Assembly: GCF_003236295.1 (NCBI RefSeq)
Contig: NZ_POTW01000026.1
Location: 1 to 64,000 of the forward strand
From: Jiangella anatolica
Lineage (GTDB): Bacteria > Actinomycetota > Actinomycetes > Jiangellales > Jiangellaceae
Reading direction: 5' to 3'
Length of the DNA stretch: 64,000 bases
In this document: positions 1 to 64,000 of the stretch, piece after piece
Layout of the letters: every line of letters begins with the position of its first letter
Numbering within the stretch: the first letter of the stretch is position 1
Program-made: the position numbers and the translations under genes
The notes under the pieces: generated by a model
The model's database searches: none
Seen by the model: the letters and a program-made list of their open reading frames with translations, nothing else
Told to the model about the DNA's origin: nothing

Positions 1-877
1 GGGCGAGCACGTCGCCGTACGGCCGCACCCGCAGGTCCAGCGGGGTCGCACCGCCGATCCGGAGCAGCGGCTCGATCACCTGCTCGGCGGCCGCGGCGTC
101 GCCGTGCGCGACGCAGACGCCGACGATCAGCGCCTGCGGCGCGAAGCCCTCGGGCAGCAGCACGACCATCGAGGTGAGCGCGTCCGGCGCCGCCCGCATG
201 ACGTCGCGCCAGCCCCTGAGGACGGTGGCGGCGTCGGCGCGCGGGTAGGCGATGTGCCCGGAGTACACCTCGGGCACCGGCTGCGCGATCACGTCGAAGC
301 TGGTGACGACGCCGAAGTTGCCGCCACCGCCGCGCAGCGCCCAGAACAGGTCCGGATGCTCGTCGGCGCCGGCCTGCAGTACCCGGCCGTCGGCGGTGAC
401 GACCTCCGCGGCGACCAGCGCGTCGATGGTGAGGCCCTCCTGGCGCACCAGCCAGCCCATGCCGCCGCCGAGGATCAGCCCGCCGACGCCGACGTCGGTG
501 GTGTCGCCGGAGGAGATCGACCAGCCGTGCGGGGCCAGCGCTCGCGTGACGCCGGCCCAGCGGGCGCCGGCGCCGATGCGGACCAGGCGGCGGCCGGCGT
601 CGAGGACCTCGACGCCGTCCAGCGGGCCGAGGTCGAGGACGATGCCGCCGTCGTTGGTGGCGAAGCCGGGACCGCCGTGCCCGCCACTGCGCACCGAGAG
701 GACGAGGTCCTGCTCCTGGGCGGCGGCCACGGTCCGGCGGACGTCGTCGGTGCTGCTGGCACGCACGATCAGGGCCGGTGCGCCGTGGCGCTGATAGGCG
801 TTGCGGTGCGTGTCGTAGGCGTCGTCGCCGGGGCGGATCAGCTCACCGTCGACGACCAGTGTCGTTACATCGCTCAT
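1..877 (-). CDS. FAD-binding oxidoreductase (berberine-bridge/PCMH type), C-terminus cut by window edge
   Basis: The first 292 residues of a flavin-dependent oxidase are present; the C-terminal part, including any BBE domain, lies beyond base 1. The ATG at 877 opens a frame with the usual order: an N-terminal strand, an RSGGHG motif whose His67 is the usual covalent 8-alpha FAD attachment point, an SSGDTTDVGVGG stretch, then GGGMGWLVRQ. The second, Cys-type flavin linkage of bicovalent family members is not apparent (TIDALV where a Cys often sits). The gene starts 42 bases after the sigma-factor stop on the same strand, so it may be read with that pair. Substrate cannot be inferred. The family call is firm, but the gene is incomplete here. 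Confidence 0.88.
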   Translation of the reverse strand, partial: MSDVTTLVVDGELIRPGDDAYDTHRNAYQRHGAPALIVRASSTDDVRRTVAAAQEQDLVLSVRSGGHGGPGFATNDGGIVLDLGPLDGVEVLDAGRRLVRIGAGARWAGVTRALAPHGWSISSGDTTDVGVGGLILGGGMGWLVRQEGLTIDALVAAEVVTADGRVLQAGADEHPDLFWALRGGGGNFGVVTSFDVIAQPVPEVYSGHIAYPRADAATVLRGWRDVMRAAPDALTSMVVLLPEGFAPQALIVGVCVAHGDAAAAEQVIEPLLRIGGATPLDLRVRPYGDVLA

Positions 878-919
878 GTAGAGGTGACGAACGGACCGCC
901 ACCCGGGGGACGGACCGCG

Positions 920-2083
920 TCAGAGTTCTTCCAGCCGCCGGGTGAGGAACCGCCGCTCGGGTGTCGTCGTGGCCAGGCCGAGGGCGCGACGGTACGCGGC
1001 GGCCGCCTCGTCGTCGCGGCCGAGCCGGCGCAGCAGCTCGCCGCGGGTGGAGTGGAAGTACAGGTAGTCGTCGAGGTCGAGGCGGTCGACGGCGCGCAGC
1101 GCGGCCGCGGGATCGCCGGCCTCGGCCACCGCGACGGCGCCGTTCAGCTCGACCACCGACGAGCCGGTCAGCTCGACCAGCCGCCGGTACAGCCCGGCCA
1201 CTCGCGGCCAGTCGACCCGCTCCCGCGTCTGCAAGGACGCGATCGCCGCCTGCAGCACGTACGGACCGTCGCCGCCGAGCTCGACCGCCCGGTCCAGCGC
1301 CGCCCGGCCGGCCGCGAGCAGCGCGCCGTCCCACAGCGAGCGGTCCTGGTCGGCCAGCAGCACGAGGTCGTCGCCGTCGAACCGGGCCCGCTGGCGGGCC
1401 TGGTGGATCAGCATCAGCGCGAGCAGCCCGTGCACCTCGGGCCGGCCGGCCAGCAGACCGGCCAGCACCCGGCCCAGCCGGATCGCCTCGGCGCCGAGGT
1501 CGACCCGGCCGCTGTAGCCCTCGTTGTAGATCAGGTAGATGATCGCCAGCACGGCGTCGAGACGGTCCGGCAGCAGCCGCTCGTCGGGCACGGCGAACGG
1601 GATGCTGGCCGCCCTGATCTTCGCCTTGGCCCGGGTCAGGCGCCGCTTCATCGTCTCCTCGGAGACGAGGAACGCCCGCGCGATCTCCGCGGTCTCCAGG
1701 CCACCGAGCGCCCGCAGCGTCAGCGCCACCTGTGCCTCCAGCGCCAGCGCCGGGTGGCAGCAGGTGAAGATCAGCTCCAGCCGCTCGTCCTTGATCACGG
1801 TGTCGTCGACCTCGTCCATCGTGGCCTCCGGCGCCGGCAGCAGGTGGATCTTCTCGGCCAGCGTCCGCTCGCGGCGGATCCGGTCGATGGCCCGGTTCCG
1901 CGCCGTCGTCACCAGCCAGGCCCGCGGGTGGTCCGGCACCCCGTCGGCCGGCCAGCGCGCGGCGGCGACGGCGAACGCGTCCTGTGCGGCCTCCTCGGCG
2001 CGGTCGAGGTCGCCGAGGAACCCGGCGAGCGAGGCCAGCACCCGGCCCCACTCGTCGCGGAAGACCTCGTCGAGCGAGCTCAG
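920..2083 (-). CDS. ECF42-type RNA polymerase sigma factor with C-terminal TPR-like extension
   Basis: Sigma-70 region 2 ([14 protein letters not shown], then the [20 protein letters not shown] stretch) and region 4 ([20 protein letters not shown]) are followed by a long C-terminal domain (DUF6596 plus helical repeats, from [17 protein letters not shown] onward). This architecture defines the ECF42 group, which uses the C-terminal extension rather than a membrane anti-sigma factor. The conserved N-terminus ([17 protein letters not shown]) begins upstream of the first GTG at 2041, so I place the start at a CTG (2083) overlapping the TGA of the DGPF gene. This start is uncertain; GTG 2041 would give 373 aa. 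It is translationally coupled to the DGPF partner, as is usual in this family. Confidence 0.88.
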
Positions 2084-2418
2084 CGCTGCTCCGCCAGCGG
2101 CCGCACCTCGACGACGCCGTGGCGGGCCGCCGGGATGCTCGCGGCCAGCTCGAGGGCCTCGTCGAGGTTCGCCGCCTCGACCAGGCAGATGCCGCCGAGC
2201 ACCTCCTTGGTGTCGGCGAACGGGCCGTCGGTCAGCAGCGTCCGGCCGCCGGCCACCCGCACGCTGGTCGCCGTCTCGGCCGGCTGCAACCGCGTGCCGC
2301 CGAGGAATCGGCGGTCGTCGCGCAGGGTCTCGTACTCGGCCTTCTCCGCGATCCGCTCGTCCTCGGACAGCTCGGTGTCGTGGCCGGCCTCGGTGTAGAT
2401 CATCAGGGCGTACTGCAT
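2080..2418 (-). CDS. DGPF/YCII-domain protein, partner of the ECF42 sigma factor
   Basis: This 112-residue YCII-related protein opens [12 protein letters not shown] and carries the [16 protein letters not shown] signature that names the DGPF family. Such proteins are almost always encoded beside ECF42 sigma factors; their role is unproven, and a regulatory or small-molecule-binding function is usually assumed. The start is well supported: the ATG at 2418 is preceded by a strong GAGGAGGTG ribosome site. The stop overlaps the probable start of the sigma gene. It heads the minus-strand run DGPF, sigma factor, FAD oxidase. Confidence 0.9.
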
Positions 2419-2468
2419 GGACACCTCCTCACCCCTATGACGAGACAGCGCCCCGGAATGAGACGTGT

Positions 2469-2483
2469 CAGAATAAACTTCTG
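2469..2483. promoter_or_regulatory. Inverted repeat CAGAA-TAAAC-TTCTG, candidate RpiR-family operator
   Basis: A perfect 5-bp inverted repeat with a 5-base centre lies between the DGPF gene and the secreted propeller gene. Its 13-base core AGAATAAACTTCT differs at one base from AGAAGAAACTTCT at 16613-16625, in front of the P450/sugar operon. A weak plus-strand promoter can be drawn through it (TTCTGA at 2479, 17 bases, TATTTA at 2502), in which case the repeat overlaps the -35 box of the propeller gene. Binding by the RpiR protein encoded at 12939-13886 is inferred from the shared motif only. Confidence 0.5.
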
Positions 2484-2584
2484 AGACCTGTCGAATCACA
2501 GTATTTACTGCTAGCCTCCTGATCATCTGCCGGCCGCAGAGATCGACCATCCACGACGCGCAGCTGCCTCCCTTCCACCGAAGC

Positions 2585-4819
2585 ATGGAGCCGCCAACGA
2601 TGGACGCACCACGCCTGGCCCGGCCGCCCGCCGTCATCGGCGCACTGGTCGCGGCGCTCTCCCTCCTCCTCACCCTGCTGGCCTCGCCCGCCCACTCCGA
2701 AGGCTTCACCCCAGAAGTCACCGTCCACTCCGACCTCACCCTGCTCGACGGCGACGGCATCCGCACGCCTGACATCATCTCCACCAGCCCGATGAACGTC
2801 GTCGCCGCCTGGCGCGAAGGCAACACGGCCGGTCAGTACGACAACGGCGCCATCAAGTACTCCTACTCGACCGACGGCGGCGCGAACTGGAGCACGCCGC
2901 AGACCCTCGCCGCCAAGGACGCCACCTACGGCTGGCACTACGTGATCTTCTACAAGGTCGACACGACGCTCTACGCGTTCCTCGGCCGGGCGCCGGCCGG
3001 CTCGACCAACGGCCAGCCGGTCACCACGTTCGTGAAGAAGAGCACCGACGGCGGGCAGAACTGGACCGACCACACCGCGAACTTCAGCGGCGTGCCGTCC
3101 AGCTTCGTCATCGCGGGCCGGCCGCTGAAGTACGGCAACTACCACATCGCGCCGTTCTGGAAGGGCGGTCAGGTCGCGGTCATGCGCTCGACCGACCTGG
3201 TGAACTGGACGGCGGGCGCCTTCGCACCGGACCCGCTGAACACCAAGTCCGGCGAGAACCAGCTGGTGGTGAACCCGGAGAACCCGAACCAGCTGCTGAT
3301 GTTCAACCGGGTCGCCGCACCGGCCGCCGACTACGTCACCGGCACCGTCTACATGTCCCGGACCTCCAGCAACGACGGCGGCCTGACCTGGTCGCCACTG
3401 GCGTTCGAGCCCAACATCCCGAACATGGGCACCAAGGGATACGTGACGGTGGACTCGAACGGGCAGTTCCTCACCATCTACAACACGATGGGCGGCATCT
3501 TCCCCAGCCCGGTCGAGACCCGGCCGCCGCACTGGCGGTCGATCCTCAACTACAAGGTGAAGAAGCCTGGCCAGCCCTGGGGTCCTGGCCGGTTCGTCGC
3601 CGACGGGCCGCCGATCGTAGCCCGGCCGCACAGCGCCGGCTGGGACACCTACGCGATGGCCGACGAGTACGCGCCGGGCAAGTTCTTCGTCGTCTGGGAG
3701 CACGACACGTCGGCGATCAAGGTGATGAAGCTGGACGTCTCGGACTCGTTCACCGGCGTCAACGAGAACTGGGACGCCACCGGGCCATGGACCACCACCG
3801 CGAACGGCGGCACCGCGGCCGTCACCGGCGGCCGGCTGAACCTCACCAACGCCGCCGGCACCACGACGACGGTGCATCAGGACCACGCCTACCAGGGTGG
3901 CTTCATCGCGGCGATGACCGGGCGCGTCACCACCGCGTCGACGTTGAACACCACCACCGGCGTCGGCGCGAGCCTGCAGCTGCGGGTGGCCAACGGCAGC
4001 CGGGAGCTGGCCTTCACGGTGCAGTCCGACGGCGTCTACGCGCGGGTGTCCGGCGCGGCGACCTGGCAACGGGTGCTCACCCAGGCGATCGACGCGAACG
4101 ATCACCAGTACCGGGTGATCGTCCAGGCCGACGGCACCGCCCGGCTGTTCTTCGACTCCGTCGACACCGGGGTGGAGTGGACGGTGCCGGCCAGCACGGC
4201 GCCGGTCCGGACGACGGTGTCCGCGTCGGGCACCAGCGGGTCGCCGGCGGCGTCGTCGGTGAACTGGGTGAGCGTCGAGGAGAGCCTCGTCTCCACGACG
4301 TTCGACGACCTCACCGGCTGGGTGCCGTACGGCACCGGCGGCACCATCGCGCCGGCCGGCGAGCTGCGGGTCCAGAGCGGCACCACCACGCAGAATGCCG
4401 TCACGAAGGATCTGCCGGATCGGTGCGACTTCTCGCTGGACTTCCGCGCCCAGGTCACCGACTACGCGGCGCTGAACCCGTCGAACGGGCACGGCAGCAG
4501 CCTCACCGTCAGCGTGACGAACCGCAGCCGGCGGCTGATGTTGGCGATCCAGCAGGACGGCGTCTACACGATCAAGAAGGGCGACACCGACTGGACCCGC
4601 GTCTACGCGCTCAGCAATGCCGGAGCGCTGGCGTCCTGGCGGGTCGACACCGATGCCGGCGAGGCCCGGCTGTTCCGCAACGGCGTCGACACCGGCGCCA
4701 GCTGGACGATCCAGGACCGTGACACCGCTCCGGCGGTGCGGCTCTGGTCGGCCGGCAACAACGGCGACACGGCCGCGTTCCAGATGGACTGGATGCGGCT
4801 GACCTGCGAGATCCGCTGA
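2585..4819 (+). CDS. Secreted sialidase-superfamily beta-propeller protein with duplicated C-terminal domain
   Basis: A 744-residue exported protein. A hydrophobic signal segment (roughly residues 18-38, ending near SPAHS) is followed by a BNR/Asp-box beta-propeller: boxes STDGGANW at 95-102, STDGGQNW at 153-160 and SNDGGLTW at 262-269. From about residue 395 there are two related beta-rich modules; compare QSDGVYARVSGAATWQRV with QQDGVYTIKKGDTDWTRV, and RLFFDSVDTGVEW with RLFRNGVDTGASW. I cannot confirm the arginine triad of true exo-sialidases, so the substrate is open and another propeller glycosidase or lyase is possible. The start could also be the ATG at 2600; no good ribosome site favours either. 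The upstream palindrome suggests joint control with the sugar operon at 4863-16541. Confidence 0.75.
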   Translation: MEPPTMDAPRLARPPAVIGALVAALSLLLTLLASPAHSEGFTPEVTVHSDLTLLDGDGIRTPDIISTSPMNVVAAWREGNTAGQYDNGAIKYSYSTDGGANWSTPQTLAAKDATYGWHYVIFYKVDTTLYAFLGRAPAGSTNGQPVTTFVKKSTDGGQNWTDHTANFSGVPSSFVIAGRPLKYGNYHIAPFWKGGQVAVMRSTDLVNWTAGAFAPDPLNTKSGENQLVVNPENPNQLLMFNRVAAPAADYVTGTVYMSRTSSNDGGLTWSPLAFEPNIPNMGTKGYVTVDSNGQFLTIYNTMGGIFPSPVETRPPHWRSILNYKVKKPGQPWGPGRFVADGPPIVARPHSAGWDTYAMADEYAPGKFFVVWEHDTSAIKVMKLDVSDSFTGVNENWDATGPWTTTANGGTAAVTGGRLNLTNAAGTTTTVHQDHAYQGGFIAAMTGRVTTASTLNTTTGVGASLQLRVANGSRELAFTVQSDGVYARVSGAATWQRVLTQAIDANDHQYRVIVQADGTARLFFDSVDTGVEWTVPASTAPVRTTVSASGTSGSPAASSVNWVSVEESLVSTTFDDLTGWVPYGTGGTIAPAGELRVQSGTTTQNAVTKDLPDRCDFSLDFRAQVTDYAALNPSNGHGSSLTVSVTNRSRRLMLAIQQDGVYTIKKGDTDWTRVYALSNAGALASWRVDTDAGEARLFRNGVDTGASWTIQDRDTAPAVRLWSAGNNGDTAAFQMDWMRLTCEIR

Positions 4820-4826
4820 GAGGCGG

Positions 4827-4856
4827 CGGTGCGCCCGGGCATGCTCGGGCGCACCG
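4827..4856. terminator. Bidirectional terminator hairpin between convergent genes
   Basis: An 11-bp perfect stem (CGGTGCGCCCG / CGGGCGCACCG) with an 8-base loop sits between the stop of the propeller gene (4819) and the stop of the mannonate dehydratase gene (4863). Its position between converging transcripts supports a terminator. There is no U-tract, which is common in high-GC actinomycetes. Confidence 0.75.
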
Positions 4857-4862
4857 TCCTCC

Positions 4863-6083
4863 TCACCAGTCGTGCACGGTCCCGTCGGCCAGCCGGTTCA
4901 CCGGCAGGTAGCCCGGTTGAAAGGGGAACGCCGCGGCGGCCTCCTCGTCGACGTCGACACCGAGACCGGGCTCGTCGCCGGGGTGCAGCCCGCCGTCGTC
5001 GAACGTGTGCGTCGAGCGGAAGACCTCGCCGGCCAACGGGTGGTGCCGCATGTACTCCATGATGCCGAAGTTGTGGATCGCCAGGCCGAGGTGCAGCGAC
5101 GCGGCCAGCCCGACCGGCGACACGTCGACCGGCCCGTGCATCCCGGACTTGACCTGGTACATCGCCGCGTAGTCGAGGACCCGGCGCAGCCCGGTGATGC
5201 CACCGGCGTGCGGGACCGGCGAGCGGACGTAGTCGATCAGCTGCTCGCGGATCAGCAGCTGGTAGTCGACGATGCTGTTGAACACCTCGCCGATCGCCAG
5301 CGGGGTGGTCGACGCCGCGCGGACCAGCCGCAGCGCCTCCTGGTTCTCCGCCGGGGTCACGTCCTCCAGCCAGAACAGGTCATACGGCTCCAGCGCCTTC
5401 GCCAGCCGGGCGGCCTGGATCGGGGTGAGCCGGTGGTGTGCGTCGTGCAGCAGCGGCAGCTCCGGCCCGAACTCGTTCCGGACCGTCTCGAACACGCCCG
5501 GGATGTGCCGCAGGTAGGCGGGGCTGTCCCAGGTCTCGACGGCGGGCAGGCCGCCGGCGCTGGTCGGCTCGTACCGGCCGAGCCGGTCGTCGGCCGGCGG
5601 GAGGCCGTAGATCGAGCCGAGCCCGGGCACCCCGGACTGGATCCGGATGGCCCGGTAGCCCAGCTCCAGGTGCGCCCGCACCGAGTCCAGCAGCTCCTCG
5701 GTGTCGCGCCCGTTGGCGTGTCCGTAGACCAGGCAGCGGTCCCGGCTGGCGCCACCGAGCAGCTGGTACAGCGGCAGCCCGGCGACCTTCGCCTTGAGGT
5801 CCCACAGCGCGACGTCGACGGCGGCGATCGCGGCCATCGTCACCGGCCCGCGCCGCCAGTACGCGCCGCGGTAGAGCAGCTGCCAGGTGTCCTCGATCCG
5901 GTGCGCGTCGATGCCGGCGAGCATCGGCGCGACGTGCTCGCTCAGGTACGCGGCGACCGCCAGCTCGCGGCCGTTGAGGGTCGCGTCGCCCCAGCCGACC
6001 AGGCCGTCCTCGGTGGTGATCTTCAGCGTGACGAAGTTGCGGCCCGGGCGGGTGACGATGACGTCGACGGCCTTGATCAGCAT
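4863..6083 (-). CDS. manD: D-mannonate dehydratase-family enolase-superfamily enzyme (ManD/RspA)
   Basis: A 406-residue acid-sugar dehydratase expected to convert D-mannonate (possibly also D-gluconate) to 2-keto-3-deoxygluconate. The sequence shows the ManD hallmarks: YGHANG, the Arg147/Tyr159 dyad ([14 protein letters not shown]), metal ligands Asp214 in [10 protein letters not shown], Glu240 in WLEDVTP and Glu266 in AIGEVFN, and His216. The dyad and ligands line up closely with those described for characterised ManD, so the enzyme looks competent. It is the last gene of the minus-strand P450/sugar operon, 13 bases after the hydroxyacid dehydrogenase. ManD-type enzymes vary from highly active mannonate dehydratases to low-activity gluconate dehydratases; sequence alone does not decide which. 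Confidence 0.9.
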
Positions 6084-6096
6084 GGGTCCTCCGGTC

Positions 6097-7074
6097 TCAA
6101 GCGGCGGTGTCGTACGCCGCGCGGGTGATCTCGTGCTCCAGCGGCCGGCCGGCGAGGAACCGGAGCACCTCGTCGACGGTCACCGCGCCCTGCTCTCGCA
6201 GCGTGTCGGCGGTCAGCGCGGCGATGTGCGGGGTGGCGACGACACCGTCGGCGCGGCGCCACGGGTCGTCCACCGGCAGCGGCTCGGCGTCGAACACGTC
6301 GGTGACGACGCGGACCCGGCCGGCGCGAGCCGCGGCGAGCAGTGCGACACCGTCGACGAGGGCGGACCGGGCCGTGTTGACGACGAGCGCGCCGGGTCGC
6401 AGCGCCGCGACCTGCGCGGCGCCGATCATGCCGCGGGTCGCCGGGAGCACCGGCGCGTGCAGCGAGACGACGTCGGAGTCCCGCAGCAACCGCTGCAGAT
6501 CGACCGGCTCGGCGCCGAGCGCGGCCGCGTCCGCCTTGTCGAGAAACGGGTCGTACACCAGGCACCGGCAGCCGAACGGGCGCAGCCGGTGCAGCGTCGC
6601 CCGGCCGGTGCGGCTGGCGCCGACGATGCCGACGGTCCGGTCGCGAAGCAGCCGGCCCGGCGGCCGGGCGGCGAGGTCGGCCCACGGCTCGCTGGCTCGT
6701 AGCGCGGTGGCGAATCCGACCGAGTCGCGCAGTCCGGCGATGATCGACATCACCGCGAACTCGGCCACCGCCTCGGCCAGCACCGCGGCGACCTGGGTGA
6801 CCCGTACGCCACGATCCAGCGCGGCGGCCGGGATCAGGTACCGCACCGACCCGCCGGTGTGTGCGACCAGCCGCAGGCGGGCGCCGTCGGCGTACGACGA
6901 CGGTGGCAGCGGCGGCGTGTCCCAGCCGGTGACGCAGACGTCCGCGGCGGTCAGTTCGGCCGGGTCCAGGGAGACGACGACGTCGGCCGCCGCGGCCAGC
7001 CGATCCAGGTCGGCGCCGGCGAGGACCCGGCCGCGCAGCTCGTCGCCGAGGGCGACGACGACGCGGGCGCTCAC
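6097..7074 (-). CDS. D-isomer-specific 2-hydroxyacid dehydrogenase family protein
   Basis: A 325-residue NAD(P)-dependent dehydrogenase. The Rossmann motif [13 protein letters not shown] lies mid-protein (the usual GxGxxG is altered to GASRTG). The catalytic Arg ([10 protein letters not shown]), Glu (VFDAEPLP) and His ([10 protein letters not shown]) are all visible. It probably interconverts a 2-keto acid and a 2-hydroxy acid in the sugar-acid pathway. Start: GTG 7074, whose GTGA overlaps the stop of the FAH-family gene. Confidence 0.87.
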
Positions 7075-7937
7075 CGGGCGCCGTCCACGATCGTCGTGGC
7101 CAGGCTGCCGATCCCCTCGATCCGCGCGACCACGTCGTCGCCGGGCGCCAGGTACTCCGGTGGCGTGCGCGCGTCGCCGACCCCGGACGGCGTGCCGGTG
7201 AGCAGCACGTCGCCCGGTTGCAGCGTCACGAAGCGGGACAGCTCGGCCAGCAGCGCGGGCACGTCGAAGACCATGTCCGCGGTGGTGGAGTTCTGCTTCG
7301 CGACGCCGTTGACGGTGAGCGTCAGCCGCAGCGCGGCCGGGTCGGGCACCTCGTCGCGGGTCACCAGCGACGGGCCGAGCGGGCAGAACCCGTCCAGGCT
7401 CTTGCCGAGGAACCACTGGCCCTCCGGCCGGCCGTGCTGCTGGTCGCGAGCGGACAGGTCGTTGGCGACGGTGTAGCCGAAGATCGCCGCCTCGGCCTCC
7501 GGCCGCGACAGGTGCCGGCCGCCGGCGCCGAGCACGACGGCCAGCTCCACCTCCCAGTCCACCCGGGTGCTCAGCGCCGGGTCGACGGCGACCGGCCCCG
7601 GCCCGGTGACCGACGTCGTCGCCTTGGTGAAGAAGATCGGGCTGGCCGGCGGCCCGGCCGAGTGCTCGGACTCCTCGACGTGGCCTCGGTAGTTGGCGCC
7701 GACGGCGAAGACGTTGCGGCGCGGCCGCGGGATGGGCGCCAGTAGCTCCACCTCGTCCAGGGCGATTCGCTCCTCGCCGGCGACCGCGGCGAGCACAGCG
7801 TCGCGCTCCGCCAGTGGCAGCTCCAGCAGCGTCGCGACGTCCGGCGGCGCGCCAACGGGCGCGACGGCGACCCGGTCGCCGGCGGCGACGCCCCACGCGG
7901 GGACGGCTCCGGGCAGGCGGAAGCTCAGCAGGTGCAT
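7071..7937 (-). CDS. Fumarylacetoacetate hydrolase (FAH)-family protein
   Basis: A 288-residue FAH-superfamily hydrolase/hydratase/decarboxylase. Visible motifs are FAVGANYRGHVEE, the metal-site region VDWEVELAVVLG, GYTVANDLSARD, FLGKSLDGFCPLGP and LLTGTPSGVG. Family members act on 2,4-diketo or 2-keto-3-deoxy acids; next to ManD and a hydroxyacid dehydrogenase, cleavage or hydrolysis of a keto-deoxy sugar acid is likely. I choose ATG 7937 because GAGGTCCCC precedes it at good spacing; an upstream ATG at 7949 would add four residues but uses part of that site. Confidence 0.88.
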   Translation of the reverse strand: MHLLSFRLPGAVPAWGVAAGDRVAVAPVGAPPDVATLLELPLAERDAVLAAVAGEERIALDEVELLAPIPRPRRNVFAVGANYRGHVEESEHSAGPPASPIFFTKATTSVTGPGPVAVDPALSTRVDWEVELAVVLGAGGRHLSRPEAEAAIFGYTVANDLSARDQQHGRPEGQWFLGKSLDGFCPLGPSLVTRDEVPDPAALRLTLTVNGVAKQNSTTADMVFDVPALLAELSRFVTLQPGDVLLTGTPSGVGDARTPPEYLAPGDDVVARIEGIGSLATTIVDGAR

Positions 7938-7961
7938 CGGGGACCTCATTCCAGTGATCGG

Positions 7962-8783
7962 TCAGGAGAGGGAGCGCAGCAGCTCCAGATCGGCGACCAG
8001 GCCGACGTCGGCGGGCGGCAGCACGTCGGGGTACCAGCGCCGCTCGTACTCCAGCGTCAGCGCGCCGGTGTACCCGTCCAGCAGCCCCAGCGTCACCGGC
8101 CAGTCCACCTCGCCGGCGGCCAGGCCGACCGGGGTGCGGCCCTCGAAGCCGTCGGAACGGACGAAGTTCTTCACGTGCACGTGCCGGATCAGCTCCCGCT
8201 GCACGCCGACGGCGTCTGCGGGCGGTTCGGCGGCCATGATGGCGAGGTTGGCCTGGTCGTACAGGATGCCGACGGCCGGAGCGGCGACCGCGTCCACCAG
8301 CTGGCGGGTGGCGGCGGCGCTGGTGGCGAGCGTGTCCATGTGGTTCTCGACGTCGAGGCTCACCCCGGCCGGCCCGGCGTGGGCGGCGACGGCGTGCAGC
8401 GTCGCGGCCGCACGGCTGGCCGCGTCCGGACGGTCGTCCGCCGGGCGGTCCCGGCCGGCCAGCACCCGGACGTGCCCGGCGCCGGCCGCGGCGGCCAGGT
8501 CGACCGCCCGGCGCAACGCGTCCGCCGTGGCGTCCCGCACGGCTGCGGACTCGTCGTCGAGGTCTCGCGCGTACGAGCACAGCACGCCGACCCGCAGGCC
8601 GAGCCCGTCCGCCATGGCCGCCGCTCTCGCCGCGTCCATCTGGGACGAGAGCGCCGCCGGGTAGTCGTCGGCGACGATCAGCTCGACGCCGTCCAGCCCG
8701 AGCCGGTGCGCGATCGCCAGGCACCCCGCCACGTCGGTCTCCGGAGTGGCCATCGAGTGCAGCCACAGCGGCCAGCGGCTCAT
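7962..8783 (-). CDS. TIM-barrel sugar isomerase/epimerase family protein (xylose isomerase-like)
   Basis: A 273-residue AP-endonuclease-2/xylose-isomerase-like barrel: DGVELIVADDYP near the N-terminus, SLDVENHMDT in the middle, ILYDQANLAI, HVHVKNFVR and TLEYERRW provide the usual acidic and His metal ligands. It likely isomerises or epimerises a sugar or keto-sugar intermediate of the operon. ATG 8783 overlaps the TGA of the upstream permease gene (ATGA). Confidence 0.85.
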   Translation of the reverse strand: MSRWPLWLHSMATPETDVAGCLAIAHRLGLDGVELIVADDYPAALSSQMDAARAAAMADGLGLRVGVLCSYARDLDDESAAVRDATADALRRAVDLAAAAGAGHVRVLAGRDRPADDRPDAASRAAATLHAVAAHAGPAGVSLDVENHMDTLATSAAATRQLVDAVAAPAVGILYDQANLAIMAAEPPADAVGVQRELIRHVHVKNFVRSDGFEGRTPVGLAAGEVDWPVTLGLLDGYTGALTLEYERRWYPDVLPPADVGLVADLELLRSLS

Positions 8784-9631
8784 CCCTTCACCGCGCCGCC
8801 GGTCAGGCCGCCGGTGATGCGCCGCTGCACGAGCAGGAACAGCGCCAGCGTCGGCAGCACCGCGAGCGTCGTCGCGGCCATCAGCGGACCCCAGTCGGCC
8901 ACCTCGCTGCCGAGGAAGTTGTAGATGCCGACCGGCAGCGTCCGCCGCTCCCCGCTGCCGAGGATCACGAACGAGAGCAGGAACTCGTTCCAGCTGTTGA
9001 GGAAGCCGAAGATCGCGGTGGTGGCCAGGCCCGGCGCGGCCAGCGGCGCCGCGATGCGCACGAACACGCCGGCGTGGCTGAGCCCGTCGACCCGGCCGGC
9101 CTCCTCGATCTCGACCGGCAGCGTGCGGAAGTACTGCATCATCAGCCACACGCAGAACGGGAAGTTGAACACGACGTGCACCAGCACGATGCCGGGATAG
9201 CCTCCGGCCAGGCCCAGGTCGGAGACCAGGATGAACAGCGGCATCACGAACAGGATGGTCGGGAAGACGTACGCGACCAGCACGCTGCGCGAGATCACCG
9301 CGCGGCCGCGGAACCTGCCGCGGGCCAGCCCGTAGCCGGCCATCGCCGCCAGCACGACGACGATCGCGGTCGACGCGAGGCCGACGACGAGGCTGTTGAC
9401 CATGAACTCCGCGAACGGGGTGCCGTCGAGCACCCGTCGGTAGAAGCCCCAGTCGATGCCGTCGGGCAGCCAGCCGGGGTCGCCGGAGTACAGCTGCTCC
9501 GGCGGCTTCACCGACGAGAGCGCCATCCAGACCAGCGGGAACACCGCGAACGCCACCAGCGGGACCAGCACGACGGCGGCGCCGATGCGGGTGGTCCGGC
9601 TGCGGCCGCCCGAGATGAGTGTCGTCGCCAT
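8780..9631 (-). CDS. Carbohydrate ABC transporter permease (MalG type)
   Basis: A 283-residue inner-membrane permease with about six transmembrane segments. The cytoplasmic EAA loop, EEAGRVDGLSHAGVFVRIAAPLA, is of the CUT1 MalG class. It pairs with the MalF-type permease just upstream; the ATPase is not encoded in the operon, as is common where one MsiK-like ATPase serves many CUT1 systems. The ATG at 9631 overlaps the preceding TGA by one base; a GTG one codon earlier is equally possible. Confidence 0.9.
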   Translation of the reverse strand: MATTLISGGRSRTTRIGAAVVLVPLVAFAVFPLVWMALSSVKPPEQLYSGDPGWLPDGIDWGFYRRVLDGTPFAEFMVNSLVVGLASTAIVVVLAAMAGYGLARGRFRGRAVISRSVLVAYVFPTILFVMPLFILVSDLGLAGGYPGIVLVHVVFNFPFCVWLMMQYFRTLPVEIEEAGRVDGLSHAGVFVRIAAPLAAPGLATTAIFGFLNSWNEFLLSFVILGSGERRTLPVGIYNFLGSEVADWGPLMAATTLAVLPTLALFLLVQRRITGGLTGGAVKG

Positions 9632-10611
9632 CACGCCTCCTCGTCCCGGTCCGGCCGCAGCACCCGCAGGTAGACGGCGACGATGACGACCAGCACGGCC
9701 AGCATCGCCACCGAGACCGCCGCCATCCGGCCGATCTCGAAGTTCGTCCAGCCGACCCGGAACGCGTACACCGCCAGCGTCTCCGTCGCGCCGGCCGGGC
9801 CGCCCGCCGTCGCCAGGTACACGAAGTCGAAGTTGTTGAACACCCAGATCGTGCGCAGCACCACCAGCGCGCCGATCAGCGCCCGCAGCGCCGGCAGGAC
9901 GATGTGGCGCAGCTCCTGCCAGAAGCTCGCGCCGTCCACCCGGGCGGACTCGTAGTGCTCGGCCGGGATCGTCTGCAGCCCGGCCAGCAGCGCCACCATC
10001 ATGAACGGGAAGCCGAACCAGATGTTCATCACGACGATCGCCGGCATCGCGGTGGACTCGTTCCCGAACCACGCGAGCGGCTCGTCGATGACGCCGACCG
10101 CGAGCAGAGCGTCGTTGAGCACGCCGACGATCGGGTCGAGCATGAACCGCCAGCTGAACGCCAGCACGATCGACGGGAACGCCCACGGGACGATCAGCCC
10201 GAGTCGCAGCGGCGTCTGCGCCCGCCGGACGTTCTGCAGCGCCACCGCGCCGGCGAACCCGAGCAGCAGCTGCCCGGCCACCGACGCGAACGTCCACACC
10301 AGCGTCTTGCCGATCGCGGAGTAGAACGCCGGGTCCTCCAACACCCACCGGTAGTTCGCCAGCCCGACCCAGTCGGTGACCGGGAAGCTGAGGTTGCGGT
10401 TGGTGAAGCTGTTCCAGAGGTTGAAGCCGATCGGGTACGCGACGACGGCCAGCAGCAACGCCACGCCGGGCAGCACCAGCAGCGCGTGCGTGCGCCGGTC
10501 GGCCCAGCCGGCCAGCCGGCCCAGCGGTCCCCGTCCGCTCGGTCCGCGGACCGGCGGCTGCGGGGAGCGCCGCCGGTCGGCGGCCGGCTCAGCCGAGGCG
10601 AGACGAGACAC
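9631..10611 (-). CDS. Carbohydrate ABC transporter permease (MalF type)
   Basis: A 326-residue permease. A 40-residue basic, proline-rich N-terminal tail is followed by about six membrane segments and the EAA loop ESARVDGASFWQELRHIVLPAL. It is the partner of the MalG-type permease downstream. Its GTG start (10611) lies inside the 3-prime end of the binding-protein gene, an unusually long 23-base overlap that implies translational coupling. Confidence 0.9.
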   Translation of the reverse strand: MSRLASAEPAADRRRSPQPPVRGPSGRGPLGRLAGWADRRTHALLVLPGVALLLAVVAYPIGFNLWNSFTNRNLSFPVTDWVGLANYRWVLEDPAFYSAIGKTLVWTFASVAGQLLLGFAGAVALQNVRRAQTPLRLGLIVPWAFPSIVLAFSWRFMLDPIVGVLNDALLAVGVIDEPLAWFGNESTAMPAIVVMNIWFGFPFMMVALLAGLQTIPAEHYESARVDGASFWQELRHIVLPALRALIGALVVLRTIWVFNNFDFVYLATAGGPAGATETLAVYAFRVGWTNFEIGRMAAVSVAMLAVLVVIVAVYLRVLRPDRDEEA

Positions 10612-11956
10612 TGTCGAGGGTGGACTGGAGCGTCTGGTTGGCCGCGCTCAGCGCGCCGTCGACGCTCGCGCCGCCGACCAGGATGGACTGCAGCGCCTGC
10701 TCGATCGCGTGGCTGGCGAACACCGGGCCGGCGTACGGCGACGGACCGTCCTCGAAACCGGGGGCGAACCCCTCCTCGACGCCGGTCATGGTCTGCTGCG
10801 CGGTGGCCTGGTACTGCGCGATCGTCGGGTGGTCGAAGAACGCCGGCCCGTTCGCCGCGGCCAGCGACGGGAACATGAACAGCGGGATCGTGTGCAGGAA
10901 CGGCACGTAGTTCTCCTCCGCGTAGAGGAACGCGGCGAACTCCTGCGCGAGCGTGGGGTTGCGGCCCTTCGGCAGCGCCACCGAGATGGCCCCGATCAAG
11001 TGGCCGGGATTGACGTCGGTCGGCATGAAGGTGGTGGCCAGTTGCGCGGCGATGTCCGGCGCCTCGATCGCGGCGGTCCCGATCTCCGCGCCGGACACCT
11101 CCGCGAGCACCGTCGTCCCGGCGTTGATCAGCGAGAAGTTGTCGTTGATGTTGTAGTTGACCTGGCCCGGTCCGCTGGCGGTGCGGCCGATCTCGACGAG
11201 GAACTCGGTGGCGCGCTTCACCTCCGCCGTGTCGAGCATCGCCTTGCCGTCGCCGTCGAACAGCCGGCCACCGGCGGAGTGTGTGAGCATGTAGAGCAGG
11301 TAGCCGCCGCCGGTGTCGGCCGCGGACAGCTTGAGCATCCAGCCGAACTGGTCCGGCTCGCGGGTGGCCGCCTGGGCCGCCGTCAGCACCTGGTCCCAGG
11401 TCGGGCGCTCGGGCAGGCTGGCGCCGGCCGCGCTGAGCAGGTCCTTGCGGTGCGCGAGCAGCCGGTTGTGCACGTAGTGCGGCAGCAGGATGTGCTCGCC
11501 CTCGTACAGCCCGATCTTGTCGACCAGGCCCGGGATGAACGCCGACCCGCCGCCGAGCTCGTCGAGCACCGGGCCCATCGGGTTCAGTGCGCCCGCATGC
11601 CACATCGAGACCGCCTGCTCGGGCAGGACGGTGGTGACGTCCGGCAGCGACCCGGCCGCCTGCGCCGCCGGCCACTTGGTCGGGAACTGCGGGAACGGGA
11701 CGACCTCGATCTCGACCGTGGTGCCCGGGTGGCTCTGCTCGAACCGGTCGGCCACCTGGCGCATGAAGTCGACCCGCGCCTCCTGCGTGTAGTTGTGCCA
11801 GAAGACCAGCTTGCCGCCGCCGTCGCCGGACGACGCGCCGTCATCGGAGCCGCAGCCGGACAGCGCGGCGCCGACGGTGCCGGCCGCGGCCGCGCCGAGC
11901 ACGCCGCGGACGAAGGTGCGCCTGCTCAGGGGCGCACCATTGACACTCCCGATCAT
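10589..11956 (-). CDS. Extracellular sugar-binding lipoprotein of an ABC importer (CUT1)
   Basis: A 455-residue solute-binding protein. The N-terminus carries a twin-arginine motif (SRRTFVRG) and a lipobox ending ALSGC with Cys35, so it is probably Tat-exported and lipid-anchored. The mature part begins LVFWHNYTQEARVDFMRQVADRF, typical of family-1 sugar-binding proteins. ATG 11956 is preceded by GAAGGAGAG and overlaps the stop of the Gfo/Idh/MocA gene (ATGA). The ligand is not readable from sequence; the operon suggests a sugar, oligosaccharide or uronate. Confidence 0.92.
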   Translation of the reverse strand: MIGSVNGAPLSRRTFVRGVLGAAAAGTVGAALSGCGSDDGASSGDGGGKLVFWHNYTQEARVDFMRQVADRFEQSHPGTTVEIEVVPFPQFPTKWPAAQAAGSLPDVTTVLPEQAVSMWHAGALNPMGPVLDELGGGSAFIPGLVDKIGLYEGEHILLPHYVHNRLLAHRKDLLSAAGASLPERPTWDQVLTAAQAATREPDQFGWMLKLSAADTGGGYLLYMLTHSAGGRLFDGDGKAMLDTAEVKRATEFLVEIGRTASGPGQVNYNINDNFSLINAGTTVLAEVSGAEIGTAAIEAPDIAAQLATTFMPTDVNPGHLIGAISVALPKGRNPTLAQEFAAFLYAEENYVPFLHTIPLFMFPSLAAANGPAFFDHPTIAQYQATAQQTMTGVEEGFAPGFEDGPSPYAGPVFASHAIEQALQSILVGGASVDGALSAANQTLQSTLDSVSSRLG

Positions 11957-12942
11957 GGGTTCTCTCCTTCGGATGAGCCGTGGGCATAGATGCGATCGAT
12001 CACGTCGAGGGCCGCGCAGGCGGCCCGGAGCGGCACCGGCGCCGGCCGGCCCGCTCGCAGCCGCTCGACGACGTCGGCGGCGAAGATCCGGTAGCGCTGC
12101 ATGACCGTCGGCGAGTCCACCGTGGTGCTGCCGGCGGCGGTGCTGACCTCGACGACGTCGTGCAGTTCGCGCACCGACGAACCGGCGCCGGTGAGCGCCC
12201 ACTCGTGGTCGGTGCCGTCGCGGTCGGGTCCGCTGTAACCGACCTCGACCAGCCCGAGCAGGCCGGACTCGTCGCGCAGCAGGGCCACCGCGTGGTCCTC
12301 GACCGGCAGCCCGTGCTGCCGGTGCGACAGGGCGGCGCCGACCACGCTGACCTCGCCCCCGGCCAGCGACAGGAACGCGTCGACGGCATGCGGGCCGAGG
12401 TTGCGCAGCGCTCCCCCACCGCTCACCGCCGGGTCCAGCACCCACGCGACGTCATCCTCGACGTAGCGGTCCGGCGAGCCGTTGACGATCCGGAACCGGG
12501 CCACCGTCGTGGGGTCGAGCAGGCCGTCGGCGCGCAGCCGGCCGACCTGCTCCCAGAACGTGCTGTACCGGTTGATCAGCGGTACGGTCGCGAACCGGCC
12601 GGCGGCCTCGGCGGCGTGCACGAGCGGCCACAGGTCGGCGGCACTCGCGGCGGCCGGCTTCTCGACGACGAACGGGGTGCCGTGCGCGATCAGCCGGGCG
12701 ATGACGTCGGGTGCGGTCCGGTGCCGGGGCATCGCCAGGACCAGGTCGGCGTCGTGGCCGAGCAGGTCGTCCAGCGATCGTTCGGCCGGGCAGCCCAGCC
12801 GGGTCACCCACCGCCGCGCCGCCGCCGGGTCGTCGTCCTGCACCGCGACGACGGTCGCGCCTGCCGCCACGAATGCGTCGACGTGCCGGGGCGCGTGCCA
12901 GTGGCCGACCCCCGCGATGCTCAGCCGCACCCCTTGCGTCAC
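11953..12942 (-). CDS. Gfo/Idh/MocA-family NAD(P)-dependent sugar dehydrogenase
   Basis: A 329-residue oxidoreductase with an N-terminal Rossmann fold (LSIAGVGHWHAPRHVDAF), the VEKPAA motif that positions the nicotinamide (catalytic Lys in EKP), and a C-terminal Gfo-type domain with GGGALRNLGPHAVDAFL supplying the usual Asp and His region. It is expected to oxidise or reduce a sugar, inositol or uronate-like compound. GTG 12942 overlaps the stop of the RpiR regulator gene. Confidence 0.88.
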   Translation of the reverse strand: MTQGVRLSIAGVGHWHAPRHVDAFVAAGATVVAVQDDDPAAARRWVTRLGCPAERSLDDLLGHDADLVLAMPRHRTAPDVIARLIAHGTPFVVEKPAAASAADLWPLVHAAEAAGRFATVPLINRYSTFWEQVGRLRADGLLDPTTVARFRIVNGSPDRYVEDDVAWVLDPAVSGGGALRNLGPHAVDAFLSLAGGEVSVVGAALSHRQHGLPVEDHAVALLRDESGLLGLVEVGYSGPDRDGTDHEWALTGAGSSVRELHDVVEVSTAAGSTTVDSPTVMQRYRIFAADVVERLRAGRPAPVPLRAACAALDVIDRIYAHGSSEGENP

Positions 12943-13886
12943 GAGTCGTTCCGCCAGTCCTGCGGGAGGTCGTTGAACCGGGCCTGGGTGGCGCCCAGCT
13001 CCTCCAGCTCAGACGTCGAGCCGCCCTTCTCCTCCGACACGGCCGTCGCGATGGCCTCCAGCAGCGCCAGTCCGGCGACCCGGGCGCCGAACTGCGCCGT
13101 GCCCCGCGAGACCGCCTCGCTGAAGATCGTCAACGACGCGTCGGTGACGTCGCCGATCGGCGACTGCGGGTTCGCCGTCAGCCCGACCGTCTCGACGCCG
13201 CGCTCCTTCGCGTATGTCAGCGCCTGCACCGTGTCGCGGGACCGGCCCGAGTAGGAGATGGCGAAGACCAGGTCGCCCGGGCTGAGCCGGGAGACGTGCG
13301 CGAGCATCATCATCGGGTCCGCGGTCCAGGTGACCGGGACGCCGACGCTGGCCAGCCGGTAGGAGAACATGTGGCACAGCGGCGCCGCCGTGCCGGTGCC
13401 GAGCAGCAGCACCGCGGGCGCGCCGGCGAGCCGGTGCACGACGTGCCGCAGCGCCGGCTCGGACAGGTTCGTCAGCGTGTCCTGCATGCACTCGACCTCG
13501 AGCGCCATCACCCGCTGCACCAGGTCCAGCGGGCCGCCGAGCCCGGCGCGCGACTCCAGCACCAGCTCGACCGGGTGCGAGTGGTACAGCCCGAGCGACT
13601 TGCCCAGGTCCAGTGAGAGCGCCTGGGCGAACTCCCGGTAACCGGTGTAGCCGAGCGCGTGGGTGAACCGGCTGACCGCGTTCTCGGAGACGCCGGCCAT
13701 CTGCGCGAGCACCTGGATGGATGCGCCGCGGACCTTCCACGGGTCGGTCAGCACGGTGTCGGCGACTCGGGCGCGGGCTCCGCTGAGCCCCGGGCGGGCC
13801 TGCCGCAGCCGCTCCAGGCAGGACGGCTCGGCCTGCGACTCGGCGGCGCCGCGGTCCGGCGCCGGGGTGCTGGGTGTCTCGGTCAC
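12939..13886 (-). CDS. MurR/RpiR-family transcriptional regulator
   Basis: A 315-residue regulator: N-terminal HTH_6 domain (QVLAQMAGVSENAVSRFTHA) and a C-terminal SIS sugar-phosphate-binding domain (VLLLGTGTAAPLCHMF, FAISYSGRSRDTVQAL). RpiR proteins sense phosphosugars or sugar acids and usually control adjacent catabolic genes. It sits inside the operon between the ferredoxin reductase gene and the Gfo/Idh/MocA gene, sharing GTGA overlaps on both sides, so the P450 electron chain and sugar genes are probably one transcript under its control. GTG 13886 has GAGGAG about 7 bases upstream. Candidate operators are at 2469-2483 and 16613-16628. Confidence 0.9.
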   Translation of the reverse strand: MTETPSTPAPDRGAAESQAEPSCLERLRQARPGLSGARARVADTVLTDPWKVRGASIQVLAQMAGVSENAVSRFTHALGYTGYREFAQALSLDLGKSLGLYHSHPVELVLESRAGLGGPLDLVQRVMALEVECMQDTLTNLSEPALRHVVHRLAGAPAVLLLGTGTAAPLCHMFSYRLASVGVPVTWTADPMMMLAHVSRLSPGDLVFAISYSGRSRDTVQALTYAKERGVETVGLTANPQSPIGDVTDASLTIFSEAVSRGTAQFGARVAGLALLEAIATAVSEEKGGSTSELEELGATQARFNDLPQDWRNDS

Positions 13887-15112
13887 GTGGTGCTCCTCGC
13901 TGGGGTGGTTCGCTGATCGGTGGGTGCCGGCATCATGGCCCGGTCCGGGCCGGCGCGGACGGCCTCGGCCCAGGGCGCGCCGGCGGCGACCAGCTCGCGC
14001 GCCTGCCGCAGCGCCTTCGCCATCCGCCGGCCGACGGCGCCGGTGACCCGCCCGTCGCGGCCGTACAGCGCGACGAACCGGCCGTCGGCCAGGCTGCCGG
14101 CGACGACGGCCACGTCGTGTGCGGCGCCGGTCACGCCCCAGGCCTGCAGGCGGACGCCGTACTGGTCGCTCCACACGTACGGGACCGGCCGGAACGGCGC
14201 GGGCGCGCCGAGGATCGCGGCCGCGACGTGCTCGGCCTGCTCGGTCGCGTTGGTGCGGTGCTCGACCCGGAGCCGGCCGTGGTCCGGGTGCCGCCAGGAG
14301 GCGACATCGCCGGCCGCGTAGACGTCCGGCGCGACCCGGCAGGTCGCGTCGGCCTCGACGCCGTCGCCGAGCGGGAGCCCGCTGCCGGCCAGCCAGTCCG
14401 TCGCCGGACGGCAGCCGATCGCCACCAGCACGACATCCGCCGCGACCCGGGCGCCGTCGGTGAGGACGGCGCCGGCGACCCGCCCGTCGTCCGCCACGAT
14501 TTGCCGCACGCCGAGGCCCAGCCGCAGGTCGACGCCGTTCTCGGCGTGCGCCGCGGCCAGCACCCCGCCGACGGCGGTGCCGAGCGCGGCCGCGGCCGGC
14601 GCCGGCTGCGGGTCGACCAGAGTCACGTCGAGGCCGAGCCCCCGGCAGCTCGCGGCGGCCTCGGCGCCGAGGAACCCGGCGCCGACGATCAGCACGCGGC
14701 GAGCCTTCGCCAGATCGGCCCGCAGGCCGGCGGCGTCGTCGAGCGTGCGCAGCACGTGCATGCCGGCCAGCCGTTCGGCGCCGGGGAGGCGCCGCGGCCC
14801 GACGCCGGTCGCGATCACCAGCGCGTCGTACGGCAGCTCACGGCCACCGGCCAGCCGGACCAGACGCGACGCCGGGTCCAGCGCGACGGCCGGCGTGCCG
14901 AGCAGCAGGTCGATGCCGCTGCGCTCGTAGTGCCCGGGCTCGCGCAACGCCACCGGCTCCCCCATCAGCTCCTTCGACAGCGGCGGCCGGTCGTACGGGA
15001 GGTGCGGCTCGGCGCCGACGAGCGTCAGGTCGCCCTGATGGCCGCCGTGCCGCAGCGCGTCGGCCACCGTCACCCCGGCCGCGGACGCGCCGACGATCAC
15101 GACCCGCCGCAT
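13883..15112 (-). CDS. FAD-dependent ferredoxin reductase of the P450 chain
   Basis: A 409-residue pyridine-nucleotide-disulfide-type reductase: FAD motif VVIVGASAAGVTVADALR at the N-terminus, NAD(P)H motif VLIVGAGFLGAEAAASC mid-protein, VYAAGDVASW near the C-terminal FAD site, and the reductase_C-type tail seen in rubredoxin/ferredoxin reductases of P450 systems. Immediately upstream are the ferredoxin and P450 genes, so it should pass electrons from NAD(P)H to that ferredoxin. The ATG at 15112 overlaps the ferredoxin stop by one base. Confidence 0.9.
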   Translation of the reverse strand: MRRVVIVGASAAGVTVADALRHGGHQGDLTLVGAEPHLPYDRPPLSKELMGEPVALREPGHYERSGIDLLLGTPAVALDPASRLVRLAGGRELPYDALVIATGVGPRRLPGAERLAGMHVLRTLDDAAGLRADLAKARRVLIVGAGFLGAEAAASCRGLGLDVTLVDPQPAPAAAALGTAVGGVLAAAHAENGVDLRLGLGVRQIVADDGRVAGAVLTDGARVAADVVLVAIGCRPATDWLAGSGLPLGDGVEADATCRVAPDVYAAGDVASWRHPDHGRLRVEHRTNATEQAEHVAAAILGAPAPFRPVPYVWSDQYGVRLQAWGVTGAAHDVAVVAGSLADGRFVALYGRDGRVTGAVGRRMAKALRQARELVAAGAPWAEAVRAGPDRAMMPAPTDQRTTPARSTT

Positions 15113-15312
15113 CACGGCGTCGCCACCGTGATCGCGACCGCCGGGCAGAGCCGGGCGGCCTGCCGGACCGCGGCGTCCTGCCCGGCCGGCGGGTCGGCGT
15201 CGAGCAGCAGCACCGTGCCGGTGTCGTCGTCCTGGTCGAACACGTCCGGCGCGGCCAGCACGCACTGCCCGCCGCCGACGCACTTCTCCTCGTCCACCAC
15301 GATGCGGCTCAT
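15112..15312 (-). CDS. 3Fe-4S ferredoxin
   Basis: A 66-residue acidic ferredoxin with only three cysteines: Cys11 and Cys17 in KCVGGGQC and Cys56 in RLCPA. The C-x5-C-xn-CP pattern lacks the middle Cys of 4Fe-4S types, so a [3Fe-4S] cluster is expected, as in ferredoxins that feed actinobacterial P450s. ATG 15312 overlaps the P450 stop (ATGA) and the gene precedes the reductase, completing a three-component class I P450 system. Confidence 0.93.
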   Translation of the reverse strand: MSRIVVDEEKCVGGGQCVLAAPDVFDQDDDTGTVLLLDADPPAGQDAAVRQAARLCPAVAITVATP

Positions 15313-16541
15313 CGGTTCACCGGCCAGGTCACCGGCAGCTCGCCGAGGCTGGACAGCAGGTACTGGCGCACGACGATCCGGTCCGTGTCGATCGCGAGCG
15401 CCAGGCCGGGCAGCCGGCGGAACAGCGTCTCGTAGACGACATTCAGCTCAAGCCGGGCCAGCGGCTGGCCGAGGCACTGGTGCACGCCGTAGGCGAAGGC
15501 GACGTGATGCCGCGCCTCGCGGTGGATGTCGAGCGTGTCCGGGTCGGGGAACGCCCGCCCGTCCCGGTTGGCCGCGGCCAGCGGCGTGATGATGCCCTCG
15601 CCGGCCGCGATGACGACGCCGCCGACCTCGATGTCCTCGGTGGCGACCCGGTTCGGCGAGATCTGGAAGACGCTGATGTAGCGCAGCAGCTCCTCGACCG
15701 CGTTCGGCCACAGCTCCGGCCGCGCCTTCAGCTCGTCGAGCTGGTCCGCGTGGCGCAGCAGCTCCAGCACGCCCAGCGCGATCATGTTCGCCGTCGTGTC
15801 GTGGCCGGCCGCCAGCAGGTGCCGGACGATCGCGACCAGCTGGTCACGGTCGACGGCGCCGGTGTGCAGCTGGTCGCGGACCAGCTCGCTCACGATGCTC
15901 TCGTCGGGCCGGCGCTCCTTGCGCGCCACCAGGTCGGCCGCGTATCCGAGCATGTCCGCCGTCGCGGCCTCGACCTCCAGTGGCGACGAGTCCAGCGCGT
16001 TGCGGGTGTGGTCGCGGCCCTGGAAGAAGAACCGCTCCTCGGCCGGGATGCCGAACAGGTGGCAGATGGTCCGGGCCGGCACCTCGAGCGCGACTTCGCG
16101 GACCAGGTCGATCGGCGGACCCAGCTCCGCGGCCCGGCCGATGACGGTGTCGGCGATGTCCTGGACCACCGGGCGCAGCGACTCGATCCGCCGCACGGTG
16201 AAGTACTTCGTCACCATCTTGCGCAGCCGGCCGTGGCCGGGCGGGTCCTGGGAGATGAACGCGCGCTCACCCCGCTCGGCCGCGGCCCGGGCCGGTGTCG
16301 CGAACGGGTAGCCGGGGTGCTGCCGGCGCGAGCTGACCCGCGGGTCGGCGAGCACGGCCCGCACCTCGTCGTAGCCCGTGACCAGCCACGCCGTGCCGCC
16401 GTCCCAGAGCCGCACCCGGCTGACCGGCGCGGTGTCCCGCAGCCGCGCGTACGCCGCCGGCGGATGGAACGGGGTCTCTCGCGGCATCGGGAAGCGGGGC
16501 AGGCTGCCCGCCTCGTCCGGCACGGTCCGCACGTCCACCAC
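15309..16541 (-). CDS. Cytochrome P450 (bacterial class I)
   Basis: A 410-residue soluble P450. The I-helix oxygen-activation motif AGHDTT (His247 to Thr250), the K-helix EELLRY region, and the haem-binding loop FAYGVHQCLGQPLA with ligand Cys356 are all intact. The general look is of the CYP105/107 clan. It is the promoter-proximal gene of the 12-gene operon; GTG 16541 has AGGGAGGG 7 bases upstream. Substrate is unknown. Its fusion by overlaps to a sugar importer, RpiR regulator and ManD suggests a carbohydrate-linked substrate such as a methoxy-sugar, rather than the antibiotic or steroid roles usual for this clan. Confidence 0.93.
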   Translation of the reverse strand: MVDVRTVPDEAGSLPRFPMPRETPFHPPAAYARLRDTAPVSRVRLWDGGTAWLVTGYDEVRAVLADPRVSSRRQHPGYPFATPARAAAERGERAFISQDPPGHGRLRKMVTKYFTVRRIESLRPVVQDIADTVIGRAAELGPPIDLVREVALEVPARTICHLFGIPAEERFFFQGRDHTRNALDSSPLEVEAATADMLGYAADLVARKERRPDESIVSELVRDQLHTGAVDRDQLVAIVRHLLAAGHDTTANMIALGVLELLRHADQLDELKARPELWPNAVEELLRYISVFQISPNRVATEDIEVGGVVIAAGEGIITPLAAANRDGRAFPDPDTLDIHREARHHVAFAYGVHQCLGQPLARLELNVVYETLFRRLPGLALAIDTDRIVVRQYLLSSLGELPVTWPVNR

Positions 16542-16577
16542 CGCTGTGCCCTCCCTGTTCGCCGCTCGGGTGCGTGC

Positions 16578-16607
16578 AGTTTAGAAATAAATGATGGGAA
16601 ACCGCAA
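16578..16607 (-). promoter_or_regulatory. Candidate promoter of the P450/sugar operon
   Basis: On the minus strand, TTGCGG (16607-16602) and TAAACT (16583-16578) are separated by 18 bases in an AT-rich pocket of otherwise GC-rich DNA. This would start transcription near 16571, about 30 bases upstream of the P450 GTG. The palindrome at 16613-16628 lies just upstream of the -35 box. Confidence 0.5.
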
Positions 16608-16612
16608 GAGTG

Positions 16613-16628
16613 AGAAGAAACTTCTTCT
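16613..16628. promoter_or_regulatory. 16-bp palindrome AGAAGAA-AC-TTCTTCT, candidate RpiR operator
   Basis: Perfect 7-bp arms with a 2-base centre lie in the divergent region between the P450 operon and the YCII/sigma pair. Its first 13 bases match the repeat at 2470-2482 in 12 of 13 positions. The position next to the -35 box of the P450 promoter, and the presence of an RpiR gene inside that operon, make an operator likely. It could also influence the divergent YCII/sigma transcript, whose possible -10 box (TATACA) overlaps its edge at 16628. Confidence 0.55.
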
Positions 16629-16665
16629 ATACACGGCGTGCACGGGGACCGGTCAGAATGGTCCG

Positions 16666-17073
16666 ATGGCCAAGTACCTGCTGCTCAAGCACTACCGCGG
16701 CGCACCGCCGGCGGTGAACGACGTGCCGATGGACGAGTGGACGCCCGAGGAGGTCGAGGCGCACCTGACGTACATGCGCGACTTCGCCGCCCGCTTGGAG
16801 GAGTCCGGCGAGTTCGTCGACCATCGCGCCCTCGCCCCCGAGGGCACGTTCGTCCGGTACGACGGCGAGGGCCGGCCGCCGGTCACCGACGGCCCGTTCG
16901 CCGAGACGAAGGACCTCGTCGCCGGCTGGATGGTGATCGACGTCGACAGCTACGAGCGCGCGCTCGAGCTGGCCGGTGAGCTGTCCGCGGCGCCGGGCGC
17001 GGGCGGGCGGCCGATCCACGAGTGGCTCGAGCTGCGGCCCCTGCTCACCGCGCCGCAGCCGATGACGGAGTGA
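16666..17073 (+). CDS. YCII/DGPF-domain protein paired with the second ECF42 sigma factor
   Basis: A 135-residue YCII-family protein: MAKYLLLKHYRGAPP at the start, and PPVTDGPFAETKDLVAGWMV with the DGPF signature. I start it at ATG 16666; the upstream leader lacks a clear ribosome site and another ATG lies at 16658 in a different frame, so short-leader or weakly led translation is possible. Its stop overlaps the GTG of the sigma gene. It has the same arrangement as 2080-2418 but on the other strand and with a more diverged sequence. Confidence 0.88.
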   Translation: MAKYLLLKHYRGAPPAVNDVPMDEWTPEEVEAHLTYMRDFAARLEESGEFVDHRALAPEGTFVRYDGEGRPPVTDGPFAETKDLVAGWMVIDVDSYERALELAGELSAAPGAGGRPIHEWLELRPLLTAPQPMTE

Positions 17074-18215
17074 CGGTGGACGAGGTCCTGCTGCGCAGCC
17101 TCACCCCGAGCGTGCTGACGATCCTGGTCCGGCGCGGCGCGGACTTCGCGGCGGCCGAGGACGCCGTGCAGGACGCGCTGGTCGAGGCGGTCCGGGTCTG
17201 GCCGGACGACCCGCCGCGGGACCCGAAGGGCTGGCTGGTCACCGTCGCCTGGCGCAAGTTCCTGGACGCCACCCGCGCGGACACCGCCCGCCGGCGTCGC
17301 GAGGACGTCGTCGAGGACGAGCCGGTGCCCGGGCCGGTGTCCGGGACCGACGACACGCTCCAGCTGTACTTCCTCTGCGCCCACCCGTCGCTGACGCCGT
17401 CCTCGGCGGTCGCGCTCACCCTGCGCGCCGTCGGCGGGCTGACCACCAGGCAGATCGCGCAGGCCTACCTGGTGCCCGAGGCGACGATGGCGCAGCGGAT
17501 CAGCCGCGCCAAGCGCACCGTCAGCGACGTCCGGTTCGACCAGCCCGGCGACGTCGCCACCGTGCTGCGCGTCCTCTACCTCGTCTTCAACGAGGGCTAC
17601 TCCGGCGACGTCGACCTGGCCGCCGAGGCGATCCGGCTGACCCGGCAGCTCGCGGCCGCGATCGACCATCCCGAAGTGGCCGGGCTGCTCGCGCTGATGC
17701 TGCTGCACCACGCCCGGCGCGCGGCCCGGACCGCGGCCGACGGCAGCCTGGTGCCGCTCGCCTCGCAGGACCGCGCGCTCTGGGACACCCGGCTCATCGC
17801 CGAGGGCGTGGAGATCCTGCAAGCGGCGCTGGCCCGGGACCGGCTGGGCGAGTTCCAGGCGCAGGCCGCGATCGCCGCCCTGCACGCCGACGCGCCCACG
17901 GCGGGTGAGACCGACTGGCCCCAGATCGTCGAGTGGTACGACGAGCTGGTCCGGCTGACCGGCAGCCCGATCGTCCGGCTCAACCGCGCCGTGGCCGTCG
18001 GCGAGGCGGACGGGCCGCGGGCCGGCCTCGCAGCGCTCGCCGAGCTGGACGACACGCTGCCCCGCTACGCCGCCGTCGCCGCTCACCTGCACGAACGCGA
18101 CGGCGATCTGGCCCTGGCCGCCCGCCTCTACGCCGACGCAGCCGAGCGAGCGGCCGACCCGGCCGAGCGCGACCACCTCACCCGTCAGGCCGCGCGGCTC
18201 AGTCGTAGCTCTTGA
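17070..18215 (+). CDS. Second ECF42-type sigma factor with C-terminal extension
   Basis: A 381-residue ECF sigma factor: region 2 (FAAAEDAVQDALVEAVRVWP, then GWLVTVAWRKFLDATRA), region 4 (AVGGLTTRQIAQAYLVPEATMAQRISRAK), then the DUF6596/TPR-like extension starting NEGYSGDVDLAAEAIRLTRQL. The GTG at 17070 overlaps the YCII stop (GTGA). The 3-prime end overlaps the convergent Dabb-like gene by 17 bases. Clearly paralogous to 920-2083 but well diverged, so the two pairs are probably not recent duplicates. Confidence 0.92.
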   Translation: MTVDEVLLRSLTPSVLTILVRRGADFAAAEDAVQDALVEAVRVWPDDPPRDPKGWLVTVAWRKFLDATRADTARRRREDVVEDEPVPGPVSGTDDTLQLYFLCAHPSLTPSSAVALTLRAVGGLTTRQIAQAYLVPEATMAQRISRAKRTVSDVRFDQPGDVATVLRVLYLVFNEGYSGDVDLAAEAIRLTRQLAAAIDHPEVAGLLALMLLHHARRAARTAADGSLVPLASQDRALWDTRLIAEGVEILQAALARDRLGEFQAQAAIAALHADAPTAGETDWPQIVEWYDELVRLTGSPIVRLNRAVAVGEADGPRAGLAALAELDDTLPRYAAVAAHLHERDGDLALAARLYADAAERAADPAERDHLTRQAARLSRSS

Positions 18216-18492
18216 GCACCTGGTAGAGACGGTAGGAGCCGTCACTGGCCATGGCCGAGAAGAACTCGGCGCACACCGGGCTGGTCCGCTCCGCCTCCAT
18301 GACCCGGTCGATCGACTCCTGGTCGCGGAAGAACACCAGGTCGGCGTAGCTGTCGCCGTCCTTCAGCAGGACCCGGCGGACGATGCCGTCCTGCTCGGCG
18401 ACGAACTCCTTCTCGAACCGCTCGGACAGGTCGAGCAGCGCGTCCTCGGACACGTCCGGCTTGAGCGCGAACGGCACCAGTGCGATGAGCAT
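18199..18492 (-). CDS. Small dimeric alpha/beta-barrel-like protein (Dabb/monooxygenase fold), function unknown
   Basis: A 97-residue protein, MLIALVPFALKPDVSEDALL to the C-terminal LYQVLKSYD. The pattern of an N-terminal strand, a helix with an FEKEF core, VLLKDGDSYADLVFF and a C-terminal helix fits the ferredoxin-like dimeric barrel fold of EthD/Abm-type proteins, though I recognise no catalytic motif. ATG 18492 has GAGGAG upstream. It is divergent from the WYL regulator across 72 bases that hold an inverted repeat, so it is a likely target of that regulator. Confidence 0.7.
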   Translation of the reverse strand: MLIALVPFALKPDVSEDALLDLSERFEKEFVAEQDGIVRRVLLKDGDSYADLVFFRDQESIDRVMEAERTSPVCAEFFSAMASDGSYRLYQVLKSYD

Positions 18493-18535
18493 CCTCGTCT
18501 CCTCGTCTCGATGGGTGCCGCCGACGCTAGGGCTT

Positions 18536-18558
18536 AATATGCCGCTTGCTGTCATATT
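18536..18558. promoter_or_regulatory. Inverted repeat AATATG-N11-CATATT in divergent promoter, candidate WYL-regulator operator
   Basis: Perfect 6-bp AT-rich arms spaced 17 bases start to start, in the 72-base gap between the Dabb-like gene and the WYL regulator. The right arm ends 6 bases before the regulator GTG at 18565. Such AT-rich hexamers stand out in this background and could be both operator and promoter elements. Confidence 0.45.
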
Positions 18559-18564
18559 TGGACG

Positions 18565-19278
18565 GTGAGCAGGACGCAGCGGATCGACGCGCTCAAGGCG
18601 CTGCTGGCCGCCCGGGACCGGACGACGGTCGCCGACCTGGCGGTGGAGCTGGCGGTCAGTCCGCGCACCGTGCACCGTGACCTCGCCCTGCTGCGCGAGC
18701 TCGGCGTCCCGGTCGAGGGCGACCGCGGCGTCGGCGGCGGGCTGCGGCTGGAGCCGGGCTGGTCGCTGGGCCGGGTGCACCTGAACGAGTCCGAGGCGCT
18801 CGGTCTGCTGCTCAGCCTCACCATCGCCGAGAAGGTGGGCTCGCCGCTGCTGCTGGACGACCTGCGCTCGGTCACCCGGAAGATCGGCGCGGCGTTCGCG
18901 CCGGCCCAGGCGCGACGGATCCTCGCCCTGCGCCGTCGCATCCTGGCCGGCCGGACCGCGTCGCCCATGGTGCTGGCCGGCTACGTCCCGCCCCGACCGG
19001 CGGTCACGAAGGCGTTGCTCGACGCGTTCGCTCGGCGCCGGGTGGCGCTGGTGCGGTACCGGGACCAGCGCGGCGCGGTGACCGAGCGGGAGATCGAGCC
19101 GCACTACCTCTTCTACAACCTGCCGGTCTGGTACGTGCTGGCCTGGGACCTGCTGCGCCGCGACGTCCGCTCGTTCCGCATCGACCGCCTCACCGACGTC
19201 GAGCCGCGCCCGGACGAGTTCCGCCTCCGTCCGCCCGGCCCGTTCCTCGACGCCGTCGTCGACGCCCGCGCCATCTGA
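18565..19278 (+). CDS. YafY-type transcriptional regulator (HTH_11 plus WYL domain)
   Basis: A 237-residue regulator: DeoR-like winged helix (TVADLAVELAVSPRTVHRDLALL, then GDRGVGGGLRL) and a C-terminal WYL ligand-sensing domain (REIEPHYLFYNLPVWYVLAWD, then RSFRIDRLTDVEP). GTG 18565 is used; there is no strong ribosome site, consistent with a short or absent leader next to the operator-like repeat. It likely controls itself and the divergent Dabb-like gene. Confidence 0.88.
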   Translation: MSRTQRIDALKALLAARDRTTVADLAVELAVSPRTVHRDLALLRELGVPVEGDRGVGGGLRLEPGWSLGRVHLNESEALGLLLSLTIAEKVGSPLLLDDLRSVTRKIGAAFAPAQARRILALRRRILAGRTASPMVLAGYVPPRPAVTKALLDAFARRRVALVRYRDQRGAVTEREIEPHYLFYNLPVWYVLAWDLLRRDVRSFRIDRLTDVEPRPDEFRLRPPGPFLDAVVDARAI

Positions 19279-19445
19279 GCGCGTGCCCGGGTAGGGTGAT
19301 CGCAGGCATGGAGTTCGGGATTGCGCCTGAACCACCGCCGTCTTCTCGAGGCACGGAGCGTTGGACTGCGCCTTCGCCACCGTCTCTTCCATCGTTCTCT
19401 GAGCATTCCGGTGCTGCCTGTGCGCGCCGGATGGAAGGACCCCTC

Positions 19446-20441
19446 GTGACCATCTACTCCCAGCATCCCAACCGCGGCAAGGTCCAGATCCTTGCCACCT
19501 ACCGCGGCTCGGCCGGCACTGTCTCGTCGACCGTCACCAGCGTCGACGACGCTCGGGTCGCCGCGCCGATCGTCGACGCGCTCAACCGGGTCAGCGCCTG
19601 CGCCACCATGCCCATCAGTGTGTTCGACACCCGCGACGACCGTTACACCCAGTATCCGTCCGACCACCTCGAGGCGGTCACCGATCGGAGCCTTCGCGGC
19701 GACCTTTTCCGGGGTTCACACAGCCTGTGGTACGAGTACGTGAAGTTTCTCCTCCACGAGGCGCTGGCCGACCTTGACGACGCGATCGAAACGGTGGCGC
19801 CGCCGGTGCGCACCGCGATCGCCGCCGAGCTGGAGACCGAAGTACGCCACCTTCGCGACGGCTTGGCTGGGCACTCCGATGGCACCGTCCCTTCGGAGTC
19901 GGAGGATCGACGTCACTGGGAATCCTTCCGGCCGTTCCTGATCTTCGGTGGTGGGATGGACGGGTTGAGCGAGACCGATCGAAGCCAGCTGAATCGGTGC
20001 GAGCGCGGGGCCACCAAGACTCGAACCAGCAACGGCATCAACGATCTTCGGCTACTGCTGGCCGTGACCGCCGAGTGCGCCGACGGTGAGCTGTTCATGG
20101 ACGTAGCCGAGCTCAGCGTCATGGACGACCCCACTGTGGGCGACCCAAGTCAGCTCTATCTCAGCGTGGATGCTCCGCTGCCCAGCGGCCTGTACGGGCG
20201 AGACGAGTGGCACATCGACATCGGCCGGTGGGAACCGCACACCGATGACCCCAACACAACAACCGGTGAGACGGTTCTCCGTTGTGTTCGATCTTCCGCG
20301 CCGACCGTCGACGAGTTGGTGGAGCTGCTGGGCACCTGCGGAGAACGACCGGAGCAGCTCGCCGTCTGGGCCGACACTCCCGTCGGCAGTCCGCTGGCCG
20401 GCACGGCGTTCGTCGTGACCAAGCGGTTCGACGATCGTTAG
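19446..20441 (+). CDS. Hypothetical protein, 331 aa, lower-GC orphan
   Basis: I do not recognise this protein. It begins VTIYSQHPNRGKVQIL and is soluble, acidic and without obvious signal peptide or membrane segment; a central stretch is SFRPFLIFGGGMDGL and the end reads AFVVTKRFDDR. GTG 19446 is chosen because GGAAGGA lies 6-7 bases upstream; ATGs at 19431 and 19308 give extensions whose codon use does not look coding. Base composition is visibly lower in G+C than the neighbours, which suggests acquisition or weak constraint. Its TAG shares bases with the TAA of the convergent CapA/M15 gene. Confidence 0.6.
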   Translation: MTIYSQHPNRGKVQILATYRGSAGTVSSTVTSVDDARVAAPIVDALNRVSACATMPISVFDTRDDRYTQYPSDHLEAVTDRSLRGDLFRGSHSLWYEYVKFLLHEALADLDDAIETVAPPVRTAIAAELETEVRHLRDGLAGHSDGTVPSESEDRRHWESFRPFLIFGGGMDGLSETDRSQLNRCERGATKTRTSNGINDLRLLLAVTAECADGELFMDVAELSVMDDPTVGDPSQLYLSVDAPLPSGLYGRDEWHIDIGRWEPHTDDPNTTTGETVLRCVRSSAPTVDELVELLGTCGERPEQLAVWADTPVGSPLAGTAFVVTKRFDDR

Positions 20442-22189
20442 GGCCGCTCCGGCGCGCTGAAGTGCTGGTAGTCGGGGTCGGAGAAGAGGCCGCCCCATTC
20501 CCAGCCGATCCGCTCGAACTCCTGCCGGACGATGTCACCGTCGGCGATGACGCCGGGAGGCGCGGGGGTGGCGCCGGTACGGTCGACATCGAGGAAGGGG
20601 GCGGCGGCGGGCGGCAGGACGGCGCCGTCGAGGACGTACGGGTTCTGGACCGGGTTGATGTCGATGGCGCGGCCGTACGCGTGGTTGGACCAGGTCGGCT
20701 GGCCGGCCACGCGGCGGCAGTTGTAGGCGGACGTGTTGTTGGCGGCCATCGACGCGTTGTCGTCGCCGCCGAACTCGTCGACGAGGAGCATGCGCTCGAT
20801 CGGGAAGCGGGCGGCGTAGAGCGCGGCGAACACCTCCACGACGTCAGAGGCGACCTCGGCGTGGACGATCAGCTCGCCGGTGCGGGCCCGGCCGTCGAAC
20901 CCCACGTGAGTGAGGGTGAGCAGCCGCAGGTCCGTCAGCGGCACCGGGCACGTCGCCGGGTCCGGCCCGCGCATCGCCGAGAGCACCGACGGGCCGAGCG
21001 GCTCGATGGACGACGCGAACGACGAAAGCCCGGGAGGCGCGTCGGCGACGACGGGGTCCGGCGCCGCCACCGGGCCGGGACCGGGAGCGAGGTCGGTACA
21101 GCCACGCAGCCCCTGCCAGGCGGCGACGGCGGCAGCGGCGGCGTCGCCGCTGAGCGGCGCCGGCCCGCCACCTTGCGGCGCGATCCGCCCCGGCACCCAC
21201 TCGTCCCCGACGACCTCGCCGTCGCGGACGGACAGCCGGAGCACGCCGGTCTCGGACTCGCGGCCGTGATACCAGTGGAAGTTCCCGAGCCCGTAGCCGA
21301 CGTACGCGCCGTCGCGCAGACCGGCGCCGGCCGGCGTGTGCGCATGGGTGCCCACGATGATGTCCGCGCCGGCCGCGGTGAGCGTCGCCGCCAGGTCCTG
21401 CTGCGCCGGGACCGGGCAGGCGTTGCCCTCCTCGCCCCAGTGCAGGTAGACGACGACCAGGTCGCCCCGCGCCGCCGACGCCGCCACCGCGGCCGTGAGC
21501 GCCGCCGCCCCCGGGCCGCGGGTCGAGGCCAGCCCCCGGCCGGTGCCGGGCGCGGCCGCCCACGTCGGGTCCGCGCTCTCGGCCGGCGACGCGTCGGCGG
21601 CGTGGACGGCGATGTCGGTGCCCTTGACGTTGACCCGGTACGGCGCGTGCGCCTGCCGGTCGGTGCGCCCGGCGCCCACGACGGCGACGGCGCCGGTCTC
21701 GGCGGCCGCGATGGTGTCGGCGAGGCCGGCCGGCCCGTAGTCGGCGCCGTGGTTGTTGGCGACGGACACGACGTCGACGCCGGAGCGGGCCAGCAGGTCC
21801 AGCGCGGCCGGCCCGGTCCGGAACCAGTACCGCTGCGCCGCGTCCTCGAGCTCCTTGGCCGCGGGTGTGCCGCCCAGGGTCAGCGCCGACTCCAGGTTGA
21901 CCATCGCCAGGTCGGCGTCGCGCAGGACGTCGGACATCGGGCCGAGGGTGGAGTCCGGGGCCGAGGGCAGGTCCCGGAGGTCGCCCTCGAAGTGGACGTC
22001 GCCGGCGAACGCGAGCCGCAGCGTCTCTCCCGAGGCCTCCGGCGCCGGAGCCGGAGCCGGCGACGGTGCCGGTGCCGGCGGCACGGCCGCGCCCGTCGCG
22101 GGCACGAACTCGACCGGAGCCGGTGCGCCGGCGACGAGCGCCGCCACGGCGACGCCCGCGGCCAGCACGAGACGAGGACGGCTCGGCAT
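20438..22189 (-). CDS. Secreted CapA-family protein fused to an M15-type D-Ala-D-Ala carboxypeptidase-like domain
   Basis: A 583-residue exported protein. A signal peptide and Ala/Pro-rich linker (to about residue 53) precede a CapA/PGA_cap metallophosphatase-like domain (RLAFAGDVHFEGDL, MVNLESALT, VVSVANNHGADYG, YLHWGEEGNACP, IIVGTHAHTP). From about residue 430 comes an M15-like peptidase domain with SNHAYGRAID (His503, Asp510) and the terminal DYQHF (His576), the three expected zinc ligands. The combination suggests a cell-wall or capsule-related enzyme acting outside the membrane. It ends in TAA, sharing four bases with the convergent orphan gene. Confidence 0.85.
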   Translation of the reverse strand: MPSRPRLVLAAGVAVAALVAGAPAPVEFVPATGAAVPPAPAPSPAPAPAPEASGETLRLAFAGDVHFEGDLRDLPSAPDSTLGPMSDVLRDADLAMVNLESALTLGGTPAAKELEDAAQRYWFRTGPAALDLLARSGVDVVSVANNHGADYGPAGLADTIAAAETGAVAVVGAGRTDRQAHAPYRVNVKGTDIAVHAADASPAESADPTWAAAPGTGRGLASTRGPGAAALTAAVAASAARGDLVVVYLHWGEEGNACPVPAQQDLAATLTAAGADIIVGTHAHTPAGAGLRDGAYVGYGLGNFHWYHGRESETGVLRLSVRDGEVVGDEWVPGRIAPQGGGPAPLSGDAAAAAVAAWQGLRGCTDLAPGPGPVAAPDPVVADAPPGLSSFASSIEPLGPSVLSAMRGPDPATCPVPLTDLRLLTLTHVGFDGRARTGELIVHAEVASDVVEVFAALYAARFPIERMLLVDEFGGDDNASMAANNTSAYNCRRVAGQPTWSNHAYGRAIDINPVQNPYVLDGAVLPPAAAPFLDVDRTGATPAPPGVIADGDIVRQEFERIGWEWGGLFSDPDYQHFSAPERP

Positions 22190-22208
22190 ACCCCGAGCCT
22201 ATGAACTC

Positions 22209-22230
22209 GATCTCAGAGCATTCTGAGATC
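22209..22230. terminator. Hairpin GATCTCAGA-GCAT-TCTGAGATC at the end of the carboxylase gene
   Basis: Perfect 9-bp stem with a 4-base loop, overlapping the carboxylase stop codon (22229-22231) and ending 20 bases before the CapA/M15 start. No U-tract follows. It could end the carboxylase transcript, or act as an operator for the CapA/M15 promoter. Confidence 0.55.
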
Positions 22231-25200
22231 AACGGCGCGACGGATACCGGCGGATCGCGGCGATGATCTTCGGCCGCAGCTCGGCGACGGTGACGACCTC
22301 GTCGACCGAGCCGACCTCGACCGCTCGCCGGATGTCGTGGATCCGGTCGAACTCCGCCGCGACCTCGGAGATCTTCTCCGCCCGCAGCGCCGCCCGCAGC
22401 TCGGCCAGCTCGAGCAGCAGCGGCGCGCGCTCGCCGTTCGTCGCGGCCGCGATCCGCCGCTCCAGCGCGCCCACCGCCGGGTCCGCGGCGGCCCGCTTGT
22501 CGACCTCGGCCGAGAACACGACAGCCGCGGCCGGCGCCCCGCCGAGCACCGACGCGTAGGAGCCCTCCAGCGCCAGCACCGTCATCCCCGGGTTGAGCCG
22601 CTTGGAGAAGACGACGAACGCGCCGCCGTGGTAGCGGGAGATCACGCAGAACACGATCGGGCCGCGGAAGTTCACGACCGCCCGCCCGATCTCCGCGCCG
22701 TACTCCAGTTGCAGGTTGCGCATCGACTCCGGCGACCCGTCGAAGCCGGAGAGGTTGGCCAGCACCACCACCGGCCGGTTGCCCGACGCGGCGTTGATGG
22801 CGCGGGCGATCTTCTTCGACGACCGCGGGAACAGCGTCCCCGCCGTATAGGTGTCCGGGCCGTCGGTGGGCGGGAACCCGTGCCGCGGCACCGGCTTGGA
22901 CTCGATCCCGATCAGGCTCACCGAGTGCCCGCCGAGCCGGGTGTCGGTGACGACGGCGGTCTCGGCGTCGGCCATCCCGGCCCACCGCTCGCGCAGCGGC
23001 GCGTCAGCGTCGGCGACGGCGCGCAGCACCGCGCGGATGTCGAACGGCTTCTTCCGGTCCGGGTTCGCCGCGGCGGAGAACACGTCGCCGACGGTGGCGA
23101 ACTCGCCGCCATGCGGGTGCGACGAGATGTCCCGGTCGTCGGGGTCGGAGCTGACGGCGACCCGCGGCCCGGCCTCGCCCGGCAGCACGTACGTCTGCTC
23201 GTAGTGCGCCATCAGCACGCCGAGCGCCTCGGCCAGGTTCGGCACCCAGTACTGCGCCTGCCCGTTCGGCCCCATGACGCGGTCGTAGCCGCCGATGCCG
23301 AAGTTGTCCTCGGCCGACACGCTGCCGGAGAAGTCCAGCGTCTGCTTGCCGGTGAGCACCATCGCCGAGTCCGGCGTCATGATCAGCACACCGCGGGTGT
23401 GCATCAACATCGTCGCCTCGGCGTTCCAGTACGGCTGCGCGCCGACGTTGATGCCGGCCACGACGATGTTGATCTCGCCGCCGCGCTGGGTGAACTCGAC
23501 GATGCGCCGCAGCGCCGCCGCCACCCAGTCCATGTTCTCGGTGCCGGAGTCCATCGCCACCCGGGCGCCGGCGGACAGCGCGAACCACTCCAGCGGCACG
23601 CCCAGCTCCTCGGCCAGGTCGAGCGCGGCGATCACCCGAGCGCACTCGGCCTCGGCCAGCGCGCCGAGCGACATCGTCGGGTCGCCGCAGAGCACGATCC
23701 GGGTGACGCCCTCGGGGTAGAGCTTCGTCGGCGTCGTGACCCGGGCGACGATGACGCCGGCGGTGTTGCGTCCGCGCGGCCGGTCCACCTCGACCAGCGC
23801 GCCGTTCTCGTCCAGGTCCAGCTCGGTGAGCGTGCCGCCGCCGGCCAGCACCGACTCCAGCTCGTACGGGTACACCAGGCCGCGACGGCGGGCACGCAGC
23901 ACCTTGCCGGCGTAGTCGTCCAGCGGCGCCAGCGGGGTGGTCGGCGGCTCGACCAGGTCGGCGACGGTGCCGGCGCCGGGCTGGGCGTGGAACCGGATCG
24001 CGATCGGGTGCACGGCGCCGTCCGGGCCGGCGACGCGGCCCAGCGCGAGCACCTCCTCCAGCCCTGCGCCCTCGCTGAGCGGGGTGATCTTGGCTTGCAG
24101 CGCCTTCAGCTGGTCGACGTCGGCGTCGACGACGGGCCAGACGGTGACCCAGACGTGGTTCTGGTCCAGCCGGGCGCCGGCGCGGCCGCGGGCGGTGCGG
24201 ACCCGGCGGATCGCCTCCAGGCAGTTCTCGACCGCCCGCTCGGCGTGCGGCAGCCCGATCACCCGCCCGGCCTCGTCCCGCACGACCGCGAGCTGGCGGA
24301 CCTGGGCGCAGGCGACCAGCCGCCGGTCGGCCGGGTTGGACTTGGCGACCGCCTCGTACAGGATCACGTCGCCCGGCGCCTCCAGCCGGGTGACGTCGAA
24401 CTCGGTCAGCCGCCACAGGTTCAGGCGGCGCCCGACCATCGGGTGCATGCCGCGGACGAGATCGTCCTCGACCAGACCCGCGTCCGTCGGCCGGTACGTG
24501 AAGTAGTCGACCGCGCGGCCGGGCTCCGGGCAGGTCGCGACGCAGACGCGGCGGGCCCGGGCGGCGAACGGCAGGGCACGGACCAGCTCCTCGAGCCGCG
24601 CCGACGTCTCCTCCGGGTCGGCCGGCAGGCCCGGCCAGCGCAGATAGATCTCGATCACGTTCTCGTGGTCGTCCGCCAGCTCGGCCCCGATCGCCGCCGC
24701 CAGGGCACCGTCGGCGTCCGACAGCTCGGCGATGTCCGCGATGGTCGAGATCACCCGGGTCGAGCCGTGCTCGTCGGACTGGTACTCGGCCGACACGACC
24801 GGGCGCCCGGCCGCCTCGGCGACGGTGAGGTCGTGCAGCGCGTACTCGTGGTAGTGCCGGCGGATGAGCACCTCCAGCAGCGGCTCGGTCGCCGGGAAGC
24901 GCTCGAACAGCCGGTCGCGCAGGAACCCGACCAGCTGCTCGGGGATCTGTGCCAGCGCCTCGATCCGTGCCGCTCGGTTCGGCGCGTCGGCCGAGGTCAG
25001 CGCCGCCACCTCGGCGGCGACGCCGTCGAGCACCTGCCGCCGTTCGGCGTCGACCAGCGGCTGGTCGAACCAGCGGAACCGGATCGACCTGGCCAGGTCG
25101 CCGACGACGGGGAAGCGCAGCTGGGTGGCGCGGACCAGCCGCTCCAGCTCGGTCCGCGCGGCCCGCGCCAGTCCCGTCGCCGGACGCGGCTCGGCCAGCC

Positions 25201-27790
25201 AGCGCTGCAGGATCGCCGTGGCGATCTCCACGTCGGTGTCGGTGTGCTGCTGGGCCAGGAAGACGCGGAACAGCGCCTCCTCCAGCTCCGGCGTCCGGTC
25301 CAGGGATGTGACGCCGTAGTGCCGCAGCACCCGCAGCAGCCGCTCGCGGAACTGCTCCGGCAGCCCGCCGCGCTCGGGGTCCAGCGACTGGAGGAACGTG
25401 TGGAAGTGCTCGCGGGTGCTGTGCACGCGCAGCTCGGTGTGGCCCTCGTCGTGGGCCGGCCGGTTGCGGCTCAGCTCGGCGAGGTCCGTGAACAGCCAGA
25501 GCAGCCGCATCTCGGCTCGCAGCACGCCGGGCCGGTCGTCGGCGAGGTGGTCGCGCAGCCGCAGGTGGTCGGCGATGGCCGCGCGCCGGTCGTCGGGGTC
25601 GACGTCGTAGCCCATCAGCAGGCCGCGCAGCCGCTCCAGGGCCGCGTCCGCCTCCGCCCGCTCGGTGTGGGACGGCCGCAGCGCGGCCACCTCCGCGGCC
25701 GGGTCGTCGCCGTCACGGCTCACGACCGACGGCGCGTCGGCCGGGTCGCCGATCGGCTCCAGCCGGGCCAGCGGCGCGCCGGTCTCGACCTGGCTGCCGG
25801 CCCGGACCAGCAGCTCCTTGAGCCGGCCGGCGAACGGCGCCGGCAGCACCGTCTCCATCTTCATCGACTCCAGCACCAGCACCGGCGCCCCGGCCTCGAC
25901 CTCGTCGCCGACGGCGACCGGGGTGGCGACGACCAGCGCGGGCGCCGGTGCGCGCATCATGCCGCCCTCGGCCCGGCTGATCCGGTGCGTGACGCCGTCG
26001 ACCTCGACCAGGTGCACCGGGGGATGGGTGGCCGTGACGAGCCGGAACGTGTGCTCGCCCAGACGCAGCCGGCCGTGCACCGCGTCCAGCCGGTCCAGCC
26101 GAGCCTCCACCAACTGCTCGACGCCGGCCGCGTCGACGACGCCGACCTCGTAGGTGCCCGACGCGCTCTGCCGCACGGTCAGCGTCGTCGTGACGCCGCG
26201 CAGCTCCAGCTCGATCGTCTGACCGTGCTCGTGCTGAGTCTGCGGCCGGCCGCCGCGGGCGGTCTCCAGGAACCGGGTCACCTCGACGCGCTCGGCCTCT
26301 TCGTAGGCCTCGATCGCGGCCGCGACCAGGGCCACGCCGGCGTGCCGCCGCGACACCAGCCGGCCCTCGGCCCGGACCCGGTCGATCCAGCCGGTGTCGG
26401 CGCAGACGAGTCCGTCGTGGCCGACGACCCGGCCGTCGGCGTCGAACGGGCCGGCCACCTCGGGCTGGTCCAGCAGGTCCAGCGCGAAGCTCTTGTTGGT
26501 GGCGCCGCCGTCGATGACGACGGTCGTCTCGGTCAGCGCGCGGCGCAGCCGGGCCAGCGCCTCGGCGCGGTCCGTGCCGTAGGCGATGATCTTGGCGATC
26601 ATCGAGTCGAAGTCGGCCGGGATCGTGTCGCCCTCGGTCACGCCCGTGTCGACCCGGATGCCCGGCCCGGTCGGGAACTCCAGCCGGCTGATCCGGCCGG
26701 GAGCCGGCGCGAAGTCGCGGTCGGGGTCCTCGGCGTTCAGGCGCGCCTCGACGGCGTGCCCGCGCTCGGCCGGGCGCTCGCCCGTCAGCGGCCGGCCGGA
26801 CGCGACCTGCAGCTGCAGCCGGACCAGGTCCAGCCCCGTCACCGCCTCGGTGATCGGGTGCTCGACCTGCAACCGGGTGTTGACCTCCAGGAACGCGAAC
26901 GTCCGCTCGCCGGGGTGGTACAGGAACTCGACCGTGCCGGCGCCGGCGTAGCCGACGGCGATCGCCAGCCGCTCGGCCGCCGCCTTCACGTCGGCGACGG
27001 CCTCCGGCGGCAGCAGCGGCGACGCGGACTCCTCGATCACCTTCTGGTTGCGGCGCTGGATGGAGCAGTCCCGGACGCCGACCGCCCACGCCGTGCCCTG
27101 CCCGTCGGCAATGATCTGCACCTCGACGTGGCGGGCGCCGGTGACCAGCCGCTCCAGGAAGACGACGCCGCTGCCGAAGGCCCGCTCGGCCTCGTCGCGG
27201 GTGCGCTGGTAGGCCTCGCGCAGCTCGTCCGCGGACGTGATCCTGCGGATGCCGCGGCCACCGCCGCCAGCGCTGGCCTTGAGCATCAGCGGGTAGCCGA
27301 TCCGCTCGGCCGCGGCCAGCGCCTCGTCGAGGGTGCCGACGCCGCCGCGGCTCCACGGCGCGACCGGGACGCCGGCCTCCTCGGCGATCAGCTTCGCGCC
27401 GATCTTGTCGCCGAGCCGGCGCATGGCGTCCGCGCTCGGGCCGATGAAGGTGACGCCGAGCTTGTCGCACAGCTCGGCGAAGTTCGGGTCCTCGGCGACG
27501 AACCCCCAGCCGACCCAGACCGCGTCCGCGCCGGTCTCGGTCAGTGCCTGCTCCAGCTTCGCCAGGTCGAGGTAGGGCCGGCGCGCGGCCGGCCCGAGCA
27601 GGTACGCCTCGTCGGCCTCCCGCACGAACGCGGCCGCGGCGTCGACGTCGGTGTACAGCGCGATCGTCCGGACCGCTGCGGCCCCGTCCGCGGGCACGGA
27701 TCTGGCGTTCAGATCTCGTACGGCGTGGATGAGCCGCATCGCGGCCTCACCCCGGTTGACGATCGCGATACGGGAGATGTCCGGCACCAT
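22229..27790 (-). CDS. Giant fused biotin-dependent acyl-CoA carboxylase (BC, BCCP and carboxyltransferase in one chain)
   Basis: A 1853-residue single-chain carboxylase. Biotin carboxylase occupies roughly residues 1-450 ([27 protein letters not shown] in the ATP-grasp loop, [20 protein letters not shown]). The biotinyl domain follows with [11 protein letters not shown], Lys644 being the biotinylated residue. A long helical middle section (about 690-1300) precedes a C-terminal carboxyltransferase pair ([39 protein letters not shown]). This matches the actinobacterial proteins annotated as fused acetyl/propionyl-CoA carboxylase alpha with methylmalonyl-CoA decarboxylase alpha; the acyl-CoA substrate is not settled. 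The start at ATG 27790 has only a weak AAGG upstream. Hairpins flank both ends. Confidence 0.9.
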
Positions 27791-27853
27791 TCGACCTTGT
27801 CAGGCCAATGGCACCGAGGGCGTGGCGCATCGCGTACAAGGTCGCGGCCCATA

Positions 27854-27874
27854 GCTTGTGCGGTCCGCACAAGC
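27854..27874. terminator. Perfect 21-bp palindrome GCTTGTGCGG-T-CCGCACAAGC
   Basis: Ten-base perfect arms around a single base, 3 bases after the stop of the permease gene (27877) and 64 bases before the carboxylase start. As RNA it would form a 9-bp stem with a triloop, so a terminator for the sugar-transport operon is the simplest reading; a dimeric operator for the carboxylase gene is the alternative. Confidence 0.55.
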
Positions 27875-27876
27875 CG

Positions 27877-28713
27877 TCACCCCTTCAGCCCCGCGTGCGC
27901 GAGCCCTTCGACGAACTGCCGCTGCGCGATCACGAACACGATCAGCACCGGCACGACGGTCATCGTCGCCGCCGCGAGCTGGGTGTTCCACATCTCGCCG
28001 CCATAGGCGTCGGTGAAGCGGGTCAGCGCCTGCGGCAGCGTGAACAGCTCCGGCGAGGTCAGGTACACCGTCGGCTCGAGGTAGAGGTTCCACGACGCCA
28101 GGAACGTGAGGATCGTGACGGCGGACAGCGCGGGCTTGGCCAGCGGCAGCGCGATGCGGGCCCAGATCGCCGGCCGGCCGAGACCGTCGAGCCGGGCCGC
28201 CTCCTCCAGCTCGCCGGGGAGCGCGATGAAGAACTGCCGCATGATGAACGTCGCCAGCACGCACGGCGCCGCGAGCGCGGTCACCAGGATCAGCGGCCAG
28301 TGCGTGTTCACCATCCCGGCCTCGGTGAACATCTGGAACAGCGGCACGATCGTGACCTCGCTCGGCACCAGCAGCCCGACCAGCACGACGAGGAACAGCG
28401 CGTTGCTCCCGGGGAAGCGGATCCGGGCGAAGGCGTACCCCGCCATGCTCGACACCACCAGCGTGATGACGGTGACCACAACGGCGATGTAGACGCTGTT
28501 GACGTACTGCCGGGCGAACGGCTGGAACCGGAACGCCTCGGCGTAGGCCTCGAACGTCGGCGACGACGTGAACAGCGTCGGCGGCGACTGGAAGATCTCC
28601 GCGAGCGGCTTGACCGACGACGCGATCATCCAGACCGTCGGGATCACGAACGGGATGGCGAGCACCGTGAGCGCGACGACGAGCACGATGCGGCGCGCGA
28701 GGTCAGTTCTCAT
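27877..28713 (-). CDS. Carbohydrate ABC transporter permease (MalG type), LacI-controlled operon
   Basis: A 278-residue CUT1 permease with about six membrane segments and the EAA loop LEEAARLDGLGRPAIWARIALPLAK. It is the last gene of the operon LacI, FAD oxidoreductase, binding protein, permease, permease. Its ATG at 28713 lies 11 bases inside the end of the previous permease gene. No ATPase is encoded nearby. Confidence 0.92.
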   Translation of the reverse strand: MRTDLARRIVLVVALTVLAIPFVIPTVWMIASSVKPLAEIFQSPPTLFTSSPTFEAYAEAFRFQPFARQYVNSVYIAVVVTVITLVVSSMAGYAFARIRFPGSNALFLVVLVGLLVPSEVTIVPLFQMFTEAGMVNTHWPLILVTALAAPCVLATFIMRQFFIALPGELEEAARLDGLGRPAIWARIALPLAKPALSAVTILTFLASWNLYLEPTVYLTSPELFTLPQALTRFTDAYGGEMWNTQLAAATMTVVPVLIVFVIAQRQFVEGLAHAGLKG

Positions 28714-29596
28714 GGAACACCCATTTCCGGCGCAGCTGCCACTGCAGCAGCGTGAGCAGCATGACGAACGTCAGCAGCATGAGCGCGAGCGTGGATCCGT
28801 AGCCGATGTCGTTGAACTCGAACGCCTGCTGGAACACGTAGTAGACGAGCACCGTCGTCGACAGTCCCGGCCCGCCCTGGGTCAGCACCGCGATCTGCGC
28901 GAACGCCTGCAGCGCACCCACGATCGTGATGATGGCCGTGAGCAGCAGCGTCGGCGAGATCAGCGGAAGCGTGATGCGGCGGAAGATGGCCGCGTCGCCG
29001 GCGCCGTCGATCCGCGCCGCCTCGTAGAGCTCACCGGGCACGCCCTGCAGGGCGGCCAGGAACAGCACCATGTTGACGCCGACGGAGCGGATCACCTGGG
29101 TGACGATGACCGCGACCATCGCGGTGTTCCCGTTCTGCAACCAATTCGTGCCGTCGATGCCGACGACGCTCAGCGCCGCGTTGATCCCGCCGTTGTCCTG
29201 CAGCAGGAACCCCCAGACCAGCGTCCAGGCGACCACCGACACGACGACCGGGGAGAAGAACATCGTCCGGAACACCGTCACGCCGCGGAACCGCCGGTTC
29301 AGCATGACGGCGAGCGCGAGGCCGAGCGAGATGTTCAGGACGACGACGCCGCCGGAGAACACCGCGGTGGCGCCGAGGACGGACGGCAGCTGCGGGTCGT
29401 CCAGCAGCGCCGCCCAGTTCTCGCCGCCGACGAACGTGAGCTCGCCGCGGAAGATGTTCCAGTCGTTGAGGCTGTACCAGACGGCGAGGCCCACCGGCAC
29501 CAGCACGAACACCACGACGCCGATGAGCTGCGGCGTGATGAACAGGTAGCCGGTGAGCGCGTCTCGCCGCCTCGTCGTCCAGAACGGTGCCTTCAT
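28703..29596 (-). CDS. Carbohydrate ABC transporter permease (MalF type), LacI-controlled operon
   Basis: A 297-residue CUT1 permease with the EAA loop YEAARIDGAGDAAIFRRITLPLI and about six membrane helices. The ATG at 29596 overlaps the TGA of the binding-protein gene by one base (a GTG one codon earlier is possible). It partners the permease at 27877-28713. Confidence 0.92.
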   Translation of the reverse strand: MKAPFWTTRRRDALTGYLFITPQLIGVVVFVLVPVGLAVWYSLNDWNIFRGELTFVGGENWAALLDDPQLPSVLGATAVFSGGVVVLNISLGLALAVMLNRRFRGVTVFRTMFFSPVVVSVVAWTLVWGFLLQDNGGINAALSVVGIDGTNWLQNGNTAMVAVIVTQVIRSVGVNMVLFLAALQGVPGELYEAARIDGAGDAAIFRRITLPLISPTLLLTAIITIVGALQAFAQIAVLTQGGPGLSTTVLVYYVFQQAFEFNDIGYGSTLALMLLTFVMLLTLLQWQLRRKWVFHEN

Positions 29597-30882
29597 CACC
29601 GCGACAGCAGCGGCTGGATCGCGTCGCAGACCGAGCCGAGCACTGCCTCGACGTCGGCGTCGGCCGTCCACATCGCGTCCAGCGCCGTCTTGCCCTTCTG
29701 CGCGATCTCCGCCGGGTTGGCGTGGTTGGGCAGCGTGACGGCGTCGGGGATGCGGTCGACGACGACGGTCTGGAGCTGCTCGGCGGTCAGCTTCGGGTTG
29801 TTCGCCGCCAGCGCCTCACCGGTCAGCAGCGACTCGCGCGGCGGCGGGAAGTACTGCGCCAGCAGCGCGGCGTTCTCCGGGTTCGTGAGGTAGGCGAGGA
29901 AGTCGGTCGCCTCCTCGACGTGGTCGCTGGAGGACAGCACACCGACACCGGCCTGGCCGATGACGGAGTACTCGCCGGCCGGGCCCTCGGGCAGCGGGAC
30001 GACGTCGTAGGCGAACGAGCCGTCCAGCAGCGACGCGCGGGAGACCTGGGCGACGGTGAAGGCGGAGTCGCCGGCGAAGAAGTCCGCCGTCGTGCCCGGG
30101 CCCGGCATCGAGCCGTCGACGAAGGCCGCGTCGTGCAGGAACCGGAACGCCTCGGTCATCTCCGGGCTGTCGAAGGTGCACTCGGTGCCGTCCTCGGACC
30201 AGGCGGCGGCGCCCCAGCCCGGCCACACCGTGCCGAGCACGTTCCAGGAGGCGTAGTCGAAGTCGCGGAGGACGAAGCCGCCCTTGCCGGTGGCCGCGTT
30301 CACCGCGGCGCCGATCGTCGACACGTCCTCCCAGGTCAGACCGTCGGCGGGCAGGGTCTGCCCGGCCTGCGCGAGCAGGTCGGTGTTCACGTACAGCGCG
30401 AACGGCGAGTTGGAGAACGGGTAGGCGTAGAGCTCGTCGCCGTCGGAAAACTCCGCGGTCACGCTGTCCAGCAGGTCGTCGTAGTTCCAGCCCTCGGTGT
30501 CCTGGAGCTTCTCGGTGAGCGGCACCAGCGCGTCGGAGCTGATCAGGTCCTCGGACAGGTCGCCCATCCAAGCGAGGTCGGGCGCGTTGCCGCCGGCGAT
30601 CTGCGTGGTGAGCGTCGTGTTGTAGTCCGCGAACGGCAGGCTCTCGAACGTGATCGAGCCGATCTCCGGGTGCTCGGCGCGGTAGGACTCGGCGATCGAG
30701 TCGAACAGCGCGAGCTGGTCCTCGTTCGACGTCCACACCGTCATGCGCAGGTCGACGCTGCCGGCCGCGGCCGGGGTGGACGACGTGTCGTCGGAGCCGG
30801 TGGAGTCGGCGGAGCAGCCGGCGGCGGTGAGCCCGATGGCGGCCGCCAGCATGGCGGCGCCCAGCCTCGTTGCTGTGGTCAT
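29596..30882 (-). CDS. Sugar-binding lipoprotein of an ABC importer (CUT1)
   Basis: A 428-residue solute-binding protein with a Sec-type lipoprotein signal (lipobox TAAGC, Cys23) and a low-complexity Ser/Thr/Asp linker before the mature fold (LRMTVWTSNEDQLALFDSIAESYRAEHPE). GGGAAGAG precedes ATG 30882, 14 bases after the stop of the FAD oxidoreductase gene. Ligand unknown; the partner glycosidase suggests a product of polysaccharide breakdown. Confidence 0.92.
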   Translation of the reverse strand: MTTATRLGAAMLAAAIGLTAAGCSADSTGSDDTSSTPAAAGSVDLRMTVWTSNEDQLALFDSIAESYRAEHPEIGSITFESLPFADYNTTLTTQIAGGNAPDLAWMGDLSEDLISSDALVPLTEKLQDTEGWNYDDLLDSVTAEFSDGDELYAYPFSNSPFALYVNTDLLAQAGQTLPADGLTWEDVSTIGAAVNAATGKGGFVLRDFDYASWNVLGTVWPGWGAAAWSEDGTECTFDSPEMTEAFRFLHDAAFVDGSMPGPGTTADFFAGDSAFTVAQVSRASLLDGSFAYDVVPLPEGPAGEYSVIGQAGVGVLSSSDHVEEATDFLAYLTNPENAALLAQYFPPPRESLLTGEALAANNPKLTAEQLQTVVVDRIPDAVTLPNHANPAEIAQKGKTALDAMWTADADVEAVLGSVCDAIQPLLSR

Positions 30883-30896
30883 GTGTGTGCTCTTCC

Positions 30897-32492
30897 CTAG
30901 TAGCCGATGATCTCGGGCCAGTGGATTTCGACGCCCGCCTCGACGAGGCGGGCCTGGAACCGCTCGGTCAGCCGCGGATCGGCGACGACGTCGCCCGGGC
31001 GGATGGAGCGTTCGATGCAGTACGCCGCGAGCTCGCCCGCGGACTCGCCCACGTTCCACTCCACGGGGTGCAGCCGGTAGGCGCCGTTGGTGATGTGGGT
31101 GGTGCCGATGTTCTTCGCCGCCGGCAGCAGGTTGACGGTGCGCAGCGGGACCAGCGCGCCGAGCGGGATCTCGAACGGCGCGCACTCGACGTCGATGTAG
31201 TTGTCGCCGCCGGTGGACGGGTGCAGGTCGATGCGGTACATGCCGACGCCGACGGAGTCCGCGAACCGTGCCGGTCCGGCGTGGCCGCGGACGGAGACGG
31301 ACACGTCCTGCTCGACGACGGTGCGGTGGGCCCGGATCCGGCGCGACTCCCGGATGTACGGAGCCTGCGCGAAGCCGTCGCCGGTGCCGAGCACGTCGCC
31401 GCGCAGCCGCAGGCCGGGCCAGCCGGCGCCGCCGTCGGGCCGCGGCGCCTCGGTCTGGAGCCAGTAGAAGTACGCCCGCGACTGGGCCTTCGCGGCGGCC
31501 AGGTGCTCCTTGCGGTCGGCGGTGTCGATGATCGAACCGCCGACGTAGTCCAGCTGCGGCCAGTTCGCCAGCACGATGTCGCTGTCGTAGAACCCCTCGC
31601 GGAACGTCTGCCGGGCCGCGATCCGGCGGAACGTCCAGAGGTCCTGGTCGCCGGAGTCGAAACGGGGGTCGCCGGTGCGCTCGGCCGCCGGGTTGACGTC
31701 GAACGTGCGAGCCTCCGGCGCCAGCGTGCGCGGGTTCGGCGCGACGAACGACAGCATCGGGGCGCCCCAGAACGGCAGCTCCAGCGCGCGCCACTCCTCA
31801 TAATCGGCCGGCCGCTCGATCGTGTGGTCGCCGTCGACGTGGTCGAACGCGAAGCACCAGGCGATCGACTGGACGTTCGCGGCGTCGCCGACGACGGGCG
31901 CGCTCGGCTCGCCGGTCTCGTCCCGCGACTCGGCCCCGACGACGTAGTCGGTGCCGGTGAGCGGCAGCAGGTCGCCGGTCTCGGTGGCGTCCAGCACGAA
32001 CGACGCGTGGATCGTCGTGCGAACTCCGTCGGCCGGTCGCTCGACGGTGACCGAGCGGACCCGGTCGCCGTCGACGTCGGCGCCCACCGGGACGGTCCGG
32101 CGCAGGACGACCAGGCGGCCGCTGGCCTCGTACGGGCCGAGGCGCTCGCCGATGACGGCGGCGGCGACCCGCGGCTCGTGGCACAGCCGGCTGACCCGGC
32201 CGCGGCCCGGGTTGAGCTCCCGGTCCGCCCGGGCCGCCTCGGACAGCGGGTAGTTGCGCCGGTAGTGGTCGCGGATGCCGTCGCGCAGGCCCCGGTAGCG
32301 CGCCGTGACGCCGAACCGCTCCACCCAGATGTGCTCGTCGGGAGGCACGCCCTGCGACGTGAGCTGGCCGCCCAGCCACGGGTGCTCCTCCGTCAGCACG
32401 ACCCGCAGGCCCCGGTCGAGCACGGCCAGCGCGGCGGCGACGCCGCCGAGCCCGCCGCCGACGATCGCGACGTCGGTGTGGATCGTCGTCAT
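30897..32492 (-). CDS. FAD-dependent oxidoreductase (PF12831 type) in a sugar-uptake operon
   Basis: A 531-residue flavoprotein: Rossmann FAD motif VAIVGGGLGGVAAALAVLDRG, GGQLTSQGVPPDEH, LDATETGDLLPLTG, and the C-terminal PAAKNIGTTHITNGAYRLHP that closes the FAD site. Proteins of this type are frequent in bacterial polysaccharide-use loci, but their reactions are mostly unassigned; sugar oxidation is a guess. ATG 32492 overlaps the stop of the LacI gene. Confidence 0.85.
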   Translation of the reverse strand: MTTIHTDVAIVGGGLGGVAAALAVLDRGLRVVLTEEHPWLGGQLTSQGVPPDEHIWVERFGVTARYRGLRDGIRDHYRRNYPLSEAARADRELNPGRGRVSRLCHEPRVAAAVIGERLGPYEASGRLVVLRRTVPVGADVDGDRVRSVTVERPADGVRTTIHASFVLDATETGDLLPLTGTDYVVGAESRDETGEPSAPVVGDAANVQSIAWCFAFDHVDGDHTIERPADYEEWRALELPFWGAPMLSFVAPNPRTLAPEARTFDVNPAAERTGDPRFDSGDQDLWTFRRIAARQTFREGFYDSDIVLANWPQLDYVGGSIIDTADRKEHLAAAKAQSRAYFYWLQTEAPRPDGGAGWPGLRLRGDVLGTGDGFAQAPYIRESRRIRAHRTVVEQDVSVSVRGHAGPARFADSVGVGMYRIDLHPSTGGDNYIDVECAPFEIPLGALVPLRTVNLLPAAKNIGTTHITNGAYRLHPVEWNVGESAGELAAYCIERSIRPGDVVADPRLTERFQARLVEAGVEIHWPEIIGY

Positions 32493-33535
32493 CGGGCCGT
32501 CCGCTCGACGATCGTCTCGCCCGGCTCGACCTCGGCGCCGAGCAGGCGCTGGGTGTCCAGCGTGTCCCAGTCCTCGACCGGGGACGCGATGAGCTCGTGC
32601 AGCACGTCCAGCGCCACCGCGGCGACCCGCTCGCGCGGCACGTGGAAGCCGCTGAGCACCCGGCCGTCGCTGCGGTGCCCGCGCACCTCACCGAGCGCGG
32701 CGACGGAGACGTCGGCCGGAACCGTCAGGCCCGCGCTGGTCAGCGCGTGTACGGCGTCCTCGGCCACGAACGCGTCCTCGGCGAACACCACCGTCGCGCC
32801 GTGCTCGCGCACCAGCGCGGCCAGGCCGCCGAGGTCGTCCGAGCCGCCCAGGGCGAACGCGAGCCGGCCCTCGGCGCCGGCGGTCTCGATCGCGGCGAGC
32901 CGGTCCCGGGCGCTCGGGACCGGCCGGCCGCCGTGCAGGTAGACGGCGCGCTCATGGCCGAGGGCGACGGCGCGGTCGATGAGCGCCAGCGTCGGAGTGA
33001 CGTAGTCCAGCCCCACGTAGGGGACCTTGGCGTCGGTCTCGTCCCGGCGGCCGACCGCGACGAACGGGAACCGCTCGTCGACGAGGCGCTCCAACTCGGC
33101 GCCGTCCATCTGCTGGCCGAGCAGGATGCAGCCGTCGGCCAGCCGCAGCCGCGTCTTGCGGTGGAACAGCCGCCGGGTGCCGTCCTCGGCGACCGGCGAG
33201 CTGGTGAAGAACAGCAGGTCGCAGCCGACCTGCTCGGCCGCGCGCTCGATGCCGTTGAGCAGCGGGCCGTAGAAGTCCATGCTCTCGGGCGAGAGCGCCG
33301 GCTCGTAGGTGAAGACGCCGACGATCTGGTTGTCCAGGCCCGCGAGCCGGCGGGCCGCCGGGTCGGCGACGTAGGTCGCCGCCTCGATCGCCTCACGGAC
33401 CCGCTCACGGGTCTCCTCGGGGATGCGGACGTTCGAGCCGTCGCGGTCGTTGAGGACCAGCGAGACCGTCGTCTGGCTCACGCCGGCGATCCTGGCGATC
33501 TCCCGCTGGGTGACCCGGCGAGGCTTCGGTGGCAT
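32489..33535 (-). CDS. LacI-family transcriptional regulator
   Basis: A 348-residue repressor: N-terminal HTH (VTQREIARIAGVSQTTVSLVLND) with hinge ADPAARRLAG, then a periplasmic-binding-protein-like sensor domain (VGVFTYEPALS onward). It heads its own operon and is divergent from the Tat-exported glycosidase. Three operator-like sites (consensus GATAAT-N4-ATTATC) lie in the shared promoter region, so it likely represses both directions. AGGAG precedes ATG 33535 at 5-6 bases. Confidence 0.93.
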   Translation of the reverse strand: MPPKPRRVTQREIARIAGVSQTTVSLVLNDRDGSNVRIPEETRERVREAIEAATYVADPAARRLAGLDNQIVGVFTYEPALSPESMDFYGPLLNGIERAAEQVGCDLLFFTSSPVAEDGTRRLFHRKTRLRLADGCILLGQQMDGAELERLVDERFPFVAVGRRDETDAKVPYVGLDYVTPTLALIDRAVALGHERAVYLHGGRPVPSARDRLAAIETAGAEGRLAFALGGSDDLGGLAALVREHGATVVFAEDAFVAEDAVHALTSAGLTVPADVSVAALGEVRGHRSDGRVLSGFHVPRERVAAVALDVLHELIASPVEDWDTLDTQRLLGAEVEPGETIVERTAR

Positions 33536-33551
33536 CTGAGCTCCTGAACTT

Positions 33552-33567
33552 GATAATGCCTATTTTC
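33552..33567. promoter_or_regulatory. LacI-type operator O1 (GATAATGCCTATTTTC)
   Basis: A 16-bp imperfect palindrome matching GATAAT-N4-ATTATC at 11 of 12 arm positions. It begins 17 bases before the LacI ATG, so it could block initiation of the minus-strand operon. Its first 13 bases are the exact reverse complement of 33665-33677. Confidence 0.65.
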
Positions 33568-33583
33568 ACGCGGTGGCGGCGAC

Positions 33584-33599
33584 GATAATACGCATCATC
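33584..33599. promoter_or_regulatory. LacI-type operator O2 (GATAATACGCATCATC)
   Basis: A second 16-bp site with 11 of 12 arm matches to GATAAT-N4-ATTATC. Its centre is 32 bases from that of O1, about three helical turns, so proteins bound at the two sites would face the same side. Confidence 0.6.
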
Positions 33600-33616
33600 A
33601 AATCGCGCAACCCTTC

Positions 33617-33646
33617 TTGACACCGCTTCGGCGGACCGCCCAGGAT
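33617..33646 (+). promoter_or_regulatory. Candidate promoter of the glycosidase gene
   Basis: A perfect -35 hexamer TTGACA (33617-33622), an 18-base spacer and a poor -10 CAGGAT (33641-33646). Transcription would start near 33653, placing operator O3 about 9 bases downstream in a blocking position. Confidence 0.5.
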
Positions 33647-33661
33647 GAGGTCGCCCAAGAT

Positions 33662-33677
33662 GCTAATAGGCATTATC
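33662..33677. promoter_or_regulatory. LacI-type operator O3 (GCTAATAGGCATTATC)
   Basis: A 16-bp site with 11 of 12 arm matches to GATAAT-N4-ATTATC, between the TTGACA promoter and the glycosidase ATG (33711). With O1 it forms a 13-bp exact inverted repeat across the intergenic region. Confidence 0.65.
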
Positions 33678-33710
33678 GGCTCGCGTCGAAGCGAGCAGAA
33701 CGGAGCGACG

Positions 33711-36071
33711 ATGACGTCGGAACCCACCTCGGCACGTGACCTCAGCCGCCGCGGCTTCCTCGGAGCCACCTTCGCGGCGGGCGTCCTGCTCGTCGCGGAA
33801 CGATCCCCCGTCACCGCCTCGGCGGCCGCGGGCGACGTGACCCTCTCCGCGGCCGGCATCAGCGTCGTCGCCAGCGTCGGCGGGCGGATCGCCATCCGCG
33901 ACGGCGCCGGCGTCATCCGCTCGCAGGGCTCGCGCTTCCAGGTCAAGGACAGCGGCACCGGCGTACACACCTCGACCGGTGGCCAGCCCACACTCGTGAC
34001 GCTGCCCGACGGCACCCCCGCGATCCAGATGGCGTACACGTTCGCCGCGGCCGCCGGCCCCACCACCGTCGTCGGCACCGTGACGGTGGCGACCAACCAC
34101 GCGCACCTGGAGTGGCAGGTCAACGGCGCGTCGACGCTGGTACCGGACGGGTTCTCGTTCAGCCGGGCGATCGTGTCGGCCACCGAGCCCGACGACTATG
34201 TCGCCGTCACCGAGTGGGTCCGCGACGCCGGCGGCGGCATCCCGTACGAGCACAACATCGGCGTGGCGCACACGTCGACGTGGGGCGCCCAGCACGGCAT
34301 GTTCCTGCTGGAGCGGTCCCGGCAGGCCTGGACGAACAGCACCTGGGTCCACTCCCCCGGCGTCGCGCTGCCCGGCGGCGGCTACCGCAGCCAGGCCGAC
34401 TTCTTCTTCAGCACGACCCGTCCCTCCGCGACGGCGTCGATCGGCCTCGGCCGGGAGCTCGGCGTCGAGCTGCGGACCGGCCGCGACTTCAGCATCTGGG
34501 CACAGGCGGGCGAGACGATGTCGGTGACGGCGCTCGTCGCGAACGGCGGCGACGTGGACAAGACCGTCGACCTCGGCTGGTGGGTCCGCGACTACGACGG
34601 CGCCCAGCTGGCCGGCGCGACGGTCCCCGTCACGATCGCCGCCCGGTCGGCCCGGGAGCACACGTTCACCGTGGCGGCGCCGGCGCAGGGGATCCTCGTG
34701 GCCGAGGTGACCGCGCGGTCCGGCGCCGACGAGGCGTTCGCCCGCACGACGCTGTCCGTGCTGCCGGCCGAGCCGGCCGCCGGCCCGTCGGCGGCGAGCA
34801 TGTTCGGCATCTCGAACTACCCCTGGCTGCAGCGCCCGTCGGCCGACGCACTGCTGGACCTGTGGCAGCGCGTCGGCGTCAGCCGGGTCCGGATCGCCTA
34901 CGACGGCGGCCCCGGCCTGCCGCCGTCGGCGTTCGACGCGCGCGGCATGTCGCACAACATCGAGCTGCAGCCGTCGCTCGACGCCACGCCGGAGGCCGCG
35001 GCGGCCTGGGCGGCGACGAACCTCGACATCGCGATCGCCGCCGGGGCGGAGTACTTCGAGGTCGGCAACGAGCTGAACCGGCCGTTCAACACGGGTGTGG
35101 CGGCGCAGAAGTACATCGACCTGGCGCTGCGCCCGGTCGTCGACCGAGCCGCCGCCGTCGGCGCCACGATCAAGATCATGAACAACGGGCTGGCCGGCAT
35201 GGACGAGCCGTGGGTGCGCAACTTCCACGCCGGCGGCGGCTGGGACCTCATCGACGCGTTCGCCTTCCACCCCGGCCGCGGCAACTTCACCCCCGACTAC
35301 GTGCCGGCCGACGGCTCGGACCCGTCGAGCCACGGCAGCTACTGGAACTTCTACGGCGGGCTGCGCAAGCTGAAGGAGCTGATGGCCGAGTACGGCGAGA
35401 AGGAGATCTGGCTGACCGAGGCCTACGCCTGCACCCGTCCGAACGCGTGGTGGAACGACACCTACCGGCACGCCGCCGAGAACATCTTCCTCACCCTCGC
35501 CCTGGCGAAGGCCGAGGGGATCCGCGGCGTGCTCTGGTACCAGTTCCACGACAGCGTGCTCGGCATGCCGCAGATCGCCAACCCCGACAACGTCGAGTAC
35601 CACTTCGGGCTGATGAACCGCGACCTCAGCGCGAAGCCGTCGCTGCTGGCCTACGCGAACGCCGCCCGGCTGCTCGACGACGCCGTCTTCGGCGGCTGGC
35701 TGCAGTTCGACGATCCGAGGACGAAGGGCCTGGTGTTCCAGACGCCGGACGGCGACCTGACCGTGCTCTGGAACCGTGCCGATGGCTACATCCTCAACGC
35801 GAACCACGGGACGGGCGACCACTTCCCCGCCCCCGAGCTGTGGATCGACCCGTGGCCGACGAAGACGACGCTGTCGGTCACCACGACCGGCGACACGGCA
35901 GTCGCGTACGACGCGATCGGGCGGCGCACCGACCTCACCGTCACCGGGCGGACCACCCAGATCGTCCTCGACGGCGCGCCCCGGGCGTTCCGCGGCCTCC
36001 AGGTCATCCCGCAGGCACGCCCGGGCACCCGGATCCGCCCCCGCCTCGCCGGGGCGCGCCCAGTACGCTGA
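33711..36071 (+). CDS. Tat-exported clan GH-A-like glycoside hydrolase
   Basis: A 786-residue protein. The N-terminus has a twin-arginine signal (SRRGFLG, Arg13-Arg14, then a hydrophobic run to about residue 38). A beta-sandwich-rich first half is followed by a TIM barrel with EVGNELNRP (Glu454 as acid/base) and IWLTEAYA (Glu570 as nucleophile), the NE...E layout of clan GH-A. The C-terminus is a beta domain after about residue 650. Family within the clan is not clear (GH39/GH5-like). ATG 33711 has GGAG upstream; the frame extends to 33645 but that would destroy the Tat signal position. Release of a sugar for the neighbouring importer is inferred. Confidence 0.82.
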   Translation: MTSEPTSARDLSRRGFLGATFAAGVLLVAERSPVTASAAAGDVTLSAAGISVVASVGGRIAIRDGAGVIRSQGSRFQVKDSGTGVHTSTGGQPTLVTLPDGTPAIQMAYTFAAAAGPTTVVGTVTVATNHAHLEWQVNGASTLVPDGFSFSRAIVSATEPDDYVAVTEWVRDAGGGIPYEHNIGVAHTSTWGAQHGMFLLERSRQAWTNSTWVHSPGVALPGGGYRSQADFFFSTTRPSATASIGLGRELGVELRTGRDFSIWAQAGETMSVTALVANGGDVDKTVDLGWWVRDYDGAQLAGATVPVTIAARSAREHTFTVAAPAQGILVAEVTARSGADEAFARTTLSVLPAEPAAGPSAASMFGISNYPWLQRPSADALLDLWQRVGVSRVRIAYDGGPGLPPSAFDARGMSHNIELQPSLDATPEAAAAWAATNLDIAIAAGAEYFEVGNELNRPFNTGVAAQKYIDLALRPVVDRAAAVGATIKIMNNGLAGMDEPWVRNFHAGGGWDLIDAFAFHPGRGNFTPDYVPADGSDPSSHGSYWNFYGGLRKLKELMAEYGEKEIWLTEAYACTRPNAWWNDTYRHAAENIFLTLALAKAEGIRGVLWYQFHDSVLGMPQIANPDNVEYHFGLMNRDLSAKPSLLAYANAARLLDDAVFGGWLQFDDPRTKGLVFQTPDGDLTVLWNRADGYILNANHGTGDHFPAPELWIDPWPTKTTLSVTTTGDTAVAYDAIGRRTDLTVTGRTTQIVLDGAPRAFRGLQVIPQARPGTRIRPRLAGARPVR

Positions 36072-36091
36072 CCAGCGGAGAGGAGTCGTCG

Positions 36092-36931
36092 ATGTCGGAG
36101 CGCACCCCGATCCTCTCGACCACCGACCGCGGCGCGAGGATGACCGAGCTCGCGCCGGGGCAGCCGGTCGGACGGGTGCGCGCCGGTCACGTGCTGCTCC
36201 TGCTGATCGGGGCCGCGGCCTGGGCGGCCGCGGCCTCGGTGCCGTACGCGGCGTTGCTCGGGCTGGCACCGAGCCACGACCTGTACATGGCGATGGGCAG
36301 CCCCTGGGCGGTCGGGGCCGCGGCGGTGACCGCCTTCGTCGCGGCGACGATCACCGCCACGCTGCACGGGCAGCTCCGCGAGACGTTCGGGCAGAGCCGG
36401 GTCGCCGGCCTGTTCTCCGGACTGTCGGTGCTCCTCGGGCTGTGCGGGAGCGCCATCGGCTGGACGGTGGCCGGCTACGCCGCCGAGCCGACGCCGGCGT
36501 TCGACCTGGACCGCATCGCGACCTCGCCGGAGATCCCGCGCGAGCTCGGCGTACTCGCCGGCGCCCTGGTCACGCTGCTCACCCTCCTGCTCCTTGCCCG
36601 GCTCGCTCTGGCCGTGCCGCACGCGCGGGCCAGGCAGGTGACCATCGAGCGGCTGCGGCGGACCGGCACGCGGTACGAGGGAACCATCGCCGCGCGCGTG
36701 TTCCTGCAGTCCTGGCTCTGGGACCTGCCGCAGTTCACGGTGCAGGTGAGCTACGCCGACCGCCGGGTCGTGACGGTGTACATGCGCACCGACCCGCCCC
36801 GCGTCCCCGTCCTCGGCTCGCCGGTCGTCGTGCTGGCCGACTCCGCCGGCGCCGTCCACGTCGAGTTCGACCCGGACACGCCGCTCACGTTCGAGACGGA
36901 GTACCAGAAGTACGTCCCGTCCGAGGGCTAG
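36092..36931 (+). CDS. Four-helix membrane protein of unknown function
   Basis: A 279-residue protein with about four hydrophobic segments (near residues 32-58, 70-95, 105-130 and 155-175) followed by a soluble C-terminal domain of about 95 residues (VTIERLRRTGTRYEGTIAARV to the end). That tail resembles the small beta domain of DUF3592-like membrane proteins but I see no signature motif. AGGAG precedes ATG 36092, 20 bases after the glycosidase stop, so it may be co-transcribed. The stop shares CTAG with the convergent APH-like gene. Confidence 0.65.
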   Translation: MSERTPILSTTDRGARMTELAPGQPVGRVRAGHVLLLLIGAAAWAAAASVPYAALLGLAPSHDLYMAMGSPWAVGAAAVTAFVAATITATLHGQLRETFGQSRVAGLFSGLSVLLGLCGSAIGWTVAGYAAEPTPAFDLDRIATSPEIPRELGVLAGALVTLLTLLLLARLALAVPHARARQVTIERLRRTGTRYEGTIAARVFLQSWLWDLPQFTVQVSYADRRVVTVYMRTDPPRVPVLGSPVVVLADSAGAVHVEFDPDTPLTFETEYQKYVPSEG

Positions 36932-37815
36932 ATCGCGGCCCAGGTCCAGGGCCGCGGCACATCGCCGCGCAGGCACGCGATCCGGTGCCGGGCCTGCGCC
37001 GACGCGTCCGCGCTGACGGCGGCCTTGCTCAGCGCGAACGTGGTCCAGCGCAGCTCCTGGATGTCGGCGAGCGTGCGGAACCACGGTGCGCCCACGACGT
37101 CGTAGCCACCGTAGGCGTCGACGAACGCGCGGTAGTCCGCGGCGTCGAGCCGGGCGAAGTCGGCGTGGTCGACGGCGATCTGGATCAGGTCCCAGTCGCG
37201 GTGGCCGAGAGCGACCGCCTCCAGGTCCAGCAGCACCGGTGGGCCGTCGGCGGGCACGGCGACGTTGCCTTGCCAGGCGTCGCCATGGATGACCTGCGGC
37301 GGGCCGGGCAGGTCCAGCCGCGCGTACCGGCGCCGCAGCTCGGCCAGGTGGCCGCGCAGCCAGGCCCGGTCGCCGTCCGCGAGGCCGGCGGCGGCGCCGA
37401 TGCGGTCGTCGAGGTGGGCGAACGGCTCGTAGAGCGGCAGCGCGAGGCCGTCCGGCGGCGCCAGCGCGTGCACGGCTCGCAGGACGGTGGCCAGTTCGGC
37501 CGGCTCGGCTGGGCGGTGCGGCGGCAGTTCCCGCCACCAGGTCACCGGCCGCCCGTCGATCACCACCGGTTGCGCGACGTCGTCCAGCGCCTCGACGGCG
37601 GCGACGCCGTTGCGGCGCAGCCACGCCGACACCCGCACCTCGCGCAGCGCCGTGTCCTCCCGTCCGGGCCGGCCGATCCGGGCCACGACCTGCCCGGGCA
37701 GCCGGTACATGACGTTGGCGCCGTCGCGGATGAGCGTCGCGCCGCCGGCGGCCAGGCCCGCGATGTGTGCGGCGGCGTCGAGTACGGCGCGGGCCCGGTC
37801 CGGTCCCGCCGTCAC
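36928..37815 (-). CDS. Aminoglycoside phosphotransferase (APH)-family protein
   Basis: A 295-residue kinase-fold protein. The catalytic loop VIHGDAWQGNV (HGDxxxxN) and the metal site LLDLEAVALGHRDWDL are visible; the glycine-rich N-lobe is short. Many APH-family proteins phosphorylate metabolites rather than antibiotics, so resistance should not be assumed. GTG 37815 overlaps the stop of the XRE-TPR regulator; the two genes form an operon opposite the thiopeptide-type gene. Confidence 0.85.
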   Translation of the reverse strand: MTAGPDRARAVLDAAAHIAGLAAGGATLIRDGANVMYRLPGQVVARIGRPGREDTALREVRVSAWLRRNGVAAVEALDDVAQPVVIDGRPVTWWRELPPHRPAEPAELATVLRAVHALAPPDGLALPLYEPFAHLDDRIGAAAGLADGDRAWLRGHLAELRRRYARLDLPGPPQVIHGDAWQGNVAVPADGPPVLLDLEAVALGHRDWDLIQIAVDHADFARLDAADYRAFVDAYGGYDVVGAPWFRTLADIQELRWTTFALSKAAVSADASAQARHRIACLRGDVPRPWTWAAI

Positions 37816-39062
37816 GGCGCCGCGAGCTCGGCGATGTCCGCGCGCAGGTCGGCGACGTCGCCGACGCGGGTGTGCGGCCGGGCCGCGTCGGCGAGCCGGC
37901 CCAGCTCGGCCAGCAGCCGGCGCGACCGCAGCGGAGCCGCCTCGGCGACCGCCCGGCGGCCGATAGCGGCGGCCTCGCGCGGGTCGCCAGCCGTCATCGT
38001 CAACGTGGCCAGGCGGATCCGGGAGAACGCCCGCGACCGCGGGTAGTCGTCGCGGTGCGCCTCGATCGCCGTCCGCAGCCGCGGCGCGGCGACCTCGGGC
38101 CGGTCGCCCGCGAGCGCGAGCGGGATCAGCGCCTTCCCGGTGCTGCCCTCGTGCTCGGCCGCGTCGTAGTAGCACAGCCACGGCGGGTCGCCGGCGGGAT
38201 CGCGCTCGGCGAAGTGCGCGTCGGCACGCTCGATGTCGGCCAGCGCCTCGGCCGGCCGGCCCATGACGGCCAGCAGCCGCGCCCGCAGCGTCGACATCAT
38301 CGCCCGGGCCGTCGCCGACACCCGGTCCGGCCGGGACCGCGCGGACTCGATCATCGCCAGGGCGCCGTCCAGGTCGCCCAGGTGCGCCGCCTTCCGGGAC
38401 ATCTCCGCCAGCGTGTTGGCCCGCAACGCCCAGGACCCTCCCTCGTCCGCGCACCAGAGCGCGAACTCGAAGCACTGGTCGGCCGCGCGGTAGGCGGCGA
38501 TGTCGAACGCCGAGTACGCGACGACGCCGCCCAGGTTGCCGACCGCCTCGTGCATCGCGTTCCGGACCTCGTCGCTGCCCCGGGCGTCCAGCAGCCGGGC
38601 GGCCCAGCGCAGCTGCGCCATGCCGGACTCGCAGGACAGCCCGCCGCCGAAGAGGTTCTCCGACGCGGCGACCGCACGCACGGCGGCGCGCACCTGCTCG
38701 ACGTCGGCCCAGCCGATCCGGGTGGGCGCCGGGCTGTCGATCGAGATGCCGGCCAGGAACCGGCCGGCCCGCGACGGCGTGGTGCGGCCCCGAGGCGTCG
38801 GATGGAAGCCGAGGTCGGCGTCCTTGGCCACGCCGAGCACCGCGCGCAGCGCCTCGCGGTACGGAGCGCTGGGCCAGCCGATCGCGCCGCGCTCGTACCG
38901 CGCGACGGTGTGGGCGTCGAGCGAGTAGCGCCGTCCGGTGGTGCGCCACAGGTACTCGTTGACGGCCTCGGCCAGCTCGCCGCGGCTCAGCCCGGTGCCG
39001 GGACGCGCCGGCGACGGCCGCGACTCGCGCAGCGCGCGCAGCTTGCTGTTCGACGTCGGCAC
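37812..39062 (-). CDS. XRE-family regulator with C-terminal TPR-like repeats
   Basis: A 416-residue protein. An N-terminal helix-turn-helix (LSRGELAEAVNEYLW, SLDAHTVARYERGAIGWP) is followed by a long alpha-helical region with TPR-like pairs (for example LGDLDGALAMIESARSRPDR and MGRPAEALADIERADAHF). Such proteins are common near actinobacterial specialised-metabolite or peptide loci and may respond to peptides. I use GTG 39062 because AGGAGG lies 7 bases upstream of it; the ATG two codons earlier is too close to that site. Confidence 0.82.
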   Translation of the reverse strand: MPTSNSKLRALRESRPSPARPGTGLSRGELAEAVNEYLWRTTGRRYSLDAHTVARYERGAIGWPSAPYREALRAVLGVAKDADLGFHPTPRGRTTPSRAGRFLAGISIDSPAPTRIGWADVEQVRAAVRAVAASENLFGGGLSCESGMAQLRWAARLLDARGSDEVRNAMHEAVGNLGGVVAYSAFDIAAYRAADQCFEFALWCADEGGSWALRANTLAEMSRKAAHLGDLDGALAMIESARSRPDRVSATARAMMSTLRARLLAVMGRPAEALADIERADAHFAERDPAGDPPWLCYYDAAEHEGSTGKALIPLALAGDRPEVAAPRLRTAIEAHRDDYPRSRAFSRIRLATLTMTAGDPREAAAIGRRAVAEAAPLRSRRLLAELGRLADAARPHTRVGDVADLRADIAELAAP

Positions 39063-39236
39063 CGGCATCCCTCCTGCGCCGACAGTACCGGGAGCCGGGG
39101 GCACGGCCGCCAGATCGCCCCGCAGGATGCCCTCCCCGGCGGCCCGGAGGTCCCCGACGCTGGACCCCGTGGTCGGCCGGATCGGGGTGCCCTCCTACCC
39201 CCGGTCCGGTTCGACCGGCCACCGGACGGAGCAGAG

Positions 39237-40079
39237 ATGACCGAGACGCGAACCGAGCGGGTGCGCGGCCCGCACCAGTGGGCCGGTGCCGCGCCGTGGC
39301 TGTACGCCAAGGTCTACGGCCGCCCGGACCGGCAGGCCGAGCTGCTCACCGACCACCTGCCCGCCCTGCTGGCCGCGTGGGACGAGCCGCCCGTGTGGTG
39401 GTTCAGCCGCTACCGCGACCCGGAGCCGCACCTGCGGCTGCGCATCGCACTGGCCGGCGGCGACGGCGCCGCCTACAGCCTCGCCGCGCGGCGGGTCGGC
39501 AGCTGGGCCGCGTCGCTGCGGGGCCTGGGCCTGCTCCGCGACGTCAGCTACGTCCCGCACCGGCCCGCGACCGGACGGTGGGGCGCCGGCCCCGCGCTCA
39601 CGGCGGCGGAGGCCGTCTTCGCCGCCGACTCGCACGCCGCCGTCGTCCAGCTCACCGGCACGTCGCCCGAGCACCGCCGCGCGCTGACCGCCGCCAGTCT
39701 CGTCGCGATCGCCACCGGATTCAGCGGCGGCGCCACCGCCGGCCTGCGGTGGCTGATCGACCACGCGGGGCCCGGACCCGCGGCGCCGGAGCCACGACCC
39801 GTCCCCGCCGCGGCCGTCCGGCTGGCCGACCCGGCCGGCGACTGGGCGGCGCTGCGCTCGACGCCCGGCGGAGGCGCCGTCGCGCACGCGTGGGAGCTGC
39901 GCCGGCGAGCGCTGGTGGCCTATCGCGCGCAGTTGCGGCAGGCCGGCCGCCTCGACACCGGCCGCGTGCTCGCGGCCCTGCTGCATGCCCATCACCTGCG
40001 CGCGGCCGGCGCGGACCCGGCCGACCGGCGGGAGTCGCTGCGCCTGGCCCGCGCCGCCGCGCTGTTCTGGCGGCGCTGA
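39237..40079 (+). CDS. Thiopeptide-type bacteriocin biosynthesis protein (SpaB_C/TIGR03891-like), stand-alone
   Basis: A 280-residue protein matching the short C-terminal elimination-type domain of class I LanB/thiopeptide dehydratases: WLYAKVYGRPDRQAELL, then WWFSRYRDPEPHLRLRI near the N-terminus. In thiopeptide and lanthipeptide systems this domain removes glutamate from glutamylated Ser/Thr or helps ring closure. Here there is no LanB glutamylation enzyme, cyclase, transporter or recognisable precursor peptide nearby, so its role is open. GGAG precedes ATG 39237. It is divergent from the XRE-TPR regulator. Confidence 0.78.
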   Translation: MTETRTERVRGPHQWAGAAPWLYAKVYGRPDRQAELLTDHLPALLAAWDEPPVWWFSRYRDPEPHLRLRIALAGGDGAAYSLAARRVGSWAASLRGLGLLRDVSYVPHRPATGRWGAGPALTAAEAVFAADSHAAVVQLTGTSPEHRRALTAASLVAIATGFSGGATAGLRWLIDHAGPGPAAPEPRPVPAAAVRLADPAGDWAALRSTPGGGAVAHAWELRRRALVAYRAQLRQAGRLDTGRVLAALLHAHHLRAAGADPADRRESLRLARAAALFWRR

Positions 40080-40125
40080 GCAGCTCACCGCGCGTCGACG
40101 CGGCTGAGGGTGTAGCTGACGGCCC

Positions 40126-40182
40126 GGCGAGCCCGGTCGGTGGTGAGAGGCACGCACCGTCTCACCACCGCCGGGGCTCGCC
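40126..40182. terminator. Large hairpin (23-base arms) between convergent genes
   Basis: Arms 40126-40148 and 40160-40182 are complementary at all but two positions, with an 11-base loop. It sits between the stop of the thiopeptide-type gene (40079) and that of the Liv-type binding protein (40195). It is the strongest secondary structure I saw in the window and a clear bidirectional terminator candidate. Confidence 0.8.
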
Positions 40183-40194
40183 TTCCGGACCGCG

Positions 40195-41436
40195 TCACTG
40201 GGTCGTGGCGCCCTCCACGCACTCGCCGACGCGCACCGGCGCGCCGTTCTCGATCTGGTACAGGTTCACCTGGCGGGTGCCGATGTGGTCGTCAGGCGTC
40301 AGCGTCACCGGGCAGGTGAGGCCGCCGGCGTCGAAGTCGGCGATCTTCTCCATGCCCTGCCGCAGCAGGTCGCCGGTGATCTCGCCGTCGCCGGCCAGCA
40401 GGTCGGCCTGGCGGATCGCCTCGGCCATGAGGTTCGCCATCACCAAGCCCTGGGCGTAGAGCGCCTCGTCGAAAAACTCCGGCGGCTCCTTGCCCTCGGA
40501 CTCGAAGTACTCGCGCAGCTGGTCGTAGGCGTCCGGCGCGTCCGCGGCCAGGTTGGCCAGCGACGTGCCGGTGTAGCCCTCGGCGTCGGCGCCCGCGGTC
40601 TCCCAGACGTCGTCGGAGAAGCCCCACATGATGTTGTAGACCGGGGCGTCCAGCCCGACGGTGCGGAACGCGTTCAGCGCGAGCAGCGGGAACTTCGCGC
40701 CGCCGGACAGGAACACGTAGTCCGGCGCGGCCTCGTCGAAGCGCAGCGCCTGGGCGGCGAGGTCGGCGGTCGTGGGCGCCACGAACGTCTCGACGGCCAC
40801 CTCGTTGCCGGCCGCGTCGGCGGCCGCCTTCACCGCGTCGCAGGACGCCTTGCCGGCCGGCGTGTCCCAGCACAGCGTGGCGAACGTGGGCGTGCCCTGC
40901 TCGCCCTTCGCCGCCCAGTCGTCGTTGGCGTGCTGGACCATGGCGGAGTACTGGGCCGGGTAGCTGGCGCCGCCCTGGAACTCGAACGGCGCGGCGGCGC
41001 CGTCGAGCGTCTCGGCCTGGCCGGTCCCGGTCGCGAGCATGACGATCTCGTCGGTCTGTGCCATCGGCCCCAGCGACTGCGCCTGGGCCAGGCCCATCGG
41101 GAAGAATCCGACGGCGCCGTCGCGCTTCAGCCGCGCGTACGCCGCGAGCGCCTTGGACACGTCGTACTGCGACTCGATCTCGATCAGCTCGACCTGGCGG
41201 CCGTTGATGCCGCCCTGCGCGTTGAGCATGTCGAACCAGTCGTCGATCGCGGTGCCGAGGTCGCGGCCGACGAGCGGGATCGGGCCGACCCGGTTGCCGA
41301 TGGCGCCGATGACGACGCCTGGCTTGTCGCCGCCGTCGCCGGAGGTCTCGTTGTCGCCGTTCGCGGCGCAGGCCGATGCCGCCAGTCCGGCGACCAGGAT
41401 GCAGGCGGCAAATCGCCCCGGTGTCCTTCGCTGCAT
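40195..41436 (-). CDS. Branched-chain-amino-acid-type (LivK-like) substrate-binding lipoprotein
   Basis: A 413-residue type I periplasmic-binding protein with a lipoprotein signal (lipobox ending ASAC, Cys23) and the family features IGAIGNRVGPIPLVGRDLG and MLNAQGGINGRQVELI. It is divergent from the acyl-CoA operon that encodes LivG, LivH, LivM and LivF, and is the only binding protein nearby, so it should be the receptor for that importer. In such settings the ligand is often an aromatic, alicyclic or short-chain acid rather than an amino acid. GGGGAG precedes ATG 41436. Confidence 0.9.
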   Translation of the reverse strand: MQRRTPGRFAACILVAGLAASACAANGDNETSGDGGDKPGVVIGAIGNRVGPIPLVGRDLGTAIDDWFDMLNAQGGINGRQVELIEIESQYDVSKALAAYARLKRDGAVGFFPMGLAQAQSLGPMAQTDEIVMLATGTGQAETLDGAAAPFEFQGGASYPAQYSAMVQHANDDWAAKGEQGTPTFATLCWDTPAGKASCDAVKAAADAAGNEVAVETFVAPTTADLAAQALRFDEAAPDYVFLSGGAKFPLLALNAFRTVGLDAPVYNIMWGFSDDVWETAGADAEGYTGTSLANLAADAPDAYDQLREYFESEGKEPPEFFDEALYAQGLVMANLMAEAIRQADLLAGDGEITGDLLRQGMEKIADFDAGGLTCPVTLTPDDHIGTRQVNLYQIENGAPVRVGECVEGATTQ

Positions 41437-41487
41437 GGTGCTCCCCTCACATCGTTGTGGGCGTGCCCCGCATGTGTGGCTGGCCGC

Positions 41488-41517
41488 ATGCTAGCCATGC
41501 AACCAACTATCGGTCAA
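41488..41517 (-). promoter_or_regulatory. Candidate promoter of the LivK-like gene, with inverted repeat at the -10 region
   Basis: On the minus strand TTGACC (41517-41512) and TAGCAT (41493-41488) are 18 bases apart. The -10 box lies inside the inverted repeat GCATG-CTAGC-CATGC (41486-41500), a plausible repressor site. Confidence 0.5.
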
Positions 41518-41557
41518 TGGATATACGGGTGTCCAACTAACGACACAAAGTATTCGG

Positions 41558-41587
41558 TTGCCGGACTATCTGATGTCCTGCTAACGT
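41558..41587 (+). promoter_or_regulatory. Candidate promoter of the acyl-CoA catabolic operon
   Basis: TTGCCG (41558-41563), 18 bases, TAACGT (41582-41587), giving a start near 41594 and a leader of about 30 bases to the ATG at 41625. The flanking AT-rich region has two CCAACTA repeats (41504 and 41533) that could be half-sites for a regulator such as the MarR protein encoded in the operon. Confidence 0.45.
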
Positions 41588-41624
41588 CGCGACCACGGCA
41601 CCGACCAGCTCGCAAGGAGGCGGC

Positions 41625-42356
41625 ATGGACGCAGCACCCAGCGTGGGACGCGTCGGTGTGGTGCTGCCGAGCGTGAACACCGTCGTCGAGCCGTTCTTCG
41701 CGGCCACGCTCCCGGCCGGGCTGACGGTGCACGCCCAGCGCATGCCGATCGGGCCGGATGCCACGGCCGCGGCGGTGGAGCGGATGGACGCGCACGGCCG
41801 GGCCGCGGTGCGGGTGCTGGCCGACTGCCGGCCGGACGCGATCCTCTACGCGTGCACGGCCTCCGGGCTGGTCCGCGGCCGCGACCACGACCTCGCGGTG
41901 GTGCGGGAGCTGACCGAGCTCACCGGCATCCCGTGCCTTAGCGGCATCGACGCGGTCGTGCGGGCGCTGCGCGCGGTGGGCGCCCGGCGCCTGACCATCG
42001 CCTCGCCGTACGTGCCGGAGATCGACCACATGGAGGTCGCCTACTTCGAGTCGGCCGGCTTCACCGTCGCCGGCAGCCGCAGCCTCGGCATCGCCGACAC
42101 GTACGAGCTGGCCACGCTCGCCTCGGCGGAGATCGCCGCCCTGGCCCGCGAAGCGTGGCAGCCGGGCAGCGACGCGCTGTACCTGGCCTGCCTCAACGTC
42201 CACTCCCACGAGGTGATCGCCGAGCTCGAGGCCGAGCTCGGCGTGCCCGTCGTCTCCGCCACCCAGGCCGCCCTGTGGGCCGTGCTGACCGAACTCGGCG
42301 TCACCGCCGCCGCGCCCGGCTACGGCCGGCTGCTCGCCGAAGGGGTCGCCACGTGA
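41625..42356 (+). CDS. Asp/Glu racemase-superfamily protein (maleate isomerase/arylmalonate decarboxylase type)
   Basis: A 243-residue protein with the two catalytic cysteines of the family: Cys77 in YACTASG and Cys189 in YLACLNVHS. GVVLPSVNTVVEP at the N-terminus fits the maleate cis-trans isomerase/AMDase branch. It is the first gene of the operon, with a strong AAGGAGG site. It may isomerise a dicarboxylate or racemise/decarboxylate an acid made in the pathway. Confidence 0.82.
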   Translation: MDAAPSVGRVGVVLPSVNTVVEPFFAATLPAGLTVHAQRMPIGPDATAAAVERMDAHGRAAVRVLADCRPDAILYACTASGLVRGRDHDLAVVRELTELTGIPCLSGIDAVVRALRAVGARRLTIASPYVPEIDHMEVAYFESAGFTVAGSRSLGIADTYELATLASAEIAALAREAWQPGSDALYLACLNVHSHEVIAELEAELGVPVVSATQAALWAVLTELGVTAAAPGYGRLLAEGVAT

Positions 42357-43525
42357 TCGACGACTCGCTGCCGCTGTCCGAGACCGAGCGGGACATGGTC
42401 GCGATGACCCGCGACCTCGCCCGTGACGTCGTCGCCGCGCGGGCGGACGCGATCGCGGAGTCGCACGACTTCCCCTGGGACATCTACCGGACGTTCTGCG
42501 ACCTCGGCCTGCTCGGGCTGCCGGTCCCCGCCGAGTACGGCGGCATCGGCGCCAGCGTCCTGCTGCAGTGCCTGATCGCCGAGGAGGTCGCGAAGGTCTG
42601 CTCGGTCAGCGCGTCGCTGATCGCAGGGCCGTCGCTGGCCAGCTACCCGATCGTGCTGGCCGGCACCGACGAGCAGAAGCAGCGCTACCTGCCGCGGCTG
42701 GCGACGGGCGAGCTGCAGGCGGCGTTCGCGCTCACCGAGCCGAACGCCGGCTCGGACAACGCGGCGATGGAGACCCGGGCGGTCCGCGACGGCGACGACT
42801 ACGTCATCGACGGGCACAAGTGCTTCATCACCCGCGGCAACATCTCCGGCCTGCTCATGGTGTTCGCCAAGACCGACCCGGACGCGCCGAAGCTCTCCGG
42901 CATCAGCGGCTTCCTCGTCGAGCAGGACGTCGAGAACGGCACGCCCGGCATCGTCGTCGACCGGCTGGAGCGCAAGATGGGCCAGGAGGCGTCGCCGACG
43001 GTGGCCCTGACGTTCACCGGGCTGCGGGTGCCGGCCACGGCGATGCTCGGCGCGGAGAACGAGGGGATGCGCGCGCTGCGGGCGCTGCACAAGACCCGCC
43101 CGCTGGCCGCCGCCGTCGCGCTGGGCATCGGCACCGGCGCCTACGAGTACGCCCGCGACTACCTGCTGGAACGGCGGCAGTTCGGCCAGCCGATCGCGCA
43201 GTTCCAGGCGGTGCAGTTCATGGTCGCCGACATGGCGATCAAGCTCGAGGCGGCCCGCCGGCTGACCTACCACGCCGCGATCATGGCCGACGCCGGCACC
43301 GGCGGGCGGACGGCGGAGACCTCCGCCTCGATGGCGAAGGTGCTGGCCACCGACACCGCGATGGCCGTGACCACCGACGCCGTCCAGCTCCTCGGCGGCT
43401 ACGGCTACATGAAGGACTTCCCGGTCGAGCGCCGGTTCCGCGCCGCGAAGCTCTACCAGATCGTCGAGGGCACCAACCAGATCCAGCGCCACATCATCGC
43501 CAACAACGTGTTGTTCCGGAGGTAG
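42353..43525 (+). CDS. Acyl-CoA dehydrogenase 1
   Basis: A 390-residue FAD acyl-CoA dehydrogenase: FALTEPNAGSDNAAM, RRQFGQPIAQFQAVQFMVADMA, LLGGYGYMKDFPVERRFRAAK and VEGTNQIQRHI, with Glu372 as the likely catalytic base. It introduces an alpha,beta double bond into an acyl-CoA. GTG 42353 overlaps the stop of the isomerase gene. In the alicyclic-acid interpretation it could play the AliB role. Confidence 0.92.
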   Translation: MIDDSLPLSETERDMVAMTRDLARDVVAARADAIAESHDFPWDIYRTFCDLGLLGLPVPAEYGGIGASVLLQCLIAEEVAKVCSVSASLIAGPSLASYPIVLAGTDEQKQRYLPRLATGELQAAFALTEPNAGSDNAAMETRAVRDGDDYVIDGHKCFITRGNISGLLMVFAKTDPDAPKLSGISGFLVEQDVENGTPGIVVDRLERKMGQEASPTVALTFTGLRVPATAMLGAENEGMRALRALHKTRPLAAAVALGIGTGAYEYARDYLLERRQFGQPIAQFQAVQFMVADMAIKLEAARRLTYHAAIMADAGTGGRTAETSASMAKVLATDTAMAVTTDAVQLLGGYGYMKDFPVERRFRAAKLYQIVEGTNQIQRHIIANNVLFRR

Positions 43526-43527
43526 GG

Positions 43528-44367
43528 ATGCAGGCAGAGGACAGCAGCCGGATCCAGTGGCGCACGGCCGTCGCGGACCCGCACACCGGCGACGACGTCG
43601 TCATCCGCGGCTACAGCCTGCTGGACCTGATCGACCACGTCGACTTCGTGTCCGGCATCTACCTGGTGCTGACCGGCGAGCTGCCCACCGAGCCGCGGCG
43701 CCGGATGCTCGACACGATGCTGGTATCGATCGTCGACCACGGCATCTCGCCGTCGTCGGCGGTGGCCCGCATGATCAGCGCCTCCGGGGTGCCGTTGCAG
43801 GCCAGCGTCGCCGGCGGGCTGCTGACGTTCGGCGACATCCACGGCGGCGCCGGCGAGGAGTTCGCCCGGTTCCTGTCCGAGACCGTCGCCGAGGTCGAGG
43901 CCGGCCCGACGACGCCGGAGGGCTGGACGGCCACGGCCGAGCGGATCGTCACCGGCCACCGGGCGGCGAAGCGGCGGATCCCGGGCTACGGCCATCCGCA
44001 GCATCCGAACGGCGACCCGCGCGCGCCGCGGCTGGTCGGCACCGCCGCCCGGCTCGGCGTCGCGGGGCCGCACGTGGCACTCGCGCTGGCGCTGGAGGCG
44101 GCGATCGAGCGGTCCGGCAGCCGGCGCATCCCGATGAACATCGACGGCGCACTGGGCTCGATCATGCTGGACATCGGCCTGGACTGGCGGCACGCCCGGG
44201 CCGTGTGCATGATCGCGCGCACCTGCGGGCTGGCGGCGCACGCCGTCGAGGAGACCGTGCGGGAGAGAGGCTGGCGCGGCATCCCGTTCGACACCGTCGA
44301 CTACGACGGGCCCGCGCCGCGGCCGCTGCCCGGCCGGTACGTGACCGCGGCGGGTGGGGCCGCATGA
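43528..44367 (+). CDS. Citrate synthase-like protein (citryl-CoA lyase type)
   Basis: A 279-residue protein, much shorter than citrate synthase (about 370-430), matching only the catalytic core. His in FGDIHGGAGEEF, His in IPGYGHPQHPNGDPRA and Asp in MNIDGALGSIML correspond to the citrate synthase triad. It likely cleaves or forms a citryl-CoA-like 3-hydroxy-3-carboxyacyl-CoA. GGAGGTAGGG precedes ATG 43528; the end overlaps the next start (ATGA). Confidence 0.83.
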   Translation: MQAEDSSRIQWRTAVADPHTGDDVVIRGYSLLDLIDHVDFVSGIYLVLTGELPTEPRRRMLDTMLVSIVDHGISPSSAVARMISASGVPLQASVAGGLLTFGDIHGGAGEEFARFLSETVAEVEAGPTTPEGWTATAERIVTGHRAAKRRIPGYGHPQHPNGDPRAPRLVGTAARLGVAGPHVALALALEAAIERSGSRRIPMNIDGALGSIMLDIGLDWRHARAVCMIARTCGLAAHAVEETVRERGWRGIPFDTVDYDGPAPRPLPGRYVTAAGGAA

Positions 44368-45938
44368 CGGCGACCCTGGACCCGGCGACAGACGCCGGCC
44401 TGGCCGGCGCGGCCGAGGCCGTCGCCGTCACCGCCCGCTGCGTCGACCTGGCCTTCCCGGCGGTGACGGGGCAGGGCACGGAGTTCGCCGTGGCCGAGTC
44501 GGCGATGGACGCGGTGACGGTGGACGCGCTGATCCGCGACGCCCGGGCCGCGCACGGCGACGTCGCCGTGCAGCAGGCGCAGGCGGCCCGGCTGCTGGCG
44601 GCGACGGCGGCCGAGCGGGCGGTCTCGACGCTGCGCCAGGTGGGCGGGGAGACGACGGAACCGGCCGCGTCCGCCGCCCGGCTGGCCGTCCACCCGACCC
44701 CGATCCACCAGGTGCGCAGCGCCATCGGCGCGGCCGTGCACGCGGGCCGGTTCCAGTACGACGCGACCACGCTGCCGCTGCCGCCGGAACTGGTATCGCT
44801 GCGCGCGCTGGTGCGCCGGTTCGTCACCGAGCAACTGCTGCCGCACGAGGCCCGGCTGAACGAGGACGGCGACCTGCCGGTGGAGCTGTGGGCGGAGCTG
44901 GAGCGGCGCGGCCGGGAGCTGGACCTCAACGCGCTCGGCCTGCCCGCCGAGCACGGCGGCATGGGGCTGGGCCTCGTCGGCCAGCTGGTGGCGGCGGAGG
45001 AGATGGGCCGGGTCGCCGTCGGCTTCCGGCACGTCGTCGGCACACCGCCCGGCTCGCTGCCGCTGGCGCGGCACGGCACGGCGGCGCAGCACGCCGCCTA
45101 TCTGCGGCCGTGGCTGCGGGGCGAGCGCTGGGGCGCGTGGGCGACCACCGAGCCGGAGGCCGGCTCGGACCTGGCGGCGATCAGGACGGTCGCGGTCCGC
45201 GACGGCGACGGCTGGCGGATCGACGGCGCCAAGCACTTCATCACCGGCCTGGACCGGGCCGACTTCGTCATCACGTTCGCCAAGACCGATCCGGACCGCG
45301 GGCTCAAGGGACTGACGGCGTTCCTGGTCGACCTGGACGCACCCGGTGTCGAGGTCGGCCGCGAGCAGCACATGATGGGCCGCGAAGGCCTGCACTCGTT
45401 CGAGCTGCGCTACGACGGCCTGCACGTCGGCGACGACGCGCGGCTGGGCGAGCCGGACGAGGGCTTCCGGCTGCTGATCGCCGACGTGAGCAGGATGCGG
45501 GTGCTGATGGCCGGGCACTGCCTGGGCGTCGCGGCCCGCCTGATCGACATCGCCGCCGACTGGGGCCGCGGCCGCGTGCAGTTCGGCCGGCCGATCGGCG
45601 AGTTCGAGGCGCTGCAGTGGTACCTGGCCGACTCCGCGGCCGAGCTGCTGGCCTGCCGCAGCTCCGCCTACCGGACGGCGATGGCGATCGACGCCGGTCA
45701 GCGCGCCCAGGCGGAGTCGGCGACGGTCAAGGCGTACGGGACGGAGCTGGCCTGCCGGGTGGCCGACCGGGCGATGCAGATCCTCGGCGGCACCGGCTAC
45801 TGCACGGAACTACCCGTCGAGGCGCTGTACCGGGCGGTGCGGCTGTGGCGCATCGCCGAGGGCAGCTCGGAGATCCAGCGCATGCTGGTCGGCCGGCAGC
45901 TCGCCGCCGGCTGGCGACCGGAGGTGGGAGTCGCATGA
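44364..45938 (+). CDS. Acyl-CoA dehydrogenase 2 with a 130-residue N-terminal extension
   Basis: A 524-residue protein. The acyl-CoA dehydrogenase domain starts only at about residue 137 (LPPELVSLRALVRRFV) and has TTEPEAGSDLAA, RVQFGRPIGEFEALQWYLADSA, GGTGYCTELPVEALYRA and AEGSSEIQRML with Glu499 as probable base. The N-terminal 130 residues are Ala-rich and helical and resemble no catalytic domain I know. ATG 44364 is fixed by the ATGA overlap, so the extension is real unless a start lies inside it. Confidence 0.87.
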   Translation: MTATLDPATDAGLAGAAEAVAVTARCVDLAFPAVTGQGTEFAVAESAMDAVTVDALIRDARAAHGDVAVQQAQAARLLAATAAERAVSTLRQVGGETTEPAASAARLAVHPTPIHQVRSAIGAAVHAGRFQYDATTLPLPPELVSLRALVRRFVTEQLLPHEARLNEDGDLPVELWAELERRGRELDLNALGLPAEHGGMGLGLVGQLVAAEEMGRVAVGFRHVVGTPPGSLPLARHGTAAQHAAYLRPWLRGERWGAWATTEPEAGSDLAAIRTVAVRDGDGWRIDGAKHFITGLDRADFVITFAKTDPDRGLKGLTAFLVDLDAPGVEVGREQHMMGREGLHSFELRYDGLHVGDDARLGEPDEGFRLLIADVSRMRVLMAGHCLGVAARLIDIAADWGRGRVQFGRPIGEFEALQWYLADSAAELLACRSSAYRTAMAIDAGQRAQAESATVKAYGTELACRVADRAMQILGGTGYCTELPVEALYRAVRLWRIAEGSSEIQRMLVGRQLAAGWRPEVGVA

Positions 45939-46795
45939 CCTGGCTCGGCGCGGACACGTACACGTACCACGAGGTGACCTTCGACGACGGCGTCCTGGTC
46001 GTGCGCTTCGACCAGCCCGAGGCGCTGAACCCGTTCACGCTGGCCTCGATGAACGAGCTCGCGCTGGCGCTCAACGCGGCGGCCCACAACCCCGACATCC
46101 GAGTGCTCGTGCTGACCGGCACCGGGCGGGCGTTCTCGGCCGGCGGCAACGCGAAGGCGATGGGCGAGCGCAAGGACGGCGGCAACGGCGCGCATCCGCT
46201 GGACCGGCCGCTGTGGAACGTCCCGACCATGAGCGTGGAGGAGCGGCTGCGCCACACCAAGCAGACCGGCCGCGAGCTGATGCTGGCGCTGCACCGGCTG
46301 GACAAGCCCACCATCGCGGCGGTCAACGGGCTGGCCGCGGGCGCCGGCATGGACATCAGCCTGGCCTGCGACATCAGGATCGCCGCCGCGGAGGCCCGGT
46401 TCGCCCAGATCTACGTGCGCCGCGGCCTGATCCCGTTCGACGGCGGCATGTTCTGGCTGCCCCGGCTGGTCGGGCTGAGCAAGGCGCTGGAGCTCATGTA
46501 CACCGGCGACTGGGTCGACGCCGAGGAGGCGCTGCGGCTCGGCCTGGTCAGCGCCGTCCATCCGCAGGACGACCTGATGCCGCGCACGCTGGAGCTGGCC
46601 CGGCGGCTGGCGTCCGGTCCGCCGGCGGCGCTGGCCGCGATCAAGAACATCACCCGCCGGGCGCTGCAGCTGGACCTCCCGCAGACGATGGAGCTGACCT
46701 ACGGCGCCGCGGAGTACCTGTTCCGGACCGCCGACCACGCCGAGGCGATGGCCGCGTACGCCGAGCGGCGCGACGCCGCCTACACGGGGTGGTGA
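45935..46795 (+). CDS. Enoyl-CoA hydratase/isomerase-family protein 1
   Basis: A 286-residue crotonase-fold protein: LTGTGRAFSAGGNAKAM forms the first oxyanion segment and NGLAAGAGMDISLACDIRIAA the second. The usual first catalytic Glu region reads AAGAGMD, with Asp in place of Glu, so activity may be isomerase- or hydrolase-like. ATGA overlap with the previous gene. Confidence 0.87.
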   Translation: MTWLGADTYTYHEVTFDDGVLVVRFDQPEALNPFTLASMNELALALNAAAHNPDIRVLVLTGTGRAFSAGGNAKAMGERKDGGNGAHPLDRPLWNVPTMSVEERLRHTKQTGRELMLALHRLDKPTIAAVNGLAAGAGMDISLACDIRIAAAEARFAQIYVRRGLIPFDGGMFWLPRLVGLSKALELMYTGDWVDAEEALRLGLVSAVHPQDDLMPRTLELARRLASGPPAALAAIKNITRRALQLDLPQTMELTYGAAEYLFRTADHAEAMAAYAERRDAAYTGW

Positions 46796-46798
46796 CCG

Positions 46799-47557
46799 GT
46801 GACCGTCGTCGTCGAACGCCGTGACCGGGTCGCCTGGGTGATCCTGGACCGGCCGGCCGTGCGCAACGCCGTCGACCTGCGGATGCGGGTGGAGCTGGCC
46901 GACGCGCTGGACCGGCTGGCCGGCGACGACGACCTGCACGCGCTCGTGCTGACCGGCCGGGGCGAGACGTTCTGCGCCGGTGGCGACCTGGCCGAGCTGG
47001 CGCAGCCGCGGACGCCGGCCGAGGCCGCGGACCGGATGGCGGCCGGCAACCGGATGATCGCGGCGCTGCACGGCTTCCCGGTCCCGACGGTCGCGGCCGT
47101 GCACGGCGCGGCGGCCGGCGCCGGCTGCGGCCTGGCGCTGGCCTGCGACCTCGTCTACGCCGCCGCGTCGGCCCGGTTCGTGCTCTCGTTCACCGGCCTG
47201 GGGCTGGCGCCCGACGCCGGCGCCAGCGTGCTGCTGCCGGCCCGGCTGGGTCCGGGCCGGACCAAGGAGCTGCTGCTGCTCGGCGGCACGCTGGACGCGG
47301 TCGACGCGGCTGGCGCCGGGCTGGTGGACCGGGTCGTGCCGGACGACCGCCTGCTCGCCGAGGTGGAGACGGTGGCGCGGACGTTGGCGGACCGGTCCCG
47401 GCCGGCGCTGGTGGCCACCAAACGCCTGGTCGACCGGCATGTGGACCTGGCCAGCGCGCTGGCCGCCGAGCTGGACGCCCAGGTCGCGCTGCTGGCCACG
47501 TCCGAGCATCGCGCCGCCCGCGACGCCTTCCTGGCCAGGAAGGGAGCCCGCACATGA
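46799..47557 (+). CDS. Enoyl-CoA hydratase/isomerase-family protein 2
   Basis: A 252-residue crotonase-fold protein: LTGRGETFCAGGDLAEL and HGAAAGAGCGLALACDLVYAA. The Glu expected after GAGC is a Gly (GCGLAL), so at least one canonical hydratase acid is missing and an isomerase or other CoA-ester reaction is possible. GTG 46799, 3 bases after the previous stop; the end overlaps the BadI-like gene. Confidence 0.86.
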   Translation: MTVVVERRDRVAWVILDRPAVRNAVDLRMRVELADALDRLAGDDDLHALVLTGRGETFCAGGDLAELAQPRTPAEAADRMAAGNRMIAALHGFPVPTVAAVHGAAAGAGCGLALACDLVYAAASARFVLSFTGLGLAPDAGASVLLPARLGPGRTKELLLLGGTLDAVDAAGAGLVDRVVPDDRLLAEVETVARTLADRSRPALVATKRLVDRHVDLASALAAELDAQVALLATSEHRAARDAFLARKGART

Positions 47558-48339
47558 GCGACTACACCGACATCAGGTACGAGCGGCGCGACGCCGCGGC
47601 GATCGTCACGATCGACCGGCCCGAGGTGATGAACGCGTTCCGGGCCGAGACCGTCGACGAGCTGGTCCACGCCCTCCGCGCGGCCGCCGCGGACCGGACC
47701 GTGGCCGCCGTCGTCATCACCGGGGCGGGCGAGAAGGCCTTCTGCACAGGCGGCGACCTGTCGACGAAGACCGACGCCGGCTACGCCGGGCCGCACGCCA
47801 CGGGCATCGACATCGACACGTTCAACTACACGGTCCGCTCGCTGCCCAAGCCGGTGATCGCGGCGGTGAACGGCTACGCCATCGGCGGCGGCAACGTCCT
47901 GCAGGTCGTCTGCGACCTCACCATCGCCGCGGAGCACGCCGTCTTCGGCCAGGTCGGGCCGCGGGTCGGCAGCGTCGACCCCGGCTTCGGCACGTCGTAC
48001 CTGGCCCGGCTGGTCGGCGAGAAGAAGGCGCGGGAGCTGTGGTTCCTGTGCAGGCGCTACAGCGCCGCCGAGGCGCTGGCGATGGGGCTGGTCAACGCCG
48101 TCGTGCCGGGCGAGGAGCTGATGGCCGAGGCGTTGCGCTGGTGCGCGGAGATCGCCGCGCTGAGCCCGACGGCGCTGCGGCTGGCCAAGCAGTCCTTCGC
48201 CGTCGACACCGAGATGATCGCGGCGATGAGCCGGTTCGCGGTGTCCACCGTCGACCTCTTCTACCGAACGGCCGAGGCCGAGGAGGGCTACCGCGCCTTC
48301 CGCGACCGCCGTGCCCCCGACTTCACCGACTACCGATGA
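47554..48339 (+). CDS. BadI/MenB-like crotonase (probable 2-ketocyclohexanecarboxyl-CoA hydrolase)
   Basis: A 261-residue crotonase of the MenB/BadI branch. TGAGEKAFCTGGDLSTK, NGYAIGGGNVLQVVCDLTIA, FGQVGPRVGSVDPGFGTSYL, ARLVGEKKARELWFLCRRYS and the tail GYRAFRDRRAPDF match the BadI pattern of Rhodopseudomonas palustris more than MenB; other menaquinone genes are absent. BadI opens the ring of 2-ketocyclohexanecarboxyl-CoA to pimelyl-CoA. The match is from memory of the family, so substrate identity is inferred. Confidence 0.83.
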   Translation: MSDYTDIRYERRDAAAIVTIDRPEVMNAFRAETVDELVHALRAAAADRTVAAVVITGAGEKAFCTGGDLSTKTDAGYAGPHATGIDIDTFNYTVRSLPKPVIAAVNGYAIGGGNVLQVVCDLTIAAEHAVFGQVGPRVGSVDPGFGTSYLARLVGEKKARELWFLCRRYSAAEALAMGLVNAVVPGEELMAEALRWCAEIAALSPTALRLAKQSFAVDTEMIAAMSRFAVSTVDLFYRTAEAEEGYRAFRDRRAPDFTDYR

Positions 48340-48347
48340 GGCCGCCC

Positions 48348-48722
48348 ATGACCGCCCTGCCGTCGTACGATCCCAGCCAGGACGACCTCGTCGCCGCCAT
48401 CGCGGCGGTCGTCGTCGACATTCCGGCCGGGGGGACGGAACGATGGGACGCGGTGATCCTCTTCGAGGTCGCGACCGGCGAACGGTGGCATCTCAGCGTG
48501 TCCGCCGGCGTACCGGGCGTCGTCAGGGGCGGTCATCCGGCGCCGACGGTGGTGGTCGAGGCGACCCCCGAGGCGCTGCGCGAGGTGTTCCTCGACGGAC
48601 GCGACATCACCCACCAGTTCGCACACGGCGGCATGCGGCTGCGGGCCGGCGACTACTACGACCTCATCTTCCTGAGCCGGGCCCTGGGCCGGCTCAAGCG
48701 CGAGCAGGGCAGGTCGCGATGA
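48348..48722 (+). CDS. SCP2-like sterol/lipid-carrier-fold protein
   Basis: A 124-residue protein. The second half (APTVVVEATPEALREVFLDG, then FAHGGMRLRAGDYYDLIFLSRALG) has the SCP2 pattern of a carrier for acyl or sterol ligands. I use ATG 48348 with GAGG upstream; the ATG at 48336 overlaps the previous stop and would add four residues. It directly precedes the thiolase-like gene, as SCP2 and thiolase-like proteins are often linked. Confidence 0.75.
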   Translation: MTALPSYDPSQDDLVAAIAAVVVDIPAGGTERWDAVILFEVATGERWHLSVSAGVPGVVRGGHPAPTVVVEATPEALREVFLDGRDITHQFAHGGMRLRAGDYYDLIFLSRALGRLKREQGRSR

Positions 48723-49912
48723 GGCGGGTCGCGGTCGTGGGCGTGGGACAGCTGCCGTTCCGCTCCCGGTACCCCGCCGACCGCTTCGACGAGCTGGCGA
48801 TGATGGCCGCGAAACGGGCGCTGGCCGACGCCGGGCTGGTCGCCGGCGACGTCACGTCCGCGGTCTACTCGGTCTACAGCGAGCTGCTGATCCGGCAGGG
48901 CACGCCGGACGTGATGATCCACGACTACCTCGGGCTCAACGGCCGGCCCGGCCAGCGGGTCACCGCGGGCGCGGCGTCCGGCGGGTACGCGGTGAAGACG
49001 GCGTGGGCGGACGTGGCGTCCGGGTTCAGCGACGTCGTGCTCTGCCTCGGCGTGCAGAAGGCGCTCGACGTCGACGACCCGGAGACCGGACAGCGCGCCG
49101 ACGCCGCGCTGGAGGCCGAGAGCATGACGCTGGACACCACCTGGCACCTGCCGTTCTCGCAGCAGCCGTGGGCGCTGCTGCTCACCGCCCACATGGACAA
49201 GTTCGGCGGGCCGACCGAGGAGCAGATCGCCCGGGTCGCGGTGAAGAACCGGGCCAACGCCGTCCGCAACCCGAACGCGCACCTGCGCCGGCCGGTCACC
49301 GTCGAGGAGGTGCTGGACTCCCGGCTCACCAACTGGCCCACCACGATGTTCGAGTCATGCCTGTACGGCGAGGCGGCCTCGGCCGTCGTGCTGGTGGCCG
49401 AGGAGCTCGTGCGGCCGGAGCAGCGGCCGGTGTGGATCACCGGCGTCGGCACCTGCCATCACAACTCGACCGACGAGATGAGCGCCGACGACGCCGGCCG
49501 GGTCTGGCCGCTGTACGGCGCCAGCCGGCAGGCCTACCGGATGGCCGGCGTCACCGACCCGCGGACCGAGCTGGACGTCGTCGAGCTGAACGACCTGGTG
49601 GCCGGGCTGGAGCTGATGAGCTACGCCGAGCTCGGGCTGTGCGCGCCCGGCGAGGGCGGCGCGCTGATCGACGAGGGGTTCACGGCGTTCGACGGCCCGC
49701 TGCCGGTGAACCCGTCCGGCGGGCGCATCGGCGCCGGGCACATCGCCGGCGTCTCGGGCATCTACAGCACCGGCGAGATCGTCCAGCAGCTGCGCGGCGA
49801 GGCCGGCGAGCGGCAGGTGCCGATCCGGGCCGGACGAGGGCTGGCCTGCATGGTCGGCGGGGCCGGGCTGGGCCTGGGCGCGGCCATCGTGCTGGAACGG
49901 GACGGCCGATGA
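48719..49912 (+). CDS. Thiolase-like (SCP-x/Ltp2-type) protein lacking the nucleophilic Cys
   Basis: A 397-residue thiolase-fold protein. The position of the acyl-accepting Cys is Ala85 (AGAASGGYAV instead of the usual CxSG), while the C-terminal NPSGGRIGAGHIAG His and the ACMVGGAG Cys remain. A classical Claisen thiolase mechanism is therefore unlikely. Immediately downstream is a DUF35 protein, the arrangement seen for Ltp2-type retro-aldolases of steroid side-chain breakdown. A role as acyl-CoA aldolase is a reasonable inference. ATG overlaps the SCP2-like stop (ATGA). Confidence 0.85.
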   Translation: MRRVAVVGVGQLPFRSRYPADRFDELAMMAAKRALADAGLVAGDVTSAVYSVYSELLIRQGTPDVMIHDYLGLNGRPGQRVTAGAASGGYAVKTAWADVASGFSDVVLCLGVQKALDVDDPETGQRADAALEAESMTLDTTWHLPFSQQPWALLLTAHMDKFGGPTEEQIARVAVKNRANAVRNPNAHLRRPVTVEEVLDSRLTNWPTTMFESCLYGEAASAVVLVAEELVRPEQRPVWITGVGTCHHNSTDEMSADDAGRVWPLYGASRQAYRMAGVTDPRTELDVVELNDLVAGLELMSYAELGLCAPGEGGALIDEGFTAFDGPLPVNPSGGRIGAGHIAGVSGIYSTGEIVQQLRGEAGERQVPIRAGRGLACMVGGAGLGLGAAIVLERDGR

Positions 49913-49926
49913 GGGAGGTGGAGCCG

Positions 49927-50430
49927 ATGACCACGACCGGGGTGGACCTTCCCGACGACGCGGTGGACGCCGACGACTGGTTCGAGGTCCCCGACGAGCT
50001 GCACTACTACTACTCCTACTCCTATGGCGGAGTCTCGCGGTTCTTCCGCGAGATCGTCGACAACCAGCGGCTGACGGTGACCCGGTGCGAGCTCTGCGAC
50101 CGCGGCTACTGCCCCCCCCGCCGGGACTGCCCGCGCTGCTGGGAGCGGACGACGTGGCAGCCGCACCCGGGCACGGGCACAGTGGTGGCGCCGGTGTACT
50201 GCTACTGGACCCAGATCAACTCGCCGGTGCGCCGCTACGTCCAGCCGCCGTTCGTCTACGCGCTGGTCCGGCTCGACGGCATGACGAACGCGCTGCACAC
50301 GCTGATCCACACCGACGACCTGCGGGTCAACCGGACGGTGCGGGTGGGCACCCGGGTCGAGGTCCGGTTCCGCGAGCAGCGACGCGGCACGCTGGCCGAC
50401 GTCTACTTCGTGCCGGTGGAGCAGCCATGA
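49927..50430 (+). CDS. DUF35 OB-fold/zinc-ribbon acyl-CoA-associated protein
   Basis: A 167-residue partner protein. The zinc ribbon has Cys54, Cys57, Cys68 and Cys71 (CELC and CPRC), followed by an OB-fold (TGTVVAPVYCYW onward). DUF35 proteins bind thiolase-like enzymes and give them substrate access or stability. A Tyr-rich segment (HYYYSYSYGG) precedes the ribbon. I use ATG 49927 because GGGAGGTG sits 7 bases upstream; an ATG at 49909 overlaps the previous stop. The end overlaps the CoA ligase start. Confidence 0.88.
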   Translation: MTTTGVDLPDDAVDADDWFEVPDELHYYYSYSYGGVSRFFREIVDNQRLTVTRCELCDRGYCPPRRDCPRCWERTTWQPHPGTGTVVAPVYCYWTQINSPVRRYVQPPFVYALVRLDGMTNALHTLIHTDDLRVNRTVRVGTRVEVRFREQRRGTLADVYFVPVEQP

Positions 50431-52016
50431 CCGCCGGCTACACCGGCCGGCGCACGCTGGGCGCGCTGCTGGACCACCGCGCGGCAGAGCGCGGCGACGC
50501 GACGTTCGTGTGGTGGCGCGACGAGCGGCTGTCCTACCGGGAGCTGGCCGACCGGGCGGCCCGGGCCTGCGGCGGCTTCGCCGAGCTGGGCGTCGGCGCC
50601 GGTGACGTCGTGGCGTTGCTGCTGGACAACGGGCCGGAGTTCCTCGCCGCCTGGTTCGGGCTGGCCCGGCTGGGCGCGGTCGAGGCGCCCGTCAACACCG
50701 CATACAAGGGCTGGCAGCTGGAGTCGGTGCTCGCCGAGACGGGCGCGGCGACGCTCGTCGTCGACGCGGCGCGGCTGCCGGCGGTGCTGCCGCTGCTGCC
50801 CCGGGTGCCGGGGATCCGCACCGTCGTGGTGGTGGGCGAGGCCGAGGCCGACGAGGCGGCCTCCGTCGCTCTCGTCCCGTGGACCGCGGTGGCGGCCGGG
50901 CCGAGCGTGCCCGAGGCCGAGGTCCGGCCGTCCGACCCGGTGGCGATCATGCTGACGTCCGGCACCACGTCGGCGTCGAAGGGCGTGCTGCTGTGCCACG
51001 AGCACGAGCTCACCGTCGCCGAGGTGATCGGCGGCCACCTGCGGATGGACGAGTCCGACGTCTTCTACAACTACTTCCCGCTGTTCCACAACGCCTCGCA
51101 GGCGATGATCACCCTGTCGGCGCTGCGCTTCGGCGCGTCGATGGTGCTGACCGACCGGTTCTCGGTGCGCCGGTTCTGGCCGGACGTCCAGCGGCACGGC
51201 TGCACGCTGTTCTTCTGCATGGGCCCGATGGTCGACTTCCTGCTCGCCGAGGCCGGCGCCGCGCCCGCCCGCGACGACCACACCCTGCGCATGGGCTGGG
51301 GCATCGGCTACGGCGAGAGCCAGGCGGCGCGGTTCGCCGAGCGCTTCGGGGTGCCGCTGCTCGGCGGCTACGGCGCCACCGAGATCGGCATGGTGACGCT
51401 GCACCCGCACGAGCGGCCCCGGCTGGAGACGGCCGGCACGCCGCTGCCGCACGCGGAGGTCCAGGTGGTCGACGCCGACGACCGTCCGCTGCCGGTCGGC
51501 GAGGTCGGCGAGATCGTCGTCCGCCCGCGCCGCCCCTACGTCACGACGCTCGGCTACCACAACCGCCCGGCCGAGACCGTGGCGCTCATGCGCAACTGCT
51601 GGGTGCACACCGGCGACGCCGGCCGGTTCGACGAGGAGGGCTATCTGCACTTCGTCGACCGGATCAAGGACGTGATCAGGCGGCGCGGCGAGAACATCTC
51701 CAGCTTCGAGATCGAGGCCGTGGTCACGCAGATCCCGGCCGTGCTGGAGTGCGCCGCGGTGGCCGTGCCGTCCGGGCACGGGCGGCACGACGACGAGGTG
51801 TACCTGGCCGTCGTCGCCGAGCCGGGACAGGAGCTGGACCCGGCCAAGGTGGTCGCGTACTGCGCCGACCAGCTGGCCTACTTCGCCGTCCCCCGCTACG
51901 TCGAGGTCTGGGACGAGCTGCCGAAGACGCCGACCGGGAAGATCCGCAAGACCGAGATCCGCGGCCGCGGCGTCGGGCCGCACACGTGGGATCGCAACCT
52001 CGGGGGGTCGCTGTGA
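50427..52016 (+). CDS. AMP-forming acyl-CoA synthetase/ligase
   Basis: A 529-residue ANL-superfamily ligase: LTSGTTSASKGV (P-loop, slightly altered), GGYGATEIGMV, VHTGDAGRFDEEGYLHFVDRIKDVI, RRGENISS and PTGKIRKTE with the catalytic Lys near the C-terminus. It should activate an imported carboxylic acid as its CoA thioester, the entry step of the operon. In the alicyclic interpretation it is the AliA counterpart. Overlaps on both sides. Confidence 0.92.
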   Translation: MTAGYTGRRTLGALLDHRAAERGDATFVWWRDERLSYRELADRAARACGGFAELGVGAGDVVALLLDNGPEFLAAWFGLARLGAVEAPVNTAYKGWQLESVLAETGAATLVVDAARLPAVLPLLPRVPGIRTVVVVGEAEADEAASVALVPWTAVAAGPSVPEAEVRPSDPVAIMLTSGTTSASKGVLLCHEHELTVAEVIGGHLRMDESDVFYNYFPLFHNASQAMITLSALRFGASMVLTDRFSVRRFWPDVQRHGCTLFFCMGPMVDFLLAEAGAAPARDDHTLRMGWGIGYGESQAARFAERFGVPLLGGYGATEIGMVTLHPHERPRLETAGTPLPHAEVQVVDADDRPLPVGEVGEIVVRPRRPYVTTLGYHNRPAETVALMRNCWVHTGDAGRFDEEGYLHFVDRIKDVIRRRGENISSFEIEAVVTQIPAVLECAAVAVPSGHGRHDDEVYLAVVAEPGQELDPAKVVAYCADQLAYFAVPRYVEVWDELPKTPTGKIRKTEIRGRGVGPHTWDRNLGGSL

Positions 52017-52792
52017 ATGGAGCACGGTTCGACGGCCGGGTGGTGCTGGTGGCCGGCGGCTCCGGCGGCGTGGGCGCCGCGACGGTGCGCCGGCTGGCGG
52101 CCGAGGGCGCCGACGTCGGCGTCCTCTACCGCTCCCGGGCCGAGGTCGCCGACGGGCTGGTGACGGAGGTCGAGAACGCCGGCCGGCGGGCCGTCGCCGT
52201 CCGGGCCGACCTCGCCGACCCGGACGAGGCCGGCGCGGCGGTGACGGAGGTGAGCGAGAAGCTCGGCGGGCTGGACGCTGTCGTGTCCACCGTCGGCGCC
52301 ACCGCACACATGACGCCGTTCCTCGACGTCGACGACGAGCTGATCGACCGGACCATCGGCGCGGAGCTGAAGAGCGCCTTCCACTGCACCCGGGCCGCCC
52401 TGCCGGCGATGCTGGCGCGCGGGCGCGGCGCGTTCGTGTTCGTCGGCTCCGACTCGGGCAAGGTCGGTGCCAGCGGCGAGGCGATCTCCGCCGCCTGCCG
52501 CGGCGGGCTGATCGCGTTCGCCAAGTCGATCGCCCGGGAGTACGCGCGCTCCGGCGTGCGGGCGAACGTCGTCTGCCCGGGCCCGATCAACACGGAGCTG
52601 TGGCAGGGGCTGCTGGCGCGCGAGGACGAGCTGTCCCAGCGCCTGGCCGCGGGCCTGATCCGGGGCGTGCCGCTGAAGCGGGTGGCCGAGCCGGCAGAGG
52701 TGGCCGCGGCGGCGGTGTTCCTCGCCTCCGACGACGCCAGCTTCGTCACCGGCCAGGCGCTCAGCGCCAGCGGCGGCCTGACGATGAGCTGA
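52013..52792 (+). CDS. BadH-like SDR-family protein with both catalytic residues replaced
   Basis: A 259-residue short-chain dehydrogenase-fold protein: cofactor motif GGSGGVGAATVRRLA, ANVVCPGPINTELW, and FVTGQALSASGGLTMS. It resembles BadH (2-hydroxycyclohexanecarboxyl-CoA dehydrogenase), but where BadH has YxxxK this protein reads GEAISAACRGG: Ser159 for Tyr and Arg163 for Lys, with Ser146 kept. Either the chemistry has changed, or it is a non-catalytic or regulatory homologue. GTG 52013 overlaps the ligase stop. Confidence 0.85.
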   Translation: MNGARFDGRVVLVAGGSGGVGAATVRRLAAEGADVGVLYRSRAEVADGLVTEVENAGRRAVAVRADLADPDEAGAAVTEVSEKLGGLDAVVSTVGATAHMTPFLDVDDELIDRTIGAELKSAFHCTRAALPAMLARGRGAFVFVGSDSGKVGASGEAISAACRGGLIAFAKSIAREYARSGVRANVVCPGPINTELWQGLLAREDELSQRLAAGLIRGVPLKRVAEPAEVAAAAVFLASDDASFVTGQALSASGGLTMS

Positions 52793-52803
52793 GGGGGACC
52801 ATC

Positions 52804-53592
52804 ATGAGTGAGGTTGCTCCCGCCCTCCGGGTCCAGGACCTGTGCCTGTCCTTCGCCGGGGTCAAGACGCTGCAGTCGGTCTCCTTCGACGTGCCGACCG
52901 GCGCCCTGGCGTCCCTGATCGGGCCGAACGGCGCCGGCAAGACGTCGCTGGTCAACTGCCTGACCGGTTACTACCGGCCGGACTCGGGCCGGATCGAGGC
53001 GCTCGGCCGGAACCTCACCGGCCTGCGGCCGGACCGGGTGGCCCGGGCCGGGATCGTCCGCACCTACCAGAACGTCGGCCTGTTCGGCGGCCTGTCGGTC
53101 GCGGACAACCTGCTGGCCGGCCGGCACCTGCGGATGCGCTCCGGCCTGCTGGCCGGCGGCCTGTCGCTGCCCTGGTGCACGCGGGAGGAGCTGGCCGAGC
53201 GCGAGGTGGTCGAGGACCTGCTGGCGCTGCTCGAGATCGGCCACCTGCGCACCGTTCCGGCCGGACGGCTGCCGTACGGCCTGCAGAAGCGCGTCGAGCT
53301 GGGCCGCGCGCTGGCCATGGAGCCCGCGCTGCTGCTGCTCGACGAGCCGATGGCCGGCATGAACCTCGGCGAGAAACGCGACATGGTGCGGCTGATCCGC
53401 GGCGCGCGCGATCGCGGCGTCACCGTGCTGCTGATCGAGCACGACATGAGCGTCGTGATGGGCGTCTCCGACGTCGTCGCCGTGCTCGACTTCGGCCATC
53501 TCATCGCCTACGGGCCGCCGGACCAGGTGAGCCACGACCCCGCGGTGGTCGCGGCGTATCTCGGCGTGGACGACGCGGAGCCGGTCCGATGA
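52804..53592 (+). CDS. livG: Branched-chain-type ABC transporter ATP-binding protein (LivG)
   Basis: A 262-residue ATPase: Walker A GPNGAGKT at residues 40-47, signature region LPYGLQKRVELGRAL and Walker B LLLLDEPMAGM, with the LivG-style YQNVGLFGGLSVADNLL stretch. GAGGGGG precedes ATG 52804. It begins the Liv transporter part of the operon. Confidence 0.93.
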   Translation: MSEVAPALRVQDLCLSFAGVKTLQSVSFDVPTGALASLIGPNGAGKTSLVNCLTGYYRPDSGRIEALGRNLTGLRPDRVARAGIVRTYQNVGLFGGLSVADNLLAGRHLRMRSGLLAGGLSLPWCTREELAEREVVEDLLALLEIGHLRTVPAGRLPYGLQKRVELGRALAMEPALLLLDEPMAGMNLGEKRDMVRLIRGARDRGVTVLLIEHDMSVVMGVSDVVAVLDFGHLIAYGPPDQVSHDPAVVAAYLGVDDAEPVR

Positions 53593-54158
53593 GCGGGCCG
53601 CGGATCGGGCTGCGCCGCCAGGCGCGCGGCCTCTGGACCGAGGTGCCCCGCGCCGAGCTCGTCGCCGAGGCCCAGGCCAGTGGCGAACGGATGGCGGCGG
53701 CGCTGTCGCTCCGTCCCGGCGAGGACGTGCTGGCGGCCGAGTCGCCGGACTGGCCCGGCACGGCGGTCGTCCTCGCGGCCTGTCTGGCCGCAGGAGCCGT
53801 CGCCAACGTCCCCGAGTCGCCGGCCACGGCGGCCGCTGCCGCCCGGCAGCTGGCTCCGCAGGTGCTGGTGGCGGCGCCGTCGACCTGGGACGCGGCCGTC
53901 CACTCCGCCCGCGCCGAGATCGACCTCGCCCGCGGCGTGGGCGGCTGGGCGCTGCGGCAGGCCACGACGGCGACCCGATCCGGCCCACTGGGCCGGCTGG
54001 CCGGCGCGCTCGCCAGGAACCGGGTGCGGCGGCGGTTCGGCTGGCAGGTGGCGCGCGCCGCCGGTTCGCTCGGCGGCCCGCCGGAGCCGGCCACGGTCGA
54101 GTGGCTGGCGCTGTTCGGCCTCGCCGTCGTCACGCTGGACGAGGAGGCCGAGCGATGA
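53589..54158 (+). CDS. Shrunken acyl-CoA synthetase-like protein (mini AMP-binding remnant), 189 aa
   Basis: In Liv operons of this kind a full-length (about 600 aa) long-chain acyl-CoA synthetase often sits between livG and livH. This 189-residue protein occupies that place. It keeps N-terminal traces (PRAELVAEAQASGERMAAAL, LRPGEDVLAAESPDWPG) and a mid-protein trace (VGGWALRQATTATRSG, LARNRVRRRFG), but has no SGTTGxPK P-loop, no YGxTE and no C-terminal Lys domain, so it cannot be a ligase. The frame is open and coupled by ATGA overlaps on both sides. The homology is read by eye and is only moderately certain. Confidence 0.6.
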   Translation: MSGPRIGLRRQARGLWTEVPRAELVAEAQASGERMAAALSLRPGEDVLAAESPDWPGTAVVLAACLAAGAVANVPESPATAAAAARQLAPQVLVAAPSTWDAAVHSARAEIDLARGVGGWALRQATTATRSGPLGRLAGALARNRVRRRFGWQVARAAGSLGGPPEPATVEWLALFGLAVVTLDEEAER

Positions 54159-55039
54159 ACGTCCTGCCGCAACTGCTGCTCAACGGGGTGATCCTCGGCG
54201 CCCTCTACGCGCTGATCTCGGTCGGATTCGTGCTGGTCGTCAAGGGCAGCGGCGTCATCAACCTGGCGCAGGGCGAGCTGGTGCTGCTCGGCGGCTACGT
54301 CACCGCATGGCTGCTGGGCGAGCGCGGGCTGCCGGCCGTGGTCGCCGTGCCGGCGGCGATGCTGCTGATGGCCGCGGCCGGCCTGGTGGTCGAGCGCGTG
54401 GTCGTCCGCCCGCTGGAGAACCAGTCGATGCTGGCGCTGCTCATGGCCACGCTCGCGCTGGCCACGATCCTGCAGGGCCTGGTGCCGATCATCTTCGGCA
54501 GCGAGCCGCGCAGCATCCCGTCGCCGTTCAACGCCGCGCCGGTCTCGGTGGCCGGCCTGCAGGTGCCGCGGGTCAACGTGTGGTCGATGGGCATCGCGCT
54601 CGCGTTCATCGCGCTGGTGGCGGTGTTCTTCGCCACCACCCGCTACGGCCTGGCGATGCGGGCCGCCTCGGACCACCGGCTCGCCGCCCAGTCCCTGGGC
54701 ATCCGGATCCGCCGGGTGAACGCGATCGCGTGGGCGATCGCCGGCGCCGCGGCGGCCTTCGGCGGCTTCGCGTGGGGATCGGTGCTGGGCGTCGACGCCG
54801 GCCTGGCGCTCGTGGGCATCTTCGTCTTCCCCGTGGTGATCCTCGGCGGCATCGACTCGCTGGCCGGCGTCGTCGTCGGCGGGCTGGTCGTCGGCATCGC
54901 CGAGAGCCTCGCCACCTGGTACGTGGACCCACTGGTCGGTGGCGGCTTCGGTCTGGTCGCCCCGCTGCTGCTGCTCATCGTCGTGCTGCTGGTCCGCCCC
55001 TACGGGCTGTTCGGCCGGCACGAGATCGGACGGGTGTGA
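54155..55039 (+). CDS. livH: Branched-chain-type ABC transporter permease (LivH)
   Basis: A 294-residue membrane protein with about eight hydrophobic segments. LNGVILGALYALISVGFVL, VINLAQGELVLLGGY and MRAASDHRLAAQSLGI are LivH hallmarks. ATGA overlap with the mini synthetase-like gene and a one-base overlap with livM. Confidence 0.93.
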   Translation: MNVLPQLLLNGVILGALYALISVGFVLVVKGSGVINLAQGELVLLGGYVTAWLLGERGLPAVVAVPAAMLLMAAAGLVVERVVVRPLENQSMLALLMATLALATILQGLVPIIFGSEPRSIPSPFNAAPVSVAGLQVPRVNVWSMGIALAFIALVAVFFATTRYGLAMRAASDHRLAAQSLGIRIRRVNAIAWAIAGAAAAFGGFAWGSVLGVDAGLALVGIFVFPVVILGGIDSLAGVVVGGLVVGIAESLATWYVDPLVGGGFGLVAPLLLLIVVLLVRPYGLFGRHEIGRV

Positions 55040-56142
55040 TGGCGACCACCGCGGTGCTGCGACCGCAGCTGCGCACGAGCTACCGGCAAGAGCGGTCCGC
55101 GCTGGCCAGCCGGGCTGGACGGACCCGCCTGGCGGTCGTCGCCGGTCTCTTCCTCGCCCTGCCGTACCTGGTCGGCGACTACTCGCTGGACCTGGTCAAC
55201 CTGGTCGCGGTGGCGGCCGTGGCTTCGATCGGCGTGAACATCCTCACCGGCTACGCGGGTCAGCTGTCGGTGGGCCACGCGGCGTTCGCCGCGGTGGGCG
55301 CGTACGGCGCGGTGAACCTCGTTGGCCGGGCCGGGCTGCCGCTGTGGGCCGCCGTCGTCGTGGCGGCACTGATCGCGGGCTGCGCGTCGCTGGTCTTCGG
55401 GCTGGTCGCGGTGCGCATCCGCGGGCTGTACCTGGCCATCGCGACGCTGGCCGCGCAGTTCGTCATCGTGTGGGTGCTGAACCACTGGGAGTGGGTGACC
55501 GGCGGGACGCAGGTGGCCGCGTCGATCCCGGCCGAGCGGATCGGCCCGATCGACACCGGAACGGTCCAGGGGCGCTACTACCTCATCGTCGGCTTCCTGC
55601 TGATCTGCGTCGTCTTCGCCGCCAACCTGCTGCGGTCGCGCTGCGGGCGGGCGTTCGTGGCGATCCGCGACCACAGCCTGGCCGCGGCCGGCAGCGGGAT
55701 CTCGGTCTTCCGCTACACGCTGCTCGCGTTCTTCGTGTCGTCCTGTTACGCCGGGCTGGCCGGCGCGCTGTTCGCGGTGAACGCGGGCGCCATCACGCCG
55801 GAGTTCTTCCCGCTCTCGCTGTCCATCAGCTACATCGCGATGATCATCATCGGCGGCGTCGGCACCATCGCCGGCGGGATCTGGGGTGCCGCGTTCGTCA
55901 CGCTGCTGCCGGTCTTCCTCCGCGACGGGCTGCCGGTCCTGGGCATCGAGCTGACCTCGGAGCTGGTCGCCAACCTCCAGCTGGTGCTGTTCGGCGCGGC
56001 GATCCTGGTCTTCCTGGTGGCCGAGCCCGGCGGGCTGGTCCAGCTGGCCCGCCGGCTGCGCGACCGGGTCGCGCGCTGGCCGTACCGGACGCCGGCGCCG
56101 GACGCGTACCTGCTGGACGGCAACGAGAGGGGCAGCCGATGA
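55039..56142 (+). CDS. livM: Branched-chain-type ABC transporter permease (LivM)
   Basis: A 367-residue permease: GYAGQLSVGHAAFAAVGAY, LAIATLAAQFVIVWVL, FVAIRDHSLAAAGSGI and IIIGGVGTIAGGIWGA, with about nine to ten membrane segments. ATG 55039 overlaps the livH TGA (TGATG); a GTG one codon earlier is possible. Confidence 0.93.
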   Translation: MATTAVLRPQLRTSYRQERSALASRAGRTRLAVVAGLFLALPYLVGDYSLDLVNLVAVAAVASIGVNILTGYAGQLSVGHAAFAAVGAYGAVNLVGRAGLPLWAAVVVAALIAGCASLVFGLVAVRIRGLYLAIATLAAQFVIVWVLNHWEWVTGGTQVAASIPAERIGPIDTGTVQGRYYLIVGFLLICVVFAANLLRSRCGRAFVAIRDHSLAAAGSGISVFRYTLLAFFVSSCYAGLAGALFAVNAGAITPEFFPLSLSISYIAMIIIGGVGTIAGGIWGAAFVTLLPVFLRDGLPVLGIELTSELVANLQLVLFGAAILVFLVAEPGGLVQLARRLRDRVARWPYRTPAPDAYLLDGNERGSR

Positions 56143-56948
56143 CCGCACTCGAGCTCGACCACGTCCAGGCGAGCTACGGCTCGCTCGCGCCGACGTTGCG
56201 TGACGTGTCGCTCACCGTCGCCGACGGCGAGGTGGTCGCCGTCCTGGGACCGAACGGTGCCGGCAAGACGACGATGCTGCGGGCCGTCTCCGGGCTGCTG
56301 GCCGGTGAGCGCGGGCGGGTGACGCACGGCGACCTGAGGTTCGCCGGCCGGTCGATCCGCGGCCTCGACCCGGGCATGATCGTGCGGCGCGGCATCGTCC
56401 AGGTGCTGGAGGGCCGGCAGGTCTTCCGGCACCTCACCGTCGAGCAGAACCTGCTGGCCGGCGGCCACACGGCCGGATCGCTGCGGTCGGCCCGGGCGGC
56501 GGCGCGGGAGATGTTCGAGCTGTTCCCGGCGTTGGCCGCGCTGCGCCGGTCCAAGGCCGACAACCTCTCCGGTGGCGAGCAGCAACTGCTCGCCGTCGCC
56601 CGCGCGCTGATGGCCCGGCCGCGGCTGCTGATCCTCGACGAGCCGTCGCTGGGACTCGCCCCGATCCGGGCGCGCGAGATCTTCGCCCTGGTGGCGCGCG
56701 TGAACCGGGAGCGCGGCGTGACGATCCTGCTGGTCGAGCAGAACGCCCGGGCGGCCCTGGCACTGGCCGACCGGGCGTACGTGCTGGAGGCCGGGACGGT
56801 GGTGCTGGCGGGCACGCCGGCGGAGCTGCGGGCGGACCCGCGGGTGTCGGCGGCGTACCTCGGGGTGGCCGGCGAGAACGCGTACCGCGAGATGGATGGA
56901 CGCCCGATAGGCGAGTCTCCGACTTACCGTAGTCCGACCTTTCGTTAG
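56139..56948 (+). CDS. livF: Branched-chain-type ABC transporter ATP-binding protein (LivF)
   Basis: A 269-residue ATPase: Walker A GPNGAGKT at 37-44, signature LSGGEQQLLAVARAL and Walker B LLILDEPSLGLAP, with the LivF-type PEGR equivalent LEGRQVFRHLTVEQNLL. A 25-residue polar C-terminal tail extends past the usual end. It partners LivG, LivH, LivM and probably the LivK-like protein at 40195-41436. Overlaps the livM stop. Confidence 0.93.
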   Translation: MTALELDHVQASYGSLAPTLRDVSLTVADGEVVAVLGPNGAGKTTMLRAVSGLLAGERGRVTHGDLRFAGRSIRGLDPGMIVRRGIVQVLEGRQVFRHLTVEQNLLAGGHTAGSLRSARAAAREMFELFPALAALRRSKADNLSGGEQQLLAVARALMARPRLLILDEPSLGLAPIRAREIFALVARVNRERGVTILLVEQNARAALALADRAYVLEAGTVVLAGTPAELRADPRVSAAYLGVAGENAYREMDGRPIGESPTYRSPTFR

Positions 56949-56957
56949 GGTTGACCC

Positions 56958-57491
56958 GTGCCCAAGCGACCAGATCTTGCCGTTGACCCGATCGAAGAAG
57001 TGCGCCGTCAGTGGCGCGAACGAGCCTGGCCGGCGGCCGACGAGGTGCTCACCGTCGGCTCCATCATGCGGGTCCAGCAGATCCTCCTGCGCCGGCTCGA
57101 GGACACCCTCAAGCCGTACGACCTCACCTTCGCCCGGTTCGAGGCGCTGCTGCTGCTGCTGTTCAGCCAGCACGGGTCGCTGCCCCTGGGCAAGATGGGC
57201 GAGCGGCTGCTGGTGCACTCCACCAGCGTCACCAGCACGGTCGACCGGCTCGAGCGCCAGGGCTACGTGCAGCGGGTCGCGCACCCCACCGACCGCCGGG
57301 TCATCCTCGCCCAGATCACCGAACTGGGCCGCACCACCGCCCTGGAGGCCACCGAGAAGGTGGGCGCCGACCACTTCGGGCTGCCCGGCTGGTCCCGGGC
57401 GGACCTCGCCTCGCTGTCCGGCCTGCTGCGCCGGATCCGCGAGGAGAACGCGGACTTCGTGGAGGGCCGTCGTGACGCCGAATCGTCGTAA
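56958..57491 (+). CDS. MarR-family transcriptional regulator
   Basis: A 177-residue winged-helix protein: YDLTFARFEALLLL, GKMGERLLVHSTSVTSTVDRLERQGYV and HPTDRRVILAQITELGR, the recognition helix and wing of MarR. It starts at GTG 56958, 9 bases after livF, with a poor ribosome site. Placed between the Liv genes and the thiolase/FadB pair, it probably senses a CoA thioester or acid and controls the operon, as in benzoate and phenylacetate loci. Confidence 0.9.
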   Translation: MPKRPDLAVDPIEEVRRQWRERAWPAADEVLTVGSIMRVQQILLRRLEDTLKPYDLTFARFEALLLLLFSQHGSLPLGKMGERLLVHSTSVTSTVDRLERQGYVQRVAHPTDRRVILAQITELGRTTALEATEKVGADHFGLPGWSRADLASLSGLLRRIREENADFVEGRRDAESS

Positions 57492-57512
57492 CACCGAGTA
57501 GGAGGGCACCCC

Positions 57513-58733
57513 GTGCACGCAGCCGGTGAGGCATACGTCTTCGAGGCCATCAGAACGCCGCGCGGTCGCGGCAAGAGCACCGGCTCGCTGCACGAGGTCA
57601 AGCCCGTCGGGCTGGTCGTCGGCCTGGTCGAGGAGCTGCGCCGGCGCCATCCCGGCCTCGACGAGGAGCTGATCGACGACGTCGTGCTCGGCTGCGTCAC
57701 GGCGATCGGCGAACAGGGCATGGACATCGCCCGCAGCGTCGCCCTTCTCGCCGGGCTGCCGGACACCGCCGGCGGCATCCAGGTGAACCGGTTCTGCTCC
57801 AGCGGCCTCGACGCGGTCAACCAGGCGGCACAGCGGGTCCGCTCCGGCTGGGAGGACCTGATCCTGGCCGGCGGCGTCGAGTCGATGTCCCGGGTGCCGA
57901 TCGGCAGCGACGGCGGCGCCTGGGCGATGGACCCGGAGACGGCGTTCGCCGGCGGTTACGTGCCGCAGGGCGTCAGCGCCGACCTCGTCGCCACGCTGGG
58001 CGGCTGGACCCGGGCCGACGTCGACGCGTACGCCGTCGAGTCGCAGGCGCGAGCGGCGAAGGCGCAGGCCAACGGCCACTTCGCCCAGTCCGTCGTGCCG
58101 GTGACCGACCGCAACGGGCTGACCATCCTGGACCACGACGAGTTCCTCCGGCCCGGCACCACGGCCGAGTCGCTGGCGGCGCTGCGGCCATCGTTCGCGG
58201 CGCTCGGGGAGCAGGGCTTCGACGCGGTGGCGCTGGAGCGGTACCCGTCGGTGGAGCGGATCGACCACGTCCACCACGCGGGGAACTCGTCGGGCATCGT
58301 CGACGGCGCTGCGCTCGTGGTGGTCGGCTCGCAGCGGGTCGCCGACGAATGCGGGCTCACGCCGCGGGCCCGGATCGTCGCCACCGCCGTCTCCGGCGCG
58401 GAGCCCACGCTCATGCTGGCCGGTCCCGCGCCGGCCGCCCGCAAGGCGCTGGCACGGGCCGGGCTGGCGGCCGGCGACATCGACCTGTTCGAGGTGAACG
58501 AGGCGTTCGCGGCGGTGGTGCTGCGGTTCATGCGCGAGCTCGGGGCGCCGCACGATGCGGTCAACGTCAACGGCGGCGCGATCGCGCTGGGCCATCCGCT
58601 GGGCGCCACCGGCGCGATGCTCGTCGGCACGCTGGTCGACGAGCTGGAACGGCGCCGGCTGCGACGCGGCCTGGTGGCGATGTGCGTCGGCGGCGGCATG
58701 GGCGTCGCCACAATCGTGGAGCGGGTCGCGTGA
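57513..58733 (+). CDS. fadA: Acetyl-CoA C-acyltransferase (beta-ketothiolase)
   Basis: A 406-residue thiolase with the complete catalytic set: Cys95 in [10 protein letters not shown], His361 in [11 protein letters not shown] and Cys391 in MCVGGGMG. It releases acetyl-CoA from 3-ketoacyl-CoA. GTG 57513 has GGAGGG upstream. It overlaps the FadB start by GTGA, forming the usual beta-oxidation pair. Confidence 0.93.
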
Positions 58734-60817
58734 TCGGCTACGAGCGCGGCGACGACGGCGTCGTCGTGCTGACCCTCGACGATCCCGACGCGACCGTCAC
58801 GACGATGCACGAGCGGTTCGACCGTGCGCTGCGCGCGGCCGTCGACCGGCTGGAGGCCGAGCGCGCCGACGTCACCGGTGTCATCGTGACCAGCGCGAAG
58901 ACGACGTTCTGCGCGGGCGCCGACCTCGACCTGATGCTGACCGCCACCCGGGCGGACGCGGCCCGGATCTTCGCGCGGGTCGAGGGCGTCAAGGCCGACC
59001 TGCGCCGGCTGGAGCGGCTCGGCGTGCCGGTGGTCGCGGCCCTCAACGGGACCGCGCTGGGCGGCGGCCTGGAGATCGCGCTGGCCTGCCATCGGCGGCT
59101 GGTCGCGGACGTGCCCATGCGGCTGGGGCTGCCGGAGGTCTCGCTCGGGCTGCTGCCGGGGTTCGGCGGCCTCACCCGGACGGTGCGGATGCTCGGCCTG
59201 CAGCGGGCGCTGACGTCGGTGCTGCTGCCGGGTACCCGGTTCGACCCGGCCGGCGCGCTGGCGGCGGGACTCGTCGACGAGATCGTCCCGGCCGGCCGGC
59301 TGCTGGCGGCGGCGCGGCAGTGGATCGCGGCGCACCCGGACGCCGGGTCGCAGCCCTGGGACCGGCCGGGCTATCGGCTGCCCGGCGGCGCGCCGTCGTC
59401 GCCGGAGCTGGCCGCCGTGCTGCAGGTGCTGCCGGCCCGGCTGCGAACGAAGGCCAAGGGTGTGCCGGAGCTGAGCGCGAGGAACATCCTGAGCGCCGCC
59501 GTCGAGGGCGCCCATGTCGACGCCGGCACCGCCAGCCGGATCGAGACGCGCTACCTGGTCGAGCTGATCACCAGCCGGCTGTCCACGAACCTGGTCACGT
59601 TCTCCTTCGTCGACCGGCGGCGGGTCGACTCGGGCGCGGCCCGCCCGGCCGGGCCCCCGTCGCCGCCGGTGCGGAAGGTCGGCGTCCTCGGCGCCGGGAT
59701 GATGGGCGCCGGCATCGCGCACGTCTGCGCACGCGCCGGGCTGGACGTCGTGCTGAAGGACGTCTCCCTGGACGGCGCCGTGGCGGGCCGGAGCCGCGCC
59801 GCGGCTTCCGACGAGGTGCTGGCCCGGATCCACCCGACCGCGGAAGCCGCCGACCTGGCCGGGTGCGACCTGGTGATCGAGGCGGTGTTCGAGGACCAGC
59901 GGCTCAAGCAGGCGGTGTTCGGCGAGATCGAGGACGTGGTGGCGCCGGACGCCCTGCTCTGCTCGAACACGTCGTCGTTACCGATCGGCGGCCTGGCCGC
60001 CGGGGTCCGCCGACCGGCGGACTTCGTCGGCATGCACTTCTTCTCCCCGGTCGAGCGGATGCCGCTGGTCGAGGTCATCGTCGGGAAGCAGACGTCGGAC
60101 GCGGCGGTGGCGCGCGCCTACGACATGGCGCGGCGGCTGGGCAAGACGCCGATCGTCGTCAACGACTCGCGTGGCTTCTTCACCTCGCGGGTCTTCGCCG
60201 CCCTCGTGGTCGAGGCGGCCGCGATGGTGGGCGAGGGCGTCGACCCGGTGACGATCGAACGGGCGGCGACGCTGGCCGGCTTCCCCGCTCCCCCGCTGGC
60301 GATGACCGACGAGGTGTCGCTGGGCCTGCTGCGCCGGATCCGCGACGAGGCCCGGGCGGCCGGCGAGGGCCCCGGCCTCGGCTTCGCCGTCAGCCCCGGC
60401 ATGGCCGTCGTCGACCGGATGGTGACCGAGTTCGGCCGGCCGGGGCGCGCGTCCGGCGCGGGCTTCTACGACTACCCCGGCGACGGGCCGAAGCGGCTGT
60501 GGCGTGGGCTGTGGTCGCACTACGCCCGGCCGGACCGGCCGGTCCCCGTCCGTGACCTGCAGGAACGCTTCACCTTCATCATGGCGCTGGAGACGGCGAC
60601 GTGCCTGGCCGAAGGCGTGCTGCGGTCCGTGGCCGAGGCCAACGTGGGCTCGGTGCTCGGCATCGGGTTCCCCGCCCGCCACGGCGGGGCGCTCCAGTAC
60701 GTCGCCGCCTACGACGGCGGCCCGGCCGGCTTCGCCGCCCGTGCCCGCGAGCTGGCCGCGGCGTACGGCGAGCGGTTCGAGCCGCCGCCGGAGCTGGCGG
60801 AGCTGGTGCGGCGCTGA
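58730..60817 (+). CDS. fadB: Bifunctional enoyl-CoA hydratase/3-hydroxyacyl-CoA dehydrogenase (FadB-like)
   Basis: A 695-residue fusion. The N-terminal crotonase domain has [20 protein letters not shown] and [16 protein letters not shown] with both catalytic Glu residues. The C-terminal 3-hydroxyacyl-CoA dehydrogenase domain has [41 protein letters not shown] and a final HAD_C repeat ([21 protein letters not shown]). It carries out two steps of beta-oxidation and is the last gene of the operon. Confidence 0.93.
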
Positions 60818-60830
60818 CCCGCGCGCGACG

Positions 60831-61796
60831 TCACGGACCGGGCCGCTCCTTCAGCCGCGGCAGCACCTCGGCGGCGTAGAAGTCGAAGAAGGCGTCCTGG
60901 TCCGGGCCGATCTGGTTGACGAAGACGTCGCCGTAGCCGGCGTCGAGGTACGCGCTGATCGCCTGGACGTGCCGGTCGGCGTCGGGGCCGCAGGCGTGGG
61001 AGTCGCCGATCTGCTCCGGTGTGACCATGCTGGACGCCTGCATCACGTGTTCCGGCGTCCGCAGCACCTGGCCGAGCTCGCCCGGGAGGCCCGCGTTGGG
61101 CCAGAACCGGTGTGCCGTGGCCGCGGCCTCGTCGGCGTCGGCGCCGTAGCAGACCTTCACCCCGCCCTGGACCGGCTTGCCGGCGCCGCCGGCCCGATGG
61201 AACGCGGCGACGAGGCCGGCGTCGGGGATGGTCGAGATGAGGCCGTCGCCGATGCGGCCGGCCAGCTCCGCCGCGCCCGGCGCGAACGCCGACACGTAGA
61301 CCGGCGGTGGCGTGTCCGGCCTGGTGTAGATACGGGCGTGCTCGACCCGGTAGTGCTCGCCGGCCCGCGTGACGACCTCGCCCGTCCACAGCTCGCGCAT
61401 GACCGCGACGGCCTCCTCGAGCATGGCCAGCCGGGTCTCCGCGAGCGGCCACGGCGCGCCCGTGACCTGCTCGTTGAGCGCCTCGCCGGTGCCGACGCCG
61501 AGCACGAACCGTCCGCCGTGCAGGACCGCGACCGTCGCCGCGGCCTGCGCGATGACGGCCGGATGGATCCGCACCGTCGGGCAGGTGACGGCGGTCGTGA
61601 TCGGCAGGTCGGTCTCGCGCGACAGCGCGCCGATCACCGACCACACGAACGGGCTCTGCCCCTGCTGGTCGGTCCACGGATGGAAGTGGTCGGAGATCCA
61701 CAGAGCCTCGAAGCCGGCCTCCTGCGCCCGCACGGCCTGCCGGATCAGCTCCCGCGGCGCCCAGTCCTCGCTGGCGAGGAAGTAGCCGAACGTCAT
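60831..61796 (-). CDS. LLM-class F420-dependent oxidoreductase (TIGR03557-like)
   Basis: A 321-residue luciferase-like TIM barrel: ALWISDHFHPWTDQQGQSPFVW near the N-terminus, VTCPTVRIHPAVIAQAAATVA and LGVGTGEALNEQV fit the F420-dependent glucose-6-phosphate dehydrogenase-like family. F420 use would fit an actinomycete. ATG 61796 overlaps the stop of the DUF6766-like gene. Confidence 0.88.
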   Translation of the reverse strand: MTFGYFLASEDWAPRELIRQAVRAQEAGFEALWISDHFHPWTDQQGQSPFVWSVIGALSRETDLPITTAVTCPTVRIHPAVIAQAAATVAVLHGGRFVLGVGTGEALNEQVTGAPWPLAETRLAMLEEAVAVMRELWTGEVVTRAGEHYRVEHARIYTRPDTPPPVYVSAFAPGAAELAGRIGDGLISTIPDAGLVAAFHRAGGAGKPVQGGVKVCYGADADEAAATAHRFWPNAGLPGELGQVLRTPEHVMQASSMVTPEQIGDSHACGPDADRHVQAISAYLDAGYGDVFVNQIGPDQDAFFDFYAAEVLPRLKERPGP

Positions 61797-62173
61797 GGCT
61801 GCGTCCGCGGCTCGGGCTCGATCGCGGCGTCATCGCCCTCCTCGGGGCCGGCCGGCCCGGCGCCCACGTGCTCGTGGATCCTGTCGATCTTCCGCTCGAT
61901 CCGCTCCAGGTCCTCCGCGTCGGCCTGGAACAGCAGGTGCTTCGCGGCCAGCAGCAGGACGGCCTGGAACACCAGCTGCAGCCACTCGCTCTGCCAGTTC
62001 TCGAACGTCGAGGCGAAGAACGACGTCAGATAGTCCGACCAGGTGAACGGCTCGCCGTGGGTCTGCTGTTCGCTGCGGAACTCCGACAGCTGGGTGAAGA
62101 ACTGGCCCAGCCACGACCCGAGGAACAACAGGATGAGCACGTACACCGCGCCCCAACGCCGCAGATTCCGCAT
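61793..62173 (-). CDS. Small membrane protein (DUF6766-like)
   Basis: A 126-residue protein with two predicted membrane helices (near residues 8-24 and 65-80), a conserved-looking amphipathic middle (WSDYLTSFFASTFENWQSEWLQL) and a charged C-terminal tail. Function unknown. It lies 11 bases after the hemerythrin gene and overlaps the LLM oxidoreductase gene, so the three form an operon. Confidence 0.72.
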   Translation of the reverse strand: MRNLRRWGAVYVLILLFLGSWLGQFFTQLSEFRSEQQTHGEPFTWSDYLTSFFASTFENWQSEWLQLVFQAVLLLAAKHLLFQADAEDLERIERKIDRIHEHVGAGPAGPEEGDDAAIEPEPRTQP

Positions 62174-62184
62174 GGTTGGCCTCC

Positions 62185-62739
62185 TCAGTCGGGCGTGACC
62201 TCGTCGCGCAGCTCGTCCTTGGACATCGAGGAGGTGCCGTCGACGCCGAGGTTGCGCGCCTGCTGGGCCAGCTCCGCGCGGGTGGCCTCGCCGGGCCGGT
62301 CGCCGAGGTGCTGCGCCCGGGCGGAGAGGAACGCCTCGCCCAGCTCGGCCCGGCGCTCGTCGCTGAGCCGCTGCCGCATGCCCGGCAGGACGGTGCTCTC
62401 CTCCTCCTCGACGTGGTGACCGACGGAGTCGACCAGCTCACGCAGCACCGACTCGTACTGCGGGTCGTCGGCGGCCATCCCGGCGAGCCGTTCGAGGATC
62501 GCCTCGGCCTCGGCGTGCTCCTCCTGGCTGTGCGCCACCTCTTCGGTCTCGCCGGCCTCGTCGCGGGCGACCGGGTACACCTCGGACTCCTCGGCCCGGC
62601 TGTGCGCCACCAGCAGCGCCATGACCTCCGTCACCGCCAGGTCCCGCTGCCCGGGATCGGTGCGCAGCAACTCGAACAGCCGCTCGATCTCCCGGTGGTC
62701 CTTCTCGATCAGGTCCACCACGTCACGACTCTCGGTCAT
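62185..62739 (-). CDS. Hemerythrin HHE-domain protein with Rho_N-like C-terminal motif
   Basis: A 184-residue protein with the metal-binding pattern of hemerythrins (EKDHREIERLFE, LVAHSRAEESEVYPVA, HAEAEAILERL, VGHHVEEEESTVLPGM). The tail LAQQARNLGVDGTSSMSKDE resembles the Rho_N/SAP-like motif often found at the end of actinobacterial hemerythrins. It may sense oxygen, nitric oxide or iron. GGGAAGG precedes ATG 62739. Confidence 0.87.
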   Translation of the reverse strand: MTESRDVVDLIEKDHREIERLFELLRTDPGQRDLAVTEVMALLVAHSRAEESEVYPVARDEAGETEEVAHSQEEHAEAEAILERLAGMAADDPQYESVLRELVDSVGHHVEEEESTVLPGMRQRLSDERRAELGEAFLSARAQHLGDRPGEATRAELAQQARNLGVDGTSSMSKDELRDEVTPD

Positions 62740-62829
62740 CCTTCCCACCCTTTCTCGTCGGCTCGGGCTGGCCAGGACGTACCCCGGCTGCGACGGGCAC
62801 ATGCCTGGTCCGCGCGCCGCTGGGTACGA

Positions 62830-62849
62830 ACGTCGTGACCCGACGACGT
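62830..62849. repeat. Inverted repeat ACGTCGT-GACCCG-ACGACGT before the VOC gene
   Basis: Perfect 7-bp arms with a 6-base loop, ending 2 bases before the GAGGAG ribosome site of the VOC gene. A second repeat pair (CGTACCC at 62778 and GGGTACG at 62822) brackets the same 119-base divergent region. Either could be an operator or a leader hairpin. Confidence 0.4.
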
Positions 62850-62858
62850 GGAGGAGCG

Positions 62859-63221
62859 ATGACGAGCACGTTCGCGCAGTGGACCCTCGACGTGAAGGAC
62901 GTCGAGCTGATGGCGCGGTTCTGGTCCCAGGCGCTGGGCTACCGGATCGACGCCGACGGCACGCACCTGCGACCGCCTGCCGACGCGCCGGACGGTGCGC
63001 TGTCGGTCTGGCTGCAGGCCAGCGCGGGGCCGAAGCACGAGAAGAACCGCAACCACCCGGACCTGGTCGCCGCGGACGGGACGGCGGAAGCCGAGGTGGA
63101 GCGGCTGCTGGGGCTGGGCGCGACCCGGGCCGACGTCGGGCAGACCGGCCGCGAGGGCTTCACCGTCCTGGCCGACCCGGAGGGCAACGAGTTCTGCGTG
63201 CTGGACCGCCGCTCGTCCTGA
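62859..63221 (+). CDS. VOC-family (glyoxalase-like) protein
   Basis: A 120-residue protein of the glyoxalase/bleomycin-resistance fold: WTLDVKDVELMARFWSQALGY at the start, and FTVLADPEGNEFCVLD at the end. It matches the glyoxalase_6 type with one full VOC repeat set. Function unknown. GGAGGAG precedes ATG 62859. Confidence 0.85.
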   Translation: MTSTFAQWTLDVKDVELMARFWSQALGYRIDADGTHLRPPADAPDGALSVWLQASAGPKHEKNRNHPDLVAADGTAEAEVERLLGLGATRADVGQTGREGFTVLADPEGNEFCVLDRRSS

Positions 63222-63226
63222 CGCGG

Positions 63227-63646
63227 TCAGCTCGCGGAGTCGCGGCCGACGTCGAACCGGTCCTCGTACCGTCGCCGCGCCTCGGCCAGCGCATTGCCGC
63301 CGACGCGGGCCACCGGGACGACGTCGGCGACGAGCGGCTCGTGATCCGGGCCCTCGCCCACGATCCGGCCGGTGAGCAGCCACGGGAACCGGCCGTCCTG
63401 GCCCAGCTCGTCGTACTTGCACAGCCGCCGCGCCACCCAGTCCGCGGGCGGCCGCGACCACCACGGCTCGGGCTCCAGCGTCGTGACCGACCAGCCGGGC
63501 AGGTCCAGGCCGGCCTCGTAGTCCCGGCTCGGCCCGGCCCGGCGGTCCGCGTCCGGCCCGTGCGAGTAGCGGACGAGCAGGCCGGAGTGGTCGCGGACGG
63601 CCCGCACGACGTCGTCCAGCGAGTCGAGAACGGGCAGCTCGTTCAT
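63227..63646 (-). CDS. DUF6098-like protein, next to a P450
   Basis: A 139-residue soluble protein: VLVRYSHGPDADR-like start (LLVRYSHGPDADRRAGPSRD), LDLPGWSVTTLEPEPWW and RFPWLLTGRIVGEGPDHEP. It looks like the uncharacterised DUF6098 family. ATG 63646 overlaps the stop of the upstream P450 gene (ATGA), so the two products are made together. Confidence 0.7.
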   Translation of the reverse strand: MNELPVLDSLDDVVRAVRDHSGLLVRYSHGPDADRRAGPSRDYEAGLDLPGWSVTTLEPEPWWSRPPADWVARRLCKYDELGQDGRFPWLLTGRIVGEGPDHEPLVADVVPVARVGGNALAEARRRYEDRFDVGRDSAS

Positions 63647-64000
63647 GGCGCGACGGTGACCAGCACACCGCTGCGCGGGCGTGTCGGGACGCGGGCGAGG
63701 TCGGCGGTGAGGTCCTGCGGCGGCAGCTCGTAGGGCGTCAGCGCCAGGCGGCGCACGGCCTCCTCGAGCAGGACGAGGGTGACGTCCTCGCCCGGGCAGC
63801 GGTGCCCGGTGCGCAGCGCGCCGCCGCCCTGCGGGACCAGCGTGCCGGGAGCGGGCGGCGGGCCGGTGAAGCGGCCTGGGTCGAACCGGTCCGGGTCCGG
63901 CCAGTGCGCCGGGTCGTGATCGGTGCCGTGCACGTCGAGGACGACGTAGCCGCCGGCCGGGACCTCGACGCCGAGCACGTCCTGTTCGGTGCGGGCGCGA
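63643..64000 (-). CDS. Cytochrome P450, CYP152 (fatty-acid peroxygenase)-like, N-terminus beyond window
   Basis: The last 118 residues are present. VPQGGGALRTGHRCPGEDVTLVLL is the haem-binding region with the extended Cys loop typical of CYP152 peroxygenases, and PPQDLTADLARVPTRPRSG near the C-terminus also fits that family. These enzymes use hydrogen peroxide to hydroxylate or decarboxylate fatty acids. The start lies beyond base 64000. Overlaps the DUF6098-like gene. Confidence 0.8.
   Translation of the reverse strand, partial: RARTEQDVLGVEVPAGGYVVLDVHGTDHDPAHWPDPDRFDPGRFTGPPPAPGTLVPQGGGALRTGHRCPGEDVTLVLLEEAVRRLALTPYELPPQDLTADLARVPTRPRSGVLVTVAP

Follow-up and report, generated by a model that had tools for sequence, protein, structure and literature searches.

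In the 64,000-nucleotide stretch of DNA analysed here (the window), an operon with a BadI-like gene encodes an SDR of the BadH family in which only one of the four catalytic tetrad residues, Ser146, has survived. In SDR catalysis, Tyr serves as acid/base, Lys lowers the pKa of this Tyr and orients the nicotinamide ribose, and Asn takes part in the proton relay. Since Ser, Arg and Glu stand at the places of Tyr, Lys and Asn, it is unlikely that the protein carries out the ordinary SDR reaction. We see about even chances that it is a pseudoenzyme of the BadH family with regard to the ordinary alcohol/ketone reaction, which has been retained while the oxidation takes place elsewhere.

The gene and its operon

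The open reading frame at 52013-52792 (forward strand) codes for 259 amino acids and its translation contains no internal stop. The start codon is a GTG that overlaps the stop codon of the preceding acyl-CoA ligase gene (GTGA), which suggests translational coupling of the two genes. The GC content by codon position (0.76/0.55/0.97) is similar to that of the neighbouring genes. Both Pfam and NCBIfam searches identify the product as an SDR. The top NCBIfam model is BadH (TIGR03206) with 218.9 bits, about half of the cutoff of 431.2 bits, whereas a true BadH (locus L086) reaches 443.9 bits. However, the low score alone is a weak argument, since values of 215-297 bits, likewise short of the cutoff, are obtained for several intact BadH-type proteins adjoining BadI-like genes. 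The SDR is at the same time the best BadH match of its own genome (about 219 bits), and the first-pass annotation was therefore right in calling it BadH-like. An intact BadH paralogue was searched for elsewhere in the genome; the next SDR scores 161 bits and none lies above this value. The following features make up the surroundings of the gene:

42353..46795, forward strand: two acyl-CoA dehydrogenases, a citrate-synthase-like protein and a crotonase, in the same gene run
47554..48339, forward strand: BadI-like ring-opening hydrolase (TIGR03210, 356 bits; cutoff 467.6)
48719..50430, forward strand: thiolase and OB-fold/zinc-ribbon (ChsH2-type) pair, the thiolase being distantly like BbsB
50427..52016, forward strand: acyl-CoA ligase (PRK06155-like), directly upstream of the SDR gene
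52013..52792, forward strand: BadH-family SDR with E118/S146/S159/R163 instead of N/S/Y/K
52804..57491, forward strand: branched-chain-amino-acid-type ABC transporter genes and a MarR regulator (MarR by Pfam, transporter as read from sequence)
58733..60817, forward strand: FadB-like hydratase/3-hydroxyacyl-CoA dehydrogenase with retained catalytic Glu and His

The same-strand gene run also holds three crotonases, the BadI-like one included, and a second thiolase. BadH and BadI have their roles in the cyclohexanecarboxylate-type pathway (PMC9795900), and judged by its gene content the operon resembles such a pathway, possibly for a different ring acid. Intact BadH directly adjoins BadI in other genomes (L086, L088, L090, L091, L128 and L137), L086 lying above the cutoffs of both families. 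On plasmid pBN3 of Paraburkholderia aromaticivorans, the annotated order is a divergent MarR gene followed by badH-badI-aliB-aliA-hydratase. The SDR therefore appears to stand in the place of BadH in an operon with BadI, although four genes lie between it and the BadI gene. Its identity to the badH product of pBN3 is 44%, and the VCPGP and C-terminal TGQ-LS-SGGLTM motifs are common to SDR and BadH. As in BadH operons, there are genes for a BadI-like protein, an acyl-CoA ligase, a dehydrogenase and a hydratase. The BadI of the operon is 54% identical to that of pBN3 and 49-57% identical to BadI-like proteins encoded beside intact BadH elsewhere, whereas the ligase and the acyl-CoA dehydrogenases share only 28-31% identity with AliA/AliB. 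When BadI was used as a search marker, the matches mixed BadI with MenB-type proteins.

Some other genes of the window deserve mention. An arylmalonate-decarboxylase/Asp-Glu-racemase-like protein (41625-42356, forward strand) and the citrate-synthase-like protein of 283 amino acids (43516-44367, forward strand) are both unusual for a cyclohexanecarboxylate operon. On the reverse strand, an open reading frame of 1853 amino acids (22229-27790) has a biotin-carboxylase-like N-terminus and possibly encodes a fused carboxylase. The thiolase of the operon stays far below every thiolase model's cutoff, and a search of 395 class genomes at E <= 1e-70 found no relative. An open reading frame of 189 amino acids (53589-54158, forward strand) lies between a LivG-like and a LivH-like gene and overlaps both. 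Pfam gives no match for it, and its similarity to an acetoacetate-CoA ligase model is weak (E 0.044); it may be the remnant of an acyl-CoA ligase and as such a second degenerate enzyme of the operon.

Altered residues and their position in the protein

We aligned the SDR with 42 BadH-type homologues gathered from searches of about 1,000 genomes, all of which are at most 47% identical to it. The alignment gave the following sites:

52052..52075, forward strand: cofactor motif AGGSGGVG (TGxxxGxG in the homologues), three Gly retained, Thr14 changed to Ala
52286..52297, forward strand: residues 92-95, NNAG changed to STVG
52364..52366, forward strand: codon 118 (GAG), Glu at the position of the catalytic Asn
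52448..52450, forward strand: codon 146, catalytic Ser retained
52487..52501, forward strand: Ser159-x3-Arg163 replacing Tyr-x3-Lys

Codon 159 is TCC (Ser, from 52487) and codon 163 is CGC (Arg, from 52499), while none of the 42 homologues lacks Tyr159 or Lys163, so that the SDR of the window alone differs. At position 118, Asn is found in 41 of the 42 homologues and Glu in the SDR. Instead of the Asn-Ser-Tyr-Lys tetrad of BadH, the protein thus has Glu118-Ser146-Ser159-Arg163, and SxxxR instead of the YxxxK of classical SDRs. The glycine motif with its three Gly and, in the predicted structure, the Rossmann fold are those of a classical SDR. The NAD-preferring Asp39 is replaced by Tyr: after strand 2, there is a one-residue insertion and the sequence LYRSRA, where BadH has the NAD-type Asp. 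Asp66 is retained. The only Tyr residues of the protein are those at positions 39 and 177.

The departures from the family are not evenly spread. With a conserved column defined as one with the same residue in at least 90% of the homologues, there are 67 such columns and the SDR departs at 19 of them. Residues 1-163 account for 17 departures in 36 conserved columns, as against two in 31 for residues 164-259 (Fisher p = 0.0003). The runner-up in divergence, L135a, departs at 17 columns in a leave-one-out count, yet its Ser, Tyr and Lys are retained. With 17 of 67, the BadH-type SDR adjoining BadI at 9724-10452 of locus L135 comes close to the SDR of the window in divergence; in it, Asn118 is changed to Thr, while Ser, Tyr and Lys are retained. 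Mean identity to the BadH-type proteins is 50.7% for residues 164-259 and 35.1% for residues 8-90, the latter value lying within the 30.4-48.2% of eight BadH-type controls.

The first-pass annotation had stated that Ser159 and Arg163 replace Tyr and Lys and that Ser146 remains, both of which are borne out by the codons and the alignment. Its description of a replaced catalytic pair falls short, as both residues are indeed changed but the loss of Asn118 makes it three tetrad residues and not two. The cofactor fold, which was said to remain, is kept as far as the three Gly are concerned, but the cofactor site itself is altered (Thr14, NNAG and Asp39). That the segment is otherwise BadH-like applies best to residues 164-259 and less to residues 8-90.

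Retained protein or relic

A close orthologue of the SDR was not found in about 1,000 genomes. Samples of the genus, the family, the class, the phylum and an alphaproteobacterial class yielded only proteins of at most 47% identity, and those retrieved have Tyr and Lys. One further class sample gave no match, the plasmid search gave BadH-type proteins of about 43% identity or less, and a contig scan with weak peptide patterns found remote SDRs only. In 11 other genomes of the genus, there was no match comparable to the SDR or to the thiolase of the operon.

The AlphaFold2 model of the SDR has a mean pLDDT of 93 and a pTM of 0.91, and Foldseek finds many solved SDRs of the FabG type at a TM score of about 0.9. 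A maintained, folded protein is better supported than random decay, given the clustering of the departures and the high confidence of the predicted structure. The first-pass annotation had likewise argued for substitution and not decay, and the neighbour-like GC content and the intact frame are also in line with this view.

The rate at which the SDR has evolved is ambiguous, since pairwise identities suggest an acceleration and the tree does not clearly do so. Compared with nine BadH proteins of BadI clusters, the SDR has a mean identity of 41%; the means of these nine lie between 41 and 54%, for most of them between 46 and 54%. The BadI of the operon, at 54% versus 50-59%, is almost at the usual level. 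A maximum-likelihood tree places the SDR in a near-basal position in the BadH group. Its terminal branch of 0.84 exceeds the BadH-type median of 0.31, yet three BadH-type branches surpass it, and measured from root to tip the SDR does not rank among the most distant proteins.

These values bear on the question of whether the protein is a redundant relic, in which FadB took over the oxidation, constraint was relaxed, the site drifted and stop codons are yet to come. We regard this as rather unlikely. The mean identity below that of most BadH homologues next to a near-normal BadI would fit such a course, as would the possible second degenerate enzyme downstream (53589-54158), and there is no orthologue in which the altered site is seen to be conserved. 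However, only two of the 31 conserved columns in residues 164-259 are changed, the fold is predicted with high confidence, and many non-conservative changes have accumulated with neither a stop nor a frameshift. The pseudoenzyme, for its part, is favoured by the replacement, in this protein only, of a Tyr/Lys pair that is invariant in the homologues, with Asn118 replaced as well, by departures that gather in the cofactor and active-site part and spare the C-terminal part, and by the model confidence, GC content and open frame named above. In addition, the SDR takes the place of BadH in a BadI-containing operon, the genome has no SDR with a higher BadH score, and FadB retains its catalytic residues. 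Against it stand the failure to find, in the genomes searched, an orthologue that would bear witness to purifying selection on the altered site, and the low mean identity, which could mean relaxed constraint, as BadI is only slightly low.

Glu118, Ser159 and Arg163 could also support another chemistry, so that the SDR would be an active enzyme with a changed reaction, for instance an isomerase, a hydratase or an enzyme acting like a dienoyl-CoA reductase on a ring acyl-CoA. These three substitutions fall into one pocket and Glu118/Arg163 could form an ion or acid/base pair. SDRs of the 2,4-dienoyl-CoA reductase type (PRK07677) naturally have Ser at the Tyr position, as the SDR does, and Ser-type SDRs adjoin BadI-like genes at L136 and L140. 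However, in 2,4-dienoyl-CoA reductases the Lys is retained and a different Tyr of the active site is used, whereas the SDR has Arg and, with Tyr only at positions 39 and 177, no extra Tyr in the active site. BadH is moreover its best family match and no dienoyl-CoA reductase is among the best 25 models. For these reasons we rejected membership in the 2,4-dienoyl-CoA reductases, and a changed reaction of whatever kind is unlikely. A chimera, in which a C-terminal part from BadH was fused to the N-terminal segment of another, NADP-type SDR before the catalytic residues were lost, seems very unlikely. Residues 8-90 are nearer to six other SDRs (43.7%) than to the BadH-type proteins, while in the eight BadH-type controls the two values are close or reversed, but this comparison is biased, as the six were chosen for matching the SDR. 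Residues 164-259 have only 38.7% identity to the other SDRs, and the insertion with LYRSRA would also fit a foreign N-terminal segment; the altered NNAG and Asn motifs, in contrast, match neither group. A sequencing or assembly error might be suspected, as one genome only carries the altered SDR, and the genome record is no independent check, since it and the window come from one source. Seven of the altered functional sites differ from the consensus residues by at least 11 nucleotide changes, all in frame, three of these changes being at codon 163 alone; this number rules out a sequencing error in our view, and an error of either kind is extremely improbable.

In several actinobacterial loci (L130, L132, L136, L139 and L140), BadI-like genes are adjoined by SDRs of the dienoyl-CoA reductase type in which Ser or Ala stands in for the Tyr. 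The type was shown by model for L136, and some of these loci have an intact BadH nearby. A second SDR near BadI in L135 (11904-12632) has, by BLAST alignment, Ser-x3-Arg at YxxxK and Ala at the catalytic Ser, and is closest to glucose-1-dehydrogenase and dienoyl-CoA reductase models.

The oxidation step and other inactive SDRs

If the SDR is a pseudoenzyme, it is one that lacks the catalytic Tyr, Lys and Asn but still has the fold, the glycine-rich loop for the dinucleotide and the C-terminal part. Its gene might be retained because the product acts as a non-catalytic partner, in the manner of BbsC in the BbsCD dehydrogenase, or alternatively as a pathway regulator that binds a dinucleotide or an acyl-CoA. 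The oxidation of the 2-hydroxyacyl-CoA would then fall to FadB (58733-60817) or to an SDR encoded elsewhere. In an alignment with FadB of M. tuberculosis, the hydratase Glu and the dehydrogenase His are retained, so that FadB could perform the oxidation, as the first-pass annotation had proposed.

BbsC is reportedly the inactive subunit of BbsCD. For the heterotetrameric BbsCD, inactive pseudoenzyme subunits are mentioned in a paper title that PMC10818641 cites. The SDR resembles BbsC in being catalytically degenerate and in belonging to an operon for CoA-ester beta-oxidation, and the thiolase BbsB with its zinc-finger/OB partner has a similar pair as its counterpart here. However, the SDR is the sole SDR match on the contig and thus has no adjacent active partner as in bbsCD, which also speaks against the pseudoenzyme. 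The regulatory subunit MAT2B, an SDR fold that senses NAD(P), is a conceptual parallel only, because it is a two-domain SDR that keeps YxxxK (PMC3793261). A more specific and rather doubtful proposal is that, in an operon for an alicyclic acid, an SDR derived from BadH independently turned into a regulator or a non-catalytic subunit, a Glu118-Arg163 ion pair filling the old site. This would be a second origin of a protein of the BbsC kind, the partner being encoded elsewhere or not being an SDR at all (FadB or BadI).

Annotation pipelines would call this gene a dehydrogenase and could assign the BadH step to it, a step that the protein probably cannot perform. If the SDR is a retained pseudoenzyme, the question arises which enzyme carries out the hydroxyacyl-CoA oxidation that precedes BadI, and the protein would be an apparently independent addition to the few inactive SDR subunits in CoA-ester beta-oxidation.
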